From Anaerolineae bacterium (GTDB lineage Bacteria > Chloroflexota > Anaerolineae > Aggregatilineales > Phototrophicaceae): a stretch of 46,144 bases of DNA. This document shows positions 1-46,144 of this stretch, one piece after another (position 1 is the stretch's first letter; each line of letters opens with the position of its first letter). Both the position numbers and the translations under genes were made by a program. Location of the stretch: assembly GCA_013360465.1 (NCBI GenBank), contig JABWBO010000024.1, positions 1 through 46,144 of the forward strand, written 5' to 3'. Under the pieces are notes generated by a model. It did not search any database and was not told the origin of the DNA. It was given only the letters and a program-made list of their open reading frames with translations.

Positions 1-12
1 CAGCGGTTGCAG

Positions 13-65
13 GGGCGAACCCACGTGTTCGCCCGTGAACGGCGGGCGGAGACACAGCTCCGCCC
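13..65. repeat. tandem GGGC-stem palindromes (REP-like element)
   Basis: Two perfect hairpins lie side by side. The first has 8-bp arms GGGCGAAC (13-20) and GTTCGCCC (27-34) around a 6-nt loop. The second has arms GGGCGGAG (44-51) and CTCCGCCC (58-65), also around 6 nt, and is followed by CTAC. They sit downstream of the formate dehydrogenase operon, which runs leftwards and stops at 156, so they may also act in termination or 3'-end protection. The same architecture recurs at 31774-31829, and a single unit lies at 40908-40931, which suggests a dispersed family rather than a chance terminator. Confidence 0.6.
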
Positions 66-155
66 CTACTGCTCGATTATTTTCTTGGAACAGCCTAAGA
101 TCGGTTTCGCCAACCTGAGCGAAGCCATCCCCTTCACCGTAGACCACACCAGTCA

Positions 156-2090
156 TCATGAACGGCGCTGCACCGTGCCCATTTCGCGCGCGTCGTAGCC
201 GGGCTGCGCGGCAAGCGCCTGGCGAAACGCCGGGTCCTCAAGCGTCTCCAGGAGATAGCCCACACCGGGATGATCCAGATGAACAGCGGGGATCACGAAA
301 TCGTAGCGCTCCCACCCGACGGAGATGAAATCCACCCCCATCGTCAGCGCCGCCTGACGCACGCCCATGCCGCAGTCCGCGACGCCGGACGCCACCGCCG
401 CCGCCACCGCCAGATGGGTGTTTTCCTCACGCGCGTAGCCGGAAATGAGCGCCGGGTCGATTCCCGCTCGCCGCAGCGCATAGTCCAGCAGCACGCGCGT
501 GCCCGCCCCGCGCTGACGGTTGACATAGCGCACACGCGGCAGATCGGCGACGGACTGGATGGCGAGCGGGTTGCCCCGCGCCACCATGAAGCCCTGTTCA
601 CGGTGGGCGAAGGTGACGATCCGCACCACCTCGCCCGGCAGATACTTATCCACCGCCGGCAGGTTGTAGTTCCCGGTGTCGGGATCGAGCAGATGGACGC
701 CGGCGAGATGCGCCTCACCGCGGCGCAGCGCGATCAGCCCGCCGAGCGAGCCGACGGCGGCGGAAGTCAGCCGGCAGCCCGGATGACGCTCCGTCATGAA
801 CTGCCCCAACAGGTCGAGCAGCGGGTCATGGCTGCCGCTGATCACCACCGTGCGCTCGATGACATCCAGCCGGCGATAAAGCCGGACTTCGACCGCCTGC
901 CCGGCATCCACCCCTTCGCTGAAACGCGGGATGTGCGCCAGACCGTCGGCGCGCACCAGCGAGGTGATGACGCCTGCCCCCCGGCTCAGCGGTGACGCCA
1001 GCAGGCGGTCGCCGACTTTCCCCAGCGTCACCCGCACGAAGTCATCGTCGCCGATGGGCGAGACGAGCTTACGCGTCAGGATCGCCCGGACCCGATGCGC
1101 GTCATCCATCGGCGAGGGCGCGCCCAACCAGCGCGCCAGCAGCGGCAGCACGAGCAGTTCGCCGGTCAGGGCGGCGCTCACCGGATAGCCCGGCACACCG
1201 ATCACCGGCACGCCCTGAATGATGCCGATCACGACAGGATGACCGGGACGCACGGCGATCCCGTGCGCCAGCAGAGTCCCCCGGCTGCGGATTGCCGATG
1301 CGGCAAAGTCACGACTGCCGGCGGAGGAGCCGGAGAGCAGCAGGATCAGGTCAGGCTGCCGGGCGAGCGCTTCGTCCAGCGCCGCGCGCAGTGCGGTCAC
1401 ATCATCGGGCACAATGGCTGTCACTTCGACGCGCCCGCCGGCTTCGATCACCTGACCGCGCAGGACCAGGCTGTTGTATTCGATGATCTGCCCCGGCTGC
1501 GGCGTCTGCCCCGCCGGGACCAGTTCCGACCCGGTGGGGATGATGACGGCGAAAGGTTTGCGCCGCACGGTCAGCCGGGCGTACCCGCAGCCGGCAGCGC
1601 CACCCAGGTCCACCGGGCGGATGCGGTGATTGACCGGCAGCGCCAGTTCCGAGGCGACGATATCCTCGCCCATCTGCCGAACATGCTGGTAAGGCGCGAC
1701 CGAGGCGCGAATCTCGATTACGTCCGGCGTCGGCTGCTGCACTTCTTCGATCATGATCACGGCGTCGGCGTCGATGGGCAGCAGGTCGCCGGTGTTGACC
1801 GGGTACGCCTCGCTGCCGACGGTGAGCCTGAGCGGGCAGGTTTCGGCAGCACTGAAGGTCGCCGCCGCCTGGACCGCATAGCCATCCATCGCCGCCGCGT
1901 GATAATGCGGCGAAGACAGTTTCGCCCAGACCGGTTCGGCGGTGATGCGCCCCACCGCCTCCGTCAGTTCGACCGGCTCGCCGGGCAGCGGCTGATCTCG
2001 CCCCGCCGCCTGAAGCGCGCTGTACAGCCGGATGCGCGCTTCTTCGAGGGGGATGTCTTCCAGAAAAATACTGCGTCCTTCATCAGTCAT
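156..2090 (-). CDS. moeA: MoeA-type molybdopterin molybdenumtransferase fused to a periplasmic-binding-like domain
   Basis: The protein has 644 residues. The first ~410 are MoeA-like (ligation of molybdate to adenylylated molybdopterin in the cytoplasm): the PHYHAAAMDGYAV stretch near residue 65, the NTGDLLP(x)DADAV(x)MIEE region, the LLLSGSSAGSRDF segment and the VPVIGVPGYPVSA segment are all recognisable. The last ~220 residues resemble the PBP-like domain (PF12727 type) found at the C-terminus of many archaeal and anaerobe MoeA proteins and thought to bind a small anion or cofactor; there is no signal peptide, so it acts inside the cell. The ATG overlaps the end of the upstream moeA by 8 bases, implying translational coupling. 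It is the last gene of the operon. It is a second MoeA in the same transcript, so a division of labour (Mo versus W, or different acceptor enzymes) is possible but not shown. Confidence 0.88.
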   Translation of the reverse strand: MTDEGRSIFLEDIPLEEARIRLYSALQAAGRDQPLPGEPVELTEAVGRITAEPVWAKLSSPHYHAAAMDGYAVQAAATFSAAETCPLRLTVGSEAYPVNTGDLLPIDADAVIMIEEVQQPTPDVIEIRASVAPYQHVRQMGEDIVASELALPVNHRIRPVDLGGAAGCGYARLTVRRKPFAVIIPTGSELVPAGQTPQPGQIIEYNSLVLRGQVIEAGGRVEVTAIVPDDVTALRAALDEALARQPDLILLLSGSSAGSRDFAASAIRSRGTLLAHGIAVRPGHPVVIGIIQGVPVIGVPGYPVSAALTGELLVLPLLARWLGAPSPMDDAHRVRAILTRKLVSPIGDDDFVRVTLGKVGDRLLASPLSRGAGVITSLVRADGLAHIPRFSEGVDAGQAVEVRLYRRLDVIERTVVISGSHDPLLDLLGQFMTERHPGCRLTSAAVGSLGGLIALRRGEAHLAGVHLLDPDTGNYNLPAVDKYLPGEVVRIVTFAHREQGFMVARGNPLAIQSVADLPRVRYVNRQRGAGTRVLLDYALRRAGIDPALISGYAREENTHLAVAAAVASGVADCGMGVRQAALTMGVDFISVGWERYDFVIPAVHLDHPGVGYLLETLEDPAFRQALAAQPGYDAREMGTVQRRS

Positions 2091-3330
2091 CGAACGGCAT
2101 CACCTCGACCAGCGCGCCGGCGCGGATGCCGCCGCTGTTCAGCGGGACCTGCACCAGTCCGTCGGCGCGCAGCAGCGTGTAGATCAGGTTGGATTTGCCG
2201 AACACCGGCTCGGCAAAGCGCGTGCCGTCGCGCTCGAACAGCCGCACCGGCACAGTATCCTCGCGCCCGCTGGTCGAGGCGATGTTGGCGGTCAGCGCGG
2301 CATGGATCACCGCCGGCGGGCGCGGCGCTTCTCCCAGCGCTCGCCGCAAAACGGGCACGAGGATCTGGCGGGCGACCAGCAGCGCCGAGACCGGGTTGCC
2401 CGGAAGCCCGATGACCGGTTTGCCTTCGCACAGTCCAATGAGTGTGGGTTTGCCCGGCTTGACCGCCAGTCCATGCTGGATCACCCCCGGCGCGCCGAGC
2501 CGCTCGATGACCGCGCGGGTCAGGTCGCGCGTCGAAATCGAACTGCCGGAAGTCATGACCAGCACGTCCACCTGCCGTAAACCCGTCTCAGCCCGCGCAT
2601 AGTAGTCTTCGAAGTCGTCGCGCCCGATCCCCAGGAGCAGCGGTGTCCCCCCGGCGGCTTCAACCAGCCCCGCCAGCGTGTAGGCGTTGATATCGCGGAT
2701 CTGTCCGGGCTGCGGCTGCACCTCCGGCGGTATCAACTCGTCGCCTCCGCACAGGATACCCACGCGCGGTGGATCAATCACTTCCACGCTCAGCACGCCG
2801 ACCGCCAGCAGCCCGCCGACATCCTGGGCGCGCAGGCGATGCCCGACGGGCAGGATCGGCTCGCCTCGACGCACATCCTCGCCGACCTGGATCACGTTCT
2901 CGCCCGGGGCGACCGGAGCCAGCACTTCGATCTCTTCTGTACCCAGTGCCTGGGTGCGCTCGACCATGACGACGGCGTCCGCACCATCAGGCAGCATCCC
3001 CCCGGTGAAGATTTCGACCGCCTGCCCCAGGGCGACGGAACAGGTCGGCGGCGCGCCCATCGGGACGCTGCCGACGCAGGTCAGATATGCCGGCAGGGAC
3101 TGCGACGCACCGAAGGTATCCGCCGCGCGCACGGCATAACCATCGACGGTGCTGCGGCGGAACTCCGGCAGATCGATGGGCGAAACGGCGGCGGCAGCCA
3201 GCACCTTCCCCCGTGACTCGCGGACATCCAGCATCACGGCACGCCGGGCTGGCTCCCACAGAGCAAAAAGACTCGCCAGCGCCGTCTCGACCGGCTGGAC
3301 GTTGAAGAACTCAGGCGTCGCGTTCATCAT
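2083..3330 (-). CDS. moeA: molybdopterin molybdenumtransferase MoeA
   Basis: A 415-residue protein of normal MoeA length, starting at one of two adjacent ATGs (3330 or 3327), which overlap the last ~20 bases of fdhD. The frame stays open upstream to 3528, but that stretch is arginine-rich, unlike MoeA, and lies inside fdhD, so I exclude it. MoeA landmarks are clear: RRSTVDGYAVRA near residue 55, IFTGGMLPDGADAVVMVERT near 105, a VMTSGSSISTRDL motif of the MPT-binding domain, and KPVIGLPGNPVSAL. It catalyses insertion of molybdate into MPT-AMP to give active molybdenum cofactor for the formate dehydrogenase encoded upstream. It is tightly coupled to its neighbours on both sides. Confidence 0.93.
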   Translation of the reverse strand: MMNATPEFFNVQPVETALASLFALWEPARRAVMLDVRESRGKVLAAAAVSPIDLPEFRRSTVDGYAVRAADTFGASQSLPAYLTCVGSVPMGAPPTCSVALGQAVEIFTGGMLPDGADAVVMVERTQALGTEEIEVLAPVAPGENVIQVGEDVRRGEPILPVGHRLRAQDVGGLLAVGVLSVEVIDPPRVGILCGGDELIPPEVQPQPGQIRDINAYTLAGLVEAAGGTPLLLGIGRDDFEDYYARAETGLRQVDVLVMTSGSSISTRDLTRAVIERLGAPGVIQHGLAVKPGKPTLIGLCEGKPVIGLPGNPVSALLVARQILVPVLRRALGEAPRPPAVIHAALTANIASTSGREDTVPVRLFERDGTRFAEPVFGKSNLIYTLLRADGLVQVPLNSGGIRAGALVEVMPFDD

Positions 3331-4180
3331 CGCGCGAAACACTGCGCTGCGGTTCCGGGTGACACGGCGCGGCAGCCGTCGGCAGCGGCGGCAGACCCAG
3401 GCGCTGCGGATGGGTGTAGACGCGCAGGCTGCCGTGACGCACGTAGCCGACCACGCAGATATTCCACGCCTCCGCCAGACGGACGGTGATGCTGGTCGGC
3501 GAGGTGCGGCTGGCGACCAGCGGGACATGCATCCGCCTCGCCTTGCTCAGCATCTCAGAGCTGATGCGCCCGCTGGTCAGGATCATCCGATTGCGGGGGT
3601 CGATGCCCCCCAGCAGCGCCTTGCCGGCGATCTTGTCCACCGCGTTGTGTCGCCCGACATCCTCAGCACTCGCCAGCAGCCGCGACTCATCCGCCAGGAC
3701 GGCAGCATGTACGCCGCGCACCTGCTGGTAAAGTCGGGCGCTGCCCTGCAAGTCGCGCATACGCTCGAAAACCACCGACGGACGGGTGGCGAAGGCGCTG
3801 GTCAGCGGCGGATAAGTCTCGGTAAGATGTTCCAGAGTGATCCCGCCGCCGCAGCCAGACGTGAGGATCAGCCGGCGCGGCGGGTCGAAGGCGCGGCGGG
3901 TCAGCAGCACATCGACCGCCGAACCGACGGCGTTCGCCTTCACCAGCCCCACCTCGTCAAGCGACTGGATGACCCCTTCGTTGAAGAGGAACCCCAACGC
4001 CAGCGCCTCCAGGTCCAGCGGGCTGCACATGACCGTCGCGAGTTCCAGCCCGTTCACATAGAGCGTGACCAGCGACTCGACGATGATCCCGCCATCGGTC
4101 AGGGCGGGCTGATCCTCCTGCACCATCCAGTAGCGGATCGGCGCAGCGCCCGCCGGAATGCCCTCGTCTAAAATCGACAC
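3311..4180 (-). CDS. fdhD: FdhD, sulfur carrier protein for formate dehydrogenase
   Basis: FdhD transfers sulfur from a cysteine desulfurase to the molybdenum cofactor of formate dehydrogenase, which is needed for its activity. The body ([60 protein letters not shown]) is typical. I place the start at a GTG at 4180, four bases after the previous stop and preceded by AGGGTAGGGG; the longer frame to 4270 runs into the upstream gene and gives an untypical arginine-rich N-terminus. That gives 289 residues. The redox-active loop reads TSGCGGG, with one cysteine where E. coli FdhD has CxxC; I believe this single-cysteine form occurs in other anaerobes. The last ~30 residues (after VYTHPQR) are low-complexity and overlap moeA. 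Confidence 0.93.
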
Positions 4181-4184
4181 GCCC

Positions 4185-4892
4185 CTACCCTTCTTCGGCG
4201 GCTTTGGGACTGCGCCGGCGGCGCGTGTTCTGCCGCAGCATATCCGGGGTCCAGCCCTGTTCCAGCCCATACTCGATCTTCGGCTTGAGCGCGCCCGTCG
4301 GGCAGACGCCCACGCACTGCCCGCAGAAGACGCAGGGCGATTCAGTCATGGAGATGTCGAAAGCGGTGGAGACGGCGGTGTCGTAGCCGCGCCCGGTGAG
4401 AGTCAGGGCGAAGGTGTACTGGGCGTCCTCGCCGCAGACCTGCACGCAGCGCCAGCACAGCACGCACTGGCTGTAGTCGCGGATGTAGAACGGGTTATCG
4501 TCGTGCAGGGGGTGTTCCCTCCGTTCCGCGCCGGGAAAGCGTTCGGGATCGGCATGATAGTCCGCCGACATCGCCTGAAGGTCCGGCGCGTGAGTCAGAT
4601 CGACAGCCGCGCCCAGCATTTCCAGCAGCGTGCGGCGGGTCCGTTCCACCCGCTCGCTGCGCGTCTCGACCTGCGCGCCCGCCTGGCAGGGCGTCACACA
4701 TGCCGGCTGAAGCCGTCGGCTGCCCTGCACATCCACCACGCAGATGCGGCATAATCCTTCCGAGGTGGTCGCCTCGTGATAGCAGATCACCGGCACGTCG
4801 CGTCCGCACGCCCGCGCCGCCTCCAGCAGGGTCGTCCCCTCCGGGACAGTGACCTGTTCTCCGTCGATGATGAGCGTCACGGTCTCATTCAT
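4185..4892 (-). CDS. iron-sulfur subunit of NAD-linked formate dehydrogenase (NuoG-N-terminus/HoxU-like)
   Basis: A 235-residue electron-transfer subunit. Residues 1-75 form a plant-type [2Fe-2S] ferredoxin domain with ligands C37, C48, C51 and C65. Residues ~140-200 form a dicluster ferredoxin with two CxxCxxCxxxC sets (C143/146/149/153 and C187/190/193/197). This matches the N-terminal part of NuoG, HoxU or the alpha subunit of NAD-linked formate dehydrogenases, but the His-Cys3 cluster normally between these domains is absent: the stretch at 90-115 has no cysteine. The start ATG has a good GGGAGG site and overlaps the diaphorase stop codon (ATGA). It should wire electrons between the molybdenum subunit (7249-9408) and the FMN subunit (4889-6607). 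Confidence 0.88.
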
Positions 4893-6607
4893 GGCTGCCT
4901 CCCGCCTTTCGGCATGTCGGGGATCAGGTCGGACCACTTTTCGAGGGCGCTCAGCACCGCCGACGCCGCCGTCTGCCCCAAGCCGCAGAGCGACGCCTCG
5001 GTCATCGTCAGTCCGATGTCCGTCAGCCGCCGGCGGTCGCCGGAAAGCGGCGTGTGAGCGCGTGCCAGGATTTCCATCTGGCGCTGCGTCCCCAGCTGAC
5101 AGGGAAAGCACTTGCCGCAGCTTTCGTGCTGGAAGAAACGTCCGAGGCGCTGCAGGACGACGCGCAGATCAACAGAGTCGTTGTAGGCGATGATCGCCCC
5201 AGAGCCGAACGTCGCGCCGATGGCGCGCAGGTCCTCGAAGGTCAGGCGCACGTCGATCTCCTCCGGCGTCAGAAACGTCCCGGATGCGCCGCCCATCAGC
5301 ACCGCCTTCAGCCCACCGCGCACGCCGCCGCAGTAGTCTTGCAGCACGGTGCGCAGGGTCACGCCGGGCACGATCTCGTAGACGCCGGGGCGTTCGACGT
5401 GCCCACTGACCGAGACCAGCTTGGTCCCGGTGCTGCGCTCCGTCCCCCACTGACGGAACCAGCCCGCGCCGTGCCGGATGATGCCGGGCACGGCGCACAG
5501 GGTCTCGACGTTGTTGATCACCGTCGGCGCGCCGAACAGCCCGCGCGTCGTCGGAAACGGCGGTTTGATGCGCGGGAAGCCGCGTTTGCCTTCGATGGCT
5601 TCGAACAGCGCCGTCTCTTCCCCGCAGATGTATGCGCCCGCCCCGCGCCGAATCTCCAGATGAAACGAGAAGCTGCTCCCCAAGATGTCGTCGCCCAAAA
5701 AGCCGGCGTCGAGCGCTTCCTGCGCCGCCGCCTGCACCCGGCGCAGGGCTTCGGGGTATTCCCCGCGCACGTACAGATAGCCCTGCCGCGCGCCGACGGC
5801 GTAGGCGCATAACGCCATACCTTCCAGCAGCAGATGCGGGCGGTCTTCCAGCAGCACCCGGTCCTTGAACGTGCCCGGTTCGCTCTCGTCGGCGTTGCCG
5901 ACGACATAGCGCGGCAGGTCCGGCGGGTTCGCCCACACGCCCTCCCACTTCGCACCGGTGGGGAAAGCCGCGCCGCCGCGCCCGATCAAGCCCGAAGCCT
6001 TGACTTCGCCGACAACGTTCTGCGGCGTCATTGTCTCAAGGGCGCAGCGCAGCCCGGCGTAGTCGCCGTAGCGCGCCAGCGTCTCCTCTTCGCCGTCCTC
6101 GACTCCGGCGACCAGCACAGCGGGATAGCCGACGGCGACCGCGCGGCGCGGATGCGGATCGCCCAGCAGGTCGTCGATGCCGGCGGCGGCGAGTACGTCT
6201 TCCTTACCTCGTCGGCTGATCAGCACCGCCGGAGCATGTTCGCACAAACCAAGGCAGGCGCTGTGTTCCACCGTGCAGGGGTTCTCAGCGCTGGACAGGC
6301 GGTCACGCAGATCTGCCAGGAGCGAGTCCGCCCCTGCCAGCCCGCACGCCTGATCGGTGCAGATGCGCAGGAGGGTCTCCCCGGTGGGCTGTTCATGGAA
6401 CAGGGTGTAGAAGCCGATCACGCCGTAGATGTCGGCTTCGGGGACGCGCAGCGTCTTCGAGACGGCGTGAACCGCCTCCGGCGAAATGTAACCCTGGCTC
6501 GCCTGTATGTCCCACAACAGGGGCAGCAGCGCCTCGCGCGTGCGTCCCGCATAACGTCCTAAAATGCCGCCCAGTTCCGGCAGGTTGTTCGACTCATTCA
6601 CGCTCAA
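4889..6607 (-). CDS. fused NuoE-NuoF type NADH-oxidoreductase (diaphorase) subunit of formate dehydrogenase
   Basis: A 572-residue fusion. Residues ~10-150 are a thioredoxin-like [2Fe-2S] NuoE/FdsG domain with C83, C88, C118 and C122 (Cx4C and Cx3C). Residues ~160-572 are a NuoF/FdsB flavoprotein: the glycine-rich [16 protein letters not shown] (206-221) for [23 protein letters not shown] for FMN, and a C-terminal [4Fe-4S] set ESCGKCFPC (C497, C500, C503) with C541. It exchanges electrons between the Fe-S chain and NAD(H). The gene starts 12 bases after mobA and is coupled by ATGA to the Fe-S subunit. In many bacteria E and F are separate genes; the fusion is known in some formate dehydrogenases and hydrogenases. 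An electron-bifurcating role is possible but nothing in the sequence proves it. Confidence 0.92.
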
Positions 6608-6619
6608 AAAGTTCCTTTT

Positions 6620-7222
6620 TCAAGAGGCTGCCTGCGCGAGGCGCTGCGCCTCTGCCAATTCTTCCGGGGTATTGACGTTGAAAAACGATGTTCCTTTCGG
6701 GTCAAACGGCTGATATTCCGCCTCGTCCAGATAGCGCACCCGCACCGCTTCGTAGAAGCCAATCACCTTGAGTCGTCCGGCTTCGAGCCGCTCGCGAATG
6801 TGCGGCAGACAGGCGCGGTTGTAGACGGCGTGCAGCCCTTCCGGATAGCCGGCGACGCGCGGGACGATCACGTCGAACGCTCCGCCCTGGCTCAATTCGA
6901 TCATGGTGCGCAGGAGTTCCGGGCTGACGAACGGCATATCGCAGGCGATGACCAGGGTGAAGGGGAAGCGGCTGTAGTGCAGCGCCGTGTAGATGCCGCC
7001 CAGTGAGCCTTTGTCCGGCAGCACATCCCCGACCATCGGCAGGGCGAGCGCCTCATAGTCGGCAGGGCGGTTGGTGACCAGCAGCGTCTCCGCCTGTCCG
7101 AGATCGGCGGTTCTGGCAAGGAGGTGTTCGATGAGCGGTCTGCCTAGAATCGGCACGAAAGACTTATCCGTCCCCATGCGTGCGCTCTTCCCGCCGGCGA
7201 TGATGGCGAGCGTGAATGACAT
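6620..7222 (-). CDS. mobA: molybdenum cofactor guanylyltransferase MobA
   Basis: A 200-residue nucleotidyltransferase of the MobA/GlmU fold with the signature GGKSARMGTDKS at residues 10-21, then LVIACDMPFVSP, where the metal-binding Asp lies, and a conserved C-terminal SFFNVNTPEEL. It attaches GMP to molybdenum cofactor to make the bis-MGD form that formate dehydrogenases need. The start is preceded by AGGAG. It lies between the catalytic subunit and the diaphorase genes, so cofactor maturation and enzyme are made from one transcript. Confidence 0.94.
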   Translation of the reverse strand: MSFTLAIIAGGKSARMGTDKSFVPILGRPLIEHLLARTADLGQAETLLVTNRPADYEALALPMVGDVLPDKGSLGGIYTALHYSRFPFTLVIACDMPFVSPELLRTMIELSQGGAFDVIVPRVAGYPEGLHAVYNRACLPHIRERLEAGRLKVIGFYEAVRVRYLDEAEYQPFDPKGTSFFNVNTPEELAEAQRLAQAAS

Positions 7223-7248
7223 GCCTTCTCCTCACGCAATTCCATAGG

Positions 7249-9408
7249 TCAATGGATGTACCGCGTTGGCTCTTTGATCGCGCCGCGCTCGCTCAGCGGG
7301 ATGTCTGCGCCCTCGCGCTGAGGCGCTTCCACCTTGCGGAGCCTGACCGCCGCCATCTTGAAATCGGGAATCTTGGCGCGCCGGTCGATCTTGTCCAGCG
7401 TCAGCAGGTTCGCCGCCGCCTCGACGAAGTGAAACGGCAGGAAGACCGTGCCCTGCGGCGACCTGCCGGTCACCATCACCCGGCAGACCACGCTGCCCCG
7501 GCGCGATGCCGTCTCCGCCCAGTCGCCAGAGACCACGCCCAGGGCGCGCGCATCGTCCGGGTGCATCTCCAGGATCGGCTCCGGGAACGCCTGATCCAGG
7601 TTAGAGTGGCGCGTCAGCGTGCCGCCGTGCCACTGAAACAGGACGCGCCCGGTCGTCAGGTGATAGGGGTATTCTACGTCAGGCTGTTCGCTCTCCGTGC
7701 CATAGTCGAGCGCCCAGAACCTGCCTTTGCCGCGCGGGAAAGAGTCTTCGAACAGGTACGGCGTGCCCGGATGATCCAGGCTGGGACAGGGCCAGTGTAC
7801 GCCGCCTTCGCGTTCCAGGCGCTCGTAAGTGATGCCAAAGAAGTCGGGCGTCACGGCGCGCATCTCCTCCCAGATGTCCTGCGGGCTGGCATAGTCGAAC
7901 CCTGCATCGGGGTCGATTCCCAGCAGGGCGGTCATGCGCTTCGCCAGATCGCCGACGATCTGCCAGTCCGGGCGGGACTCGCCGACGGACGGCAGCGCCT
8001 GGCGCACCCGCTGGACGCGCCGGTCGCTGTTGGTGAAGGTCCCCTCTTTTTCAGCGAAGCTGGCGGAGGGCAGGATGACATCGGCGCGCGCGCCGGTCTC
8101 GTTCATGAAGATGTCGATGCACACCATGAACTCCAGCGCATCCAGCGCGTGCTGAGCGTGCGCCAGATTTGGCTCGCTCATCAGCGGGTTCTCGCCCATG
8201 ACCACCATCGCCCTGATCTTCCCGGTCAGCGCGGCATCCACCATCTCGGTGACGGTCAGCCCAGGATCAGGCGAGAGTGGTGTTCCCCAGCGGCGTTCGA
8301 AGACAGCGCGCACCGCCGGATCGTCAACGCGCTGGTAGGCAGTGTAAACATTCGGCAGCCCGCCGCTGTCGGAACAGCCCTGGACGTTGTTCTGACCGCG
8401 CAGCGGGTTCAAGCCCGTGCCCGGCTTGCCGATGTGCCCCGTCATCAGCGCCAGATTCGCCAGCGACAAAGCATTGTCCGTCCCGTGCGTACTCTGGCTG
8501 ATGCCCATGCCCCAGTAAATCGCCGCCCGCCCTGCCGTCGCATAGAGCCGAGCAGCCTGGCGGATATGTTCGGCGGGGACGCCGCTCACCGCCTCTGCCC
8601 ACTCTGGGGTGAAGGCTCCCAGGCTTTCTACATAGGACTCGAAGCCTTCGGTGCGGCGGGCGATGAAGTCCGGGTCGGTCAAGCCTTCCGCGACGATGAC
8701 GTGCGCCATCGCTTGAAAGACTGCCACATCGGTGCCGGGTTTCTGCCGCAGCCAGAGCGTCGCGAAGTCGGTCAGTTCGACCTGCCGGGGATCGATCACG
8801 ATCAGCCGTGCGCCGTTCTGGCGGACGGCGCGTTTCAGAAACAGGCTGATCACCGGGTGCGTTTCGGTGGTATTGCTGCCGGTGACGATGAAGGTGTCCA
8901 GGTACTCCATCTCGCGGATGCTGTTGCTCATGGCGCTGGACCCCAGGGCGAGCTGAAGCCCGGTCACGCTGCCGGCATGACACAGCCGCGCACAGTGATC
9001 GACATTGTTGGTCTTGATCACCGCCCGCACCCACTTTTGAAAGATGTAGTTGTCCTCGTTGGTGGCTTTGGCGCAGGCATAAGAGGCGATGCTGTCGCCG
9101 CCGTGCCGGCGCACGATGTCCGCCAGGCGTTCGCTCACCAGCGTCAGCGCCTCCTCCCAGCTTGCCTCGCGGAATTCTCCGCGCGCCCCGGAACGGATCA
9201 GCGGGCGCTTCAGCCGCCGAGGATGAGTCGCGAAGTCCGTGCCAAACCGCCCTTTGACGCACAGATTGCCAAAGTTGGGCGCGGCTTCGAACGGCGCGGT
9301 CACGCGGTAGATCAGGTTGTCGCGGACGTGCAGGTCCATCTGACAGCCGACCCCGCAGTAGGGACAGGTCGTGCGAACGACGCGGTCCGGCACTAAAGTG
9401 GAGACCAT
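7249..9408 (-). CDS. fdhA: formate dehydrogenase catalytic subunit (molybdopterin oxidoreductase, Cys type)
   Basis: A 719-residue member of the DMSO-reductase superfamily. The N-terminal [4Fe-4S] ligands are C15, C18, C22 and C50 (CxxCxxxC...C), followed by the conserved Lys52 for electron transfer. The catalytic position is C143-H144 (RLCHAG), aligned with Sec140-His141 of E. coli FdhF, so this is the cysteine form and no UGA readthrough is involved. The C-terminal MGD-binding domain (TTGRVLFQWHGGTLTRHS, then FHFVEAAANLLT) is complete. It lacks the long N-terminal ferredoxin extension of one-piece NAD-dependent enzymes; that part is encoded separately at 4185-4892. It interconverts formate and CO2. 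It is the first gene of the minus operon, with a 33-base leader after the predicted start site. Confidence 0.92.
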   Translation of the reverse strand: MVSTLVPDRVVRTTCPYCGVGCQMDLHVRDNLIYRVTAPFEAAPNFGNLCVKGRFGTDFATHPRRLKRPLIRSGARGEFREASWEEALTLVSERLADIVRRHGGDSIASYACAKATNEDNYIFQKWVRAVIKTNNVDHCARLCHAGSVTGLQLALGSSAMSNSIREMEYLDTFIVTGSNTTETHPVISLFLKRAVRQNGARLIVIDPRQVELTDFATLWLRQKPGTDVAVFQAMAHVIVAEGLTDPDFIARRTEGFESYVESLGAFTPEWAEAVSGVPAEHIRQAARLYATAGRAAIYWGMGISQSTHGTDNALSLANLALMTGHIGKPGTGLNPLRGQNNVQGCSDSGGLPNVYTAYQRVDDPAVRAVFERRWGTPLSPDPGLTVTEMVDAALTGKIRAMVVMGENPLMSEPNLAHAQHALDALEFMVCIDIFMNETGARADVILPSASFAEKEGTFTNSDRRVQRVRQALPSVGESRPDWQIVGDLAKRMTALLGIDPDAGFDYASPQDIWEEMRAVTPDFFGITYERLEREGGVHWPCPSLDHPGTPYLFEDSFPRGKGRFWALDYGTESEQPDVEYPYHLTTGRVLFQWHGGTLTRHSNLDQAFPEPILEMHPDDARALGVVSGDWAETASRRGSVVCRVMVTGRSPQGTVFLPFHFVEAAANLLTLDKIDRRAKIPDFKMAAVRLRKVEAPQREGADIPLSERGAIKEPTRYIH

Positions 9409-9443
9409 TCTCTTTCACCAACAACGCTATCTCAGTATGTATG

Positions 9444-9456
9444 CGCTATTATAGCG
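9444..9456 (-). promoter_or_regulatory. promoter of the formate dehydrogenase operon, -10 inside a palindrome
   Basis: On the minus strand a perfect TATAAT lies at 9453-9448, 40 bases upstream of the fdhA start. It is embedded in a perfect 13-bp palindrome, CGCTAT-T-ATAGCG. The -35 at normal spacing is weak (CGCCTT). The half-site CGCTAT occurs again at 9425-9430. A protein bound to this palindrome would block or control the operon. The same palindrome read on the plus strand offers TATTAT for the divergent ROK kinase gene. Confidence 0.55.
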
Positions 9457-9495
9457 TCGATTGCGCTGGCAAGGCGTCACCCTGGGACGACGGCT

Positions 9496-10464
9496 ATGAC
9501 CTCACCGACGGTATTGGGCATCGACATCGGCGGGACCTCGACGAAGCTGGGATTGATCCAGCCGGACGGCGCGATCCTGGCGAGCGGAAAGATCCCCACC
9601 GAGGCGCGCGGGACTGACCCGGCTCCATTCTTCGCCCGGCTGTTCGCGGTGGTGGATGCACTGCTGGAGCGCGCCGGAACCGCTGTGATCGGCATTGGCA
9701 TCTCAGCGCATGGCGAGGTGGATCGCGAACGCCGCCGCCCGATCATCGCCGGCAACACGCCGGCGCTGCGCAATGTCGATGTGCGCGGAACTATCGAGGC
9801 GCGCTATGGGCTGCCGGTCGTCATGAACAACGATTTGACCGCCCACGCCCTGGGCGAATACACCTTCGGATGCGGCGGCGGAGTCGAGCGCTTCATGTGT
9901 CTGGCGATCGGCACCGGTCTCGGTGCGGCGTTGATCGTCGAGGGCAAGCCGTTGATCATCGACGGCGGCAATTCCGGGAATACCGGTCTGATCATCCTCG
10001 ATCCGCGCGCCCCGCGCGATTCCAACGGCATTCGCGGCTCGGCAGAGGGATTATGCGGCGTCCCTGGCATCGAGCGGCTGGCGCGCGAACGCTACGGGCG
10101 TCCGGTGCGCGCGTATGAGGTGATCGCCGGGGCGAGGGCGGGTGGCGACGATACAGCGACGGCGATCATGGCGCAGATCGGCGGATGGTTGGGTCAGACC
10201 CTCGCCAGCCTGAGCGTGATCTTCTACCCACACCGCATCGCGCTGACCGGGGGAACGGCGTCGGCGGGCGCAGTCCTGCTCGACGCCTGCCGCGCTCAGT
10301 TCGATGACCTGGTCGGCGACTTCTTCCGCGATCTGGCAGCGAACACCGCCGGCAATTTTCGCGATGTCGAGATCGTGTTGGGAGAAGGCGGAGCCGATAC
10401 CGGCATCCTCGGCGCGTCTGTTGAGGTGTTCCAGCAAAACGGCACTCTGCTGAACCAGCGGTGA
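9496..10464 (+). CDS. ROK-family sugar kinase
   Basis: A 322-residue ROK protein. The phosphate-binding loop GIDIGGTSTKLGL is at residues 8-20, then IGISAHGEVD, the catalytic Asp in MNNDLTAHALGE, and IGTGLGAAL. It phosphorylates a hexose or N-acetylhexosamine with ATP. The zinc motif that many ROK proteins carry (CxCGxxGCxE) is not present; the equivalent region reads GNTGLIILDP, so it belongs to a zinc-free branch. No helix-turn-helix precedes the kinase, so it is an enzyme and not a repressor. It is convergent with the amidohydrolase (18-base gap). With the SIS-domain gene and a LacD-type aldolase elsewhere in the window it could belong to an amino-sugar or keto-sugar route; the true substrate cannot be read from the sequence. 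Confidence 0.88.
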   Translation: MTSPTVLGIDIGGTSTKLGLIQPDGAILASGKIPTEARGTDPAPFFARLFAVVDALLERAGTAVIGIGISAHGEVDRERRRPIIAGNTPALRNVDVRGTIEARYGLPVVMNNDLTAHALGEYTFGCGGGVERFMCLAIGTGLGAALIVEGKPLIIDGGNSGNTGLIILDPRAPRDSNGIRGSAEGLCGVPGIERLARERYGRPVRAYEVIAGARAGGDDTATAIMAQIGGWLGQTLASLSVIFYPHRIALTGGTASAGAVLLDACRAQFDDLVGDFFRDLAANTAGNFRDVEIVLGEGGADTGILGASVEVFQQNGTLLNQR

Positions 10465-10482
10465 GTCGGGGCGAATGCGGGT

Positions 10483-11553
10483 TCAGCCGCCCAGCATCAC
10501 TCGTTCAGCGTTCTTGTAGTAGACCTTCTCCAGCACGTCATCCGGCAGGTACAGCCCATAGATGCGCCAGCGTCCCTGCCGGGGCACATCTTCGATGCCA
10601 TACGCGAAGTATTCGTCGTCGGTCTCCAGGAAACGATAGTACGTCGGGTAGATGAACTCGTCCGGCGCGCGGTCCGTGCCGAACAGGATGCGGTCGGCGT
10701 ATTTCAGGAAGAAGCGCCGCGCTGAATAGGGCTGCCGTCCCAGTTCGCCGATACGCTCGCTGATGTCAACATGGAAATTCGGGCAGCGGTCAAGCACGGC
10801 GCCGACCCAGCCGAGATTCTCGGCATAGCAGCCAACGTGCGCGCCGACGAACGTCGTCCCGGCGTGCCGCGCGGCGATACTGGCGAGACCGTTGACGACC
10901 ATCATGAAGCCGGGAAACGGCGGGCTGGGGAACTGCCAGTCGACATGATCGTGCAGCTCTTCCCAGCGCTCGTTGCAGTGGTCCACCGGGTCGAAGAAAG
11001 CGACCGGATCGGCGATATGGATCGTGACCGGCAGTCCGAGTTCGCCGGCGGTCGCCCAGATCGGATCAAGGCGCGGATCGTCAACCGGGACGAGATCGCC
11101 CCGGTGGTCGCGGACGGTCAGTCCCAGCATCTTCCAGATCTTCAAACCCTGCGCGCCGCGCGCCGCCTGCTGGCGAAGGCGTTCGGCTGCCCAGTCCGGG
11201 AAACGATCCCCAAGCTCATCCCATTTCGTCCAGTCGACGCCGCCGAAACAGCGGAACCGCTCTGGGGCGGCGGCTTTGAAGTGGTCAAGATGATCTTCGA
11301 GGATGTCTTCTCCCCACCCGCCGTCGAGATCGATGTAGACGCGCACGTCCGCACGATCCAGTATATCCAGCAGTTCGGCGACGGGACGCTTGTTCCAGCC
11401 GCCGAAGCCGGGCAGCGACAGGTGGTTGTGCGCATCGATGACCGGGAAGCGTGGGCGCGAGACCGGCGTCTCCTTCGTCACCAGTTTGGAAGTCGGCTGG
11501 AACTCGCTCAGCAGCAGCGGTTGAACATTAGGGGCCTGATTGACGACAGCCAT
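10483..11553 (-). CDS. amidohydrolase-2 family metal-dependent hydrolase
   Basis: A 356-residue TIM-barrel hydrolase. Residues ~39-44 give the metal motif DAHNHL; later landmarks are VTIHIADP, FVGAHVGCYAEN and LFGTDRAPDEF, with the HxH, the single His residues and the catalytic Asp expected of the PF04909 family. Family members hydrolyse or decarboxylate lactones and small ring or carboxylate compounds; the substrate is not evident here. The frame opens with a ~35-residue extension before the barrel. The gene starts back-to-back with the SIS-domain gene across a 198-bp region containing several inverted repeats, so both may answer to the same sugar regulator, suggesting a sugar-acid lactone as one candidate substrate. 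Confidence 0.85.
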   Translation of the reverse strand: MAVVNQAPNVQPLLLSEFQPTSKLVTKETPVSRPRFPVIDAHNHLSLPGFGGWNKRPVAELLDILDRADVRVYIDLDGGWGEDILEDHLDHFKAAAPERFRCFGGVDWTKWDELGDRFPDWAAERLRQQAARGAQGLKIWKMLGLTVRDHRGDLVPVDDPRLDPIWATAGELGLPVTIHIADPVAFFDPVDHCNERWEELHDHVDWQFPSPPFPGFMMVVNGLASIAARHAGTTFVGAHVGCYAENLGWVGAVLDRCPNFHVDISERIGELGRQPYSARRFFLKYADRILFGTDRAPDEFIYPTYYRFLETDDEYFAYGIEDVPRQGRWRIYGLYLPDDVLEKVYYKNAERVMLGG

Positions 11554-11605
11554 GTCTGACTATCCTTTCCTAGTCGGCTAAGACTTGATAGCACAGCCAC
11601 CAGGA

Positions 11606-11643
11606 ATTGTCAAAGACAATCAGAAATAATCACAATTCGTGAT
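11606..11643. promoter_or_regulatory. two perfect inverted repeats in the divergent control region
   Basis: ATTGTC-AAA-GACAAT spans 11606-11620 and ATCAC-AATTC-GTGAT spans 11629-11643. Both are perfect and sit in AT-rich DNA between two divergently transcribed genes, just upstream of a good promoter for the sugar operon. They look like operator sites for one or two dimeric regulators. No regulator gene lies directly beside them. Confidence 0.55.
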
Positions 11644-11652
11644 GTTTTTCAG

Positions 11653-11683
11653 TCTGTTCGTGCGCATTTTTGCACAAAACAGA
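11653..11683. promoter_or_regulatory. imperfect dyad upstream of the -35 element
   Basis: The outer arms TCTGTT (11653-11658) and AACAGA (11678-11683) enclose GTGC (11660-11663) and GCAC (11672-11675), offset by one base. The dyad ends 10 bases before the -35 box of the sugar operon, a typical place for an activator site. Confidence 0.4.
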
Positions 11684-11693
11684 GGTGTTCTGA

Positions 11694-11722
11694 TTGACTC
11701 TCGCGCAAAAGCTCATTATCAT
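11694..11722 (+). promoter_or_regulatory. sigma-70-like promoter of the sugar operon
   Basis: TTGACT at 11694-11699 and TATCAT at 11717-11722 are separated by 17 bases; each matches the consensus at five of six positions. Transcription would start near 11730, close to the AAAGGA ribosome site (11741-11746) of the SIS-domain gene. Confidence 0.6.
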
Positions 11723-11751
11723 CACAGCTAAACGAATGGGAAAGGATTGGC

Positions 11752-12822
11752 ATGAGTACTGCTGCCGGCGTGTACAGTCTCGCCGAAATAACCAGTCAAC
11801 CGGAGGTGTGGGGGAAAGCCGTCGAAACCTTCCACAAAGAGGCGAATGCTTTCAAGTCCTTGGTTGCCGGGCACAGGACCAGTCAGGTGATTTTCACGGG
11901 CTGCGGCTCGACCTACTACCTCGCCCAGGCGGGCGCGGCGCTGTTTCAGCAGATGCTCGGCACGAGCGCGCGGGCATACCCGGCGTCAGAGATCGCGCTC
12001 TTCCCAGAACTGGTCTTCCAGCCCGCCGCTGAACCGCTGCTGATCGCGGTGTCGCGTTCCGGCGAGACGACCGAGACGCTGGCAGCCGTCCGCGCCTTTC
12101 GCCAGCACTTTCGCGGTCCCGTCGTGGCGATCACCTGTTACGAGAGCAGCCTGACTACCGCCGCAGACTTCGCTTTCGTCATCCCAGAAGCGCAGGAAAC
12201 CAGCCTGGCGCAAACGCGCTCCTTCGCCAGCATGCTGGTCGTCGTCGAAGCGCTGATCGCCTCGCTCGCCGGACGGGGCGACCTCGACATCCTGTCCAGG
12301 CTCGGCGCGACGGCAGCGTCGCTCCTGGAACGCTACCAGGGTCTCGCGCAGCAGCTCGGCGAAGACCAGCAGATCGAGCGCTTCTTCTTCCTCGGCTCCG
12401 GTCCTCTTTACGGAATCGCCTGCGAAGCGATGCTGAAGATGAAAGAAATGTCGCTCTCCTACAGCGAAGCCTTCCACGTGCTGGAGTTCCGTCATGGACC
12501 GATGTCGATGGTCGATCAGCGCGCGCTGGTGGTCGTGCTGATGTCCGACGAAGCGCATGCCCAGGAAGCCTCGGTGGTCAAAGACATGCGGGCGCGCGGG
12601 GCGCAGACGCTCGTCATCGCCGACCAGGATTACGGGCTAGGGCTGAAGGCAGCGCCCCACTTCGTCCACATTGACGCCAATCTGCCGCGCTGGGCGCGCC
12701 CGGTCGCCTATCTGCCTGTGCTGCAGCTGATGGCGTTTCACCGGGCGCTTTCCAACGGACAGAACCCGGACCTGCCCGCTAACCTGGAATTCGTGATCTC
12801 ACTGGATGCATCGATGATGTGA
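11752..12822 (+). CDS. double SIS-domain sugar isomerase/deaminase (GlmS C-terminus/AgaS-like)
   Basis: A 356-residue protein with two SIS domains. The first contains FTGCGSTYYLAQ (~50-61) and the phosphosugar loop AVSRSGETTET (~102-112); the second contains FFLGSGPLYGIACEAMLKMKEMS and the conserved EFRHGPMSM. This is the architecture of the isomerase half of glucosamine-6-phosphate synthase and of AgaS/FrlB-type ketose-aldose isomerases or deaminases. There is no glutaminase domain, so it does not make amino sugars from glutamine; it more likely isomerises or deaminates a sugar phosphate in catabolism. A good AAAGGA site precedes the ATG. It is the first gene of the sugar operon and directly precedes the ABC transporter, so its substrate is probably derived from the imported sugar. 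Confidence 0.88.
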   Translation: MSTAAGVYSLAEITSQPEVWGKAVETFHKEANAFKSLVAGHRTSQVIFTGCGSTYYLAQAGAALFQQMLGTSARAYPASEIALFPELVFQPAAEPLLIAVSRSGETTETLAAVRAFRQHFRGPVVAITCYESSLTTAADFAFVIPEAQETSLAQTRSFASMLVVVEALIASLAGRGDLDILSRLGATAASLLERYQGLAQQLGEDQQIERFFFLGSGPLYGIACEAMLKMKEMSLSYSEAFHVLEFRHGPMSMVDQRALVVVLMSDEAHAQEASVVKDMRARGAQTLVIADQDYGLGLKAAPHFVHIDANLPRWARPVAYLPVLQLMAFHRALSNGQNPDLPANLEFVISLDASMM

Positions 12823-12875
12823 CCTGTTTGAGAAGATCGGACCCTACAGGAAAAGGAGGTGTTTTCGAGGACGAC

Positions 12876-12935
12876 ATGAGTGCGGTGCAATCACGGCGTG
12901 GTCAAACTGAATCTTTTAAGGAGACATCTCGATGA
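12876..12935 (+). CDS. possible 19-residue leader peptide coupled to the binding-protein gene
   Basis: A short frame starts at an ATG preceded by GAGG at 5-base spacing (with a GGAGGT further upstream) and ends in a TGA that overlaps the ATG of the binding-protein gene (ATGA). The predicted peptide begins MSAVQSRRGQ and is hydrophilic. The coupling geometry is typical of real gene junctions in this window, but the frame is very short and could be chance. A role in translation of the abundant binding protein is a guess. Confidence 0.25.
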   Translation: MSAVQSRRGQTESFKETSR

Positions 12936-14230
12936 AAAAGCCTTTGATCCTGATGTGCGTAAGCCTGGTGCTGATCGCCGCCCTTGGTCTCGGCGTGGTC
13001 AGCGCACAGGAACCGGTCACCCTGGTGTTCTGGTCGATGTGGAACGAGACTGAAGGACAGGCGCGCGTCCTGCAGACGGCGATTGCCAATTTCGAAGCGG
13101 CGAATCCCAATATCAACGTTGAAGCTGTGTGGAACGGACGCCAGAACCAGACTCTGGTGCGCACGGCGTTGAGCAGCGGCAGCCAGGTCATTGATCTGAT
13201 GGATCAGGATGCCGACCAGATCGCGGGCGGTCTCATGCGCGAAGGCTTCGCGCTGCCGCTGAACGACTACCTTCAGCAGCCGGCGTTCGATCACGAAGAG
13301 GTACTCGCCGAGGTCTTCCTGCCGAGTACACTCGAAATGTTCGCCCTTGAAGGCAACATCTATCAGTTCCCCTACATCTACAACACCGTCCAGTTCTGGT
13401 ATGACAAGCGCATCTTCGCCGAGGTTGGCGCCGCGGTCCCGCAGACCTGGGACGACCTGCTGGCGGTGTGTTCGACCCTGATCGACGCCGGCTATGCGCC
13501 TATCGCCGCCGAAGGCAATGAGCCGGGCTATGCCGCCTTCTACCTGACCGAGATGCTGGCGCGCCTCAAGGGACCAGGCTGGCTGCGTCAGGCTGCCGCC
13601 GACGCGACCGGCGAAATGTGGCGCGACCCGGCAGTCCTGCGGGCGGCGCAGATGACGCGCACGCTGTGGGACAACGGCTGCGTGCCGCCGGAGACCATCG
13701 GCTACGTCTGGCCCCAGGGGCAGACGACGCTGGCGTTCGGTACCGCGGCGATGGAGCTGGTTGGCTCGTGGCTGCCGGTCGAACTTCAGACGCAGACCGA
13801 TCCCGACTTCCAGTGGGGCGGATTCAGCTTCCCGGCAATCGAGGGCGGCGTGGGTTCGACCAGCGATGTCTACGCCCTGCTGCTGGCGTTCATGATCAAC
13901 AAAGACACGGCGCACCCCGACGAAGCATTCGCCTTCCTGCGCTACGTCATGTCCGATGAGATTCAGCAGCTCTTCACCGATGAGTCGCTCGTCGGTGTGA
14001 CCAACAAGTACATCACCTGGAATCCGATCATCGCCGACGCTTCGGCGACAGCAGCGGCGGCAACCTCGACCTATGGGGATGTCGATAACGTGGCATCGCT
14101 TTACAGCGAGTACCTGAACACCATCCTGTACCCGAACTATGTCTCGCTGTGGCAGGGTGCAGTGACTCCTGAAGCGTACATCGACATGATGGCGACGCAG
14201 ACGGCGGAATACTGGGCGTCGCATTCGTAA
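12932..14230 (+). CDS. ABC transporter sugar-binding protein (family 1 extracellular SBP)
   Basis: A 432-residue secreted solute receptor. Residues 1-25 are a classic signal peptide (MKKP, then a hydrophobic stretch, cleavage after VSA); there is no lipobox, so membrane anchoring must be by other means or it is free. The mature part begins VTLVFWSMWNETEGQ, as in maltose- and oligosaccharide-binding proteins of the MalE/UgpB class. AAGGAG lies upstream of the ATG. The stop codon TAA is the loop of a 7-bp hairpin (GCATTCG/CGAATGC), followed by a larger stem-loop before the permease genes. It delivers sugar to the two permeases downstream. Confidence 0.93.
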   Translation: MKKPLILMCVSLVLIAALGLGVVSAQEPVTLVFWSMWNETEGQARVLQTAIANFEAANPNINVEAVWNGRQNQTLVRTALSSGSQVIDLMDQDADQIAGGLMREGFALPLNDYLQQPAFDHEEVLAEVFLPSTLEMFALEGNIYQFPYIYNTVQFWYDKRIFAEVGAAVPQTWDDLLAVCSTLIDAGYAPIAAEGNEPGYAAFYLTEMLARLKGPGWLRQAAADATGEMWRDPAVLRAAQMTRTLWDNGCVPPETIGYVWPQGQTTLAFGTAAMELVGSWLPVELQTQTDPDFQWGGFSFPAIEGGVGSTSDVYALLLAFMINKDTAHPDEAFAFLRYVMSDEIQQLFTDESLVGVTNKYITWNPIIADASATAAAATSTYGDVDNVASLYSEYLNTILYPNYVSLWQGAVTPEAYIDMMATQTAEYWASHS

Positions 14231-14244
14231 CGAATGCGTCAAGC

Positions 14245-14296
14245 GGATGAGGGGCGATGTGATGCGCCGAAACGCGCGCTTCCTCGCCTCTCATCC
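14245..14296 (+). terminator. intercistronic stem-loop after the binding-protein gene
   Basis: A 13-base arm (14245-14257) pairs with 14284-14296 at 12 of 13 positions; the 26-base loop contains further GC-rich pairing. There is no T-run, so it more likely attenuates readthrough or protects the 3' end of the binding-protein message than fully terminates, which would explain more binding protein than permease. Confidence 0.5.
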
Positions 14297-14337
14297 CATC
14301 ATGACCCGCGCAGGCTTAGACAAAACGGCTTAAATTT

Positions 14338-15225
14338 ATGAGAGTCTCAAATCGATTCATTGCGCTGCTGATACTGCCCTCCTTTGCGCTCTATCTGATC
14401 TTCTTCATCGTGCCCACCATCCAGGCGCTCATCTACAGCCTCTACGACTGGAGCGGCTTCGGCGCTGCGCCGCAGTTCATCGGTCTGAGCAATTTCCAGG
14501 AACTGCTGAATGACCGCGTCTTCTGGCGCAGCATCGGCAACACGGTTGGAATCCTGATCGTCGGCGGCATCGTCGTCTTCGGTCTGGCATTCGTCATGAC
14601 CATGATGCTGTCGTCGGGCATACGCGGCAAGAAGTTCTTCCGAGGCGTGATCTTCCTGCCCAACATCATCGCTGTGATCGCGCTGACCACGCTTTGGGGC
14701 TACATGTACACGCCGCGCACGGGGTTATTCGCCGTCATCTTCGACGCTATCGGGCTGACCGACCTGGCTCGCTTCCCGTGGATGGGTCCCGATACCATCA
14801 CCATTGCCATGATGATCGCCATCGTTTGGATCGAAGTGGGCTTCTACGTCGTCCTGCTGCTGGCGGGCGTGGACAAGATTCCGCCGGACTTCTACGAGTG
14901 TGCCAAGCTCGACGGCGCGTCCGACTGGCAGCAGTTCCGCCACATCACGGTCCCCCTGCTTTCGGACGTGATCTCTATCGGCATGGTGTTGTGGAGCATT
15001 CACGCGCTGAAATTCTTCGAGTTTCCGTTCTCCTTCACCGGTCTTGAGCCGAATCCGAGTTCCTACACGGTAGCGGTCTACCTGTATATCCTCGGCTTTG
15101 GTCAGCGCCAGCCGATTTACCGACTGGGCTATGCAACGGCGATCGGCGTCACGCTGCTCCTGGTGGTGATCCTGGTCGTACTGATACTGCGCCGCCTGAC
15201 TCGCCGCGAAGTGGTTCAATACTAG
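14338..15225 (+). CDS. ABC sugar permease, MalF/UgpA type
   Basis: A 295-residue membrane protein with about six hydrophobic segments, the first at residues ~8-30. The cytoplasmic EAA loop that contacts the ATPase reads YECAKLDGASDWQQFRHITVP (near 186-206). It forms a heterodimeric channel with the next gene. The ribosome site is weak (AT-rich sequence just before the ATG), in line with lower expression than the binding protein. The next gene starts 6 bases after the stop. Confidence 0.93.
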   Translation: MRVSNRFIALLILPSFALYLIFFIVPTIQALIYSLYDWSGFGAAPQFIGLSNFQELLNDRVFWRSIGNTVGILIVGGIVVFGLAFVMTMMLSSGIRGKKFFRGVIFLPNIIAVIALTTLWGYMYTPRTGLFAVIFDAIGLTDLARFPWMGPDTITIAMMIAIVWIEVGFYVVLLLAGVDKIPPDFYECAKLDGASDWQQFRHITVPLLSDVISIGMVLWSIHALKFFEFPFSFTGLEPNPSSYTVAVYLYILGFGQRQPIYRLGYATAIGVTLLLVVILVVLILRRLTRREVVQY

Positions 15226-15231
15226 AGAGGC

Positions 15232-16125
15232 ATGACGATGACCCAGCAATCCCTGACAGCCGGCCGGTCAGCCGCCCTCTCGACGCGGACCAGGAAGCGG
15301 CGCATCCAGCTTCGACAGGTTCCCTCCTATCTCTTCCTCGGCGCATGGTCTGCCTTCACCATCCTGGCGCTCTCCTGGGTGGTGCTGGCGTCGGTCAAGA
15401 CAAACCGCGAAGTCTTTCGCCAGCCATTTCAGATTCCGGCGGAACCGCAGTGGGTCAACTACGAGCGGGTGTGGTCCAATTCGCAGGTGGGGCAGTCCTT
15501 CCTCAACAGCCTGCTCATCGTCGGTGTGTCGGTCGTGCTGATCCTGGTGGTCTCTGCGCCGGCGTCCTACATCCTGAGCCGCGCGCGCTTCAAGGGGCGC
15601 GGCTTGCTGACGATGATCTACATCGCCGGCATTGGCATCCCTTACCCACTCCTGTTCATCCCGCTGTTCGCGCTGCTGGCGGGGATCAAGCTGATCAACA
15701 CCATGCCGGGGCTGATCCTGATCTATGTCAGCCTCTCTATCCCCTTCACGGTCTACATCCTGACCGGGTTTTTCAGCACTTTGCCCCAGGAACTGGAGGA
15801 CGCCGCCGTCATCGATGGCGCGACCGATTTCCAGGTCTTCCGCAAGGTGATGCTGCCGCTGGCGTCGCCCGGTCTGCTGACGGCGTCGATCTTCAACTTC
15901 ATCGGCTTGTGGAACGAGTTTCAACTGGCGCTGATCTTCATTCAGGACCCGGATAAACGCCCGCTTTCGCTGAGCCTGTACACGCTCAAGAACTCGATGA
16001 CCTATTCCGGAGACTGGGCGGGGTTGTTCGCCGGGGTGGTCATCGTGGTCGTGCCGACGATCCTGCTGTACATCTGGCTGTCGGAACGCATGATCTCCGG
16101 CATGACGCTCGGCTCCGTGAAATAG
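15232..16125 (+). CDS. ABC sugar permease, MalG/UgpE type
   Basis: A 297-residue membrane protein with a ~30-residue basic cytoplasmic N-terminus and six predicted membrane segments. The EAA loop reads ELEDAAVIDGATDFQVFRKVM (near 187-207), typical of the MalG class. Two in-frame ATGs (15232 and 15238) are possible starts; AGAGAGG precedes the first. No ATP-binding subunit follows, so the transporter must use an MsmX/MalK-like ATPase encoded elsewhere. Confidence 0.93.
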   Translation: MTMTQQSLTAGRSAALSTRTRKRRIQLRQVPSYLFLGAWSAFTILALSWVVLASVKTNREVFRQPFQIPAEPQWVNYERVWSNSQVGQSFLNSLLIVGVSVVLILVVSAPASYILSRARFKGRGLLTMIYIAGIGIPYPLLFIPLFALLAGIKLINTMPGLILIYVSLSIPFTVYILTGFFSTLPQELEDAAVIDGATDFQVFRKVMLPLASPGLLTASIFNFIGLWNEFQLALIFIQDPDKRPLSLSLYTLKNSMTYSGDWAGLFAGVVIVVVPTILLYIWLSERMISGMTLGSVK

Positions 16126-16132
16126 GAGCCGC

Positions 16133-18136
16133 ATGGTGAGCGAACTGCGCCTGGAGTCCTGGGAGATGCCGGTCGCGCCTCTGGGCGCGGAAAACCCCCT
16201 GCCGGCTTTTGGCAAGCCGAATTACCAACCGGTGCTTTCCGGCAAACCGGAGGACGATCCGGACGCCGGCTACGTGCCGGACTATCTGCCCTACACCGTT
16301 CAGGATGGCTATTCACGAGACCGCCGCCGGATTTCGGTGAAGGTCGCCGTGCTGGAAAACGACGTTCTGCGAGCAACCTTCCTGCTCGATTACGGCGGCA
16401 GGCTGTGGTCGCTGCGGCACAAGCCGACTGACCGCGAGCTGCTGTATGTGAACCCGATGCTTCAGCCCGCCAACCTTGCCATGCGCAACGCCTGGTTCAG
16501 CGGCGGCGTCGAATGGAACATGGGTGTGATCGCGCATACGCCCTTCACCTGCTCCCCCCTCTTCGCCGCCCGCAACGAGACGCCGGACGGGACGCCCGCC
16601 CTGCGGTTGTACGAATGGGAGCGCATCCGCCAGGCGGCGTACCAGATCGACGCCTATCTGCCCGACAACTCGGAAATCCTCTACGTCCGCATCCGCCTGG
16701 TGAATCCGTTCGATCATCCGCTGCCGATGTACTGGTGGTCCAACACGGCAGTTCCGGAAGGCGAGGATGTGCGCGTCGTCGTGCCGGCAGATCGCGCCTA
16801 TCGCTATGCCCTGTCGGTGGAAGACCTTCAGACCGTGCCGGTCCCCGTCGTCGACGACAGGGACATCTCCTACACCACGCGCTTCAAGCGCGCGGCGGAT
16901 TACTTCTTCCTCATCCCAGAGGCGCAGCGCCCCTGGATCGCCGCGCTGGACGGTGACGGCAGGGGCTTGATTCAGGTATCGACCGACCGACTGCACGGGC
17001 GGAAACTGTTTCTGTGGGGGACCGGTCCAGGCGGCAGGCGCTGGCAGGAATGGCTGGGAGGACCAGAACGAGACTATCTCGAAATTCAGGCGGGACTTGC
17101 GCCGACGCAGCTCGAGTATGCGATCATGCCGCCCAAAGCTGAATGGTCGTGGCTGGAAGGCTACGGCTTGATGCAAGCCGCGCCGCAGACAGTTCACGGC
17201 GGTGACTGGGATGCGGCGCGCGCCGACATCGAGCAGCGGCTCGAACGTCTGTCGCCCCGCGCGGCGTTCGAGGCGGAATTTGCGCGCGGCGAAACCTGGA
17301 AGGACCAGCCGCCAAGCGAGATTTTGCACCGCGGGTCAGGCTGGGGGGCGCTGGAAGCGGCGCGCCTGCGGCTGCGCGGCGCGCCGCCCTTTGCCGGACC
17401 TGGGCTGGACTTTGGCGCGCCGTCGGAGCCGGCTCAGCAGCCCTGGCTCGCCCTCCTTCAGACCGGGCGTTTCCCTGGTTCGGAGTCCGACACGCTGAAC
17501 GCCGGACTGCTGGTTCAAACGGAGTGGCGTGCCCTGTTGGAGGCGTTCGTCGCGCGGGAACCGGCAGCTTCGTGGGAAGCCTGGCTGCACCTGGGCAGCA
17601 TGCGCCTGCATGAAGGCGAAAGAGCCGGCGCGCGCCAGGCATGGGAGGCTTCACTGGCGCTGAAGCGGACGGCATGGGCGCTGCGAAATCTCGCCGTACT
17701 GATGCGCCTGGAAGGGCGGGTCGAGCTGGCGGCGGACGCGCTGCTGGAAGCGCACGCGCAGCGCCCAGAGATTATCCCGCTGCTGGTTGAGACGGCGCGC
17801 GCGCTGATCGACGCCGGGCGCGTCGGCGCATTTCTGCACAGGCTTTCGGCGCTGCCCGAAACCATCCGTTCGCACGGTCGGATTCGCCTGCTGGAGGTTG
17901 AAGCCGGGCTGGCAGTTGGCGATCTGGACCGCGTGGGGCGATTGTTCGCTTCCCGGTTCGAGATCGTGGACTACCGCGAGGGTGACGAAATTCTGACCGA
18001 CCTGTGGCATCGCTACCACGTGGGGCGTCTGAGCCGCGACGAGGGCATACCCGCCGACGAGGCGCTGTCGCAGCGCGTGAATCGCGAGTATCCTCTTCCC
18101 AGCATATTCGATTTTCGCATGACGGCTGAAGCTTAA
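16133..18136 (+). CDS. DUF5107 domain protein with C-terminal TPR-like region
   Basis: A 667-residue cytoplasmic protein without a signal peptide. The first ~360 residues match my recollection of DUF5107: LENDVLRATFLLDYGGRLWSL, the SGGVEWNMGVIAHTPFTC stretch and PMYWWSNTAVPE, a beta-sandwich resembling aldose-epimerase/glycosidase folds. The remainder is helical with TPR-like pairs (WLHLGSMRLHEGERAGARQAWEASL, then ALRNLAVLMRLEG). No function has been firmly assigned to the family as far as I know; its frequent place in carbohydrate operons suggests intracellular processing of an imported glycoside. It starts 7 bases after the permease with an AGGAG site and is followed within 18 bases by the GH172-like gene, so the two are probably made together and may act on the same sugar. 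Confidence 0.8.
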   Translation: MVSELRLESWEMPVAPLGAENPLPAFGKPNYQPVLSGKPEDDPDAGYVPDYLPYTVQDGYSRDRRRISVKVAVLENDVLRATFLLDYGGRLWSLRHKPTDRELLYVNPMLQPANLAMRNAWFSGGVEWNMGVIAHTPFTCSPLFAARNETPDGTPALRLYEWERIRQAAYQIDAYLPDNSEILYVRIRLVNPFDHPLPMYWWSNTAVPEGEDVRVVVPADRAYRYALSVEDLQTVPVPVVDDRDISYTTRFKRAADYFFLIPEAQRPWIAALDGDGRGLIQVSTDRLHGRKLFLWGTGPGGRRWQEWLGGPERDYLEIQAGLAPTQLEYAIMPPKAEWSWLEGYGLMQAAPQTVHGGDWDAARADIEQRLERLSPRAAFEAEFARGETWKDQPPSEILHRGSGWGALEAARLRLRGAPPFAGPGLDFGAPSEPAQQPWLALLQTGRFPGSESDTLNAGLLVQTEWRALLEAFVAREPAASWEAWLHLGSMRLHEGERAGARQAWEASLALKRTAWALRNLAVLMRLEGRVELAADALLEAHAQRPEIIPLLVETARALIDAGRVGAFLHRLSALPETIRSHGRIRLLEVEAGLAVGDLDRVGRLFASRFEIVDYREGDEILTDLWHRYHVGRLSRDEGIPADEALSQRVNREYPLPSIFDFRMTAEA

Positions 18137-18154
18137 ACGACGGAGGGCGCATAG

Positions 18155-19255
18155 ATGAGCGGCAAATTCAGCGGACTTGGCGTGGACCTGACGAACCTCG
18201 CCCGGCTGTCGGACGCGCGGTCGCGTTCGATCAGCCCGGAGAACTTCACCGGAGCCAAAGGGGAAGGCGGCAAAGCGACTGAAGGCACGGGCGCGCCCTA
18301 CGCAGCGGCGGAACTCGGTCAGGGATGGAAGATCTCGCCGAGCATCAACATGGAAGCGGGCAGCACGTTCGAACTGGCGAACATCGAAGGTCCCGGATGC
18401 ATTCAGCACATGTGGCTGACCGTTGCCCCGGTCTTCTGGCGCTCTCTGATCATCCGCTTCTACTGGGATGATGAGGATACCCCCTCCATCGAACTGCCGA
18501 TCGGCGACCTGTTCTGCAGCGGTTGGTGCGTGCGCTGCAACGTCGCTTCGCTGCCGGTGGCGGTCAACCCGGCGGGCGGCTTCAACAGCTACTGGGAGAT
18601 GCCCTTCCGCAAGCGCGCCCGCGTGACCATCGAAAACCTCAGCCCGGACAAGGTCAACGGTTTGTACTACCAGATCAACTACGTGCTGACCGATGTCCCG
18701 GAAGATTACGGCTACCTGCACGCGCAGTGGCGGCGCAGCAATCCCCTGCCCTATAAGCAGGTCCACACACTGCTCGACGGGGTGCGCGGCAAAGGGCAGT
18801 ATGTGGGCACGTACATCGCCTGGGGCGTCCACAACAACAACTGGTGGGGCGAAGGCGAGATCAAGTTCTATCTCGACGGAGATGTCTGGCCCACGATCTG
18901 CGGGACGGGGACGGAAGATTACTTCGGCGGCGCGTGGAACTTCGAGCATCCGAGGGGCGAGTACGGCGTCTTCAGCGCGCCTTTCTCCGGCATGCCTCAG
19001 GTGATCAAGCCGGATGGTCTGTATCAGAGCCAGCAGCGCTTTGGCATGTACCGCTGGCACATCAAAGACCCGATCCGTTTCGAGACCGATCTGCGTGTGA
19101 CGATTCAGGCGCTGGGCTGGCGGGTATCGCCGGGCGGCAGCGCGCGCAGTTATCTGCCCCTGAAGGACGACATCGCCTCGACATCGTTCTGGTATCAGTC
19201 GGAGCCGCACGCGCCGTTTCCAGCGCTGGCGACTCATGACCTGGAAGTGATCTGA
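18155..19255 (+). CDS. DUF2961/GH172-type glycoside hydrolase
   Basis: A 366-residue protein without a signal peptide. The family signature GTGTEDYFGGAWNFEHPRG is at residues ~251-269 and the N-terminus has the usual S-R-S-I-S-P-E-N region (23-30). E233 and E254 are 21 residues apart, the spacing I recall for the catalytic Glu pair of a characterised GH172 enzyme. Known GH172 members act on alpha-fructofuranosides (difructose dianhydride I) and alpha-D-arabinofuranosides, so a furanoside substrate is the best guess. The start has GGAGGG. It is the last gene of the sugar operon and is followed by a strong hairpin. Absence of a secretion signal means it works on an oligosaccharide after import. 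Confidence 0.82.
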   Translation: MSGKFSGLGVDLTNLARLSDARSRSISPENFTGAKGEGGKATEGTGAPYAAAELGQGWKISPSINMEAGSTFELANIEGPGCIQHMWLTVAPVFWRSLIIRFYWDDEDTPSIELPIGDLFCSGWCVRCNVASLPVAVNPAGGFNSYWEMPFRKRARVTIENLSPDKVNGLYYQINYVLTDVPEDYGYLHAQWRRSNPLPYKQVHTLLDGVRGKGQYVGTYIAWGVHNNNWWGEGEIKFYLDGDVWPTICGTGTEDYFGGAWNFEHPRGEYGVFSAPFSGMPQVIKPDGLYQSQQRFGMYRWHIKDPIRFETDLRVTIQALGWRVSPGGSARSYLPLKDDIASTSFWYQSEPHAPFPALATHDLEVI

Positions 19256-19266
19256 GCCTCCACAAT

Positions 19267-19307
19267 CAGGTTCTCACTGCTGCGGTGATCGCAGCAGTGA
19301 GAACCTG
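19267..19307. terminator. perfect 18-bp hairpin between convergent operons
   Basis: Arms at 19267-19284 and 19290-19307 are fully complementary over 18 bp with a 5-base loop (GTGAT). It starts 11 bases after the GH172-like gene. The trailing sequence has only a short T-rich patch (TTCT), so termination may depend on stem strength; as a symmetrical structure it can serve both converging transcripts. Confidence 0.8.
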
Positions 19308-19385
19308 TTCTGCCCGACCGGCAGCCCTGCTCGGCTGAAGCCGCTGTGCGCAGTCACAAATTCCCCTTCGAGCCGGACAAAGGAG

Positions 19386-19407
19386 CGCCATCCACCGGAG
19401 GATGGCG
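19386..19407 (-). terminator. terminator of the MetVF operon
   Basis: CGCCATCC (19386-19393) pairs with GGATGGCG (19400-19407) around a 6-base loop. It lies 4 bases beyond the stop of the minus-strand gene ending at 19412 and is followed on that strand by TCCTTTG, giving a modest U-rich tail. Confidence 0.55.
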
Positions 19408-19411
19408 GCGC

Positions 19412-20872
19412 TTATCCCATGGTGGCAACACCTATCTGCGACGCCAGTCCGGCTTCGGCGATGATGCGCGGCAGAAGGCTCTCCCTGCCAATGGTCACCA
19501 GATGCACGCCATGAATGCCCGGAAACCGGCGCACAGCGGCGATCAGTTCCAGCGTGATCTGCACGCCCTCTTCGCCGGCGGCGTCACCCGCTGCTTCCAG
19601 ACGTTTGAAGATGGTTTCCGGGATGCGCACGCCGGGCACATGTTCGTGCATGTACTGCGCCGACTTCAGGCTCTTCAGCAGCGCTACCCCGACGATGATG
19701 TGGACCTTATCCAGCACATTGCGCCGCGCCAGGGCATCCAGCCAGATTTCCAGGCGCTCGATGTCGAAGATCAGGTTGGTCTGCAGGAACTGCGCGCCGG
19801 CGTTGATCTTTTTCTGCTCGCGCAGCGCCTGAAAACGCGCCTCGGAAGCGCCGGGTGACGCCGCCGCGCCCAGGAAAAGCCGGGGCGGCGTCTTGATGGC
19901 GCGCTGGTCCAAATACATCTGTTCGTCGCGCATACGCCGCAGCATCCACAGGATTTGCACGGAATCGAGATCGACGATGTCGGACCGCCCGTAAGGCGGC
20001 GCGCCCATCCGGGCGTGATCGCCAGAGAGGCACAGCACATTGCGGATGCCGAGGGCATTTGCCCCCATGATTTCGGACTGAATCCCGGTGCGGGTGTGAT
20101 CGCGCGCGGCGATTTGCAGCACCGGCTCGACGCCCTGCTGGGCGGCGATGGCGCTGCATGCCAGGCTGGACATGCGCGGCATGGCGGAGGCGCTGTCGGT
20201 GAAGTTGACGGCAGCGACCCATCCTCTGATGGATGCCAGCGTCTCGACCAGCTTATCGGTGCTGGCTCCGAGCGGGGGCGTCATCTCGGCAGTGACGACG
20301 AATTCCCCGGCGCGCAGCCGGCGCTCTAACTCGGAGATCGGCTCCTGGTAGGCGGGCGGATGATACAGCGCATCCCCCTGCCACCAGTTGGGCTGGCGCA
20401 CCGGTGTGAAGATGGCATCCCAGGCGGCTGCCCGCCGAGATGGATCGCGTGAGGTCAGCCCACCGACCGTCCTGCGAACCCCGACCCGACGGATCTGAGA
20501 GACGATATCGCCCCAGGTTTCCGTGCCCACCTTGTCCCAGTCCAGCGGGGGCAGCACTTCCAGCAGCTTGTCGGAACGCCCCATCGCCTCTGAGCGTTTG
20601 TAGATGTGATACCAGACGCAGGGGCGAGTTTCATCGACATAGCAGCGTTCGGGCAGCGATCCGCCGCAGGGTCCGTTGCGCAGTCCTTTGGGACACTCCA
20701 TCGGGCAGATGAAGGCGGTCTCTTGCAGCAGACAGTTGCCGCACATGCGGCAGCCGAAGAGCGGTCCTTTGACGGCGCGCTCCAGCGCGGCGAGCAGACG
20801 GCGGCTGAGCGGCTCTCGCTTGAAGGGGAAGTAGGCGGGCTGCCAGCGGCGACCGGGCGTGAGCAGGGGCAT
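19412..20872 (-). CDS. metF: fused MetV-MetF methylenetetrahydrofolate reductase
   Basis: A 486-residue fusion. Residues ~1-100 are the MetV/MTHFR C-terminal zinc or Fe-S module with cysteines C41, C44, C47, C56, C60, C69, C77 and C85 (motifs GCRMCGNC, CPMECPKGLRNGPCGG, CVWYHIYKRSEAMGR). Residues ~185-486 are a MetF TIM barrel (FVVTAEMTPPLG, VNFTDSASAMPRMS, LCLSGDH, QTNLIFD). It reduces methylene-THF to methyl-THF. In acetogens MetV and MetF are separate subunits; here they are one chain with the MetV part first. It lies 36 bases downstream of a methyl-THF:corrinoid methyltransferase-like gene, so both belong to the methyl branch of one-carbon metabolism. The MetF domain has no obvious NAD-binding extension. 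Confidence 0.88.
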   Translation of the reverse strand: MPLLTPGRRWQPAYFPFKREPLSRRLLAALERAVKGPLFGCRMCGNCLLQETAFICPMECPKGLRNGPCGGSLPERCYVDETRPCVWYHIYKRSEAMGRSDKLLEVLPPLDWDKVGTETWGDIVSQIRRVGVRRTVGGLTSRDPSRRAAAWDAIFTPVRQPNWWQGDALYHPPAYQEPISELERRLRAGEFVVTAEMTPPLGASTDKLVETLASIRGWVAAVNFTDSASAMPRMSSLACSAIAAQQGVEPVLQIAARDHTRTGIQSEIMGANALGIRNVLCLSGDHARMGAPPYGRSDIVDLDSVQILWMLRRMRDEQMYLDQRAIKTPPRLFLGAAASPGASEARFQALREQKKINAGAQFLQTNLIFDIERLEIWLDALARRNVLDKVHIIVGVALLKSLKSAQYMHEHVPGVRIPETIFKRLEAAGDAAGEEGVQITLELIAAVRRFPGIHGVHLVTIGRESLLPRIIAEAGLASQIGVATMG

Positions 20873-20908
20873 GGTAGGACCAGGCTTTCGCGCGTAAGGT
20901 GCGCTCTC

Positions 20909-21781
20909 TCAGGAAGCGGGCGAGGACGTCTGCGCCTTGAGTTTTTCCAGGGCGCGATAGGCGCGGATATAAGACATGCCATCCTCGTCGCGTCCCAGCA
21001 TCAGGTCGGCGGCTTTGACGGCGAGCGCGATCTTATTCGGGTTGCAGATCGGCGCATTGACCCCGGCGGCGATCAGCTGCGTCATGAATACGAGGTTGAG
21101 CGTCTCGCGTTCCGGCATCCCATGCGAGGCATTGCTTGCGCCGACGGTGATGTTGACGCCGAGCTGCCGGCGCAGCTCGCGAGTAGTTTCCAGGGTGAGC
21201 AGTCCCGACCGGTGATCGGTGCTGATCGTCGTCGCCAGCGGGTCGAACAGGAGCGAGTCCGCGCCGACGCCGCAGCGTTCCGCGGCTTCCAGGATTTTTT
21301 CGGCGGCGGCGAGGCGTCCTTCCACCGTCGGGGGGATGCCGCCATCGGGCATACAGAGGGCGATGGCGACCGCTCCGTATTCCGCCACGATGGGCATCAG
21401 TTCACGCAGCTTCTTCTCTTCGGCATTGAGAGAATTGATCAGCGGGCGTCCTTTGACGACCTTCAGCACCGCGACCAACGCTGTCGGGCTGGCAGAATCG
21501 ATGGAGACCGGCACATCGACGGTCTCCTGGACGATCTGGACGGCGCGCGGCAGCACGACGACCTCATCCACCCCGACCGCGCCGACATTCACATCCAGCA
21601 CCGTCGCCCCTGCCGCGACCTGTGAAGCGGCGTCGCGGGCGATGCGGCTGAGATCGCCCACCTGAAGCTCGGCGCTGAAGGCTTTGCGCCCCGTCGGGTT
21701 GAGCCTCTCGCCGATCATCACCGTCGGGCTGTCGGGGCTGATAAGGACTGTGGAATGGATGCCGCGCAGTTGAGTTTGCAT
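20909..21781 (-). CDS. methyltetrahydrofolate:corrinoid methyltransferase-like pterin-binding protein
   Basis: A 290-residue TIM barrel of the pterin-binding (PF00809) family: MIGERLNPTGRK near residue 22, GATVLDVNVGAVGVDE, VPVSIDSASPTAL, LINSLNAEEKKL, LFDPLATTIST and VGASNASHGMPER. These fit AcsE/MtgA- and MetH-type methyltransferases rather than dihydropteroate synthase. It would pass the methyl group of methyl-THF to or from a corrinoid protein; no corrinoid protein is encoded in the window. It is upstream of metVF in the same direction, and a perfect palindrome sits 15 bases before its ATG. Confidence 0.85.
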   Translation of the reverse strand: MQTQLRGIHSTVLISPDSPTVMIGERLNPTGRKAFSAELQVGDLSRIARDAASQVAAGATVLDVNVGAVGVDEVVVLPRAVQIVQETVDVPVSIDSASPTALVAVLKVVKGRPLINSLNAEEKKLRELMPIVAEYGAVAIALCMPDGGIPPTVEGRLAAAEKILEAAERCGVGADSLLFDPLATTISTDHRSGLLTLETTRELRRQLGVNITVGASNASHGMPERETLNLVFMTQLIAAGVNAPICNPNKIALAVKAADLMLGRDEDGMSYIRAYRALEKLKAQTSSPAS

Positions 21782-21795
21782 GTCTGGAGTTCCTG

Positions 21796-21811
21796 TTCAG
21801 AACATTCTGAA
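21796..21811. promoter_or_regulatory. perfect 16-bp palindrome upstream of the methyltransferase gene
   Basis: TTCAGAA-CA-TTCTGAA lies 15 bases upstream of the minus-strand ATG at 21781, overlapping the expected leader. It looks like an operator for a dimeric regulator of the methyltransferase-metVF pair. Confidence 0.45.
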
Positions 21812-21827
21812 GCCGAACGTGTATGCT

Positions 21828-21846
21828 GCCGCCTTGGCAAGGCGGC
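21828..21846 (-). terminator. hairpin between the aldolase and methyltransferase genes
   Basis: GCCGCCTT (21828-21835) pairs with AAGGCGGC (21839-21846) across 3 bases. It lies 57 bases beyond the aldolase stop on the minus strand. There is no T-run; it may separate the aldolase transcript from the one-carbon genes. Confidence 0.45.
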
Positions 21847-21903
21847 GCACATCTCTACCCTAACAGTATCGACGCTGAGGCCCCGACCTGATAGTGACAA
21901 ATG

Positions 21904-22866
21904 TCACAGCGCCGACTTGTACCAGGTCGGCGAATTGGCAGGCATTCCGTAGAGCTGCGTCCAGGGGCGACCGTACTGCTGGCTCACCTCGACAAGGCGC
22001 TGCATACGATCCAGTGCGGTCGTCTGAAGGAAACGTGAGCGGTCGGCATCGCCCATCGTGACGGCTTCTTTCCAGATGGCGCGCCCCGCCAGCCAGCCCG
22101 ATGCGCCCGCCTGACAGGCGATGCGCGCCTGATCGGCAAAGGTAGCGAAGTCGACGCCGGCGCTCAGCAGCACCCAGGGCACGTCCGACGCAGCGCTGAT
22201 GGCTTCGCAGGCGGCGCGCCACTCATCGTGATTGTGATGGTAGGCGGCGTCGTAGGGGAATTCCATCTTCAGCACGTCCGGTCCCAGCGCGCCCAGACGG
22301 CGCGCCGTCTCGATCACGACTGGCGGGCGCAGTTCGGCAAAAGCGGCGCTCTCTTTAGAGACCGCCGCGTCCAGGCTGTAGCACAGCGGTTCCAGGAAGA
22401 CCGGCAGTCCCTGAGCATGGCTGTCGCGGATCACCCCGGCGATGACCCCCTCGATCTCTTCAGCAAGCGCCCCGGTCTCTGGATGATAGTACGCCAGCAG
22501 TTTGACCGCCGAGGCGCCCATCGCGCGGATGTCGCCGACGTTCCAATCGGGCAGGAATTCGATTCGGCGGTAGGTGGCGTCACCACTGTAGCCGCTTTTT
22601 TCCAGCGCCATCAACAGTCCGCTGCTGCGCGCCAGGGTCAGCGCCGACGGCAGACCATATTCGTTGTCCAGCAGCACCGCGCTCGCCCTGATGGAGAGCG
22701 CCGCGACGATTTCGGCTTTGACTTCTGCAGCGCGCTCGTAGGACGCGCCTTCGGGCAGCATCTTCCGGTAGGTCCCGCGCTGATCGAAGGCGAGAATGGC
22801 GAACACGTCGCCGTCGAGCGAGGTCTGGCGCAGCCCGCGCCAGCGCCCTGGACTGATGGTTTGCAT
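21904..22866 (-). CDS. class I tagatose-bisphosphate aldolase family protein (LacD-like)
   Basis: A 320-residue TIM-barrel aldolase. I start at the ATG at 22866, which has GAGGAG at 6-base spacing; the 12 extra upstream codons lack a ribosome site. Landmarks: FAILAFDQRGTYRKML, VLLDNEYGLP, KLLAYYHPE (K122) and DVLKMEFPYD, where K200 aligns with the Schiff-base lysine of LacD. It cleaves a ketose 1-phosphate or 1,6-bisphosphate to dihydroxyacetone phosphate and an aldehyde. With a ROK kinase and an SIS isomerase in the window, a tagatose/galactosamine or related keto-sugar route is plausible. The same family includes sulfofructose-phosphate aldolases, so the substrate is open. Confidence 0.85.
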   Translation of the reverse strand: MQTISPGRWRGLRQTSLDGDVFAILAFDQRGTYRKMLPEGASYERAAEVKAEIVAALSIRASAVLLDNEYGLPSALTLARSSGLLMALEKSGYSGDATYRRIEFLPDWNVGDIRAMGASAVKLLAYYHPETGALAEEIEGVIAGVIRDSHAQGLPVFLEPLCYSLDAAVSKESAAFAELRPPVVIETARRLGALGPDVLKMEFPYDAAYHHNHDEWRAACEAISAASDVPWVLLSAGVDFATFADQARIACQAGASGWLAGRAIWKEAVTMGDADRSRFLQTTALDRMQRLVEVSQQYGRPWTQLYGMPANSPTWYKSAL

Positions 22867-22937
22867 CCGCAACTCCTCGTGGTCTCTGAAGCCTCGTGAC
22901 ATACTAACAAGCTTTCAGGCTTGAACTTCTACTCAGA

Positions 22938-22960
22938 TGATCGGACGATTTCACCGATCA
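22938..22960 (-). terminator. weak stem-loop at the FKBP stop codon
   Basis: TGATCGG (22938-22944) pairs with CCGATCA (22954-22960) around 9 bases and overlaps the stop codon at 22958-22960. There is no T-run; it is a weak candidate for 3'-end formation of the FKBP message. Confidence 0.3.
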
Positions 22961-23341
22961 ATAGACGTTGAGCAGCTCGACCTTGAAGATCAGCGTGGCA
23001 TTGGGCGGGATCACGCCAGCCGCGCCGCGCGCCCCATAGCCCAGCTCCGACGGGATGTAGAGTTCGTAGACGGAGCCGATCGGCATCAGTTGGACGCCCT
23101 CGGTCCATCCGGCGATGACCTGATTCAGGAAAAAAGTGATCGGCTCACCGCGCTGATAGGAGCTGTCGAACACCCTGCCGCTGATGAGCCGCCCCTCGTA
23201 GTGGACTTCCACTTCGCTGTTGGCGCTGGACGGGCGTTTGCCCGTTCCCTGCGTCAGGACTTTGTATTGCAGCCCGCTGGCGGTGGTGACGACACCTTCT
23301 TTCCGGGCGTTGGCTTCCAGAAACTGCTTATCCGCCGACAT
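22958..23341 (-). CDS. FKBP-type peptidyl-prolyl cis-trans isomerase
   Basis: A 127-residue cytoplasmic single-domain FKBP. After ~18 residues the domain runs SGLQYKVLTQGTGKRP, VEVHYEGRLISGRVFDSSYQRGEPITF, QVIAGWTEGVQLMPIGS, ELYIPSELGYGARG, and ends LIFKVELLNVY, all conserved FKBP positions. It speeds proline isomerisation during folding. No signal peptide or membrane anchor is visible. It lies between two sugar-enzyme genes on the same strand with no obvious functional link. Confidence 0.95.
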   Translation of the reverse strand: MSADKQFLEANARKEGVVTTASGLQYKVLTQGTGKRPSSANSEVEVHYEGRLISGRVFDSSYQRGEPITFFLNQVIAGWTEGVQLMPIGSVYELYIPSELGYGARGAAGVIPPNATLIFKVELLNVY

Positions 23342-23401
23342 GATATCTGCTCCTCAGGTGGATTTAGACAGAACGGTAGACGCCGACGGCGCATCCCTTC
23401 C

Positions 23402-24460
23402 TTACGGCAGCGCCATGATCTTGCGATATTCGAGACCGCCCTGGTGAATCTGATCGAACATCGCCGGCAGCTGATCGAGCGCGACCCGATGGGTGATCAT
23501 CGCTTCCAGCGAGAGCTGCCCCGCCTTCATCATGTCGAGGATGCTCTGCCATTCCATGCCGGGAAACGGCGCAGAATAGGACATCCAGGAGCCGTGCATG
23601 TTCAACTGACGGCGCATGAACTGTTCGAACAAATCGAGGGAAATCTGCCTGGAAACCGGCTGATTGCCGACCAGCACGACATCACCGCCGGGGCGTGTAC
23701 TCAGCACCGCCTGCATCAGCGTCGCCGGCACACCCGCCACTTCAACCGACAGATCGACGCCGTGCTGGGTCAGGCGCAGAATCGTCTCGGCGACATCGCC
23801 CGTCTGCGCATTCACCGTCTCATCCGCTCCGAACTGCGCCGCAGCCGCCAGGTGATGCTCGGAAATATCGACGGCGATGATGCGCACCGCACCGAGCGCC
23901 CGCGCCGCCTGAATGGTGAGCAGCCCGATAGAACCGACGCCGAAGACGGCAACCGATCTGCCGCGCACGCCGCCGCCGCGATTCAGGGCGTGATGGGCGA
24001 CCGTGCAAGGTTCCAGCAGCGCGCCGATCTCCGGCGAAACTCCGTCCGGGACGGCGATGATGTTGGCTGCCGGCGCTGCCACGTATTCGGCGAAACCGCC
24101 GTTGATGCGCGAGCCGATGAAGGAGTATCCCGGCGAGGAGGCATAGAAGCCCATCGTACTGATCGGGGACTCCCTATTGGGGATCAGCGGGATCAGGGCG
24201 AAACACCGCCCGATGAGGTCGTGGTCAACCCCTTCACCGACGACGACCACCGTCCCGGCGCACTCGTGCCCCAGGACGATAGGCAGGACGCGCGCGTGCC
24301 CGCTCCATACGCGCAGCACGTCCGATCCGCAGATCGACGCCGCGCCGACTTTGAGCAGCACCCATCCGGCATCCGGCTGAGGTACAGGAATCTGCTTGGT
24401 GACCAGCTTCTGCGGGGCTTCCAGCACCACCGCATTCATGAGTTCAGGAATCGTCGTCAA
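23402..24460 (-). CDS. zinc-type medium-chain dehydrogenase, probably a polyol or sugar-phosphate dehydrogenase
   Basis: A 352-residue MDR protein. The catalytic-zinc ligands C44 (ICGSDV) and H65-E66 (GHECAG) are present, and the Rossmann motif VAVFGVGSIGLL (near residues 173-184) binds NAD(P). The structural-zinc loop, which normally carries four cysteines after this point, reads IPLIPNRESPIST and has none, so the protein binds a single zinc. The general pattern fits sorbitol/galactitol-1-phosphate/threonine dehydrogenases. It is on the same strand as the LacD-like aldolase, suggesting oxidation of a polyol or sugar to the ketose form; substrate not determined. Confidence 0.87.
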   Translation of the reverse strand: MTTIPELMNAVVLEAPQKLVTKQIPVPQPDAGWVLLKVGAASICGSDVLRVWSGHARVLPIVLGHECAGTVVVVGEGVDHDLIGRCFALIPLIPNRESPISTMGFYASSPGYSFIGSRINGGFAEYVAAPAANIIAVPDGVSPEIGALLEPCTVAHHALNRGGGVRGRSVAVFGVGSIGLLTIQAARALGAVRIIAVDISEHHLAAAAQFGADETVNAQTGDVAETILRLTQHGVDLSVEVAGVPATLMQAVLSTRPGGDVVLVGNQPVSRQISLDLFEQFMRRQLNMHGSWMSYSAPFPGMEWQSILDMMKAGQLSLEAMITHRVALDQLPAMFDQIHQGGLEYRKIMALP

Positions 24461-24512
24461 GTTCGATCCTCATTTCACGCATTCGGAAAGATTGTACTCC
24501 TGGAACAACCGG

Positions 24513-25175
24513 TTAGGCGAGGTATTCGAAGAAGCGAACCCCGAACAGGGCGGCTTGTGTTCGGTCGCGCAAGTCGAGCTTGGTCAGCAGGTTGCTGACA
24601 TGGGTGCGCACGGTGTTCTCGCTCACCGAAAGCTCTACCGCGATCTCGTGATTTTGCAGCCCGCGCGTCAGCAGGCGCAGCACATCGAGTTCGCGCTCGC
24701 TCAACGACTGGACCAGGTCGATCTCGTTCTGATTGGCGGGGGCGAGATTGGCGGCGATCTGGGCGATCACTTTCGGATGCATAACCGACTGCCCCTTATG
24801 GATGGCGATCACCGCCTTCGCCAGATCGTCCGGCAGGATGTCCTTGAGCAGATACCCCGCCGCTCCGGCGCGAATCGCCGGGAGGACATGTGCGCTGTCG
24901 ATGAAACTGGTCATGATGATGACGCGCACCGCCGGATAGCGCTCGGCGATGATGCGAGTCGCCTCGGCGCCGCTCATCCCCGGCAGGACGAGATCCATCA
25001 GGATGATGTCCACCTCGCTCGTCTCGAGCAGGCGCAGCGCCTCTTCCCCACTGCCGGCTTCGCCAACCACCTTCAGACCTGGCATGGTCTCGATGTAACC
25101 CCGCAGCCCGAACCGCACCATGCCGTGATCGTCCACGATCATGACCCGGATGGTCGCCATCTCAAACCCATTCAT
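24513..25175 (-). CDS. NarL/FixJ-family response regulator
   Basis: A 220-residue two-domain regulator. The receiver has the acidic pair in MIVDDHG (near residue 15), phosphoacceptor D61 (IILMDLVLPG) and the conserved lysine in YLLKDI. Residues ~155-215 are a LuxR-type helix-turn-helix (LSERELDVLRLLTRGLQNHEIAVELSVS, split across the motif, then TVRTHVSNLLTKL). I start at the ATG at 25175, which overlaps the kinase stop (ATGA) and has AAAAGGG; a second ATG at 25160 is possible. The frame upstream to 25526 is inside the kinase gene and is not used. It should be phosphorylated by the kinase at 25172-26689. Confidence 0.94.
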   Translation of the reverse strand: MNGFEMATIRVMIVDDHGMVRFGLRGYIETMPGLKVVGEAGSGEEALRLLETSEVDIILMDLVLPGMSGAEATRIIAERYPAVRVIIMTSFIDSAHVLPAIRAGAAGYLLKDILPDDLAKAVIAIHKGQSVMHPKVIAQIAANLAPANQNEIDLVQSLSERELDVLRLLTRGLQNHEIAVELSVSENTVRTHVSNLLTKLDLRDRTQAALFGVRFFEYLA

Positions 25176-26689
25176 AACAACCCTTTTCGCCGCAAGTCCA
25201 GCATAATGTTCAGCCGCGTCCCCGCGCCGGCAGCCGTCTGAAGGTCGTAGCGCCCGCCCACGCGCCGCAGCCGTGCGCGCATCATCGACAAGCCGGTTGA
25301 AGTCGGCGGCACAGAATCCGCCGCAAAACCCTGTCCATTGTCCTCGACGATGACATGGGTGAGCAAGCCAAACGTGAGCGACACGCGCAGGATCGACGCG
25401 CCGCTGTGACGGACGACATTGGCGACTGCCTCCTGCACGGCGCGAAACAGAGCATGTTCCTGGGCGATGGTCAGCGTGTTGGTCCCCTCGACGCGCCACA
25501 GCAGCTTCAGACGGTGCGCCTCGCACAAGGGATTCAGATACTCCAGCAGCGCATCTTCCAGACGCTTATCCTGAAGTGGGACCGGAGCCAGCTCCTGGAC
25601 CAGGGAGGTCATCTCCGACTGAGCGTAATGCCCCGCCTGTATGATATGTTCCAGGTGAACCCGCACCTGCTCCGGCGCATCGGTCAGCAGGTTCAATACC
25701 GCGCCCGCCGAAAGGGTGATGCTGAACAACTGCTGTTTGACGCTGTCGTGCAGCTCTCTGGCGATGCGCTGGCGTTCTTCGAGGATCGCCGTCATGCGCT
25801 CCTGCCGCGCCAGCTTGAGCAGATGCACGCGATTCTGTTCGTTGGCTGCGGTCTCGGATTTCATCGCCAGATCAAGGTTTTCTGCCATGCGGTTGAACGC
25901 CGCGCCGAGCTGCACTACCGCCGGATCACGCTCCCCGGCAAGATCGATACGGGCGTCGAAGTTGCCCAAGGTGATCTCGTTGGCAGCCTGGACGACCCCT
26001 CGCAGCGATCCCGCCGTCTTTCGCGCCTCCCGGATAACCAGCGCGGCGCTCGCGCCAAAGACCAGCATCAGCAGCACCAGCACGATCAGGATCAGGCGCT
26101 CCATCGTCCCGGAAAATATCTGAAGCGCCAGATCGATTTCCCCAAGGCTTCGCTGGAACAACGCGGCGTTTTCGGCGTCCAGCCGGCGCGTCGTCAGGTC
26201 GAGGTTCCGGCGCATGGCATCCTGCGCCGCCGCTGCGCCTTCACCGATCCTGCCCCCCAGGGAGCGGAAGGCATGGACATAGTTGACCCCGGCGGCGGTG
26301 AGGTCTTGCAGCATGAGATAATCGAGCGAGGGCGGGCTTTGCGATGCCTCGTCAAGGCGTTCGAGCAGCGCGCCAAGGGCGCTTTCGCCGGACCGGTAGT
26401 CGTCGGCTTTTCCCGAACCCAGGAAGCGCTCGGCGCTCAGCCGAGCGTCGACGACCTCCCACGAGAGATCGCCCACCGCGCTCAGGCGCTCGACAGCATC
26501 GGCGACGGGGACCAGCGCTGCGGAGAACTGCCCCTGGAGGATCAGCAGCGCCATCAGTACCGCCGCCAACATGCCGAACAGCACGTAGCGGGGTCCCAGG
26601 CGCAGCAGATCAGAAAACAAGCTGCTGTTCCGCCCAGATGAACGAATCGAGATTGTTGCGTCCATAGCCGCGAATCTTCCAGGGTTCAT
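25172..26689 (-). CDS. NarX-type membrane sensor histidine kinase (HisKA_3)
   Basis: Up to 505 residues. A first membrane segment lies near residues 32-52, then a ~150-residue helical extracytoplasmic sensor, a second segment near 197-218, a HAMP-like linker, a coiled-coil and a HisKA_3 domain with phosphoacceptor H314 (RIARELHDSVKQQ). The C-terminal ATPase has the N box AVQEAVANVVRHS and G box DNGQGFAAD, TGLSMMRARLR. The start is uncertain: the ATG at 26689 and that at 26665 both lack a good ribosome site and lie inside the preceding binding-protein gene, and a TTG near 26622 is also possible. The overlap of up to 80 bases with that gene signals tight coupling. The binding protein probably docks on the helical sensor domain. 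Confidence 0.9.
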   Translation of the reverse strand: MNPGRFAAMDATISIRSSGRNSSLFSDLLRLGPRYVLFGMLAAVLMALLILQGQFSAALVPVADAVERLSAVGDLSWEVVDARLSAERFLGSGKADDYRSGESALGALLERLDEASQSPPSLDYLMLQDLTAAGVNYVHAFRSLGGRIGEGAAAAQDAMRRNLDLTTRRLDAENAALFQRSLGEIDLALQIFSGTMERLILIVLVLLMLVFGASAALVIREARKTAGSLRGVVQAANEITLGNFDARIDLAGERDPAVVQLGAAFNRMAENLDLAMKSETAANEQNRVHLLKLARQERMTAILEERQRIARELHDSVKQQLFSITLSAGAVLNLLTDAPEQVRVHLEHIIQAGHYAQSEMTSLVQELAPVPLQDKRLEDALLEYLNPLCEAHRLKLLWRVEGTNTLTIAQEHALFRAVQEAVANVVRHSGASILRVSLTFGLLTHVIVEDNGQGFAADSVPPTSTGLSMMRARLRRVGGRYDLQTAAGAGTRLNIMLDLRRKGLL

Positions 26690-27692
26690 TGACGAGTTCG
26701 GGGTCGCTCTGAACGTCGAGCGTGATCAGCGTGCCATCGGCGACGATCATCGGCGGAATATCCAGCCTCGCCTGTTCCAGACCCATCATCGCGGCATAAT
26801 ACCCCGCCAGCACCGCCCAACCGTGAACGCGCGGCGATGAGTTGCGCGCCGTCGCCAGCAGACGACCTTCGCCAACCGCCTGAATCGCCGGGATCATAGC
26901 GTCTACCCCGCCCAGAACCACCTGATCCTGCATGCCGTGCCGTTCGACGACGCGGCGTGCCGCCAGCGCCATATCATCATTATGCAGGAATCCCGCTTTG
27001 AGATCAGGATGGCGGTTGAGCAGCACCTCCCAGATCTCGGTGGTCATCTCGACGTTCCAGTCGCCAGGCTGATCGTCCACCACTTCGATGTTCGGGTAGC
27101 GCTGAATGATATTGTAGAATCCCTGTGCCCGTCCCTGCGCGCCGGTGTGTCCCTGCCGTCCCCAGGTATGGGCGATCTTGCCCTCGCCGCCCATCTTGTC
27201 GACGAGCGCCTGGACGACGCTTTCCGCCATCTGGACGTTGTCCGGCGTGATGAAAGTGAGGATGCCGATCTCCTGAAGGAGTGGGAAAGGCGCGATCAGC
27301 GTGTCCATGTCGATGACCGGGATTCCGCGCCGGGTCAGTTCCTCGGTCGATTCAACCAGCGTGCCGATACTGCCGGGCTGTACGGCGACGAAATCCCAGT
27401 CGCGATCGGCGATCTCGCGCATATTGGCGCGCTGCTGGTTCAGATCGAGATTGCCGTCAAACCATTCGATCTCGACCCCCAGCCAGCGCCCCATCTGCTC
27501 TGCCGCCAGTTTGCCCTGCGCCCCCCAACTGACGACCAAACCGTCGTTCATCATCGCGGCGCGCAGCGGATTCTCCCCCTCCTGCCGAAGCGGCATCTTT
27601 TCCAGCAGCCCGGCAAACGGCATCAGCCCGCCCAACCCCAGCGCGCCGGCAGTCCCCCGCAAAAAAGCTCGACGATCCAATAATGTCTTCAT
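26610..27692 (-). CDS. periplasmic sugar-binding protein (PBP1/ribose type) coupled to a sensor kinase
   Basis: A 360-residue protein with a twin-arginine-like leader (RRAFLRGTAG near residues 7-16, then a hydrophobic stretch). The mature part follows the type I periplasmic-binding fold: ...WDFVAVQPGSIGTL, RRGIPVIDMDTL, HNDDMALAARRVVER and VLGGVDAMIPAI, similar to ribose/xylose-type receptors. GAGGAAGAG precedes the ATG. No transporter genes accompany it on this strand; its 3' end overlaps the sensor kinase gene. That context, known from sugar-sensing systems such as XylFII-LytS of clostridia, suggests it presents a bound sugar to the kinase rather than to a permease. Confidence 0.85.
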   Translation of the reverse strand: MKTLLDRRAFLRGTAGALGLGGLMPFAGLLEKMPLRQEGENPLRAAMMNDGLVVSWGAQGKLAAEQMGRWLGVEIEWFDGNLDLNQQRANMREIADRDWDFVAVQPGSIGTLVESTEELTRRGIPVIDMDTLIAPFPLLQEIGILTFITPDNVQMAESVVQALVDKMGGEGKIAHTWGRQGHTGAQGRAQGFYNIIQRYPNIEVVDDQPGDWNVEMTTEIWEVLLNRHPDLKAGFLHNDDMALAARRVVERHGMQDQVVLGGVDAMIPAIQAVGEGRLLATARNSSPRVHGWAVLAGYYAAMMGLEQARLDIPPMIVADGTLITLDVQSDPELVNEPWKIRGYGRNNLDSFIWAEQQLVF

Positions 27693-27769
27693 ATAAGCAC
27701 TCTTCCTCGTCTGTGGCGTTATTCTCTTTCATCTCGGCACTCTGGCAAAGGCGCAGCGCTGACCGACCG

Positions 27770-28153
27770 TCAGTCGCTTCGAATGGGCGGCGCGACGAAG
27801 CGCTGCACCAGGGTGAGCAGGTCTTCCGGCGAAAATGGCTTGCGCAGAAAGGCTGAACAGCCAACGCGTTCCGCCAGCTTCGCCTCGACGCTGCCCACGC
27901 GGGCGGTGCAGGCGATGATCGGCGGGGCGCTGCTGCCGCCCAACTGCTGTGCCAGCACCAAACTCAGGGTCCTGCCGTCCACATCGGGCAGGTTGAAGTC
28001 CATCAGGATGAGTTCGGGCATGTCACGTCGCGCCTCTCTGGCGGCGGGGAGCCCGCGCGTGAAATGGCGCACCTCGTAATGTGCGGATGTCAGGATGTGG
28101 ATGATCATATCCGCGTTATCCTTGTTGTCCTCGACAAGCAAGATGTAGCCCAT
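27770..28153 (-). CDS. single-domain CheY-like response regulator
   Basis: A 127-residue receiver domain with no output domain. Acidic residues E8-D9 (LLVEDNKDNADM), phosphoacceptor D52 (LILMDFNLPDVDG), Thr in CTARVG and Lys in FLRKPFSPEDL are all present. It starts 6 bases downstream of the hybrid kinase stop, so it is an obvious phosphotransfer partner. It could shuttle phosphate to the other kinase pair or act by protein contact; the sequence does not decide. Confidence 0.93.
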   Translation of the reverse strand: MGYILLVEDNKDNADMIIHILTSAHYEVRHFTRGLPAAREARRDMPELILMDFNLPDVDGRTLSLVLAQQLGGSSAPPIIACTARVGSVEAKLAERVGCSAFLRKPFSPEDLLTLVQRFVAPPIRSD

Positions 28154-28159
28154 GTCCCT

Positions 28160-30583
28160 TTATCTCTCTACCAGAAGCAGTCGTTCGCGTACGACATCGA
28201 TCACCTGTTCCGGGGTCGCCGGCTTGGCGATGAAGTCAGCAGCCCCCAACGCCGCCGCCCGCGCCCGATCCGTCGAAGCGGTGCAGACGACGACGGGGAT
28301 GTCCGCCGTCGCCGGGTCGCCCTTCAACTGGGCGATCACATCCCACCCGCTGACGTGCGGCAGATTGACATCCAGGATGATCAGATTGGGCAGCAAGCCC
28401 AACGCCAGTTCCATCACCTGCCCGCCGTCATGCGTGTCGATGACGATGTAACCGGCGACTTCCAGCGCACGGCGCAGCAGTTCGCGCATACTCACTTCAT
28501 CTTCGACCAGAAGAATAGAGCAGACCTCCTGGTCCAGCAGTCCGCTGCTGCGCTCGAAGATGGTGAACGATTCGTTCAGCAGCGCCGGCGCTGCCGCGCT
28601 TTCGCGCTGTTCTGCGGTGGCGACCGGCAGGGTGAACGTGAACTTGCTGCCCTTGCCAACTTCGCTCGCCACCGTCAGATCGCCGCCATGCAGCTGGCTG
28701 AGCTGCTTGCTGATGTCCAGCCCCAGACCAGTCCCTTCGATCTCGCTGAATTTTCCGCTGCTGATCTGGCGGAAACGGTCGAAGATCACGGTTCGCGCAT
28801 CGTCGGGGATGCCGATGCCGGTATCGATGACCGAGATGGACACCCAGACCTCGTCGGTGACCTGGGCGCGCAGCGTGATGCTGCCGCTGTTGGTGAATTT
28901 GACAGCGTTGGACAGCAGATTCAGGACGATCTGGCGGACGCGCATCGGGTCCGCCCACACCAGCGGCAGGTCTTCGGGATAGTCGGGGCGAAGCTGGAGC
29001 GCCTTCTCCTTCAGCAGCCCGGTCGCCGTCGCCAGCACACCCCGAAAGATCTCCGGGAGATCGACCACCGTCGGCGTAAGTTCCAGTTTGCCCGCCTCGA
29101 TCTTGCTCAGATCGAGGATGTCGTTGATCAAGCCGATCAGGTAGTGCCCGTTGTCCTCGATCAGCTTGAGATAGGGGCGGTAGGTCTCCGGGATCGGCAC
29201 GTTGTTGAACATCTGCGGCATGACCAGCATGGAGTGGGAATACCCGATGATGACGTTCAGCGGCGTCCGCAGCTCGTGACTCATATTGGAGAGGAAGAGC
29301 GACTTGGCGCGGCTCGCCTCTTCGGCTTTGCGATTCGCCTCGCTCAGCTTGAGGTTGGCGGACGAGAGTTCGACAGTCCGGCTGGCGACGCGCGCCTCCA
29401 GGCTGCCATAGACGCTCTTCAGCTCACGCAGCATGCCGTCGAAGGCGTCCGCCAGATGCCCGATCTCATCACGCCCGCCCGTGCCCGGAACGGTGACGTC
29501 CCATCTGCCCTGGCGAACGCTGTCGGCGACTTCAGAAAGCTGGCGTATCGGGCGGACAATGCTGCGCGTCAGCAGAATGGCGACCAGAATCGCCGCCAGC
29601 AGCGAGATCAGCGAAAGCAGGATCGCCACCTGCTGCGTGGCATTGACTTCCCCCAGGATGGCGCTGATCGGGATCGCCCGAATCAGCAGCCAGCGAATCG
29701 AAATCTGCGTCTCTGGTCGAATATGTACGAAGACTTGCAGCGAATCGGGCATGTCTGACGACTGCGTGATGATCCCCTGGTCGCTCCCGAACATGGTGAT
29801 GACATCCTCGCGCGAGCGCTCGCCGTCAAAGGTGACGAACGTGTTGAGGATGCGCCCGTACAGCCGATTCGCATCGGTATTGATCAGGTAGCTGCCGTCG
29901 CGGTTGACCAGGAAGATCGGTGCTGCGCTGCGCGAGGTGATGTCCGAAAACAGCGGTTCCAAGCTGACCTTCGCCACCAGCACCGCGACGTTCGCCCCAT
30001 CGACCTCCAGCGGGACCGAATAGTAGAGGATCGGTACGTAGGGCTGGGCGATCACGCCCTCGGTTCGCACCAGATCGTAGTCGGAGATGAAGACCTGGGT
30101 GGACGGCAGCCCTATTGCCTGGTTGAAATAGGCTTCGCCGGCGACGTTCACGTCATCCTCGCTCGACAGAATCTCGCCGGTCGAATCGACATGCAGCAGT
30201 TCCTGCCCGGCGAGGTCGATGATCCGAAAATCGAGATACTGATGGATGGTCGAGCGATCCCGAAACGTCCGCAGCAGGGCGACTTCGGCATCGCGGTAGA
30301 CGTTATTGGGGTCTGGCAGTCCGTTGATGATGCTGGCATAGCGGCGGGTCGGCGGAGCAAGGCTCAGGAAGATGAGGTCTTCCTTGACATCGATCAGGCG
30401 TTTTTCGATGTCATTCGCCTGTGAGACGAGCGTCCGCAGTTCTTCCGCGCCGATCTTCTGGATGAGCGTGCTGGCGGCGGTGCGCAAACTGTAAAAACTG
30501 ATGATTCCGGTCGGGATCAGCAGGACCACAACGAAGGCGAAGATCAGCTTGTTCTGCAGACGACGGGTCACTTTTGGAACCAT
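28160..30583 (-). CDS. hybrid sensor histidine kinase with dCACHE-like sensor and C-terminal receiver
   Basis: An 807-residue hybrid kinase starting at the ATG at 30583, which has AGGGGG; the 12 codons upstream lack a ribosome site. Order: membrane segment ~10-30; extracytoplasmic CACHE-like sensor ~35-300; second membrane segment ~315-345; HAMP (IVRPIRQLSEVADSV); coiled-coil; HisKA with H436 (NMSHELRTPLN); HATPase_c with QIVLNLLSNAVKFT, DTGIGIPDD and GTGLGLDIS; receiver with D738 (IILDVNLPHVSGWD) and a lysine in FIAKPATPE. It senses a small extracellular ligand. It is the first gene of the minus-strand signalling cassette and divergent from the ytfQ-type transporter. Confidence 0.94.
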   Translation of the reverse strand: MVPKVTRRLQNKLIFAFVVVLLIPTGIISFYSLRTAASTLIQKIGAEELRTLVSQANDIEKRLIDVKEDLIFLSLAPPTRRYASIINGLPDPNNVYRDAEVALLRTFRDRSTIHQYLDFRIIDLAGQELLHVDSTGEILSSEDDVNVAGEAYFNQAIGLPSTQVFISDYDLVRTEGVIAQPYVPILYYSVPLEVDGANVAVLVAKVSLEPLFSDITSRSAAPIFLVNRDGSYLINTDANRLYGRILNTFVTFDGERSREDVITMFGSDQGIITQSSDMPDSLQVFVHIRPETQISIRWLLIRAIPISAILGEVNATQQVAILLSLISLLAAILVAILLTRSIVRPIRQLSEVADSVRQGRWDVTVPGTGGRDEIGHLADAFDGMLRELKSVYGSLEARVASRTVELSSANLKLSEANRKAEEASRAKSLFLSNMSHELRTPLNVIIGYSHSMLVMPQMFNNVPIPETYRPYLKLIEDNGHYLIGLINDILDLSKIEAGKLELTPTVVDLPEIFRGVLATATGLLKEKALQLRPDYPEDLPLVWADPMRVRQIVLNLLSNAVKFTNSGSITLRAQVTDEVWVSISVIDTGIGIPDDARTVIFDRFRQISSGKFSEIEGTGLGLDISKQLSQLHGGDLTVASEVGKGSKFTFTLPVATAEQRESAAAPALLNESFTIFERSSGLLDQEVCSILLVEDEVSMRELLRRALEVAGYIVIDTHDGGQVMELALGLLPNLIILDVNLPHVSGWDVIAQLKGDPATADIPVVVCTASTDRARAAALGAADFIAKPATPEQVIDVVRERLLLVER

Positions 30584-30607
30584 GCAGTCCCCCTCATTCT
30601 CTCCATG

Positions 30608-30718
30608 AGTATAAAACATGTACCCGGTACGACCATCATCCTAGAGTTGAACCATAAATCATCCATTTGGATGAAAGCCCTTGCCCGGCGCTTTCATATA
30701 CTCAAAGTATGGGTACCC
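30608..30718. promoter_or_regulatory. divergent control region between the signalling cassette and the ytf-type transporter
   Basis: Two TATACT -10 boxes face away from each other: minus strand at 30613-30608 and plus strand at 30697-30702. Neither has a clear -35, which fits activator-dependent promoters. Related palindromes flank them: GTACC-C-GGTAC (30620-30630), upstream of the minus -10, and GGGTACCC (30711-30718), just after the plus -10. Between them lie CATCCA-TT-TGGATG (30660-30673) and TGAAAGC/GCTTTCA (30672-30678, 30690-30696). The layout suggests joint control of sensor and transporter. Confidence 0.5.
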
Positions 30719-30773
30719 AAAATTGTCAATATCCCGCTGTACGCACTTTTCTTCATGAGGAGGAAACGCCACA

Positions 30774-31745
30774 ATGCGTTCGCACAAACTGTTCTTGTCA
30801 GCCCTTCTCGTCCTCGTCCTCGCCTTCACATCCGTGTTGTTCGTGGCTCATGCGCAGGATGCTTCCGGCGCAGGGCTGACCATCGGTTTCGCACAGGTCG
30901 GTTCGGAAAGCGCCTGGCGCACCGCCTTCAGCGATGCGGTGAAGGCTGAAGCCGAGGCGCGTGGCATCAACCTGCTGTTCTCTGACGGGCAGCAGAAGCA
31001 GGAAAACCAGATCGCCGCGCTGCGCTCGTTCATCGCCCAGGGCGTCGACGGCATCATCCTCGCCCCGGTGGTCGAAACGGGCTGGGACGACGTCCTGCAG
31101 GAAGCGGCGGACAACAGCATTCCGGTCGTGGTCGTGGACCGCAATGTGACTGCCGATGAATCGCTCTTCGTCACCCGCGTGTCGTCCGACTTCGTCCACG
31201 AAGGACGTCTGGCGGCGGCGTGGCTGGTGCAGGCGACGGCGGGCAAATGCGACATCGTCGAGCTTCAGGGCACGGTCGGTTCGAGCGCCGCGCTGGATCG
31301 CCAGCAGGGCTTCAACGAAGTGATCGCCCTCTTCACCGATATGCAGATCATCGCCTCGCAGTCCGGCGACTTTACCCGCACCAACGGCAAGGAAGTGATG
31401 GAAAGCTTCCTGAACTCCATCGATCCGGCGACGATCTGCGCGGTGTGGGCGCACAACGATGACATGCTGATCGGCGCGATTGAGGCGATGAAGGAAGCCG
31501 GCATCGATCCCGGTCAGGACATCCTGACGATTTCGGTGGACGCCATCCCCGATATCTTCAAGGCGATGATGGACGGCGACGCCAACGCCACCGTCGAACT
31601 CAGCCCGAACATGGGCGGACCCGCCTTCGACGCGATTGTCGCTGCCATCAACGGTGAGACGCTGCCGCGCTGGATCCCGGTTGCCGGCGGCATCTACTTC
31701 CCGGATACGGCTGCCGAAGAATACGCGCGGCGCGGCGGTCAGTAA
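30774..31745 (+). CDS. ytfQ: YtfQ-type galactofuranose-binding protein
   Basis: A 323-residue secreted receptor with a signal peptide (cleavage after AHA, near 27). It resembles E. coli YtfQ closely over its length: IGFAQVGSESAWR, FSDGQQKQENQIAALRSF, LAPVVETGWDDVL, VELQGTVGSSAALDR, SGDFTRTNGKEVMESF, VWAHNDDMLIGAIEAMKEAG and ELSPNMGGPAFDA. YtfQ binds galactofuranose with some affinity for pyranose forms, so the same class of ligand is likely. The start has GAGGAGGAAA. Two hairpins follow before the ATPase gene and probably keep its message more abundant than the rest. Confidence 0.93.
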   Translation: MRSHKLFLSALLVLVLAFTSVLFVAHAQDASGAGLTIGFAQVGSESAWRTAFSDAVKAEAEARGINLLFSDGQQKQENQIAALRSFIAQGVDGIILAPVVETGWDDVLQEAADNSIPVVVVDRNVTADESLFVTRVSSDFVHEGRLAAAWLVQATAGKCDIVELQGTVGSSAALDRQQGFNEVIALFTDMQIIASQSGDFTRTNGKEVMESFLNSIDPATICAVWAHNDDMLIGAIEAMKEAGIDPGQDILTISVDAIPDIFKAMMDGDANATVELSPNMGGPAFDAIVAAINGETLPRWIPVAGGIYFPDTAAEEYARRGGQ

Positions 31746-31773
31746 AGCATCGCACAGCACACACGGTGTCCGT

Positions 31774-31829
31774 AAGGGCGCATGCGCCAGCGCGTGCGCC
31801 CTTTCACGGGCAGACAGACCGGTCTGCCC
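31774..31829 (+). repeat. tandem hairpins between ytfQ and ytfR (REP-like element)
   Basis: The first hairpin pairs 31774-31787 with 31790-31803 (13 Watson-Crick pairs plus one G-T). The second pairs GGGCAGAC (31808-31815) with GTCTGCCC (31822-31829) around 6 bases, followed by TAC. The pair matches the tandem element at 13-65 in stem start (GGGC), loop size and CCCTAC ending. Here it sits where transporter operons often carry a processing or attenuation structure. Confidence 0.6.
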
Positions 31830-31853
31830 TACGCTGAATTGGTAGGGGAAAAG

Positions 31854-33368
31854 ATGACTGTTCAGAAAAACACGCCGTTATTGCAGACCCAAAACTTAAC
31901 CAAGCGCTTCGGAAGCGTGCAGGCGCTTTCCGGGGTCGATTTCAACCTCTATCCCGGCGAAGTCCACGCCGTCCTGGGCGAAAACGGCGCAGGCAAATCC
32001 ACGCTGATCAAGCTGATCACCGGCGTCTATCGGCGCGACGCGGGAGAAATCCTCCTCGAAGGCAAGCCGATTGACCCGCAAAGCCCGCACGAAGCCCAGG
32101 CGCTGGGGATCAGCACCGTCTACCAGGAGATCAACCTGGTTCCAACGATGTCGGTCGCCGAGAACATCTTCCTGGGCCGCCAGCCCAGGCGCTTCGGTTT
32201 CATCGACATGCGCGCCGCCAACGCCAGGGCGCGGGCGCTGCTGAAAACCTATCATCTGGACATCGATGTCACCCGCACGCTTTCGACCTTTTCCATCGCC
32301 GTGCAGCAAATCGTCGCCATCGCGCGGGGCGTCGATATGTCTGCGAAGATACTCATCCTCGATGAGCCGACCGCCAGCCTCGACGCTCAGGAAGTGCAGA
32401 TGCTCTTCACGGTGATTCGGGCGCTGAAGGCGCGCGGCATCGGCATCCTGCTGATCACCCACTTCCTCGATCAGGTCTATCAGATCTCAGATCGCATCAC
32501 GGTCCTGCGCAACGGTGAACGGGTTGGCGAACACCTCACCGCCGAACTGCCGAAGATGAAGCTCATCACCCTGATGCTGGGGCGCGAGCTGTTGAGCGAG
32601 ACCGAGAGCAGCGGCGCAGAACGGGCAGCCGTCGGGGATGCCGGGGGGGCGTTCCTCCGTACCGAGGGGATAGCGCGTCGCGGCATGCTTCAGCCCATCG
32701 ACCTGAGCGTCGCCCGGGGCGAGATCGTCGGACTTGCCGGGCTGCTCGGTTCGGGGCGCACCGAAACCGCCCAGTTGATCTTCGGCGTCGCCCGCAGCGA
32801 CGCCGGGTCTGTTCAGGTCAAAGGGCGGAAGGTCGCTATCGGGTCGCCACGACAAGCGGTTCAGCACGGTTTCGGCATGTGCCCGGAAGACCGCAAGGTC
32901 GAGGGTATCATCGCCGACCTGAGCGTGCGCGAAAACATCATCCTCGCCATGCAGGCGAAGCGGGGATGGCTTCGCGCCCTTCCCGCCCGTAAACAGGAAG
33001 AGATCGCCCAGCAAATGATCGCCGCGCTGCACATCGTCACGCCCGATTCCAGCAAGCCCGCCGGCGAGCTTTCCGGCGGCAATCAGCAGAAAGTCATCCT
33101 CGCCCGCTGGCTGGCTTCTCAGCCGGAGTTCCTCATCCTCGATGAGCCGACGCGCGGTATTGATGTCGGCGCACATGCCGAGATCATCCACATCATCAAG
33201 AACCTCTGTGCCCAGGGCATGGCGCTGCTGGTGATCTCCTCGGAACTGGCTGAGGTAGTCGATTACAGCCATCGGGTGGTCGTGCTGCGCGACCGACAGA
33301 AGCTCACCGAACTGACCGGCGAAGATATCAGCGAAGACAACATCATGCGGGCAATTGCGGAGCAGTGA
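31854..33368 (+). CDS. ytfR: YtfR-type sugar ABC transporter ATPase (two ATP-binding cassettes)
   Basis: A 504-residue tandem ATPase of the RbsA/YtfR type. I start at the ATG at 31854 (GGGGAAAAG site); the frame upstream crosses the hairpins. Cassette 1 has Walker A GENGAGKSTL near residue 43 and Walker B ILILDEPTASLD. Its signature motif is degenerate (LSTFSIAVQQIVAIAR). Cassette 2 has a modified Walker A region (GLLGSGRTE), as usual in this family, a full LSGGNQQKV signature and FLILDEPTRGIDVGA. It powers import through the next two gene products. The next gene overlaps or abuts its stop codon. Confidence 0.93.
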   Translation: MTVQKNTPLLQTQNLTKRFGSVQALSGVDFNLYPGEVHAVLGENGAGKSTLIKLITGVYRRDAGEILLEGKPIDPQSPHEAQALGISTVYQEINLVPTMSVAENIFLGRQPRRFGFIDMRAANARARALLKTYHLDIDVTRTLSTFSIAVQQIVAIARGVDMSAKILILDEPTASLDAQEVQMLFTVIRALKARGIGILLITHFLDQVYQISDRITVLRNGERVGEHLTAELPKMKLITLMLGRELLSETESSGAERAAVGDAGGAFLRTEGIARRGMLQPIDLSVARGEIVGLAGLLGSGRTETAQLIFGVARSDAGSVQVKGRKVAIGSPRQAVQHGFGMCPEDRKVEGIIADLSVRENIILAMQAKRGWLRALPARKQEEIAQQMIAALHIVTPDSSKPAGELSGGNQQKVILARWLASQPEFLILDEPTRGIDVGAHAEIIHIIKNLCAQGMALLVISSELAEVVDYSHRVVVLRDRQKLTELTGEDISEDNIMRAIAEQ

Positions 33369-33370
33369 CC

Positions 33371-34441
33371 ATGACCGATCAACGCACCTCTTCCACGCCC
33401 GCCCCACCGCGCCCCAAGTCGTCCATCCTGTCGAGTCTGGGAAGGCTGGCTGCCGGCAACCGCCGCGCGCTCTTTCCCCTGCTGGCACTGGTACTCATCC
33501 TGCTCGGCAACTGGCTGATCTCGCCCAGCTTCTTTTCGATCCGCGTGGTCGAGGGGCGTATGCTGGGCAGCATCATCGACATCTTCAATCGCGGCGCGCC
33601 GACGGTGCTGCTGGCGATTGGCATGACGCTGGTCATCGCCACCAAGGGCATCGATCTTTCCGTCGGGGCAGTCATCGCCATCTGCGGCGCAGTCGCTGCC
33701 GTGCTGATCTCCACAACCGATCTGTCGCCATACGTCGTCATGCTGCTCAGCGTCGGCGCGGGCATTCTGTGCGGTCTGTGGAACGGCATCCTGGTCGCCA
33801 TCTTCGACATTCAGCCGTTCATCGCCACGTTGATCCTGATGGTGGTCGGGCGCGGCATCGCGCAGCTGATCACCGAGGGGCAGATCGCCGTCTTTAACAA
33901 CCCGACGCTGGAATTCATCGGCAAAGGGACGCTGTTCGGCATTCCTTTCGCCATCATCCTCACGGCGATAGTGTTCGTCATCGTGTATCTGTTCATCCGG
34001 CGCACTGCGCTGGGACTGCTGATCGAATCGGTCGGCGCGAACGCCCGCGCCAGCTACTACGCCGGCATCAACGCCCGGTTGATCACCCTGATGGTCTATG
34101 TGATCTCCGGGATATGCGCCGCCATCGCCGGGCTGATCATCACCACCGATATCAAAGGCGCAGACGCCAACAATGCCGGGCTGTGGCTGGAACTTGACGC
34201 CATCCTGGCGGTGGTCATCGGCGGGACGCTGCTCAGCGGCGGACGATTCTACCTGGCGCTGAGCGTGATCGGCGCGCTCATCATCCAGAGCATTCAGACC
34301 GGCATCTTCGTCAGCGGGCTGCCCCCGACCTTCAACCTGATCGTCCAGGCGGTGGTGATCCTGGCGATCCTGTTCCTCCAGTCCGAAGAATTCAGACGCC
34401 CCTTCGTGCGCGCCTGGAACCGCATGAGGAAAACAGCATGA
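33371..34441 (+). CDS. ytfT: YtfT-type sugar ABC permease
   Basis: A 356-residue polytopic membrane protein of the RbsC family. It matches E. coli YtfT along its length, for example DIFNRGAPTVLLAIGMTLVIA, GIDLSVGAVIAI, WNGILVAIFDIQPFIATLILM, RGIAQLITEGQIAVFN, and GADANNAGLWLELDAILAVVIGG. I prefer the ATG at 33371 with GGAG at 8 bases; a GTG at 33365 overlapping the previous stop is the alternative. It pairs with YjfF to form the channel, and its stop overlaps the start of yjfF (ATGA). Confidence 0.94.
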   Translation: MTDQRTSSTPAPPRPKSSILSSLGRLAAGNRRALFPLLALVLILLGNWLISPSFFSIRVVEGRMLGSIIDIFNRGAPTVLLAIGMTLVIATKGIDLSVGAVIAICGAVAAVLISTTDLSPYVVMLLSVGAGILCGLWNGILVAIFDIQPFIATLILMVVGRGIAQLITEGQIAVFNNPTLEFIGKGTLFGIPFAIILTAIVFVIVYLFIRRTALGLLIESVGANARASYYAGINARLITLMVYVISGICAAIAGLIITTDIKGADANNAGLWLELDAILAVVIGGTLLSGGRFYLALSVIGALIIQSIQTGIFVSGLPPTFNLIVQAVVILAILFLQSEEFRRPFVRAWNRMRKTA

Positions 34442-35472
34442 GATCGCGCGCCTTCCCGCTCATCGCCACCTTCGTCGTGTTCGTCGCGCTCTATCTGATC
34501 GGTTATCAGCGTTTTCCGGCGTTCGGCACAACGCGCGTGATCGCCAATTTCCTGACCGACAAATCCTTCCTGGGCATCGCCGCCGTCGGCATGACCTTCG
34601 TGATCATCGCCGGCGGCATCGACCTGTCGGTCGGCTCGGTCGTCGCCTTCACCGGCGTCTTCTGCGCCCTGGCAATCGGGCGACTGGGTATGCACCCGCT
34701 GGTCGCCTTCGCCGTCATCCTGCTGATCGGCGCGGCGTTCGGCGCGATCATGGGGGCGGTCATCCACTTCTACAAGATTCCGGCGTTCATCGTCACGCTG
34801 GCAGGCATGTTCCTGGCGCGCGGCGGCGCGTTCGTCCTCTCGCAGGAATCGCTGCCCATCGAACACTCGTTTTATGAGCTGATCGGCGACCTGTATTACG
34901 TCTTCCCAGACCGGGGCAGGCTGACCTTCGTCGCCGTCCTGTTCGTCGTCGTCCTGGTGGTGGGCATCGTCATCGCCCACTTCACCCGCTTTGGACGGAA
35001 CATCTACGCGATGGGCGGCAGCCGGGAAAGCGCAGCCAATGCCGCCCTGCTCCTGGGCGTGCCGATCGGGCGCACCACCATCATGGTCTACACCCTCAGC
35101 GCAGTGCTGGCGACGCTGTCCGGCATCGTCTATTCGCTCTATACCAGTTCAGGCTATCCCCGCGCCGCCGTCGGTCTGGAACTCGACGCGATTGCGGCGG
35201 TCGTCACCGGCGGCACGCTGCTGACGGGCGGCGTTGGCTTCGTCGCCGGGACGTTCGTCGGGGTGATGATCCAGGGGGTGATTCAGACCTACATCAATTT
35301 CGACGGCACGCTGAACAGCTGGTGGACCAAGATCGTGATCGGTCTGCTGCTCTTCCTGTTCATCATCATCCAGAAAGTCCTGACCAGCTACCGGGGCACG
35401 TTCACTTTCAGGCTGATTCCGGGGCTATCGCGCCGGGCGGCAGAGTCGAAGACGAGCGCGTCTCCACCGTGA
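34438..35472 (+). CDS. yjfF: YjfF-type sugar ABC permease
   Basis: A 344-residue membrane protein of the RbsC family. It matches E. coli YjfF: FLGIAAVGMTFVIIAGGIDLSVGSVVAFTG (as separate conserved blocks), KIPAFIVTLAGMFLARG, and QTYINFDGTLNSWWTKI near the C-terminus. Start and stop order show the same gene sequence as E. coli ytfQ-ytfR-ytfT-yjfF. It completes a galactofuranose-type importer. It is convergent with the DUF385 gene, 43 bases away, with no obvious terminator between. Confidence 0.94.
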   Translation: MRSRAFPLIATFVVFVALYLIGYQRFPAFGTTRVIANFLTDKSFLGIAAVGMTFVIIAGGIDLSVGSVVAFTGVFCALAIGRLGMHPLVAFAVILLIGAAFGAIMGAVIHFYKIPAFIVTLAGMFLARGGAFVLSQESLPIEHSFYELIGDLYYVFPDRGRLTFVAVLFVVVLVVGIVIAHFTRFGRNIYAMGGSRESAANAALLLGVPIGRTTIMVYTLSAVLATLSGIVYSLYTSSGYPRAAVGLELDAIAAVVTGGTLLTGGVGFVAGTFVGVMIQGVIQTYINFDGTLNSWWTKIVIGLLLFLFIIIQKVLTSYRGTFTFRLIPGLSRRAAESKTSASPP

Positions 35473-35515
35473 TTTGACGCTGAACCAGCGCTTTGCGGCG
35501 CGCGCTATCCTTCAG

Positions 35516-35980
35516 TCACGCGGCGATGGGGACGATGCGAAATGCCGGATAGTCCGCCGCTACCGCTTCAAACTGCGCAAGAGGCGCGTCTTTGCTGACC
35601 GCAATGTGCGGTCTCGCTCCTGGCGCGCGGCGCAGATAGGCTTTCAGGATCGGGGCGCGCCGCTCAGGGGGTACTTCCTCAAGCAGCACCGGGATGCGGC
35701 GTCCGCTGCGAATGAAGGCTTTCCCCTGAGTGGCGCGTACGTTCAGCACCCACTGCGCCTCGTCGCCCAGCATCGAGACCAGGTAGCGCTGTCCATCAAC
35801 GAGGGCGACCACGACGGGAAGCGCGATCACCCGCCCGGACTTCCTGCCGGTCACTTCCAGCGTGACGAGGTAATTCGGCGCGATCCCCGATGAATACACC
35901 GCCGCCCAGGCTCGGTTAAGCGCCTGAGCAAGCCAGTTGGGGCGGTTTCCGCGATACATCCAGCGCATGAGATCTTTCAC
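35516..35980 (-). CDS. deazaflavin(F420)-dependent nitroreductase-family protein (DUF385)
   Basis: A 154-residue split-barrel protein. The pattern NYLVTLEVTGRKSGRVIALPVVVALVDGQ (in blocks), YLVSMLGDEAQWVLNVRA and a C-terminal FRIVPI match the DUF385/Ddn family, whose members bind F420 or related flavins and reduce quinones or nitro compounds, or have unknown roles. It is a short form without a membrane helix. It lies downstream of the large membrane protein gene on the same strand. If the host makes F420, this and the LLM oxidoreductase nearby may share that cofactor. Confidence 0.85.
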   Translation of the reverse strand: MKDLMRWMYRGNRPNWLAQALNRAWAAVYSSGIAPNYLVTLEVTGRKSGRVIALPVVVALVDGQRYLVSMLGDEAQWVLNVRATQGKAFIRSGRRIPVLLEEVPPERRAPILKAYLRRAPGARPHIAVSKDAPLAQFEAVAADYPAFRIVPIAA

Positions 35981-36062
35981 GATCTTCCCTCGGCAGTTTC
36001 AGAACGACACACTTTCCCTATACGCAGCGGCAGCCGAATCGTTTCGAGGCATAAGGCGACGC

Positions 36063-36083
36063 CGCATCCTGGACCAGGATGCG
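36063..36083 (-). terminator. hairpin after the large membrane protein gene
   Basis: CGCATCCT (36063-36070) and AGGATGCG (36076-36083) form a perfect 8-bp stem with a 5-base loop, 5 bases beyond the stop at 36089 on the minus strand. The tail is not clearly T-rich. Confidence 0.5.
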
Positions 36084-36088
36084 CCCGC

Positions 36089-38266
36089 TCAAGAGGCGTC
36101 GTTGACGATGGTGATCCGGTCCACCATGATGCTGAGGGGACGATCATCCTCGCCCAAGCCGACCGCGCGCGGGGTCAGCCGGTCGTCGAACGCCAGGCTG
36201 ATCTGCGCCCGTCCATCCCCCACCCTGGTGAAGTCAAAGTGGTAGTCTGACAGGGACTCCGGGGCGACAAGCAGCGGATCGCCCGCCGCTGCGCCATCGA
36301 TCAACAGCGTCACCCGGCGCGGCGTGTGGAACGCCTGCGCCGTCAGGATCAGCGAATAGCTGCCGGCGGGGAGATCGACGGCGACCGAGGCGATCTCCGC
36401 CGCGCCCGCCCAGCGCACCGTCGTGTCGAAGATCGCCTCAGGGTAATGCCAGCCCGCGCCGAGATACGGGAGTTCGGCGTCCGCGCCGAGGTCGATCTCC
36501 CATGCGCCGCCTGATGCCGCCGGCGATGAAGGGGGGCAGCCGTCGGGGTGGGCGGTTGTTCGATAGGCGATCAGGTCGCCTTCGGTGGTATGCCAGCAGA
36601 CCAGATCGGGATGGGCATTGAAGAAGGCGATGATCTCGTCTAGTGCCGCCTGATTCGGGGCGATCAGGTCGCGGTGGATGACGAAATAGCCGATGCTCCA
36701 CGCGGCGATGCGCTCCCGCATCTGCGCCGCGACGGTCTCCGCCTCCAAAAAGCGGCGCTGACCGAGCCACGCCAGCATCGGGTCGTCGGTGTTCATGTAG
36801 AAGTAGCGATAGGTCGGCGTGCGCGAGATATGCCCGTTGACCATGCGCTTGCCGTGAATCGTGCCGTAATACTGAAGCTCGGCATAGCGCGCATCGCCGA
36901 CGATGCCCTCGCCGGATGCGCCGCCGGTGGGAATTTCCACGACAACATAGTCGTATGGCTCTTCGCCGATCTGCTCGTAGAAGGTGTAGCGCGGCGGCAG
37001 CGGTCGGACGGGCAGCGGCTGAAGCGCCCGCGTATCGACGGCGACCAGCAGGAGCAGCAGCGGCGGCAGAATACGCGCCAGACGCCCGCCACGCAGCCGA
37101 CGATTCAGGATGCCGAGGGCGAAACAGAGCGCCGGGATCATGAAGACGGGCAAGAAGCGTTCCGGGTAGCGCACCATGCCGCCGAACAGTTCGTGCAGCG
37201 CGCGGTACGGCAGGAAAAAGGTCGCGCCGCCGATCTGCACGTCGGGACCCGCCGAGAGGATCAGCGGGAGAGGGATCATCAGAAGCCACAAGCCGAGCGG
37301 CGTGCGCCGCCCTGCTCTCTCGTGATCACGGTATGGCTTCCACAGCGCCAAACCGATCACCAGCAGCGGCAGCAGCACGCTCCCGACGGATACGCCCCAG
37401 GCGCAGTGCGTCACGTAGCAGGTCGGGAACTCGATAGGCACGGCGCGCTCGACGGGCGTGGGCGATAACCCCGTCCGGTCAAAGCGGATCGCCTCGTCGA
37501 GCGGTCCGACGGCTGCCCCCAGTGTCAGACCGATCACAACGGCGGCGGCTCCGGCGGCGACCAGCACCGGCGCTCGGCGCGGGGCACGCCACAATGTCCA
37601 CAGCGTGTAGGGGATGATCAGCGGGGCGATAAACAGGGGCATCTGCAGGTCGGTGAGGATCATCCCCCACAGGACCGCGCCAAGCGCCAGCGCCCAGCCC
37701 CACAGCCGCCATCCAGCGCTGACGGCAAGGCGTTTCCAAGTCAGCAGCGCGACCGGCAGCCAGAACCACGCCATCAAGTTGATCAACGTCCAGCGGGCGC
37801 TGGTGGTCATCAGCGGCATCCATTCCAGCATCGCCGCGCCGACCAGCGCCCACCCCGGTGCGATCCCTTCGTCGCGCAGCAGCAGGTAGAAGGCGAATCC
37901 GGTCAGCGTATAGCCGGCAAGGAATACTGCCGTCATGGCGACCACCGTCCCGCCCATCGGCGCGATCAGCGCCCACAGGGGATACCACAGCGGCGTGAGG
38001 GGATGCAGCGCCAGGCTGGAGGTCTGCGGAGCGAAGACGTAGTTCGTCTCGTAGATATCGAGACCGGTGGTCAGCGCGTGACGCACCCACCACTCGTTCC
38101 AGTGATAGTGGAAATAGTCGGTCACCACCGGCACGATGTCGGTCGTAACCTGATCCGGCAGGCGGAAGATCGGGTTGTAGAGCGCCAGGAATGCCAGCAG
38201 GAGGCACACCAGCAGCGCGGCGGCGTCAACACGGGGAATCGTCAGGTTTCGAATGGACGGACTCAT
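36089..38266 (-). CDS. large polytopic membrane protein, possible GT-C glycosyltransferase-like
   Basis: A 725-residue protein starting at the ATG at 38266 (a TTG at 38308 is an alternative; neither has a clear ribosome site). The first ~450 residues contain about ten to twelve hydrophobic segments with an early extracytoplasmic loop bearing TDIVPVVTDYFHYHWNEWW, reminiscent of the acidic first loop of GT-C enzymes. A soluble middle part (VVVEIPTGGASGEG, then RMVNGHISRTPTYRYFYM) and a C-terminal beta-rich domain of ~130 residues (AVDLPAGSYSLILTAQAF, LLIDG) resemble the YfhO/oligosaccharyl-type envelope proteins. Its function is unknown; cell-surface glycan or lipid modification is the likeliest. 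Confidence 0.7.
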   Translation of the reverse strand: MSPSIRNLTIPRVDAAALLVCLLLAFLALYNPIFRLPDQVTTDIVPVVTDYFHYHWNEWWVRHALTTGLDIYETNYVFAPQTSSLALHPLTPLWYPLWALIAPMGGTVVAMTAVFLAGYTLTGFAFYLLLRDEGIAPGWALVGAAMLEWMPLMTTSARWTLINLMAWFWLPVALLTWKRLAVSAGWRLWGWALALGAVLWGMILTDLQMPLFIAPLIIPYTLWTLWRAPRRAPVLVAAGAAAVVIGLTLGAAVGPLDEAIRFDRTGLSPTPVERAVPIEFPTCYVTHCAWGVSVGSVLLPLLVIGLALWKPYRDHERAGRRTPLGLWLLMIPLPLILSAGPDVQIGGATFFLPYRALHELFGGMVRYPERFLPVFMIPALCFALGILNRRLRGGRLARILPPLLLLLVAVDTRALQPLPVRPLPPRYTFYEQIGEEPYDYVVVEIPTGGASGEGIVGDARYAELQYYGTIHGKRMVNGHISRTPTYRYFYMNTDDPMLAWLGQRRFLEAETVAAQMRERIAAWSIGYFVIHRDLIAPNQAALDEIIAFFNAHPDLVCWHTTEGDLIAYRTTAHPDGCPPSSPAASGGAWEIDLGADAELPYLGAGWHYPEAIFDTTVRWAGAAEIASVAVDLPAGSYSLILTAQAFHTPRRVTLLIDGAAAGDPLLVAPESLSDYHFDFTRVGDGRAQISLAFDDRLTPRAVGLGEDDRPLSIMVDRITIVNDAS

Positions 38267-38383
38267 GTCGGCGAGTATATCCCGGACTGCGGCAGATGTG
38301 ACATGCAAGCGAAGGAAAGCGGTGTTACACTTGAGGAAGAAACTTACGCTTCAGGGTTCAAAATGTAACGAAAGGGATTTGAA
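38267..38383. promoter_or_regulatory. divergent intergenic region upstream of the LLM/hydantoinase genes
   Basis: 117 bases separate the membrane protein gene from the LLM oxidoreductase gene. GTTACA (38324-38329) and TGTAAC (38364-38369) form a widely spaced inverted pair. AAAGGGA serves as ribosome site for the LLM gene. No convincing -35/-10 pair was found. Confidence 0.25.
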
Positions 38384-39397
38384 ATGGAATTTGGCATCAC
38401 CTTCAAAGGGGATATTGACCCGAAGCGCACGGTCAACCTTGCCCGCATGGCGGAGCAAGCCGGGTTCAGCTATGCCTGGTTTTTTGATTCCCACGTGCTG
38501 TGGCGCGAATGCTATGTCACCATGGCGATGTGCATGGAACACACGACCGACATGCGTTTTGGACCGTGTGTGACCAACCCCGGCGTGCGCGACTGGTCGG
38601 TAGCAGCGAGCCTTTTCGGGACGCTGGCGCTGCAAAGCGGCGGGCGCTTCGACATGGGCGTAGGGCGCGGCGACAGCTCGCGCCGGGTACTCGGTCGTAA
38701 GCCGGAGACGGTGGAGACGATGGTCGCCTTCGCCGATTCTGTGAAGCGCATGATTCGCGGCGAGTCGGTCAAGTACAGCGAAGACTATGCCGAAGTGCAG
38801 TTTCCCTGGACGAACGGCTATGAACTGCCGGTGTGGATCGCCGCGTATGGTCCCAAGGCGCTGGCGGCGGCGGGTGAACATGCCAACGGGCTGATCATCC
38901 AGCTTGCCGATCCCTGGCTGGTGAAGTGGTTCGCCGACCAGGCGGTCGATGCCGGCAAAGCCGCCGGGCGCGACATGTCGGGCTTCAGGGTGCTGTCGGC
39001 TGCGCCGGTGTGGGTGGGCGACATGAAGAAAGCGCGCGAGCAGACGCGCTGGTTCCCGGCGATGGTCGGCAATCACGTCGCCGATCTGGTCGAACGCTAC
39101 GGGCGCGAAGGCGGCTCGGTTCCCAAGCGGCTGACCGACTATATCGAGGGACGCAAGGGCTACGACTACCGGCATCACGCCGATAAGGACGCCGACCATC
39201 TGGGTTTCATCAAGGAAGATATCATCGACAGCTTCGGAATCCTGGGCGAAGTCGATCAGCATCTTGAGAAACTGAAGGAACTGGAGTCGCTGGGCGTGAC
39301 GCAGTTCAACATCTATCTGATGTGCGGCGACGAAGAGCGCATGGTCGAGGAGTACGGCAAGCACATCCTGCCGCAGTTTAGGGCGGTTTCGTCGTAG
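38384..39397 (+). CDS. LLM-class (luciferase-like) flavin/F420-dependent oxidoreductase
   Basis: A 337-residue TIM-barrel of the luciferase-like family: LARMAEQAGFSYAWFFDSH, LQSGGRFDMGVGRGDSSRRV, PVWIAAYGPKALAAAGEHANGLI and a C-terminal GVTQFNIYL. It resembles the putative F420-dependent subgroup that I recall near dihydropyrimidinase genes (TIGR03842 type). It starts with an AAAGGGA site and ends 15 bases before the hydantoinase gene, so both should work on the same nitrogen-ring compound, for instance oxidation or reduction of a pyrimidine or hydantoin. Whether it uses F420 or FMN cannot be seen. Confidence 0.85.
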   Translation: MEFGITFKGDIDPKRTVNLARMAEQAGFSYAWFFDSHVLWRECYVTMAMCMEHTTDMRFGPCVTNPGVRDWSVAASLFGTLALQSGGRFDMGVGRGDSSRRVLGRKPETVETMVAFADSVKRMIRGESVKYSEDYAEVQFPWTNGYELPVWIAAYGPKALAAAGEHANGLIIQLADPWLVKWFADQAVDAGKAAGRDMSGFRVLSAAPVWVGDMKKAREQTRWFPAMVGNHVADLVERYGREGGSVPKRLTDYIEGRKGYDYRHHADKDADHLGFIKEDIIDSFGILGEVDQHLEKLKELESLGVTQFNIYLMCGDEERMVEEYGKHILPQFRAVSS

Positions 39398-39412
39398 GTA
39401 AGGAGGGTCAAC

Positions 39413-40888
39413 ATGGGAACATTGTTCAAGGGCGGGACGATCATCACCGCCAGCGACATGATCCAGGCGGATGTCCTGGTCGAAGGCGAAAAGATCGTCA
39501 CTATCGGACAAAATCTGAGTGGGCGCGGGCACGAAGTGGTCAGCTGCCGGGGCAAGTACGTGATGCCCGGCGGCATTGATGTGCATACGCATCTGGACCT
39601 GGCGTTCGGCGGAACCTACAGCAACGACGATTTCGACACCGGGCACAAAGCGGCGGCGTTCGGCGGCACGACCATGCACATCGACTTCGCCATTCAGCCG
39701 AAGGGCGGCAGCCTGGCGGATGGGCTGAAAGTCTGGCGCGAAAAAGCGAAGCTGGCGCAGATCGATTACGCCTTCCACATGGCGATCACCGACCTGCGCG
39801 ACGACGTGATGGCGGAAATTCCGACGATGGTCGCCGAGGGCGTCACCAGCCTGAAGCTGTTCATGGCGTATAAGAACGTCTTTCAGGTCGATGACCGCAC
39901 GCTCTACCGCGCCATGCAGGTGGCGGCGCAGCACGGCATGATCGTCATGGTTCACGCCGAAAATGGCGATGTTGAAGAACAACTGCGCCTGCAGCTCCTC
40001 GCCGAAGGCAAGACCGACCCGGTATGGCACTACTCATCGCGCCCGCCGGAGATCGAAGGCGAGGCGACCAACCGCGCTGTTGTCATGTCCGGTCTGACCG
40101 GATGCCCGCTCTACGTGGTACACATGACCTGCGATCAGTCGGTGGCGGCGCTGCGGCGCGGGCGGGCGCTCGGCTACCCGGTCATGGGCGAATCCTGCGT
40201 GCAGTATTTCCACATCACGCGCGACAAACACCTGGGCGCGCCGGGCTTTGAGGGCGCGAAATACGTCTGTTCGCCGCCCGTCCGCAACGCTGAACACCAT
40301 GCCATTTTGTGGCAGGCGGTACGCGATGGCACGCTCCAGGTGGTCAGCACCGATCACTGCGATTTCTGGTATGAGGGGGGCGTCGGTCCCTGGCAGGAGT
40401 GGTCGGCGGCGCACAACGGCGGCGACTGGGCGGCGTTCGAGGCGCAGGACCCCAGCTATCGTCGTCCGGGCAAGGAATTGGGCAAGGGTAATTTCGCCAA
40501 GATTCCTAACGGGCTGCCGGCAATCGAAGACCGCATGATGGTCATGTGGCATCTGGGCGTGAACAGCGGCAAGATTTCGCCGCAGCGCTTCGTCGAACTG
40601 AACTGCACCAACCCGGCGCGCATCTTCGGCATGTACCCACGCAAGGGGACGATTGCCGTCGGTGCGGATGCCGATATCGCCATCTGGGACCCGAAGAAGA
40701 CGAGAGTGCTGAGCGCCAAGACGCACCACATGCGCTGCGACTACAACATGTTCGAGGGTATGCGGGTCAAGGGCGTGCCGGTGATGGTCTTCCAGCGTGG
40801 GGTCAAGCTGCTGGACGGCGACGCCTGGCTGGGCAGTAACGGTCGGGGGCAGTACATCGCTCGGAAAGCGCACGCGCCGGTGATCTGA
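39413..40888 (+). CDS. hydA: dihydropyrimidinase / D-hydantoinase
   Basis: A 491-residue cyclic amidohydrolase. Metal ligands H58 and H60 (GGIDVHTHLD), the lysine expected to be carboxylated, K148 (SLKLFMAYK), His residues in MVHAENGD and VVHMTCDQ, and the catalytic Asp in STDHCDFW are present. It opens dihydropyrimidine or hydantoin rings to N-carbamoyl amino acids. AAGGAGG precedes the ATG. Downstream carbamoyl hydrolase and upstream dihydropyrimidine dehydrogenase genes are not in the window; the LLM protein may supply the redox step. A GC-rich hairpin follows. Confidence 0.93.
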   Translation: MGTLFKGGTIITASDMIQADVLVEGEKIVTIGQNLSGRGHEVVSCRGKYVMPGGIDVHTHLDLAFGGTYSNDDFDTGHKAAAFGGTTMHIDFAIQPKGGSLADGLKVWREKAKLAQIDYAFHMAITDLRDDVMAEIPTMVAEGVTSLKLFMAYKNVFQVDDRTLYRAMQVAAQHGMIVMVHAENGDVEEQLRLQLLAEGKTDPVWHYSSRPPEIEGEATNRAVVMSGLTGCPLYVVHMTCDQSVAALRRGRALGYPVMGESCVQYFHITRDKHLGAPGFEGAKYVCSPPVRNAEHHAILWQAVRDGTLQVVSTDHCDFWYEGGVGPWQEWSAAHNGGDWAAFEAQDPSYRRPGKELGKGNFAKIPNGLPAIEDRMMVMWHLGVNSGKISPQRFVELNCTNPARIFGMYPRKGTIAVGADADIAIWDPKKTRVLSAKTHHMRCDYNMFEGMRVKGVPVMVFQRGVKLLDGDAWLGSNGRGQYIARKAHAPVI

Positions 40889-40907
40889 CCGCGCGGCGCA
40901 GCTTCAG

Positions 40908-40931
40908 GGGCGGGCGCAGGCACGCCCGCCC
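40908..40931. terminator. GGGC-stem hairpin between convergent genes
   Basis: GGGCGGGCG (40908-40916) and CGCCCGCCC (40923-40931) form a perfect 9-bp stem with a 6-base loop, 19 bases after the hydantoinase stop. It has the same design as the repeats at 13-65 and 31808-31829, and as a symmetrical hairpin may help end both converging transcripts. Confidence 0.55.
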
Positions 40932-41018
40932 TGCCAACAAGCCGCGTCAGAATGCGCACTCCGCAGCCGCTGTGATTGAGTCCAAACAGGATCGACTGTT
41001 CCCCTCACCGCGACAGCA

Positions 41019-41693
41019 TCATTTCGAACGAACACGCCGAATCACATTCAGCGTAGCCTGCGTCAGATGGCTGATGGCTTCGTAATTGCCCGCCGCGATC
41101 CAGTCGCTTCGCAGCAGCCGGCTGCCCATACCCACCGCAGCCACCCCGGCATCAAACCACGCCCGCAGATTGTCTTCCTCGGGCGTGACGCCGCCGGTCG
41201 GCATCAGGCGGGTCCAGGGGCGAGGCGCAAGCGCATCCTTCACAAAACCCGGTCCCCCTGCTGCCGCGCCAGGAAACAGCTTGACGATCTCTGCGCCCCA
41301 TTCCTCGGCAGCCGCGATCTCGTTCAACGTGCCGCAGCCCGGCATGTAGGCGATCTTGCGGCGGTTGCACAGCCGAGCCGTCTCCTCATTAAAGGTGGGT
41401 CCAACGATGAAATTGGCGCCATGGGCGATATAGAGCGCCGCCGTCGCGGCATCATCGACCGACCCAATGCCGACGATCATGTTCGGGTGGGCAGCAGCGC
41501 AGTATTTGACCAGCGCGGCGAAGACTTCCAGCGCATCCTCGCCGCGATTGGTGAATTCCAGCGCCCGGCTGCCCCCCTCGGCAAGCGCGCTCGTGACAGC
41601 CCGGGCAGTTTCGACCTGTCCGTGATAGAAGAGCGGCATCATGCCGTCTTGCAGCAGTGTCGAATAGACGGTCAAACGGTCAAAACGTGCCAT
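41019..41693 (-). CDS. eda: 2-dehydro-3-deoxy-phosphogluconate / 4-hydroxy-2-oxoglutarate aldolase (KDPG/KHG aldolase)
   Basis: A 224-residue class I aldolase. I start at the ATG at 41693 (AAAGGA at 10 bases); the frame is open to 41846 but the 51 extra residues match nothing I know in Eda. Key residues E46 (ALEFTNR), the PGCGTLNE phosphate-side segment and Schiff-base K138 (EIVKLFPG), then MPTGGVTPEEDN, fit Eda. It splits KDPG into pyruvate and glyceraldehyde-3-phosphate or acts on related 2-keto-3-deoxy acids. It stands alone, convergent with the hydantoinase gene. Confidence 0.92.
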   Translation of the reverse strand: MARFDRLTVYSTLLQDGMMPLFYHGQVETARAVTSALAEGGSRALEFTNRGEDALEVFAALVKYCAAAHPNMIVGIGSVDDAATAALYIAHGANFIVGPTFNEETARLCNRRKIAYMPGCGTLNEIAAAEEWGAEIVKLFPGAAAGGPGFVKDALAPRPWTRLMPTGGVTPEEDNLRAWFDAGVAAVGMGSRLLRSDWIAAGNYEAISHLTQATLNVIRRVRSK

Positions 41694-41939
41694 GTACTTT
41701 CGTCCTTTCAGGCGCGGACGCAGTTCCGCAGCTGCGTCATCGAGTTTGGTGACATACTCCGAGGTGAGTTGAACATCGAAAACTTCGACGATCACCTGTG
41801 CCCAGCCATACGACAAGTCAATCCACCCGCCGATCTTCATCTTCAATCGTGAGTGAGACTGCGATGTGACTCTACATCGAGCTATCGACGTCGTCCAGAT
41901 AGTCGGTGCAGTGTGACAGCCTCACGGAGGAAATCGATT

Positions 41940-42068
41940 GTGGCGGTCGTCGCAGAAGTGATGACGAACATCGGCGCGGCACCGAGCAGCATCCCATACT
42001 CGGACTTTGTGGATAGATGCGTTGGTCCTATGATTGGTCTTATCCGGATGGTCACTGAACCCTCTTGA
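41940..42068 (+). CDS. possible 42-residue leader ORF upstream of the kinase
   Basis: A GTG start at 41940 lies 9 bases after GGAGG (41926-41930). The frame ends at 42068, 12 bases before the kinase ATG. The product would be a hydrophobic, slightly acidic peptide (VAVVAEVMTNIGAAP at its start). I recognise no family, and the same stretch also contains the predicted kinase promoter, so it may be chance. Confidence 0.2.
   Translation: MAVVAEVMTNIGAAPSSIPYSDFVDRCVGPMIGLIRMVTEPS
42007..42034 (+). promoter_or_regulatory. candidate promoter of the kinase gene
   Basis: TTGTGG (42007-42012) and TATGAT (42029-42034) are 16 bases apart. The -10 matches at five of six positions, the -35 at only three, so the call is tentative. 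Transcription would start about 40 bases before the kinase ATG. Confidence 0.35.
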
Positions 42069-42080
42069 AGGACAACGCCA

Positions 42081-45000
42081 ATGGATAGTCACGCCGACGC
42101 TGAAAGAACTGGGCAGCGCTACCATCTTCTGAGGCAAATCGGCTTAGGCGGCACGGGTATCGTGTACCGCGCCTATGACCGGCTCGCCGGGCAGTTCGTT
42201 GCCCTGAAGCGACTGACACCTCCAGGAAATCCATATGGACACTTCCGCTTCACGGATGACAGCGACCAGGATGTCCGGTTAGTCATCGCCAGAGAATTCA
42301 GCGTTCTCGCCTCGCTGCGCCACCCCAATATCATCAGCGTTCTCGATTATGGTTTCGACCGCTCCGGTCAGCCCTATTTCACGATGGAGCTGCTTGAAGG
42401 CGCAAAGACTCTGCTCACTGCTGCGCGATCTCAGCCCGAACAGGCGAAGGTCGAACTGGTGGTCCAAGTCCTGCGAGCGCTGGCTTACCTTCACCGAAGA
42501 GGGGTCATCCACCGCGACCTGAAGCCGGACAATGTGCTGGTCATCGGCGATCAGGTGAAGGTGCTGGATTTCGGTCTCGCCCTATCCCGTGATCGGTCGT
42601 GGGACAACGCAGCCTCCACCTCCGGTACCCTCCCGTATATGGCTCCGGAAGTACTTAAAGGGCTGCCTGCCGACGAGCGATCGGATCTCTACGCGGTCGG
42701 GGTCATGGCATACGAACTGTTTGCGGATCATCATCCCTTCGCATCGGATAGGCTCGACATTGTCGAATATGCCCATGCGATTCAGACTCGCGTCCCCGAT
42801 TTCGGCTCTGTGGACATTTCCGAGCCGCTGGCTCATGTGATCGCCAGACTCCTAGCGAAACACCCGGAAAACCGGTTTCCCACCGCGCGCGCCGTCATCA
42901 CCGCGCTGTCGAGGGCGACCGGGATGTTTGTCCCGGTGGAAACCTCGGCTGTTCGCGAGAGCTTCATCCAGTCCGCGCGTTTTGTGGGACGGGAAAACGA
43001 ACTCCGCATTTTGCAGGGCGCGCTCGAGGAAACCGCTCATGGTCTGGGCAGCGCCAGGCTGATCGGCGGGGAAAGCGGGGTCGGCAAGTCGCGCTTGCTC
43101 AGCGAGGTGCGGACACACGCTCTGGTCCAGGGGATGGTCGTCATGCAGGGGCAGGTCGAGGAAACACGCGGCGGCTACCAGCCATGGCGCGACATCCTCC
43201 GATGGCTGGCGCTCCTGGTCGAGCCCAACAACCTCGAAGCGAGCATTCTTCGGACTATCGTCCCGGATCTGGGACGGCTGCTCGGCAAGGAAATTGCCGA
43301 AGCGCCGGAAATCGCCCCGCAGCACGCCCAGCAGCGGCTGTTCGACACGGTGACCGCCATGATCCAGCGGTTGTCTCGTCCACTTCTGATCGTGATGGAA
43401 GACCTGCAGTGGGCAAGCGCTGAAACCCTCGCACTGTTCCTCGCTATGGCGCGCGCCATAGCCGAGCGTCCGAGCGTCCTGTTGGGGAGTTATCGCAGCG
43501 ACGAGGAACCGAGACTCCCCACCAACCTGGAGGGTATCCAGCTGATCCGTCTGAGCAGGTTCTCGCAGAAGGATATCGAGCAGCTCAGCAGCTCGATGCT
43601 GGGCGAAGCCGGCAGCGATGCGGCTGTAGTCGAACTGCTTCAGCGTGAAACGGAGGGCAATGCCTTCTTCATGGTTGAAGTGGTGCGGGCACTTGCCGAA
43701 GAGGCTGGTCAACTGGAAAGCGTTGGGCAGGTGGGGCTGCCAGATCGCGTCTTCACCGGCGGCATCCAGCGGATTCTCCGACGAAGGATTGAGCGCGTCG
43801 CTCCGGAAGATCGGGAACTTCTGCGCTTAGTCGCCGTCGCTGGTCATCAGGTTGATCCGGCGATTCTGCCGGCATTGGCACCTCAACAGCACATTTCCAT
43901 CTGGCTGACTGCCTGTGCCGACGTGACCGTCCTTGAAATCCAGGATGGGCGCTGGCATTTCACGCATGACCAACTGCGCGAGGCTGTACTCGACAGCGTC
44001 CCGGATGTGGAGCGCGCTGCGCTTCACCGTCAGGTGGCGCTAGCCATCGAAACCACTTATGAAGACCTGACCGATCAGGCGGGGGCACTCGCCTATCACT
44101 GGTCCAAAGCGGGCAATCGCGAACATGAGTGCCGCTACAGCAGCATCGCTGGTCGGCAGGCGGCGCAGCGCTTTTCCAACGCAGAGGCGATCACTTATTT
44201 ACGGCGCGCGCTGGAACTGACGGAAACATCGCGCATCACGATCATGTACGAACTATCGCGCGTCCTGACGGCGGTGGGAGACTGGCTGGCTGCCAGCGAT
44301 GTTCTGCGGCAGACGCTGGACCGGACTCCAGATTCTGTCGAAGAACAGCGCTCGCAAGGTTACTGCCTTCGACTCCTGGGGTACTTCCTCATCACGCATC
44401 AGGGTCAGTACGAAGAGGGCTATGCCCGCCTGGCGACCGCACAGGACATCTTCCTGAAGCTCAAGGAGGCTTCCGGTCTGCTCCTGGTCAACTCGACCCT
44501 GGGTCATGCCAAGCTGAGCCAGGGCGACTACGCCGCCAGCCTCGGCTATTTCGAGAAGCAGCGTGCGCTCGCCTCAGAGATCGGCGACCAACGAGGAATC
44601 AGCGATGCCGTCCGCAATATCGGGCACGTCCATGCACAGCAGAACGATCTCAAACCGGCGCTCGCCTGTTTTGAGCAGTCGCTAGAAATATCTACCGCGC
44701 TGAACGATCTGCGAAACATCGCCGCCAACCATGGCAGCCTGGGGGTCCTTTACGCCAACAGCGGCGACATCAGGCATGCGCTCGATCATTATCTCCTGCA
44801 GCTCGACGCCTTTCAGCGGATCGGCGACAGCTCCGGCTATGCCAATTCGATCATCGCCATCGGGTCCCTGTTCAGGCTGCTGGGCGATCACGCCAAGGCA
44901 TTATCCTACTGCGCTCACGGACTAGAAACCTGCGTGCGCCTGGATGATCAGTTGGGCGTCTCGATTGGCTTGATCTATATGGCAGAGAGTTATCTGGATA

Positions 45001-45572
45001 TGCGCCGCTATGATGACGGACAAACGTGCGCTGCGCTCGCTATTGCGGTGGCGCGCCGCCTGCAGCGCGCATACCATCTCGCCGGTTATTTGACCACCAG
45101 CGCTCAACTCTCGCTCGCGCAGCAGGAGTATCATGCGGCGCAGCAGAGCGTTGCCGAAATCATGGAACTCGCCAACCGGCTCGGAAGCCGCAGCATCCAA
45201 TTCACCGCGCGCCTGCTGGATATTCAGGTCCGGTATGCTTTGGGGGGACTCACGCGCGCCGCCGCTGTGGAACAGCTGCAGGGGATGTCCGGCTCATGGT
45301 CTGACCGGGAACAGGAGGCAGATCTGCATTATGTCTTGTGGCAGATCGACAAAGGACAGGCGGCAGCCCGTCAAGCCGCCGCCGCGTTGTATCGTGAACT
45401 ATATGGCAGTTCACCAAGGGATGCGTTCAACAGACGCTATCACGAAATCACCAATGAGACGCTTCCCCAGCAGCCCCAATTCCCACAGCTGTTGGATATC
45501 CTTCCCGCCAAACCGGTTGACCTGCCAACGCTGCTGAAGTCAACCGAACGCTGGACAAATCAGTTGGGATAG
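42081..45572 (+). CDS. PknK-like Ser/Thr protein kinase with AAA-type ATPase and TPR domains
   Basis: A 1163-residue cytoplasmic multidomain protein. Residues ~14-275 are a Hanks-type kinase: glycine loop GLGGTG (21-26), K43, HRD at 144-146 with K148 and N151, DFG at 163-165, APE at 188-190, so it should be active. Residues ~298-560 are an AAA/STAND-type ATPase (FVGRENELRIL, Walker A GGESGVGKSR at 327-336, Walker B-like LLIVMEDLQW), as in MalT and PknK regulators. The rest, ~650-1110, is a run of TPR repeats (for example AACFEQSLEISTAL-type helices). There is no membrane segment and no C-terminal DNA-binding domain, so it probably signals by phosphorylation. AAGGA precedes the ATG. Confidence 0.92.
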   Translation: MDSHADAERTGQRYHLLRQIGLGGTGIVYRAYDRLAGQFVALKRLTPPGNPYGHFRFTDDSDQDVRLVIAREFSVLASLRHPNIISVLDYGFDRSGQPYFTMELLEGAKTLLTAARSQPEQAKVELVVQVLRALAYLHRRGVIHRDLKPDNVLVIGDQVKVLDFGLALSRDRSWDNAASTSGTLPYMAPEVLKGLPADERSDLYAVGVMAYELFADHHPFASDRLDIVEYAHAIQTRVPDFGSVDISEPLAHVIARLLAKHPENRFPTARAVITALSRATGMFVPVETSAVRESFIQSARFVGRENELRILQGALEETAHGLGSARLIGGESGVGKSRLLSEVRTHALVQGMVVMQGQVEETRGGYQPWRDILRWLALLVEPNNLEASILRTIVPDLGRLLGKEIAEAPEIAPQHAQQRLFDTVTAMIQRLSRPLLIVMEDLQWASAETLALFLAMARAIAERPSVLLGSYRSDEEPRLPTNLEGIQLIRLSRFSQKDIEQLSSSMLGEAGSDAAVVELLQRETEGNAFFMVEVVRALAEEAGQLESVGQVGLPDRVFTGGIQRILRRRIERVAPEDRELLRLVAVAGHQVDPAILPALAPQQHISIWLTACADVTVLEIQDGRWHFTHDQLREAVLDSVPDVERAALHRQVALAIETTYEDLTDQAGALAYHWSKAGNREHECRYSSIAGRQAAQRFSNAEAITYLRRALELTETSRITIMYELSRVLTAVGDWLAASDVLRQTLDRTPDSVEEQRSQGYCLRLLGYFLITHQGQYEEGYARLATAQDIFLKLKEASGLLLVNSTLGHAKLSQGDYAASLGYFEKQRALASEIGDQRGISDAVRNIGHVHAQQNDLKPALACFEQSLEISTALNDLRNIAANHGSLGVLYANSGDIRHALDHYLLQLDAFQRIGDSSGYANSIIAIGSLFRLLGDHAKALSYCAHGLETCVRLDDQLGVSIGLIYMAESYLDMRRYDDGQTCAALAIAVARRLQRAYHLAGYLTTSAQLSLAQQEYHAAQQSVAEIMELANRLGSRSIQFTARLLDIQVRYALGGLTRAAAVEQLQGMSGSWSDREQEADLHYVLWQIDKGQAAARQAAAALYRELYGSSPRDAFNRRYHEITNETLPQQPQFPQLLDILPAKPVDLPTLLKSTERWTNQLG

Positions 45573-45634
45573 TCTGCGTGGTCAGAACACACGGTTTGAG
45601 ATCATCAATCGTCTACAGTTCCGTCCCACTGGCG

Positions 45635-45796
45635 CTAGCCGGGGGTAACGCAGTTATGTCCGCAGTAAACACTGCTGGACGAAGAAGGAGGCGCTTCACC
45701 TAAACCGGTGCTATCACCTGCGCTCGCTGCAACAACACCCGCCAGAAGTGAGAACACAACCAGGAGCAGAACCAGCCCTTTTTTCACACCCCGCAT
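45635..45796 (-). CDS. small secreted peptide precursor (53 residues)
   Basis: The start at 45796 has an AAGGGA site; eight codons upstream in frame are not needed. The product begins MRGVKKGLVLLLVVFSLLAG, a basic end plus a hydrophobic core that makes a convincing signal peptide with cleavage near ASA. The mature part would be only ~27 residues, with a serine-rich stretch (SSSSS) and the tail YCGHNCVTPG, two cysteines spaced CxxxC. A promoter with 17-base spacing lies upstream on the same strand (45884-45856). I recognise no family. It is convergent with the large kinase. A secreted signal, a disulfide-bonded peptide or a modified peptide are possibilities; none is proven. Confidence 0.55.
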   Translation of the reverse strand: MRGVKKGLVLLLVVFSLLAGVVAASAGDSTGLGEAPPSSSSSVYCGHNCVTPG

Positions 45797-45855
45797 GTCT
45801 TTATCCCTTCCTGATGGCAAGGATGTCGACTTCTATGTTCCACCAGTCATAAGTC

Positions 45856-45884
45856 AGTATAGCCATGCCAAGTATTAGGATCAA
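45856..45884 (-). promoter_or_regulatory. promoter of the secreted peptide gene
   Basis: On the minus strand TTGATC (45884-45879) and TATACT (45861-45856) are exactly 17 bases apart. The -10 matches at five of six positions, the -35 at four. Transcription would start near 45849, giving a ~53-base leader before the ATG at 45796. Confidence 0.6.
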
Positions 45885-46003
45885 CGGGGTCGAAGATTTT
45901 TCGTTTTTAATTCATAAATGCCCTTGGAAAGTGGAAAACCTGTCTCCGTGTGGTGCAAGGTAGGTGGTCAGTGCCATAATTTCAGTGAATCACGAATTGC
46001 TTA

Positions 46004-46091
46004 ACCTCACCCCGTTTCGCTACGCTCAACCGCCCCTCTCCGTGCGGAGCTATGCATTACCCACAAGTCGGGGAGGGGTTGAAAGTGGGGT
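46004..46091. repeat. imperfect inverted repeat with C-rich and G-rich arms
   Basis: ACCCC (46009-46013) pairs with GGGGT (46087-46091), TCAACC (46026-46031) with GGTTGA (46077-46082), and the following GCCCCTCTCCG approximately with the G-rich right arm. This kind of CCTCACCCC...GGGGAGGGG element looks like a dispersed intergenic repeat. It lies just upstream of the gene that starts at 46119. Confidence 0.45.
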
Positions 46092-46118
46092 AGAATAGGA
46101 GATGTTGAGGGAAGAATT

Positions 46119-46144
46119 ATGAGCCAACCATCAAACGCTCTCCT
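46119..46144 (+). CDS. start of a gene cut by the window edge
   Basis: An ATG at 46119 is preceded by GAGGGAAG at good spacing. Only about eight codons are visible (MSQPSNAL), too few to identify the product. Confidence 0.4.

Follow-up and report, generated by a model that had tools for sequence, protein, structure and literature searches.

In a window of 46,144 nucleotides (the whole stretch of DNA that we analysed) from an Anaerolineae bacterium, a member of a little-studied group, we found five adjacent genes that resemble a sugar sensor for a neighbouring importer. They lie on the minus strand in the order hybrid kinase (HHK), lone receiver (REC), sugar-binding protein (SBP), second kinase (HK) and NarL-type regulator, and the importer genes ytfQRT-yjfF are divergent from them (ORFs, Pfam, NCBIfam). 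The first-pass annotation had proposed five genes with these domains and in this order, which the ORF check, Pfam and NCBIfam bear out, and the phosphorylation sites that it named, H436 and D738 of the HHK (counted from the 30583 start), D52 of REC, H314 of the HK and D61 of the regulator, are all correct by alignment. Pfam detects no Hpt domain in the five proteins, Rfam yields no match within 22000-36500, and promoter- and terminator-like matches are at chance level (3 vs 2.3 expected and 7 vs 6.7 expected, respectively).

The HHK (28160-30583, minus strand) comprises dCACHE, HAMP, HisKA, HATPase and receiver domains (Pfam) and, if started at the 30583 ATG, is 807 aa long. The longest ORF begins at 30619, and we prefer the start at 30583 because a strong Shine-Dalgarno-like sequence precedes this ATG and the codons 5' of the conserved MVPK contain stops in two relatives. 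An apparent breakage of the HHK genes in G356 and G350 was rejected, as the stops fall upstream of the conserved MVPK start. The predicted dCACHE model (pLDDT 84.5) matches the fold of 2p7j_A (Z 26.4, 256 aligned, rmsd 2.7). LuxQ is absent among the matches listed for the HHK sensor model (two fold lists, 50 matches each), which is uninformative either way. REC (27770-28153, minus strand; Pfam, alignment) retains D52 intact. The SBP (26610-27692, minus strand) has the sugar-SBP fold (Peripla_BP_4, PF13407, 7.5e-35) and a twin-arginine motif, RRAFL, in its N-terminus, and is classified by domain, motif and tree as a Tat-type, kinase-linked type A protein. It also matches PDB 2x7x ('sensor protein', 9.6e-18), which we take to be BT1754. 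A signal-peptidase-like site, [ASV]xAQ[DES], is found in 17 of 18 N-termini of ABC-linked SBP relatives vs none of the five cassette SBPs, a contrast that is not clean, with the kinase-linked L083 and the ABC-linked L045 fitting poorly.

The HK (25172-26689, minus strand; Pfam) has a two-TM helical sensor, HAMP, HisKA_3 and HATPase. In 5/5 cassettes its frame extends back through the last part of the SBP gene and has two in-frame ATGs there, and the HK probably starts within that gene (ATG 26689 or 26665); both ATGs coincide with conserved SBP codons, which could be why they persist. The NarL-type regulator (24513-25175, minus strand) joins a receiver to a GerE/LuxR HTH (Pfam; NCBIfam matches below the family cut-offs), and its start was placed, by our own choice, in the ATGA by which it overlaps the HK gene. 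The initial description of the HK as a NarX-type kinase holds for the HisKA_3/HATPase core and not for the sensor: a HisKA_3 core with a NarL-type partner, as in NarX/NarQ, is present (Pfam, NCBIfam), NCBIfam NarX/NarQ matches are confined to residues 290-498, the kinase core, and the sensor region is without a Pfam match at E 0.001. Nitrate-sensor-type kinases occur in Chloroflexi, according to passages of PMC8199190. With no Pfam match in its sensor, the HK is not supported as a nitrate sensor, although it could be one. Its predicted model is poor (pLDDT 71, pTM 0.35), showing a helical sensor at low confidence, and kinase cores, DesK-type ones among them, make up most of the 50 fold matches listed, so we leave the sensor unclassified.

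The importer lies on the plus strand and consists of a ytfQ-like sugar-binding protein (30774-31745; best NCBIfam match 430 vs a cut-off of 510) with PDB matches 5ocp and 2vk2 (YtfQ), a ytfR-like ABC ATPase (31782-33368; Pfam; NCBIfam 777 vs 850), a ytfT-like permease (33365-34441; Pfam; NCBIfam 436 vs 535) and a yjfF permease (34438-35472; NCBIfam 455 vs 363). Ytf models are the best NCBIfam matches for all four genes, with YjfF alone over its cut-off, and on these best matches the divergent furanose-type importer of the original proposal is upheld as a ytf-type operon. Between the HHK and ytfQ genes, alignment reveals a conserved candidate operator of 28 bp (30636-30663, plus strand), overlapped by the inverted repeat TCATCC-ATTT-GGATGA (30659-30674). 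The element occurs as a single copy in each of the five cassette genomes, where its presence is by construction since the pattern was derived from these five sequences, and in none of three other genomes searched.

Across the order, the five-gene cassette is present in 5 of 154 genomes, two of which (the window's and L008) are near-identical. In all five, the ytf operon is divergent, the SBP sits between REC and HK, and the importer and the two-component pair have a second SBP next to them. As the gene order is common to the window and four other MAGs, the cassette is more than chance, and its recurrence beside ytf-type operons, which had been proposed as a check, supports a conserved sugar-sensing cassette adjoining the importer. 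Probably, the cassette controls this importer. Between the window and L009, L010 and L011, identity is 87-89% for the SBP, 70-73% for dCACHE (L165 substituting for L009), 72-77% for the HK kinase core and 73-79% for NarL, whereas the membrane and sensor part of the HK is 21-24% identical (87% to the near-identical L008). Because rapid evolution is frequent in sensor domains, this low identity is circumstantial. When the HK sensor was searched against the 154 genomes, matches outside the five cassettes spanned residues 150-288 only. The best class-level HK relative (G026), from a search with a strict cut-off, has NarL adjacent and no SBP or HHK match within 12 kb.

Next, we examined dCACHE kinase loci in relatives. 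A same-strand SBP lies within 2.5 kb at 12 of 21 dCACHE-HisKA loci vs 0 of 12 dCACHE-HisKA_3 and 0 of 11 other dCACHE loci (Fisher p 1.4e-5; 1.4e-4 with the window clade collapsed). These counts exclude L165 (the split G350 locus, listed twice) and include L164 by the tandem SBP of its ABC operon, the distance test using its second SBP ~5 kb away; 20 of 27 further class-level dCACHE places were fetched. The nine dCACHE-HisKA loci lacking such an SBP, among them five close relatives of one genus, L151 at a contig edge and L155 with a Bmp-type SBP on the opposite strand, indicate that these kinases can do without one. Relatives of the HHK are found repeatedly alongside an SBP, mostly with a lone receiver as well. 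Related lone receivers in L083, L149, L150, L152 and L153 are 48-64% identical with the Asp intact in all, and type C receivers are unlike the window REC (27% identity or less). Of ten fused HHK receivers, two (L083, L152) no longer have the Asp, and by custom profiles the HHKs of L151, L155, L156 and L163 show no fused receiver. Furthermore, the stretches fetched for eight SBP-bearing loci (L083, L149, L150, L152, L153, L156, L163, L164) contain no membrane HisKA_3 kinase.

SBP family follows HHK subclade: distances among the SBPs and among the dCACHE domains are correlated, with r 0.91 over 12 loci and 0.79 over nine with the clade collapsed (Mantel, permutation p 0.0002 each), a result that reflects co-inheritance and not contact. 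Three SBP families each contain ABC-linked and kinase-linked members (tree, neighbourhoods), the type B kinase-linked SBPs are not a clade, and L252, labelled ABC on a contig ending in the SBP, falls within the type C sensors; L262 and L150 in this tree are the same protein. One alignment, A3, excludes L011 and L165. Neighbourhood labels derive from custom profiles, with a Pfam check of six distant SBPs. Among 36 lower SBP matches, 18 neighbourhoods were read, and none of the other 18 is on a contig with a dCACHE match; two further match listings were read for 20 of 37 rows each, with 1.5 kb flanks.

These comparisons bear on the wiring of the cassette. The first-pass annotation had dedicated the SBP to the HisKA_3 kinase and given the CACHE domain a second ligand; the cassette's place next to the importer stands, but the wiring is probably wrong, as relatives, in the stretches fetched, carry HHK and SBP without a membrane HK, SBP type follows dCACHE subclade and the sensor of the HK shows little conservation. 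Parts of the cassette do occur separately in relatives, dividing a core of HHK, REC and SBP from an HK-NarL add-on. Since the lone receiver is retained as well, the likeliest docking partner of the SBP is the HHK, in the manner of LuxP-LuxQ, while HK-NarL would most likely be an output specific to this lineage. In this lineage SBP and HK are linked, since the HK frame starts inside the SBP gene in 5/5 and HK-NarL is in all five cassettes. On balance we favour, with some confidence, an SBP-coupled hybrid-kinase core that is wired here to HK-NarL, the latter controlling the furanose-type importer. The two-input idea becomes a less likely one, and a merging of inputs through the CheY-like protein is possible.

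Mechanistically, the SBP, which an uncleaved Tat signal may anchor in the membrane, would bind sugar and dock on the HHK dCACHE like LuxP on LuxQ. The intact residues suggest that the HHK would then autophosphorylate on H436, with D52 of REC as the main acceptor and the fused receiver dispensable. More speculatively, phosphorylated REC might act on the HK, which would phosphorylate D61 of NarL. In G355 (L229), a single receiver-HisKA_3 kinase fusion followed by NarL stands after an SBP, downstream of a dCACHE-HHK; the order has many soluble REC-HisKA_3 proteins, so this fusion is weak support. NarL may finally bind the conserved single-copy element in the interval from HHK to ytfQ and drive both divergent operons.

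Were the helical HK sensor instead the docking site of the SBP, as TorS is for TorT or LytS for XylFII, and were the SBP to signal to NarL while the HHK sensed a separate dCACHE ligand and joined through REC, the HK frame opening inside the SBP gene, the HK-NarL gene overlap and the predicted helical sensor, albeit from a low-confidence model, would fit, as would the precedent of an all-helical sensor with a binding protein in TorS-TorT (passages of PMC8534201). We nevertheless consider this unlikely, because the HK sensor has diverged where the SBP has not, eight other loci pair SBP and HHK without a membrane HK, partial matches are all that the HK sensor has in the 154 genomes beyond the five cassettes, and the G026 relative has NarL without SBP or HHK nearby. 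One liganded SBP activating both HHK and HK, with two outputs for one sugar, would suit its position between REC and an HK frame that opens inside it, as well as the related modules that pair SBP with HHK, but the fast divergence of the HK sensor makes this distinctly improbable. Two independent neighbours, SBP-HHK-REC with targets elsewhere and HK-NarL controlling ytf in response to an unrelated signal, agree with the occurrence of the SBP-HHK half alone in relatives and with the lack of a connecting Hpt domain, yet the order kept in 5/5 and the frames overlapping across the join render them very improbable indeed.

A broader reading, which we advance tentatively and hold somewhat short of probable, is that the order uses as a sensing chassis a dCACHE hybrid kinase, in most cases accompanied by its own lone receiver, which has paired several times with ABC-transporter-type SBPs of different families (types A, B, C and L152) and was linked in the window lineage through the receiver to a second kinase-regulator pair, giving a multi-step relay to the furanose importer. 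If true, transporter binding proteins would be a pool that supplies sensors repeatedly to one kinase chassis, sensor evolution and SBP-kinase specificity would be directly testable by swapping matched parts, and there would be an account of sugar sensing for a group known here mostly from MAGs, with the caution that the nearest kinase gene is not necessarily the partner of an SBP. Among the open-access literature matches listed, no title concerns such a module in Chloroflexota.

Among known systems, LuxP and TorT have the sugar-SBP fold, LuxQ, which feeds LuxU and LuxO, and TorS are hybrid kinases, HptS is not, and BT1754-type sensors have an SBP domain fused to the kinase. The HHK has both a double-PDC/dCACHE periplasmic domain and a fused receiver (Pfam, model), and what the cassette would share with LuxP-LuxQ is a binding protein that works via a kinase whose periplasmic sensor is a double PDC (dCACHE-like). 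Passages of PMC8534201 state that AI-2 is not bound directly by the LuxQ PDCs and is recognised via LuxP. In contrast, the present cassette has a lone receiver, a second kinase, NarL and an adjacent sugar importer, in Chloroflexota. HptA-HptS-HptR of Staphylococcus aureus likewise joins a double-PDC kinase to a periplasmic partner, HptA (passages of PMC8534201), and regulates a hexose-phosphate transporter (PMC6291074), but senses glucose-6-phosphate and is without a second kinase. The all-helical TorS sensor, as described in parts of PMC8534201, resembles that of the HK, whereas here the kinase with the helical sensor is non-hybrid and dCACHE belongs to the hybrid one. XylFII-LytS-YesN and CuaD-CuaS-CuaR share a second, sensor-dedicated SBP beside a two-component system controlling a sugar importer (for CuaDSR, passages of PMC10384115), but have one kinase and a YesN/AraC-type regulator (CuaR), those passages mentioning no hybrid kinase or lone receiver. 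The HTH of the regulator here is of GerE/LuxR and not AraC/YesN type (Pfam). Finally, the cassette shares with BT1754-type hybrid two-component sensors the use of an SBP domain for sugar sensing, with SBP and kinase encoded here by separate genes.

We found that the five-gene cassette claimed in the first-pass annotation is present as described, with all five genes on the minus strand and divergent from ytfQRT-yjfF (30774-35472): a hybrid kinase (HHK, 28160-30583), a lone receiver (REC, 27770-28153), a Tat-type sugar-binding protein (SBP, 26610-27692), a HisKA_3 kinase (HK, 25172-26689) and a NarL-type regulator (24513-25175); its phospho-site assignments were exact on checking. The HHK start at 30583 is preferred because stops lie in the codons upstream of MVPK in two related loci (L011 and L165) and because a good ribosome-binding sequence accompanies it. 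The HHK sensor is a dCACHE domain, matching PF21623 in Pfam (3.6e-12) and, by sequence, 2p7j and 3lid in the PDB (~7e-6), and its model (pLDDT 84.5) matches the fold of 2p7j_A with Z 26.4 over 256 aligned residues (rmsd 2.7). Beyond the window's own genome (G000, a MAG of 5.9 Mb in 256 contigs and, by its named relatives, of Anaerolineae type), a contig scan gave four further loci with the order of all five genes unchanged, and these are the best four non-self matches of the order-wide SBP search (154 genomes; SBP identity 84-97%). The cassette was thus detected in 5 of 154 genomes of the order, to which full-length matches of the HK sensor query were also confined. The proposed conservation beside ytf-type operons holds, with ytf divergent in 5/5 (the window, L008, L010, L011, whose stretch stops within ytfT, and L165 for G350, whose cassette lies on two contigs, L009 and L165, joined via the two parts of its HHK).

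With the dCACHE sensor as query, 25 places were hit in the order and another 27 in the class sample; we examined all of the former and 20 of the latter, and dropped the split-locus half L165 from the counts. Within 2.5 kb, dCACHE-HisKA loci (n = 21) carry a same-strand SBP in 12 cases and a lone receiver in 13, with the receiver present in 11 of the 12 SBP-bearing loci; the twelfth SBP locus, L164, is counted via a tandem SBP belonging to an ABC operon. No SBP was found in dCACHE-HisKA_3 loci (0/12) or other dCACHE loci (0/11), giving a Fisher p of 1.4e-5, or of 1.4e-4 when the window clade is counted as a single locus. Furthermore, dCACHE subclades match SBP types (Mantel r 0.91 across 12 loci and 0.79 across 9, L164 being represented by its separate SBP at 17575-18636). 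The dCACHE-HisKA_3 kinases (L160-L162, L167-L169, L177, L179, L185-L188), with a NarL partner in 11/12, represent a simpler related sensor. In L155:8623-13372, a dCACHE-HisKA kinase and an ABC operon close by, whose binding protein is Bmp-type (PF02608), lie on opposite strands.

As described in PMC8534201, the binding protein works through a double-PDC sensor in LuxP-LuxQ and HptA-HptS, and the TorS sensor of TorS-TorT is all-helical; CuaDSR, described in PMC10384115, is a sugar-sensing case adjoining its importer, and XylFII-LytS is cited in these papers. The present module assembles known parts in an arrangement for which no precedent was found among the literature titles listed.

The next-closest SBP relatives in the order share 41-62% identity (36 matches, 18 neighbourhoods examined), and an ABC ATPase adjoins the SBP in 17/18 (L084-L098, L043, L044) and in all five class-level loci (L045-L049). 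The sole exception is L083 (genome G420), where a 61% SBP follows HHK and REC without HK-NarL. Three SBP types were distinguished, A (window clade, L083), B (L149, L150, L153) and C (L156, L163, L164), with L152 in addition, and Pfam confirmed Peripla_BP_4 in 6/6 distant SBPs tested. Order-wide searches with types B and C gave 37 rows each; among 20 loci examined for each with 1.5 kb flanks, type B had 3 HHK-labelled, 16 ABC only and 1 unassigned, and type C 3, 14 and 3, the HHK label of L238 resting on its HisKA_3 kinase, with its HHK upstream in L229. In the SBP tree, kinase-linked SBPs require 5 label changes, at least 4 on well-supported branches, so SBPs changed from one of the two roles, transport and sensing, to the other, or gave one of them up, on more than one occasion, the tree giving no direction. 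Single ORFs with 2-3 tandem sugar-binding-protein domains also occur within ABC operons (L229:3691-5643, L054:5848-8244, L056:7610-9220).

An [ASV]xAQ[DES] site follows the Tat region in 17/18 N-termini of ABC-linked type A relatives examined, the exception being class-level L045, which looks lipoprotein-like, and in 0/5 cassette SBPs, suggesting that the sensor SBP may remain anchored. The site is also missing from the L083 SBP, although a candidate TRA site is present there. The sensor SBP showed no strongly hydrophobic segment.

The lone REC shares 48-64% identity with its counterparts in L083, L149, L150, L152 and L153, compared with 18-32% for other, non-orthologous receivers. Its Asp is intact in all lone receivers aligned; in the fused receiver it is replaced in 2/10 (Gly in L083, Gln in L152), and custom profiles found no fused receiver in L151, L155, L156 and L163. 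On this pattern, the lone receiver is the likelier functional phosphate acceptor.

The first-pass interpretation, in which the SBP serves the HK and a second ligand enters through the HHK, is partly supported. The cassette is kept beside its divergent ytf operon, and the HK frame opens within the SBP gene in 5/5 cassettes, which counts against separating SBP from HK. However, between the window and L009/L010/L011, the membrane and sensor part of HK shares only 21-24% identity, beside 72-77% for its kinase core, 73-79% for NarL, 70-73% for dCACHE and 87-89% for the mature SBP, making a conserved SBP contact on the HK sensor unlikely. In G355 (L229), a type C SBP is followed by a soluble receiver-HisKA_3 fusion and NarL, with a dCACHE-HHK upstream, suggesting that a HisKA_3 kinase can take its input from a receiver, although fusions of this kind are widespread in the order. 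Five genomes within one genus (L201-L205) also have a receiver-HisKA_3 kinase and NarL pair immediately downstream of ABC ATPase genes. At the position of the window's HK-NarL, L083:7665-8879 encodes a soluble-looking protein whose C-terminal part is a receiver and whose N-terminal part has no Pfam match.

Finally, a 28-bp block is conserved between HHK and ytfQ, its best 14-column window having 11 invariant columns compared with 0-8 in other windows counted. At ≤3 mismatches, with the pattern derived from these same sequences, it occurs once per cassette genome and in 0/3 of G420, G342 and G355. Across 22960-35450, DNA identity to L008 is ~91% on the cassette side and falls to ~70% from ~31100, inside ytfQ. 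This drop is a probable recombination boundary, so that the sensor is retained beside a different importer allele.
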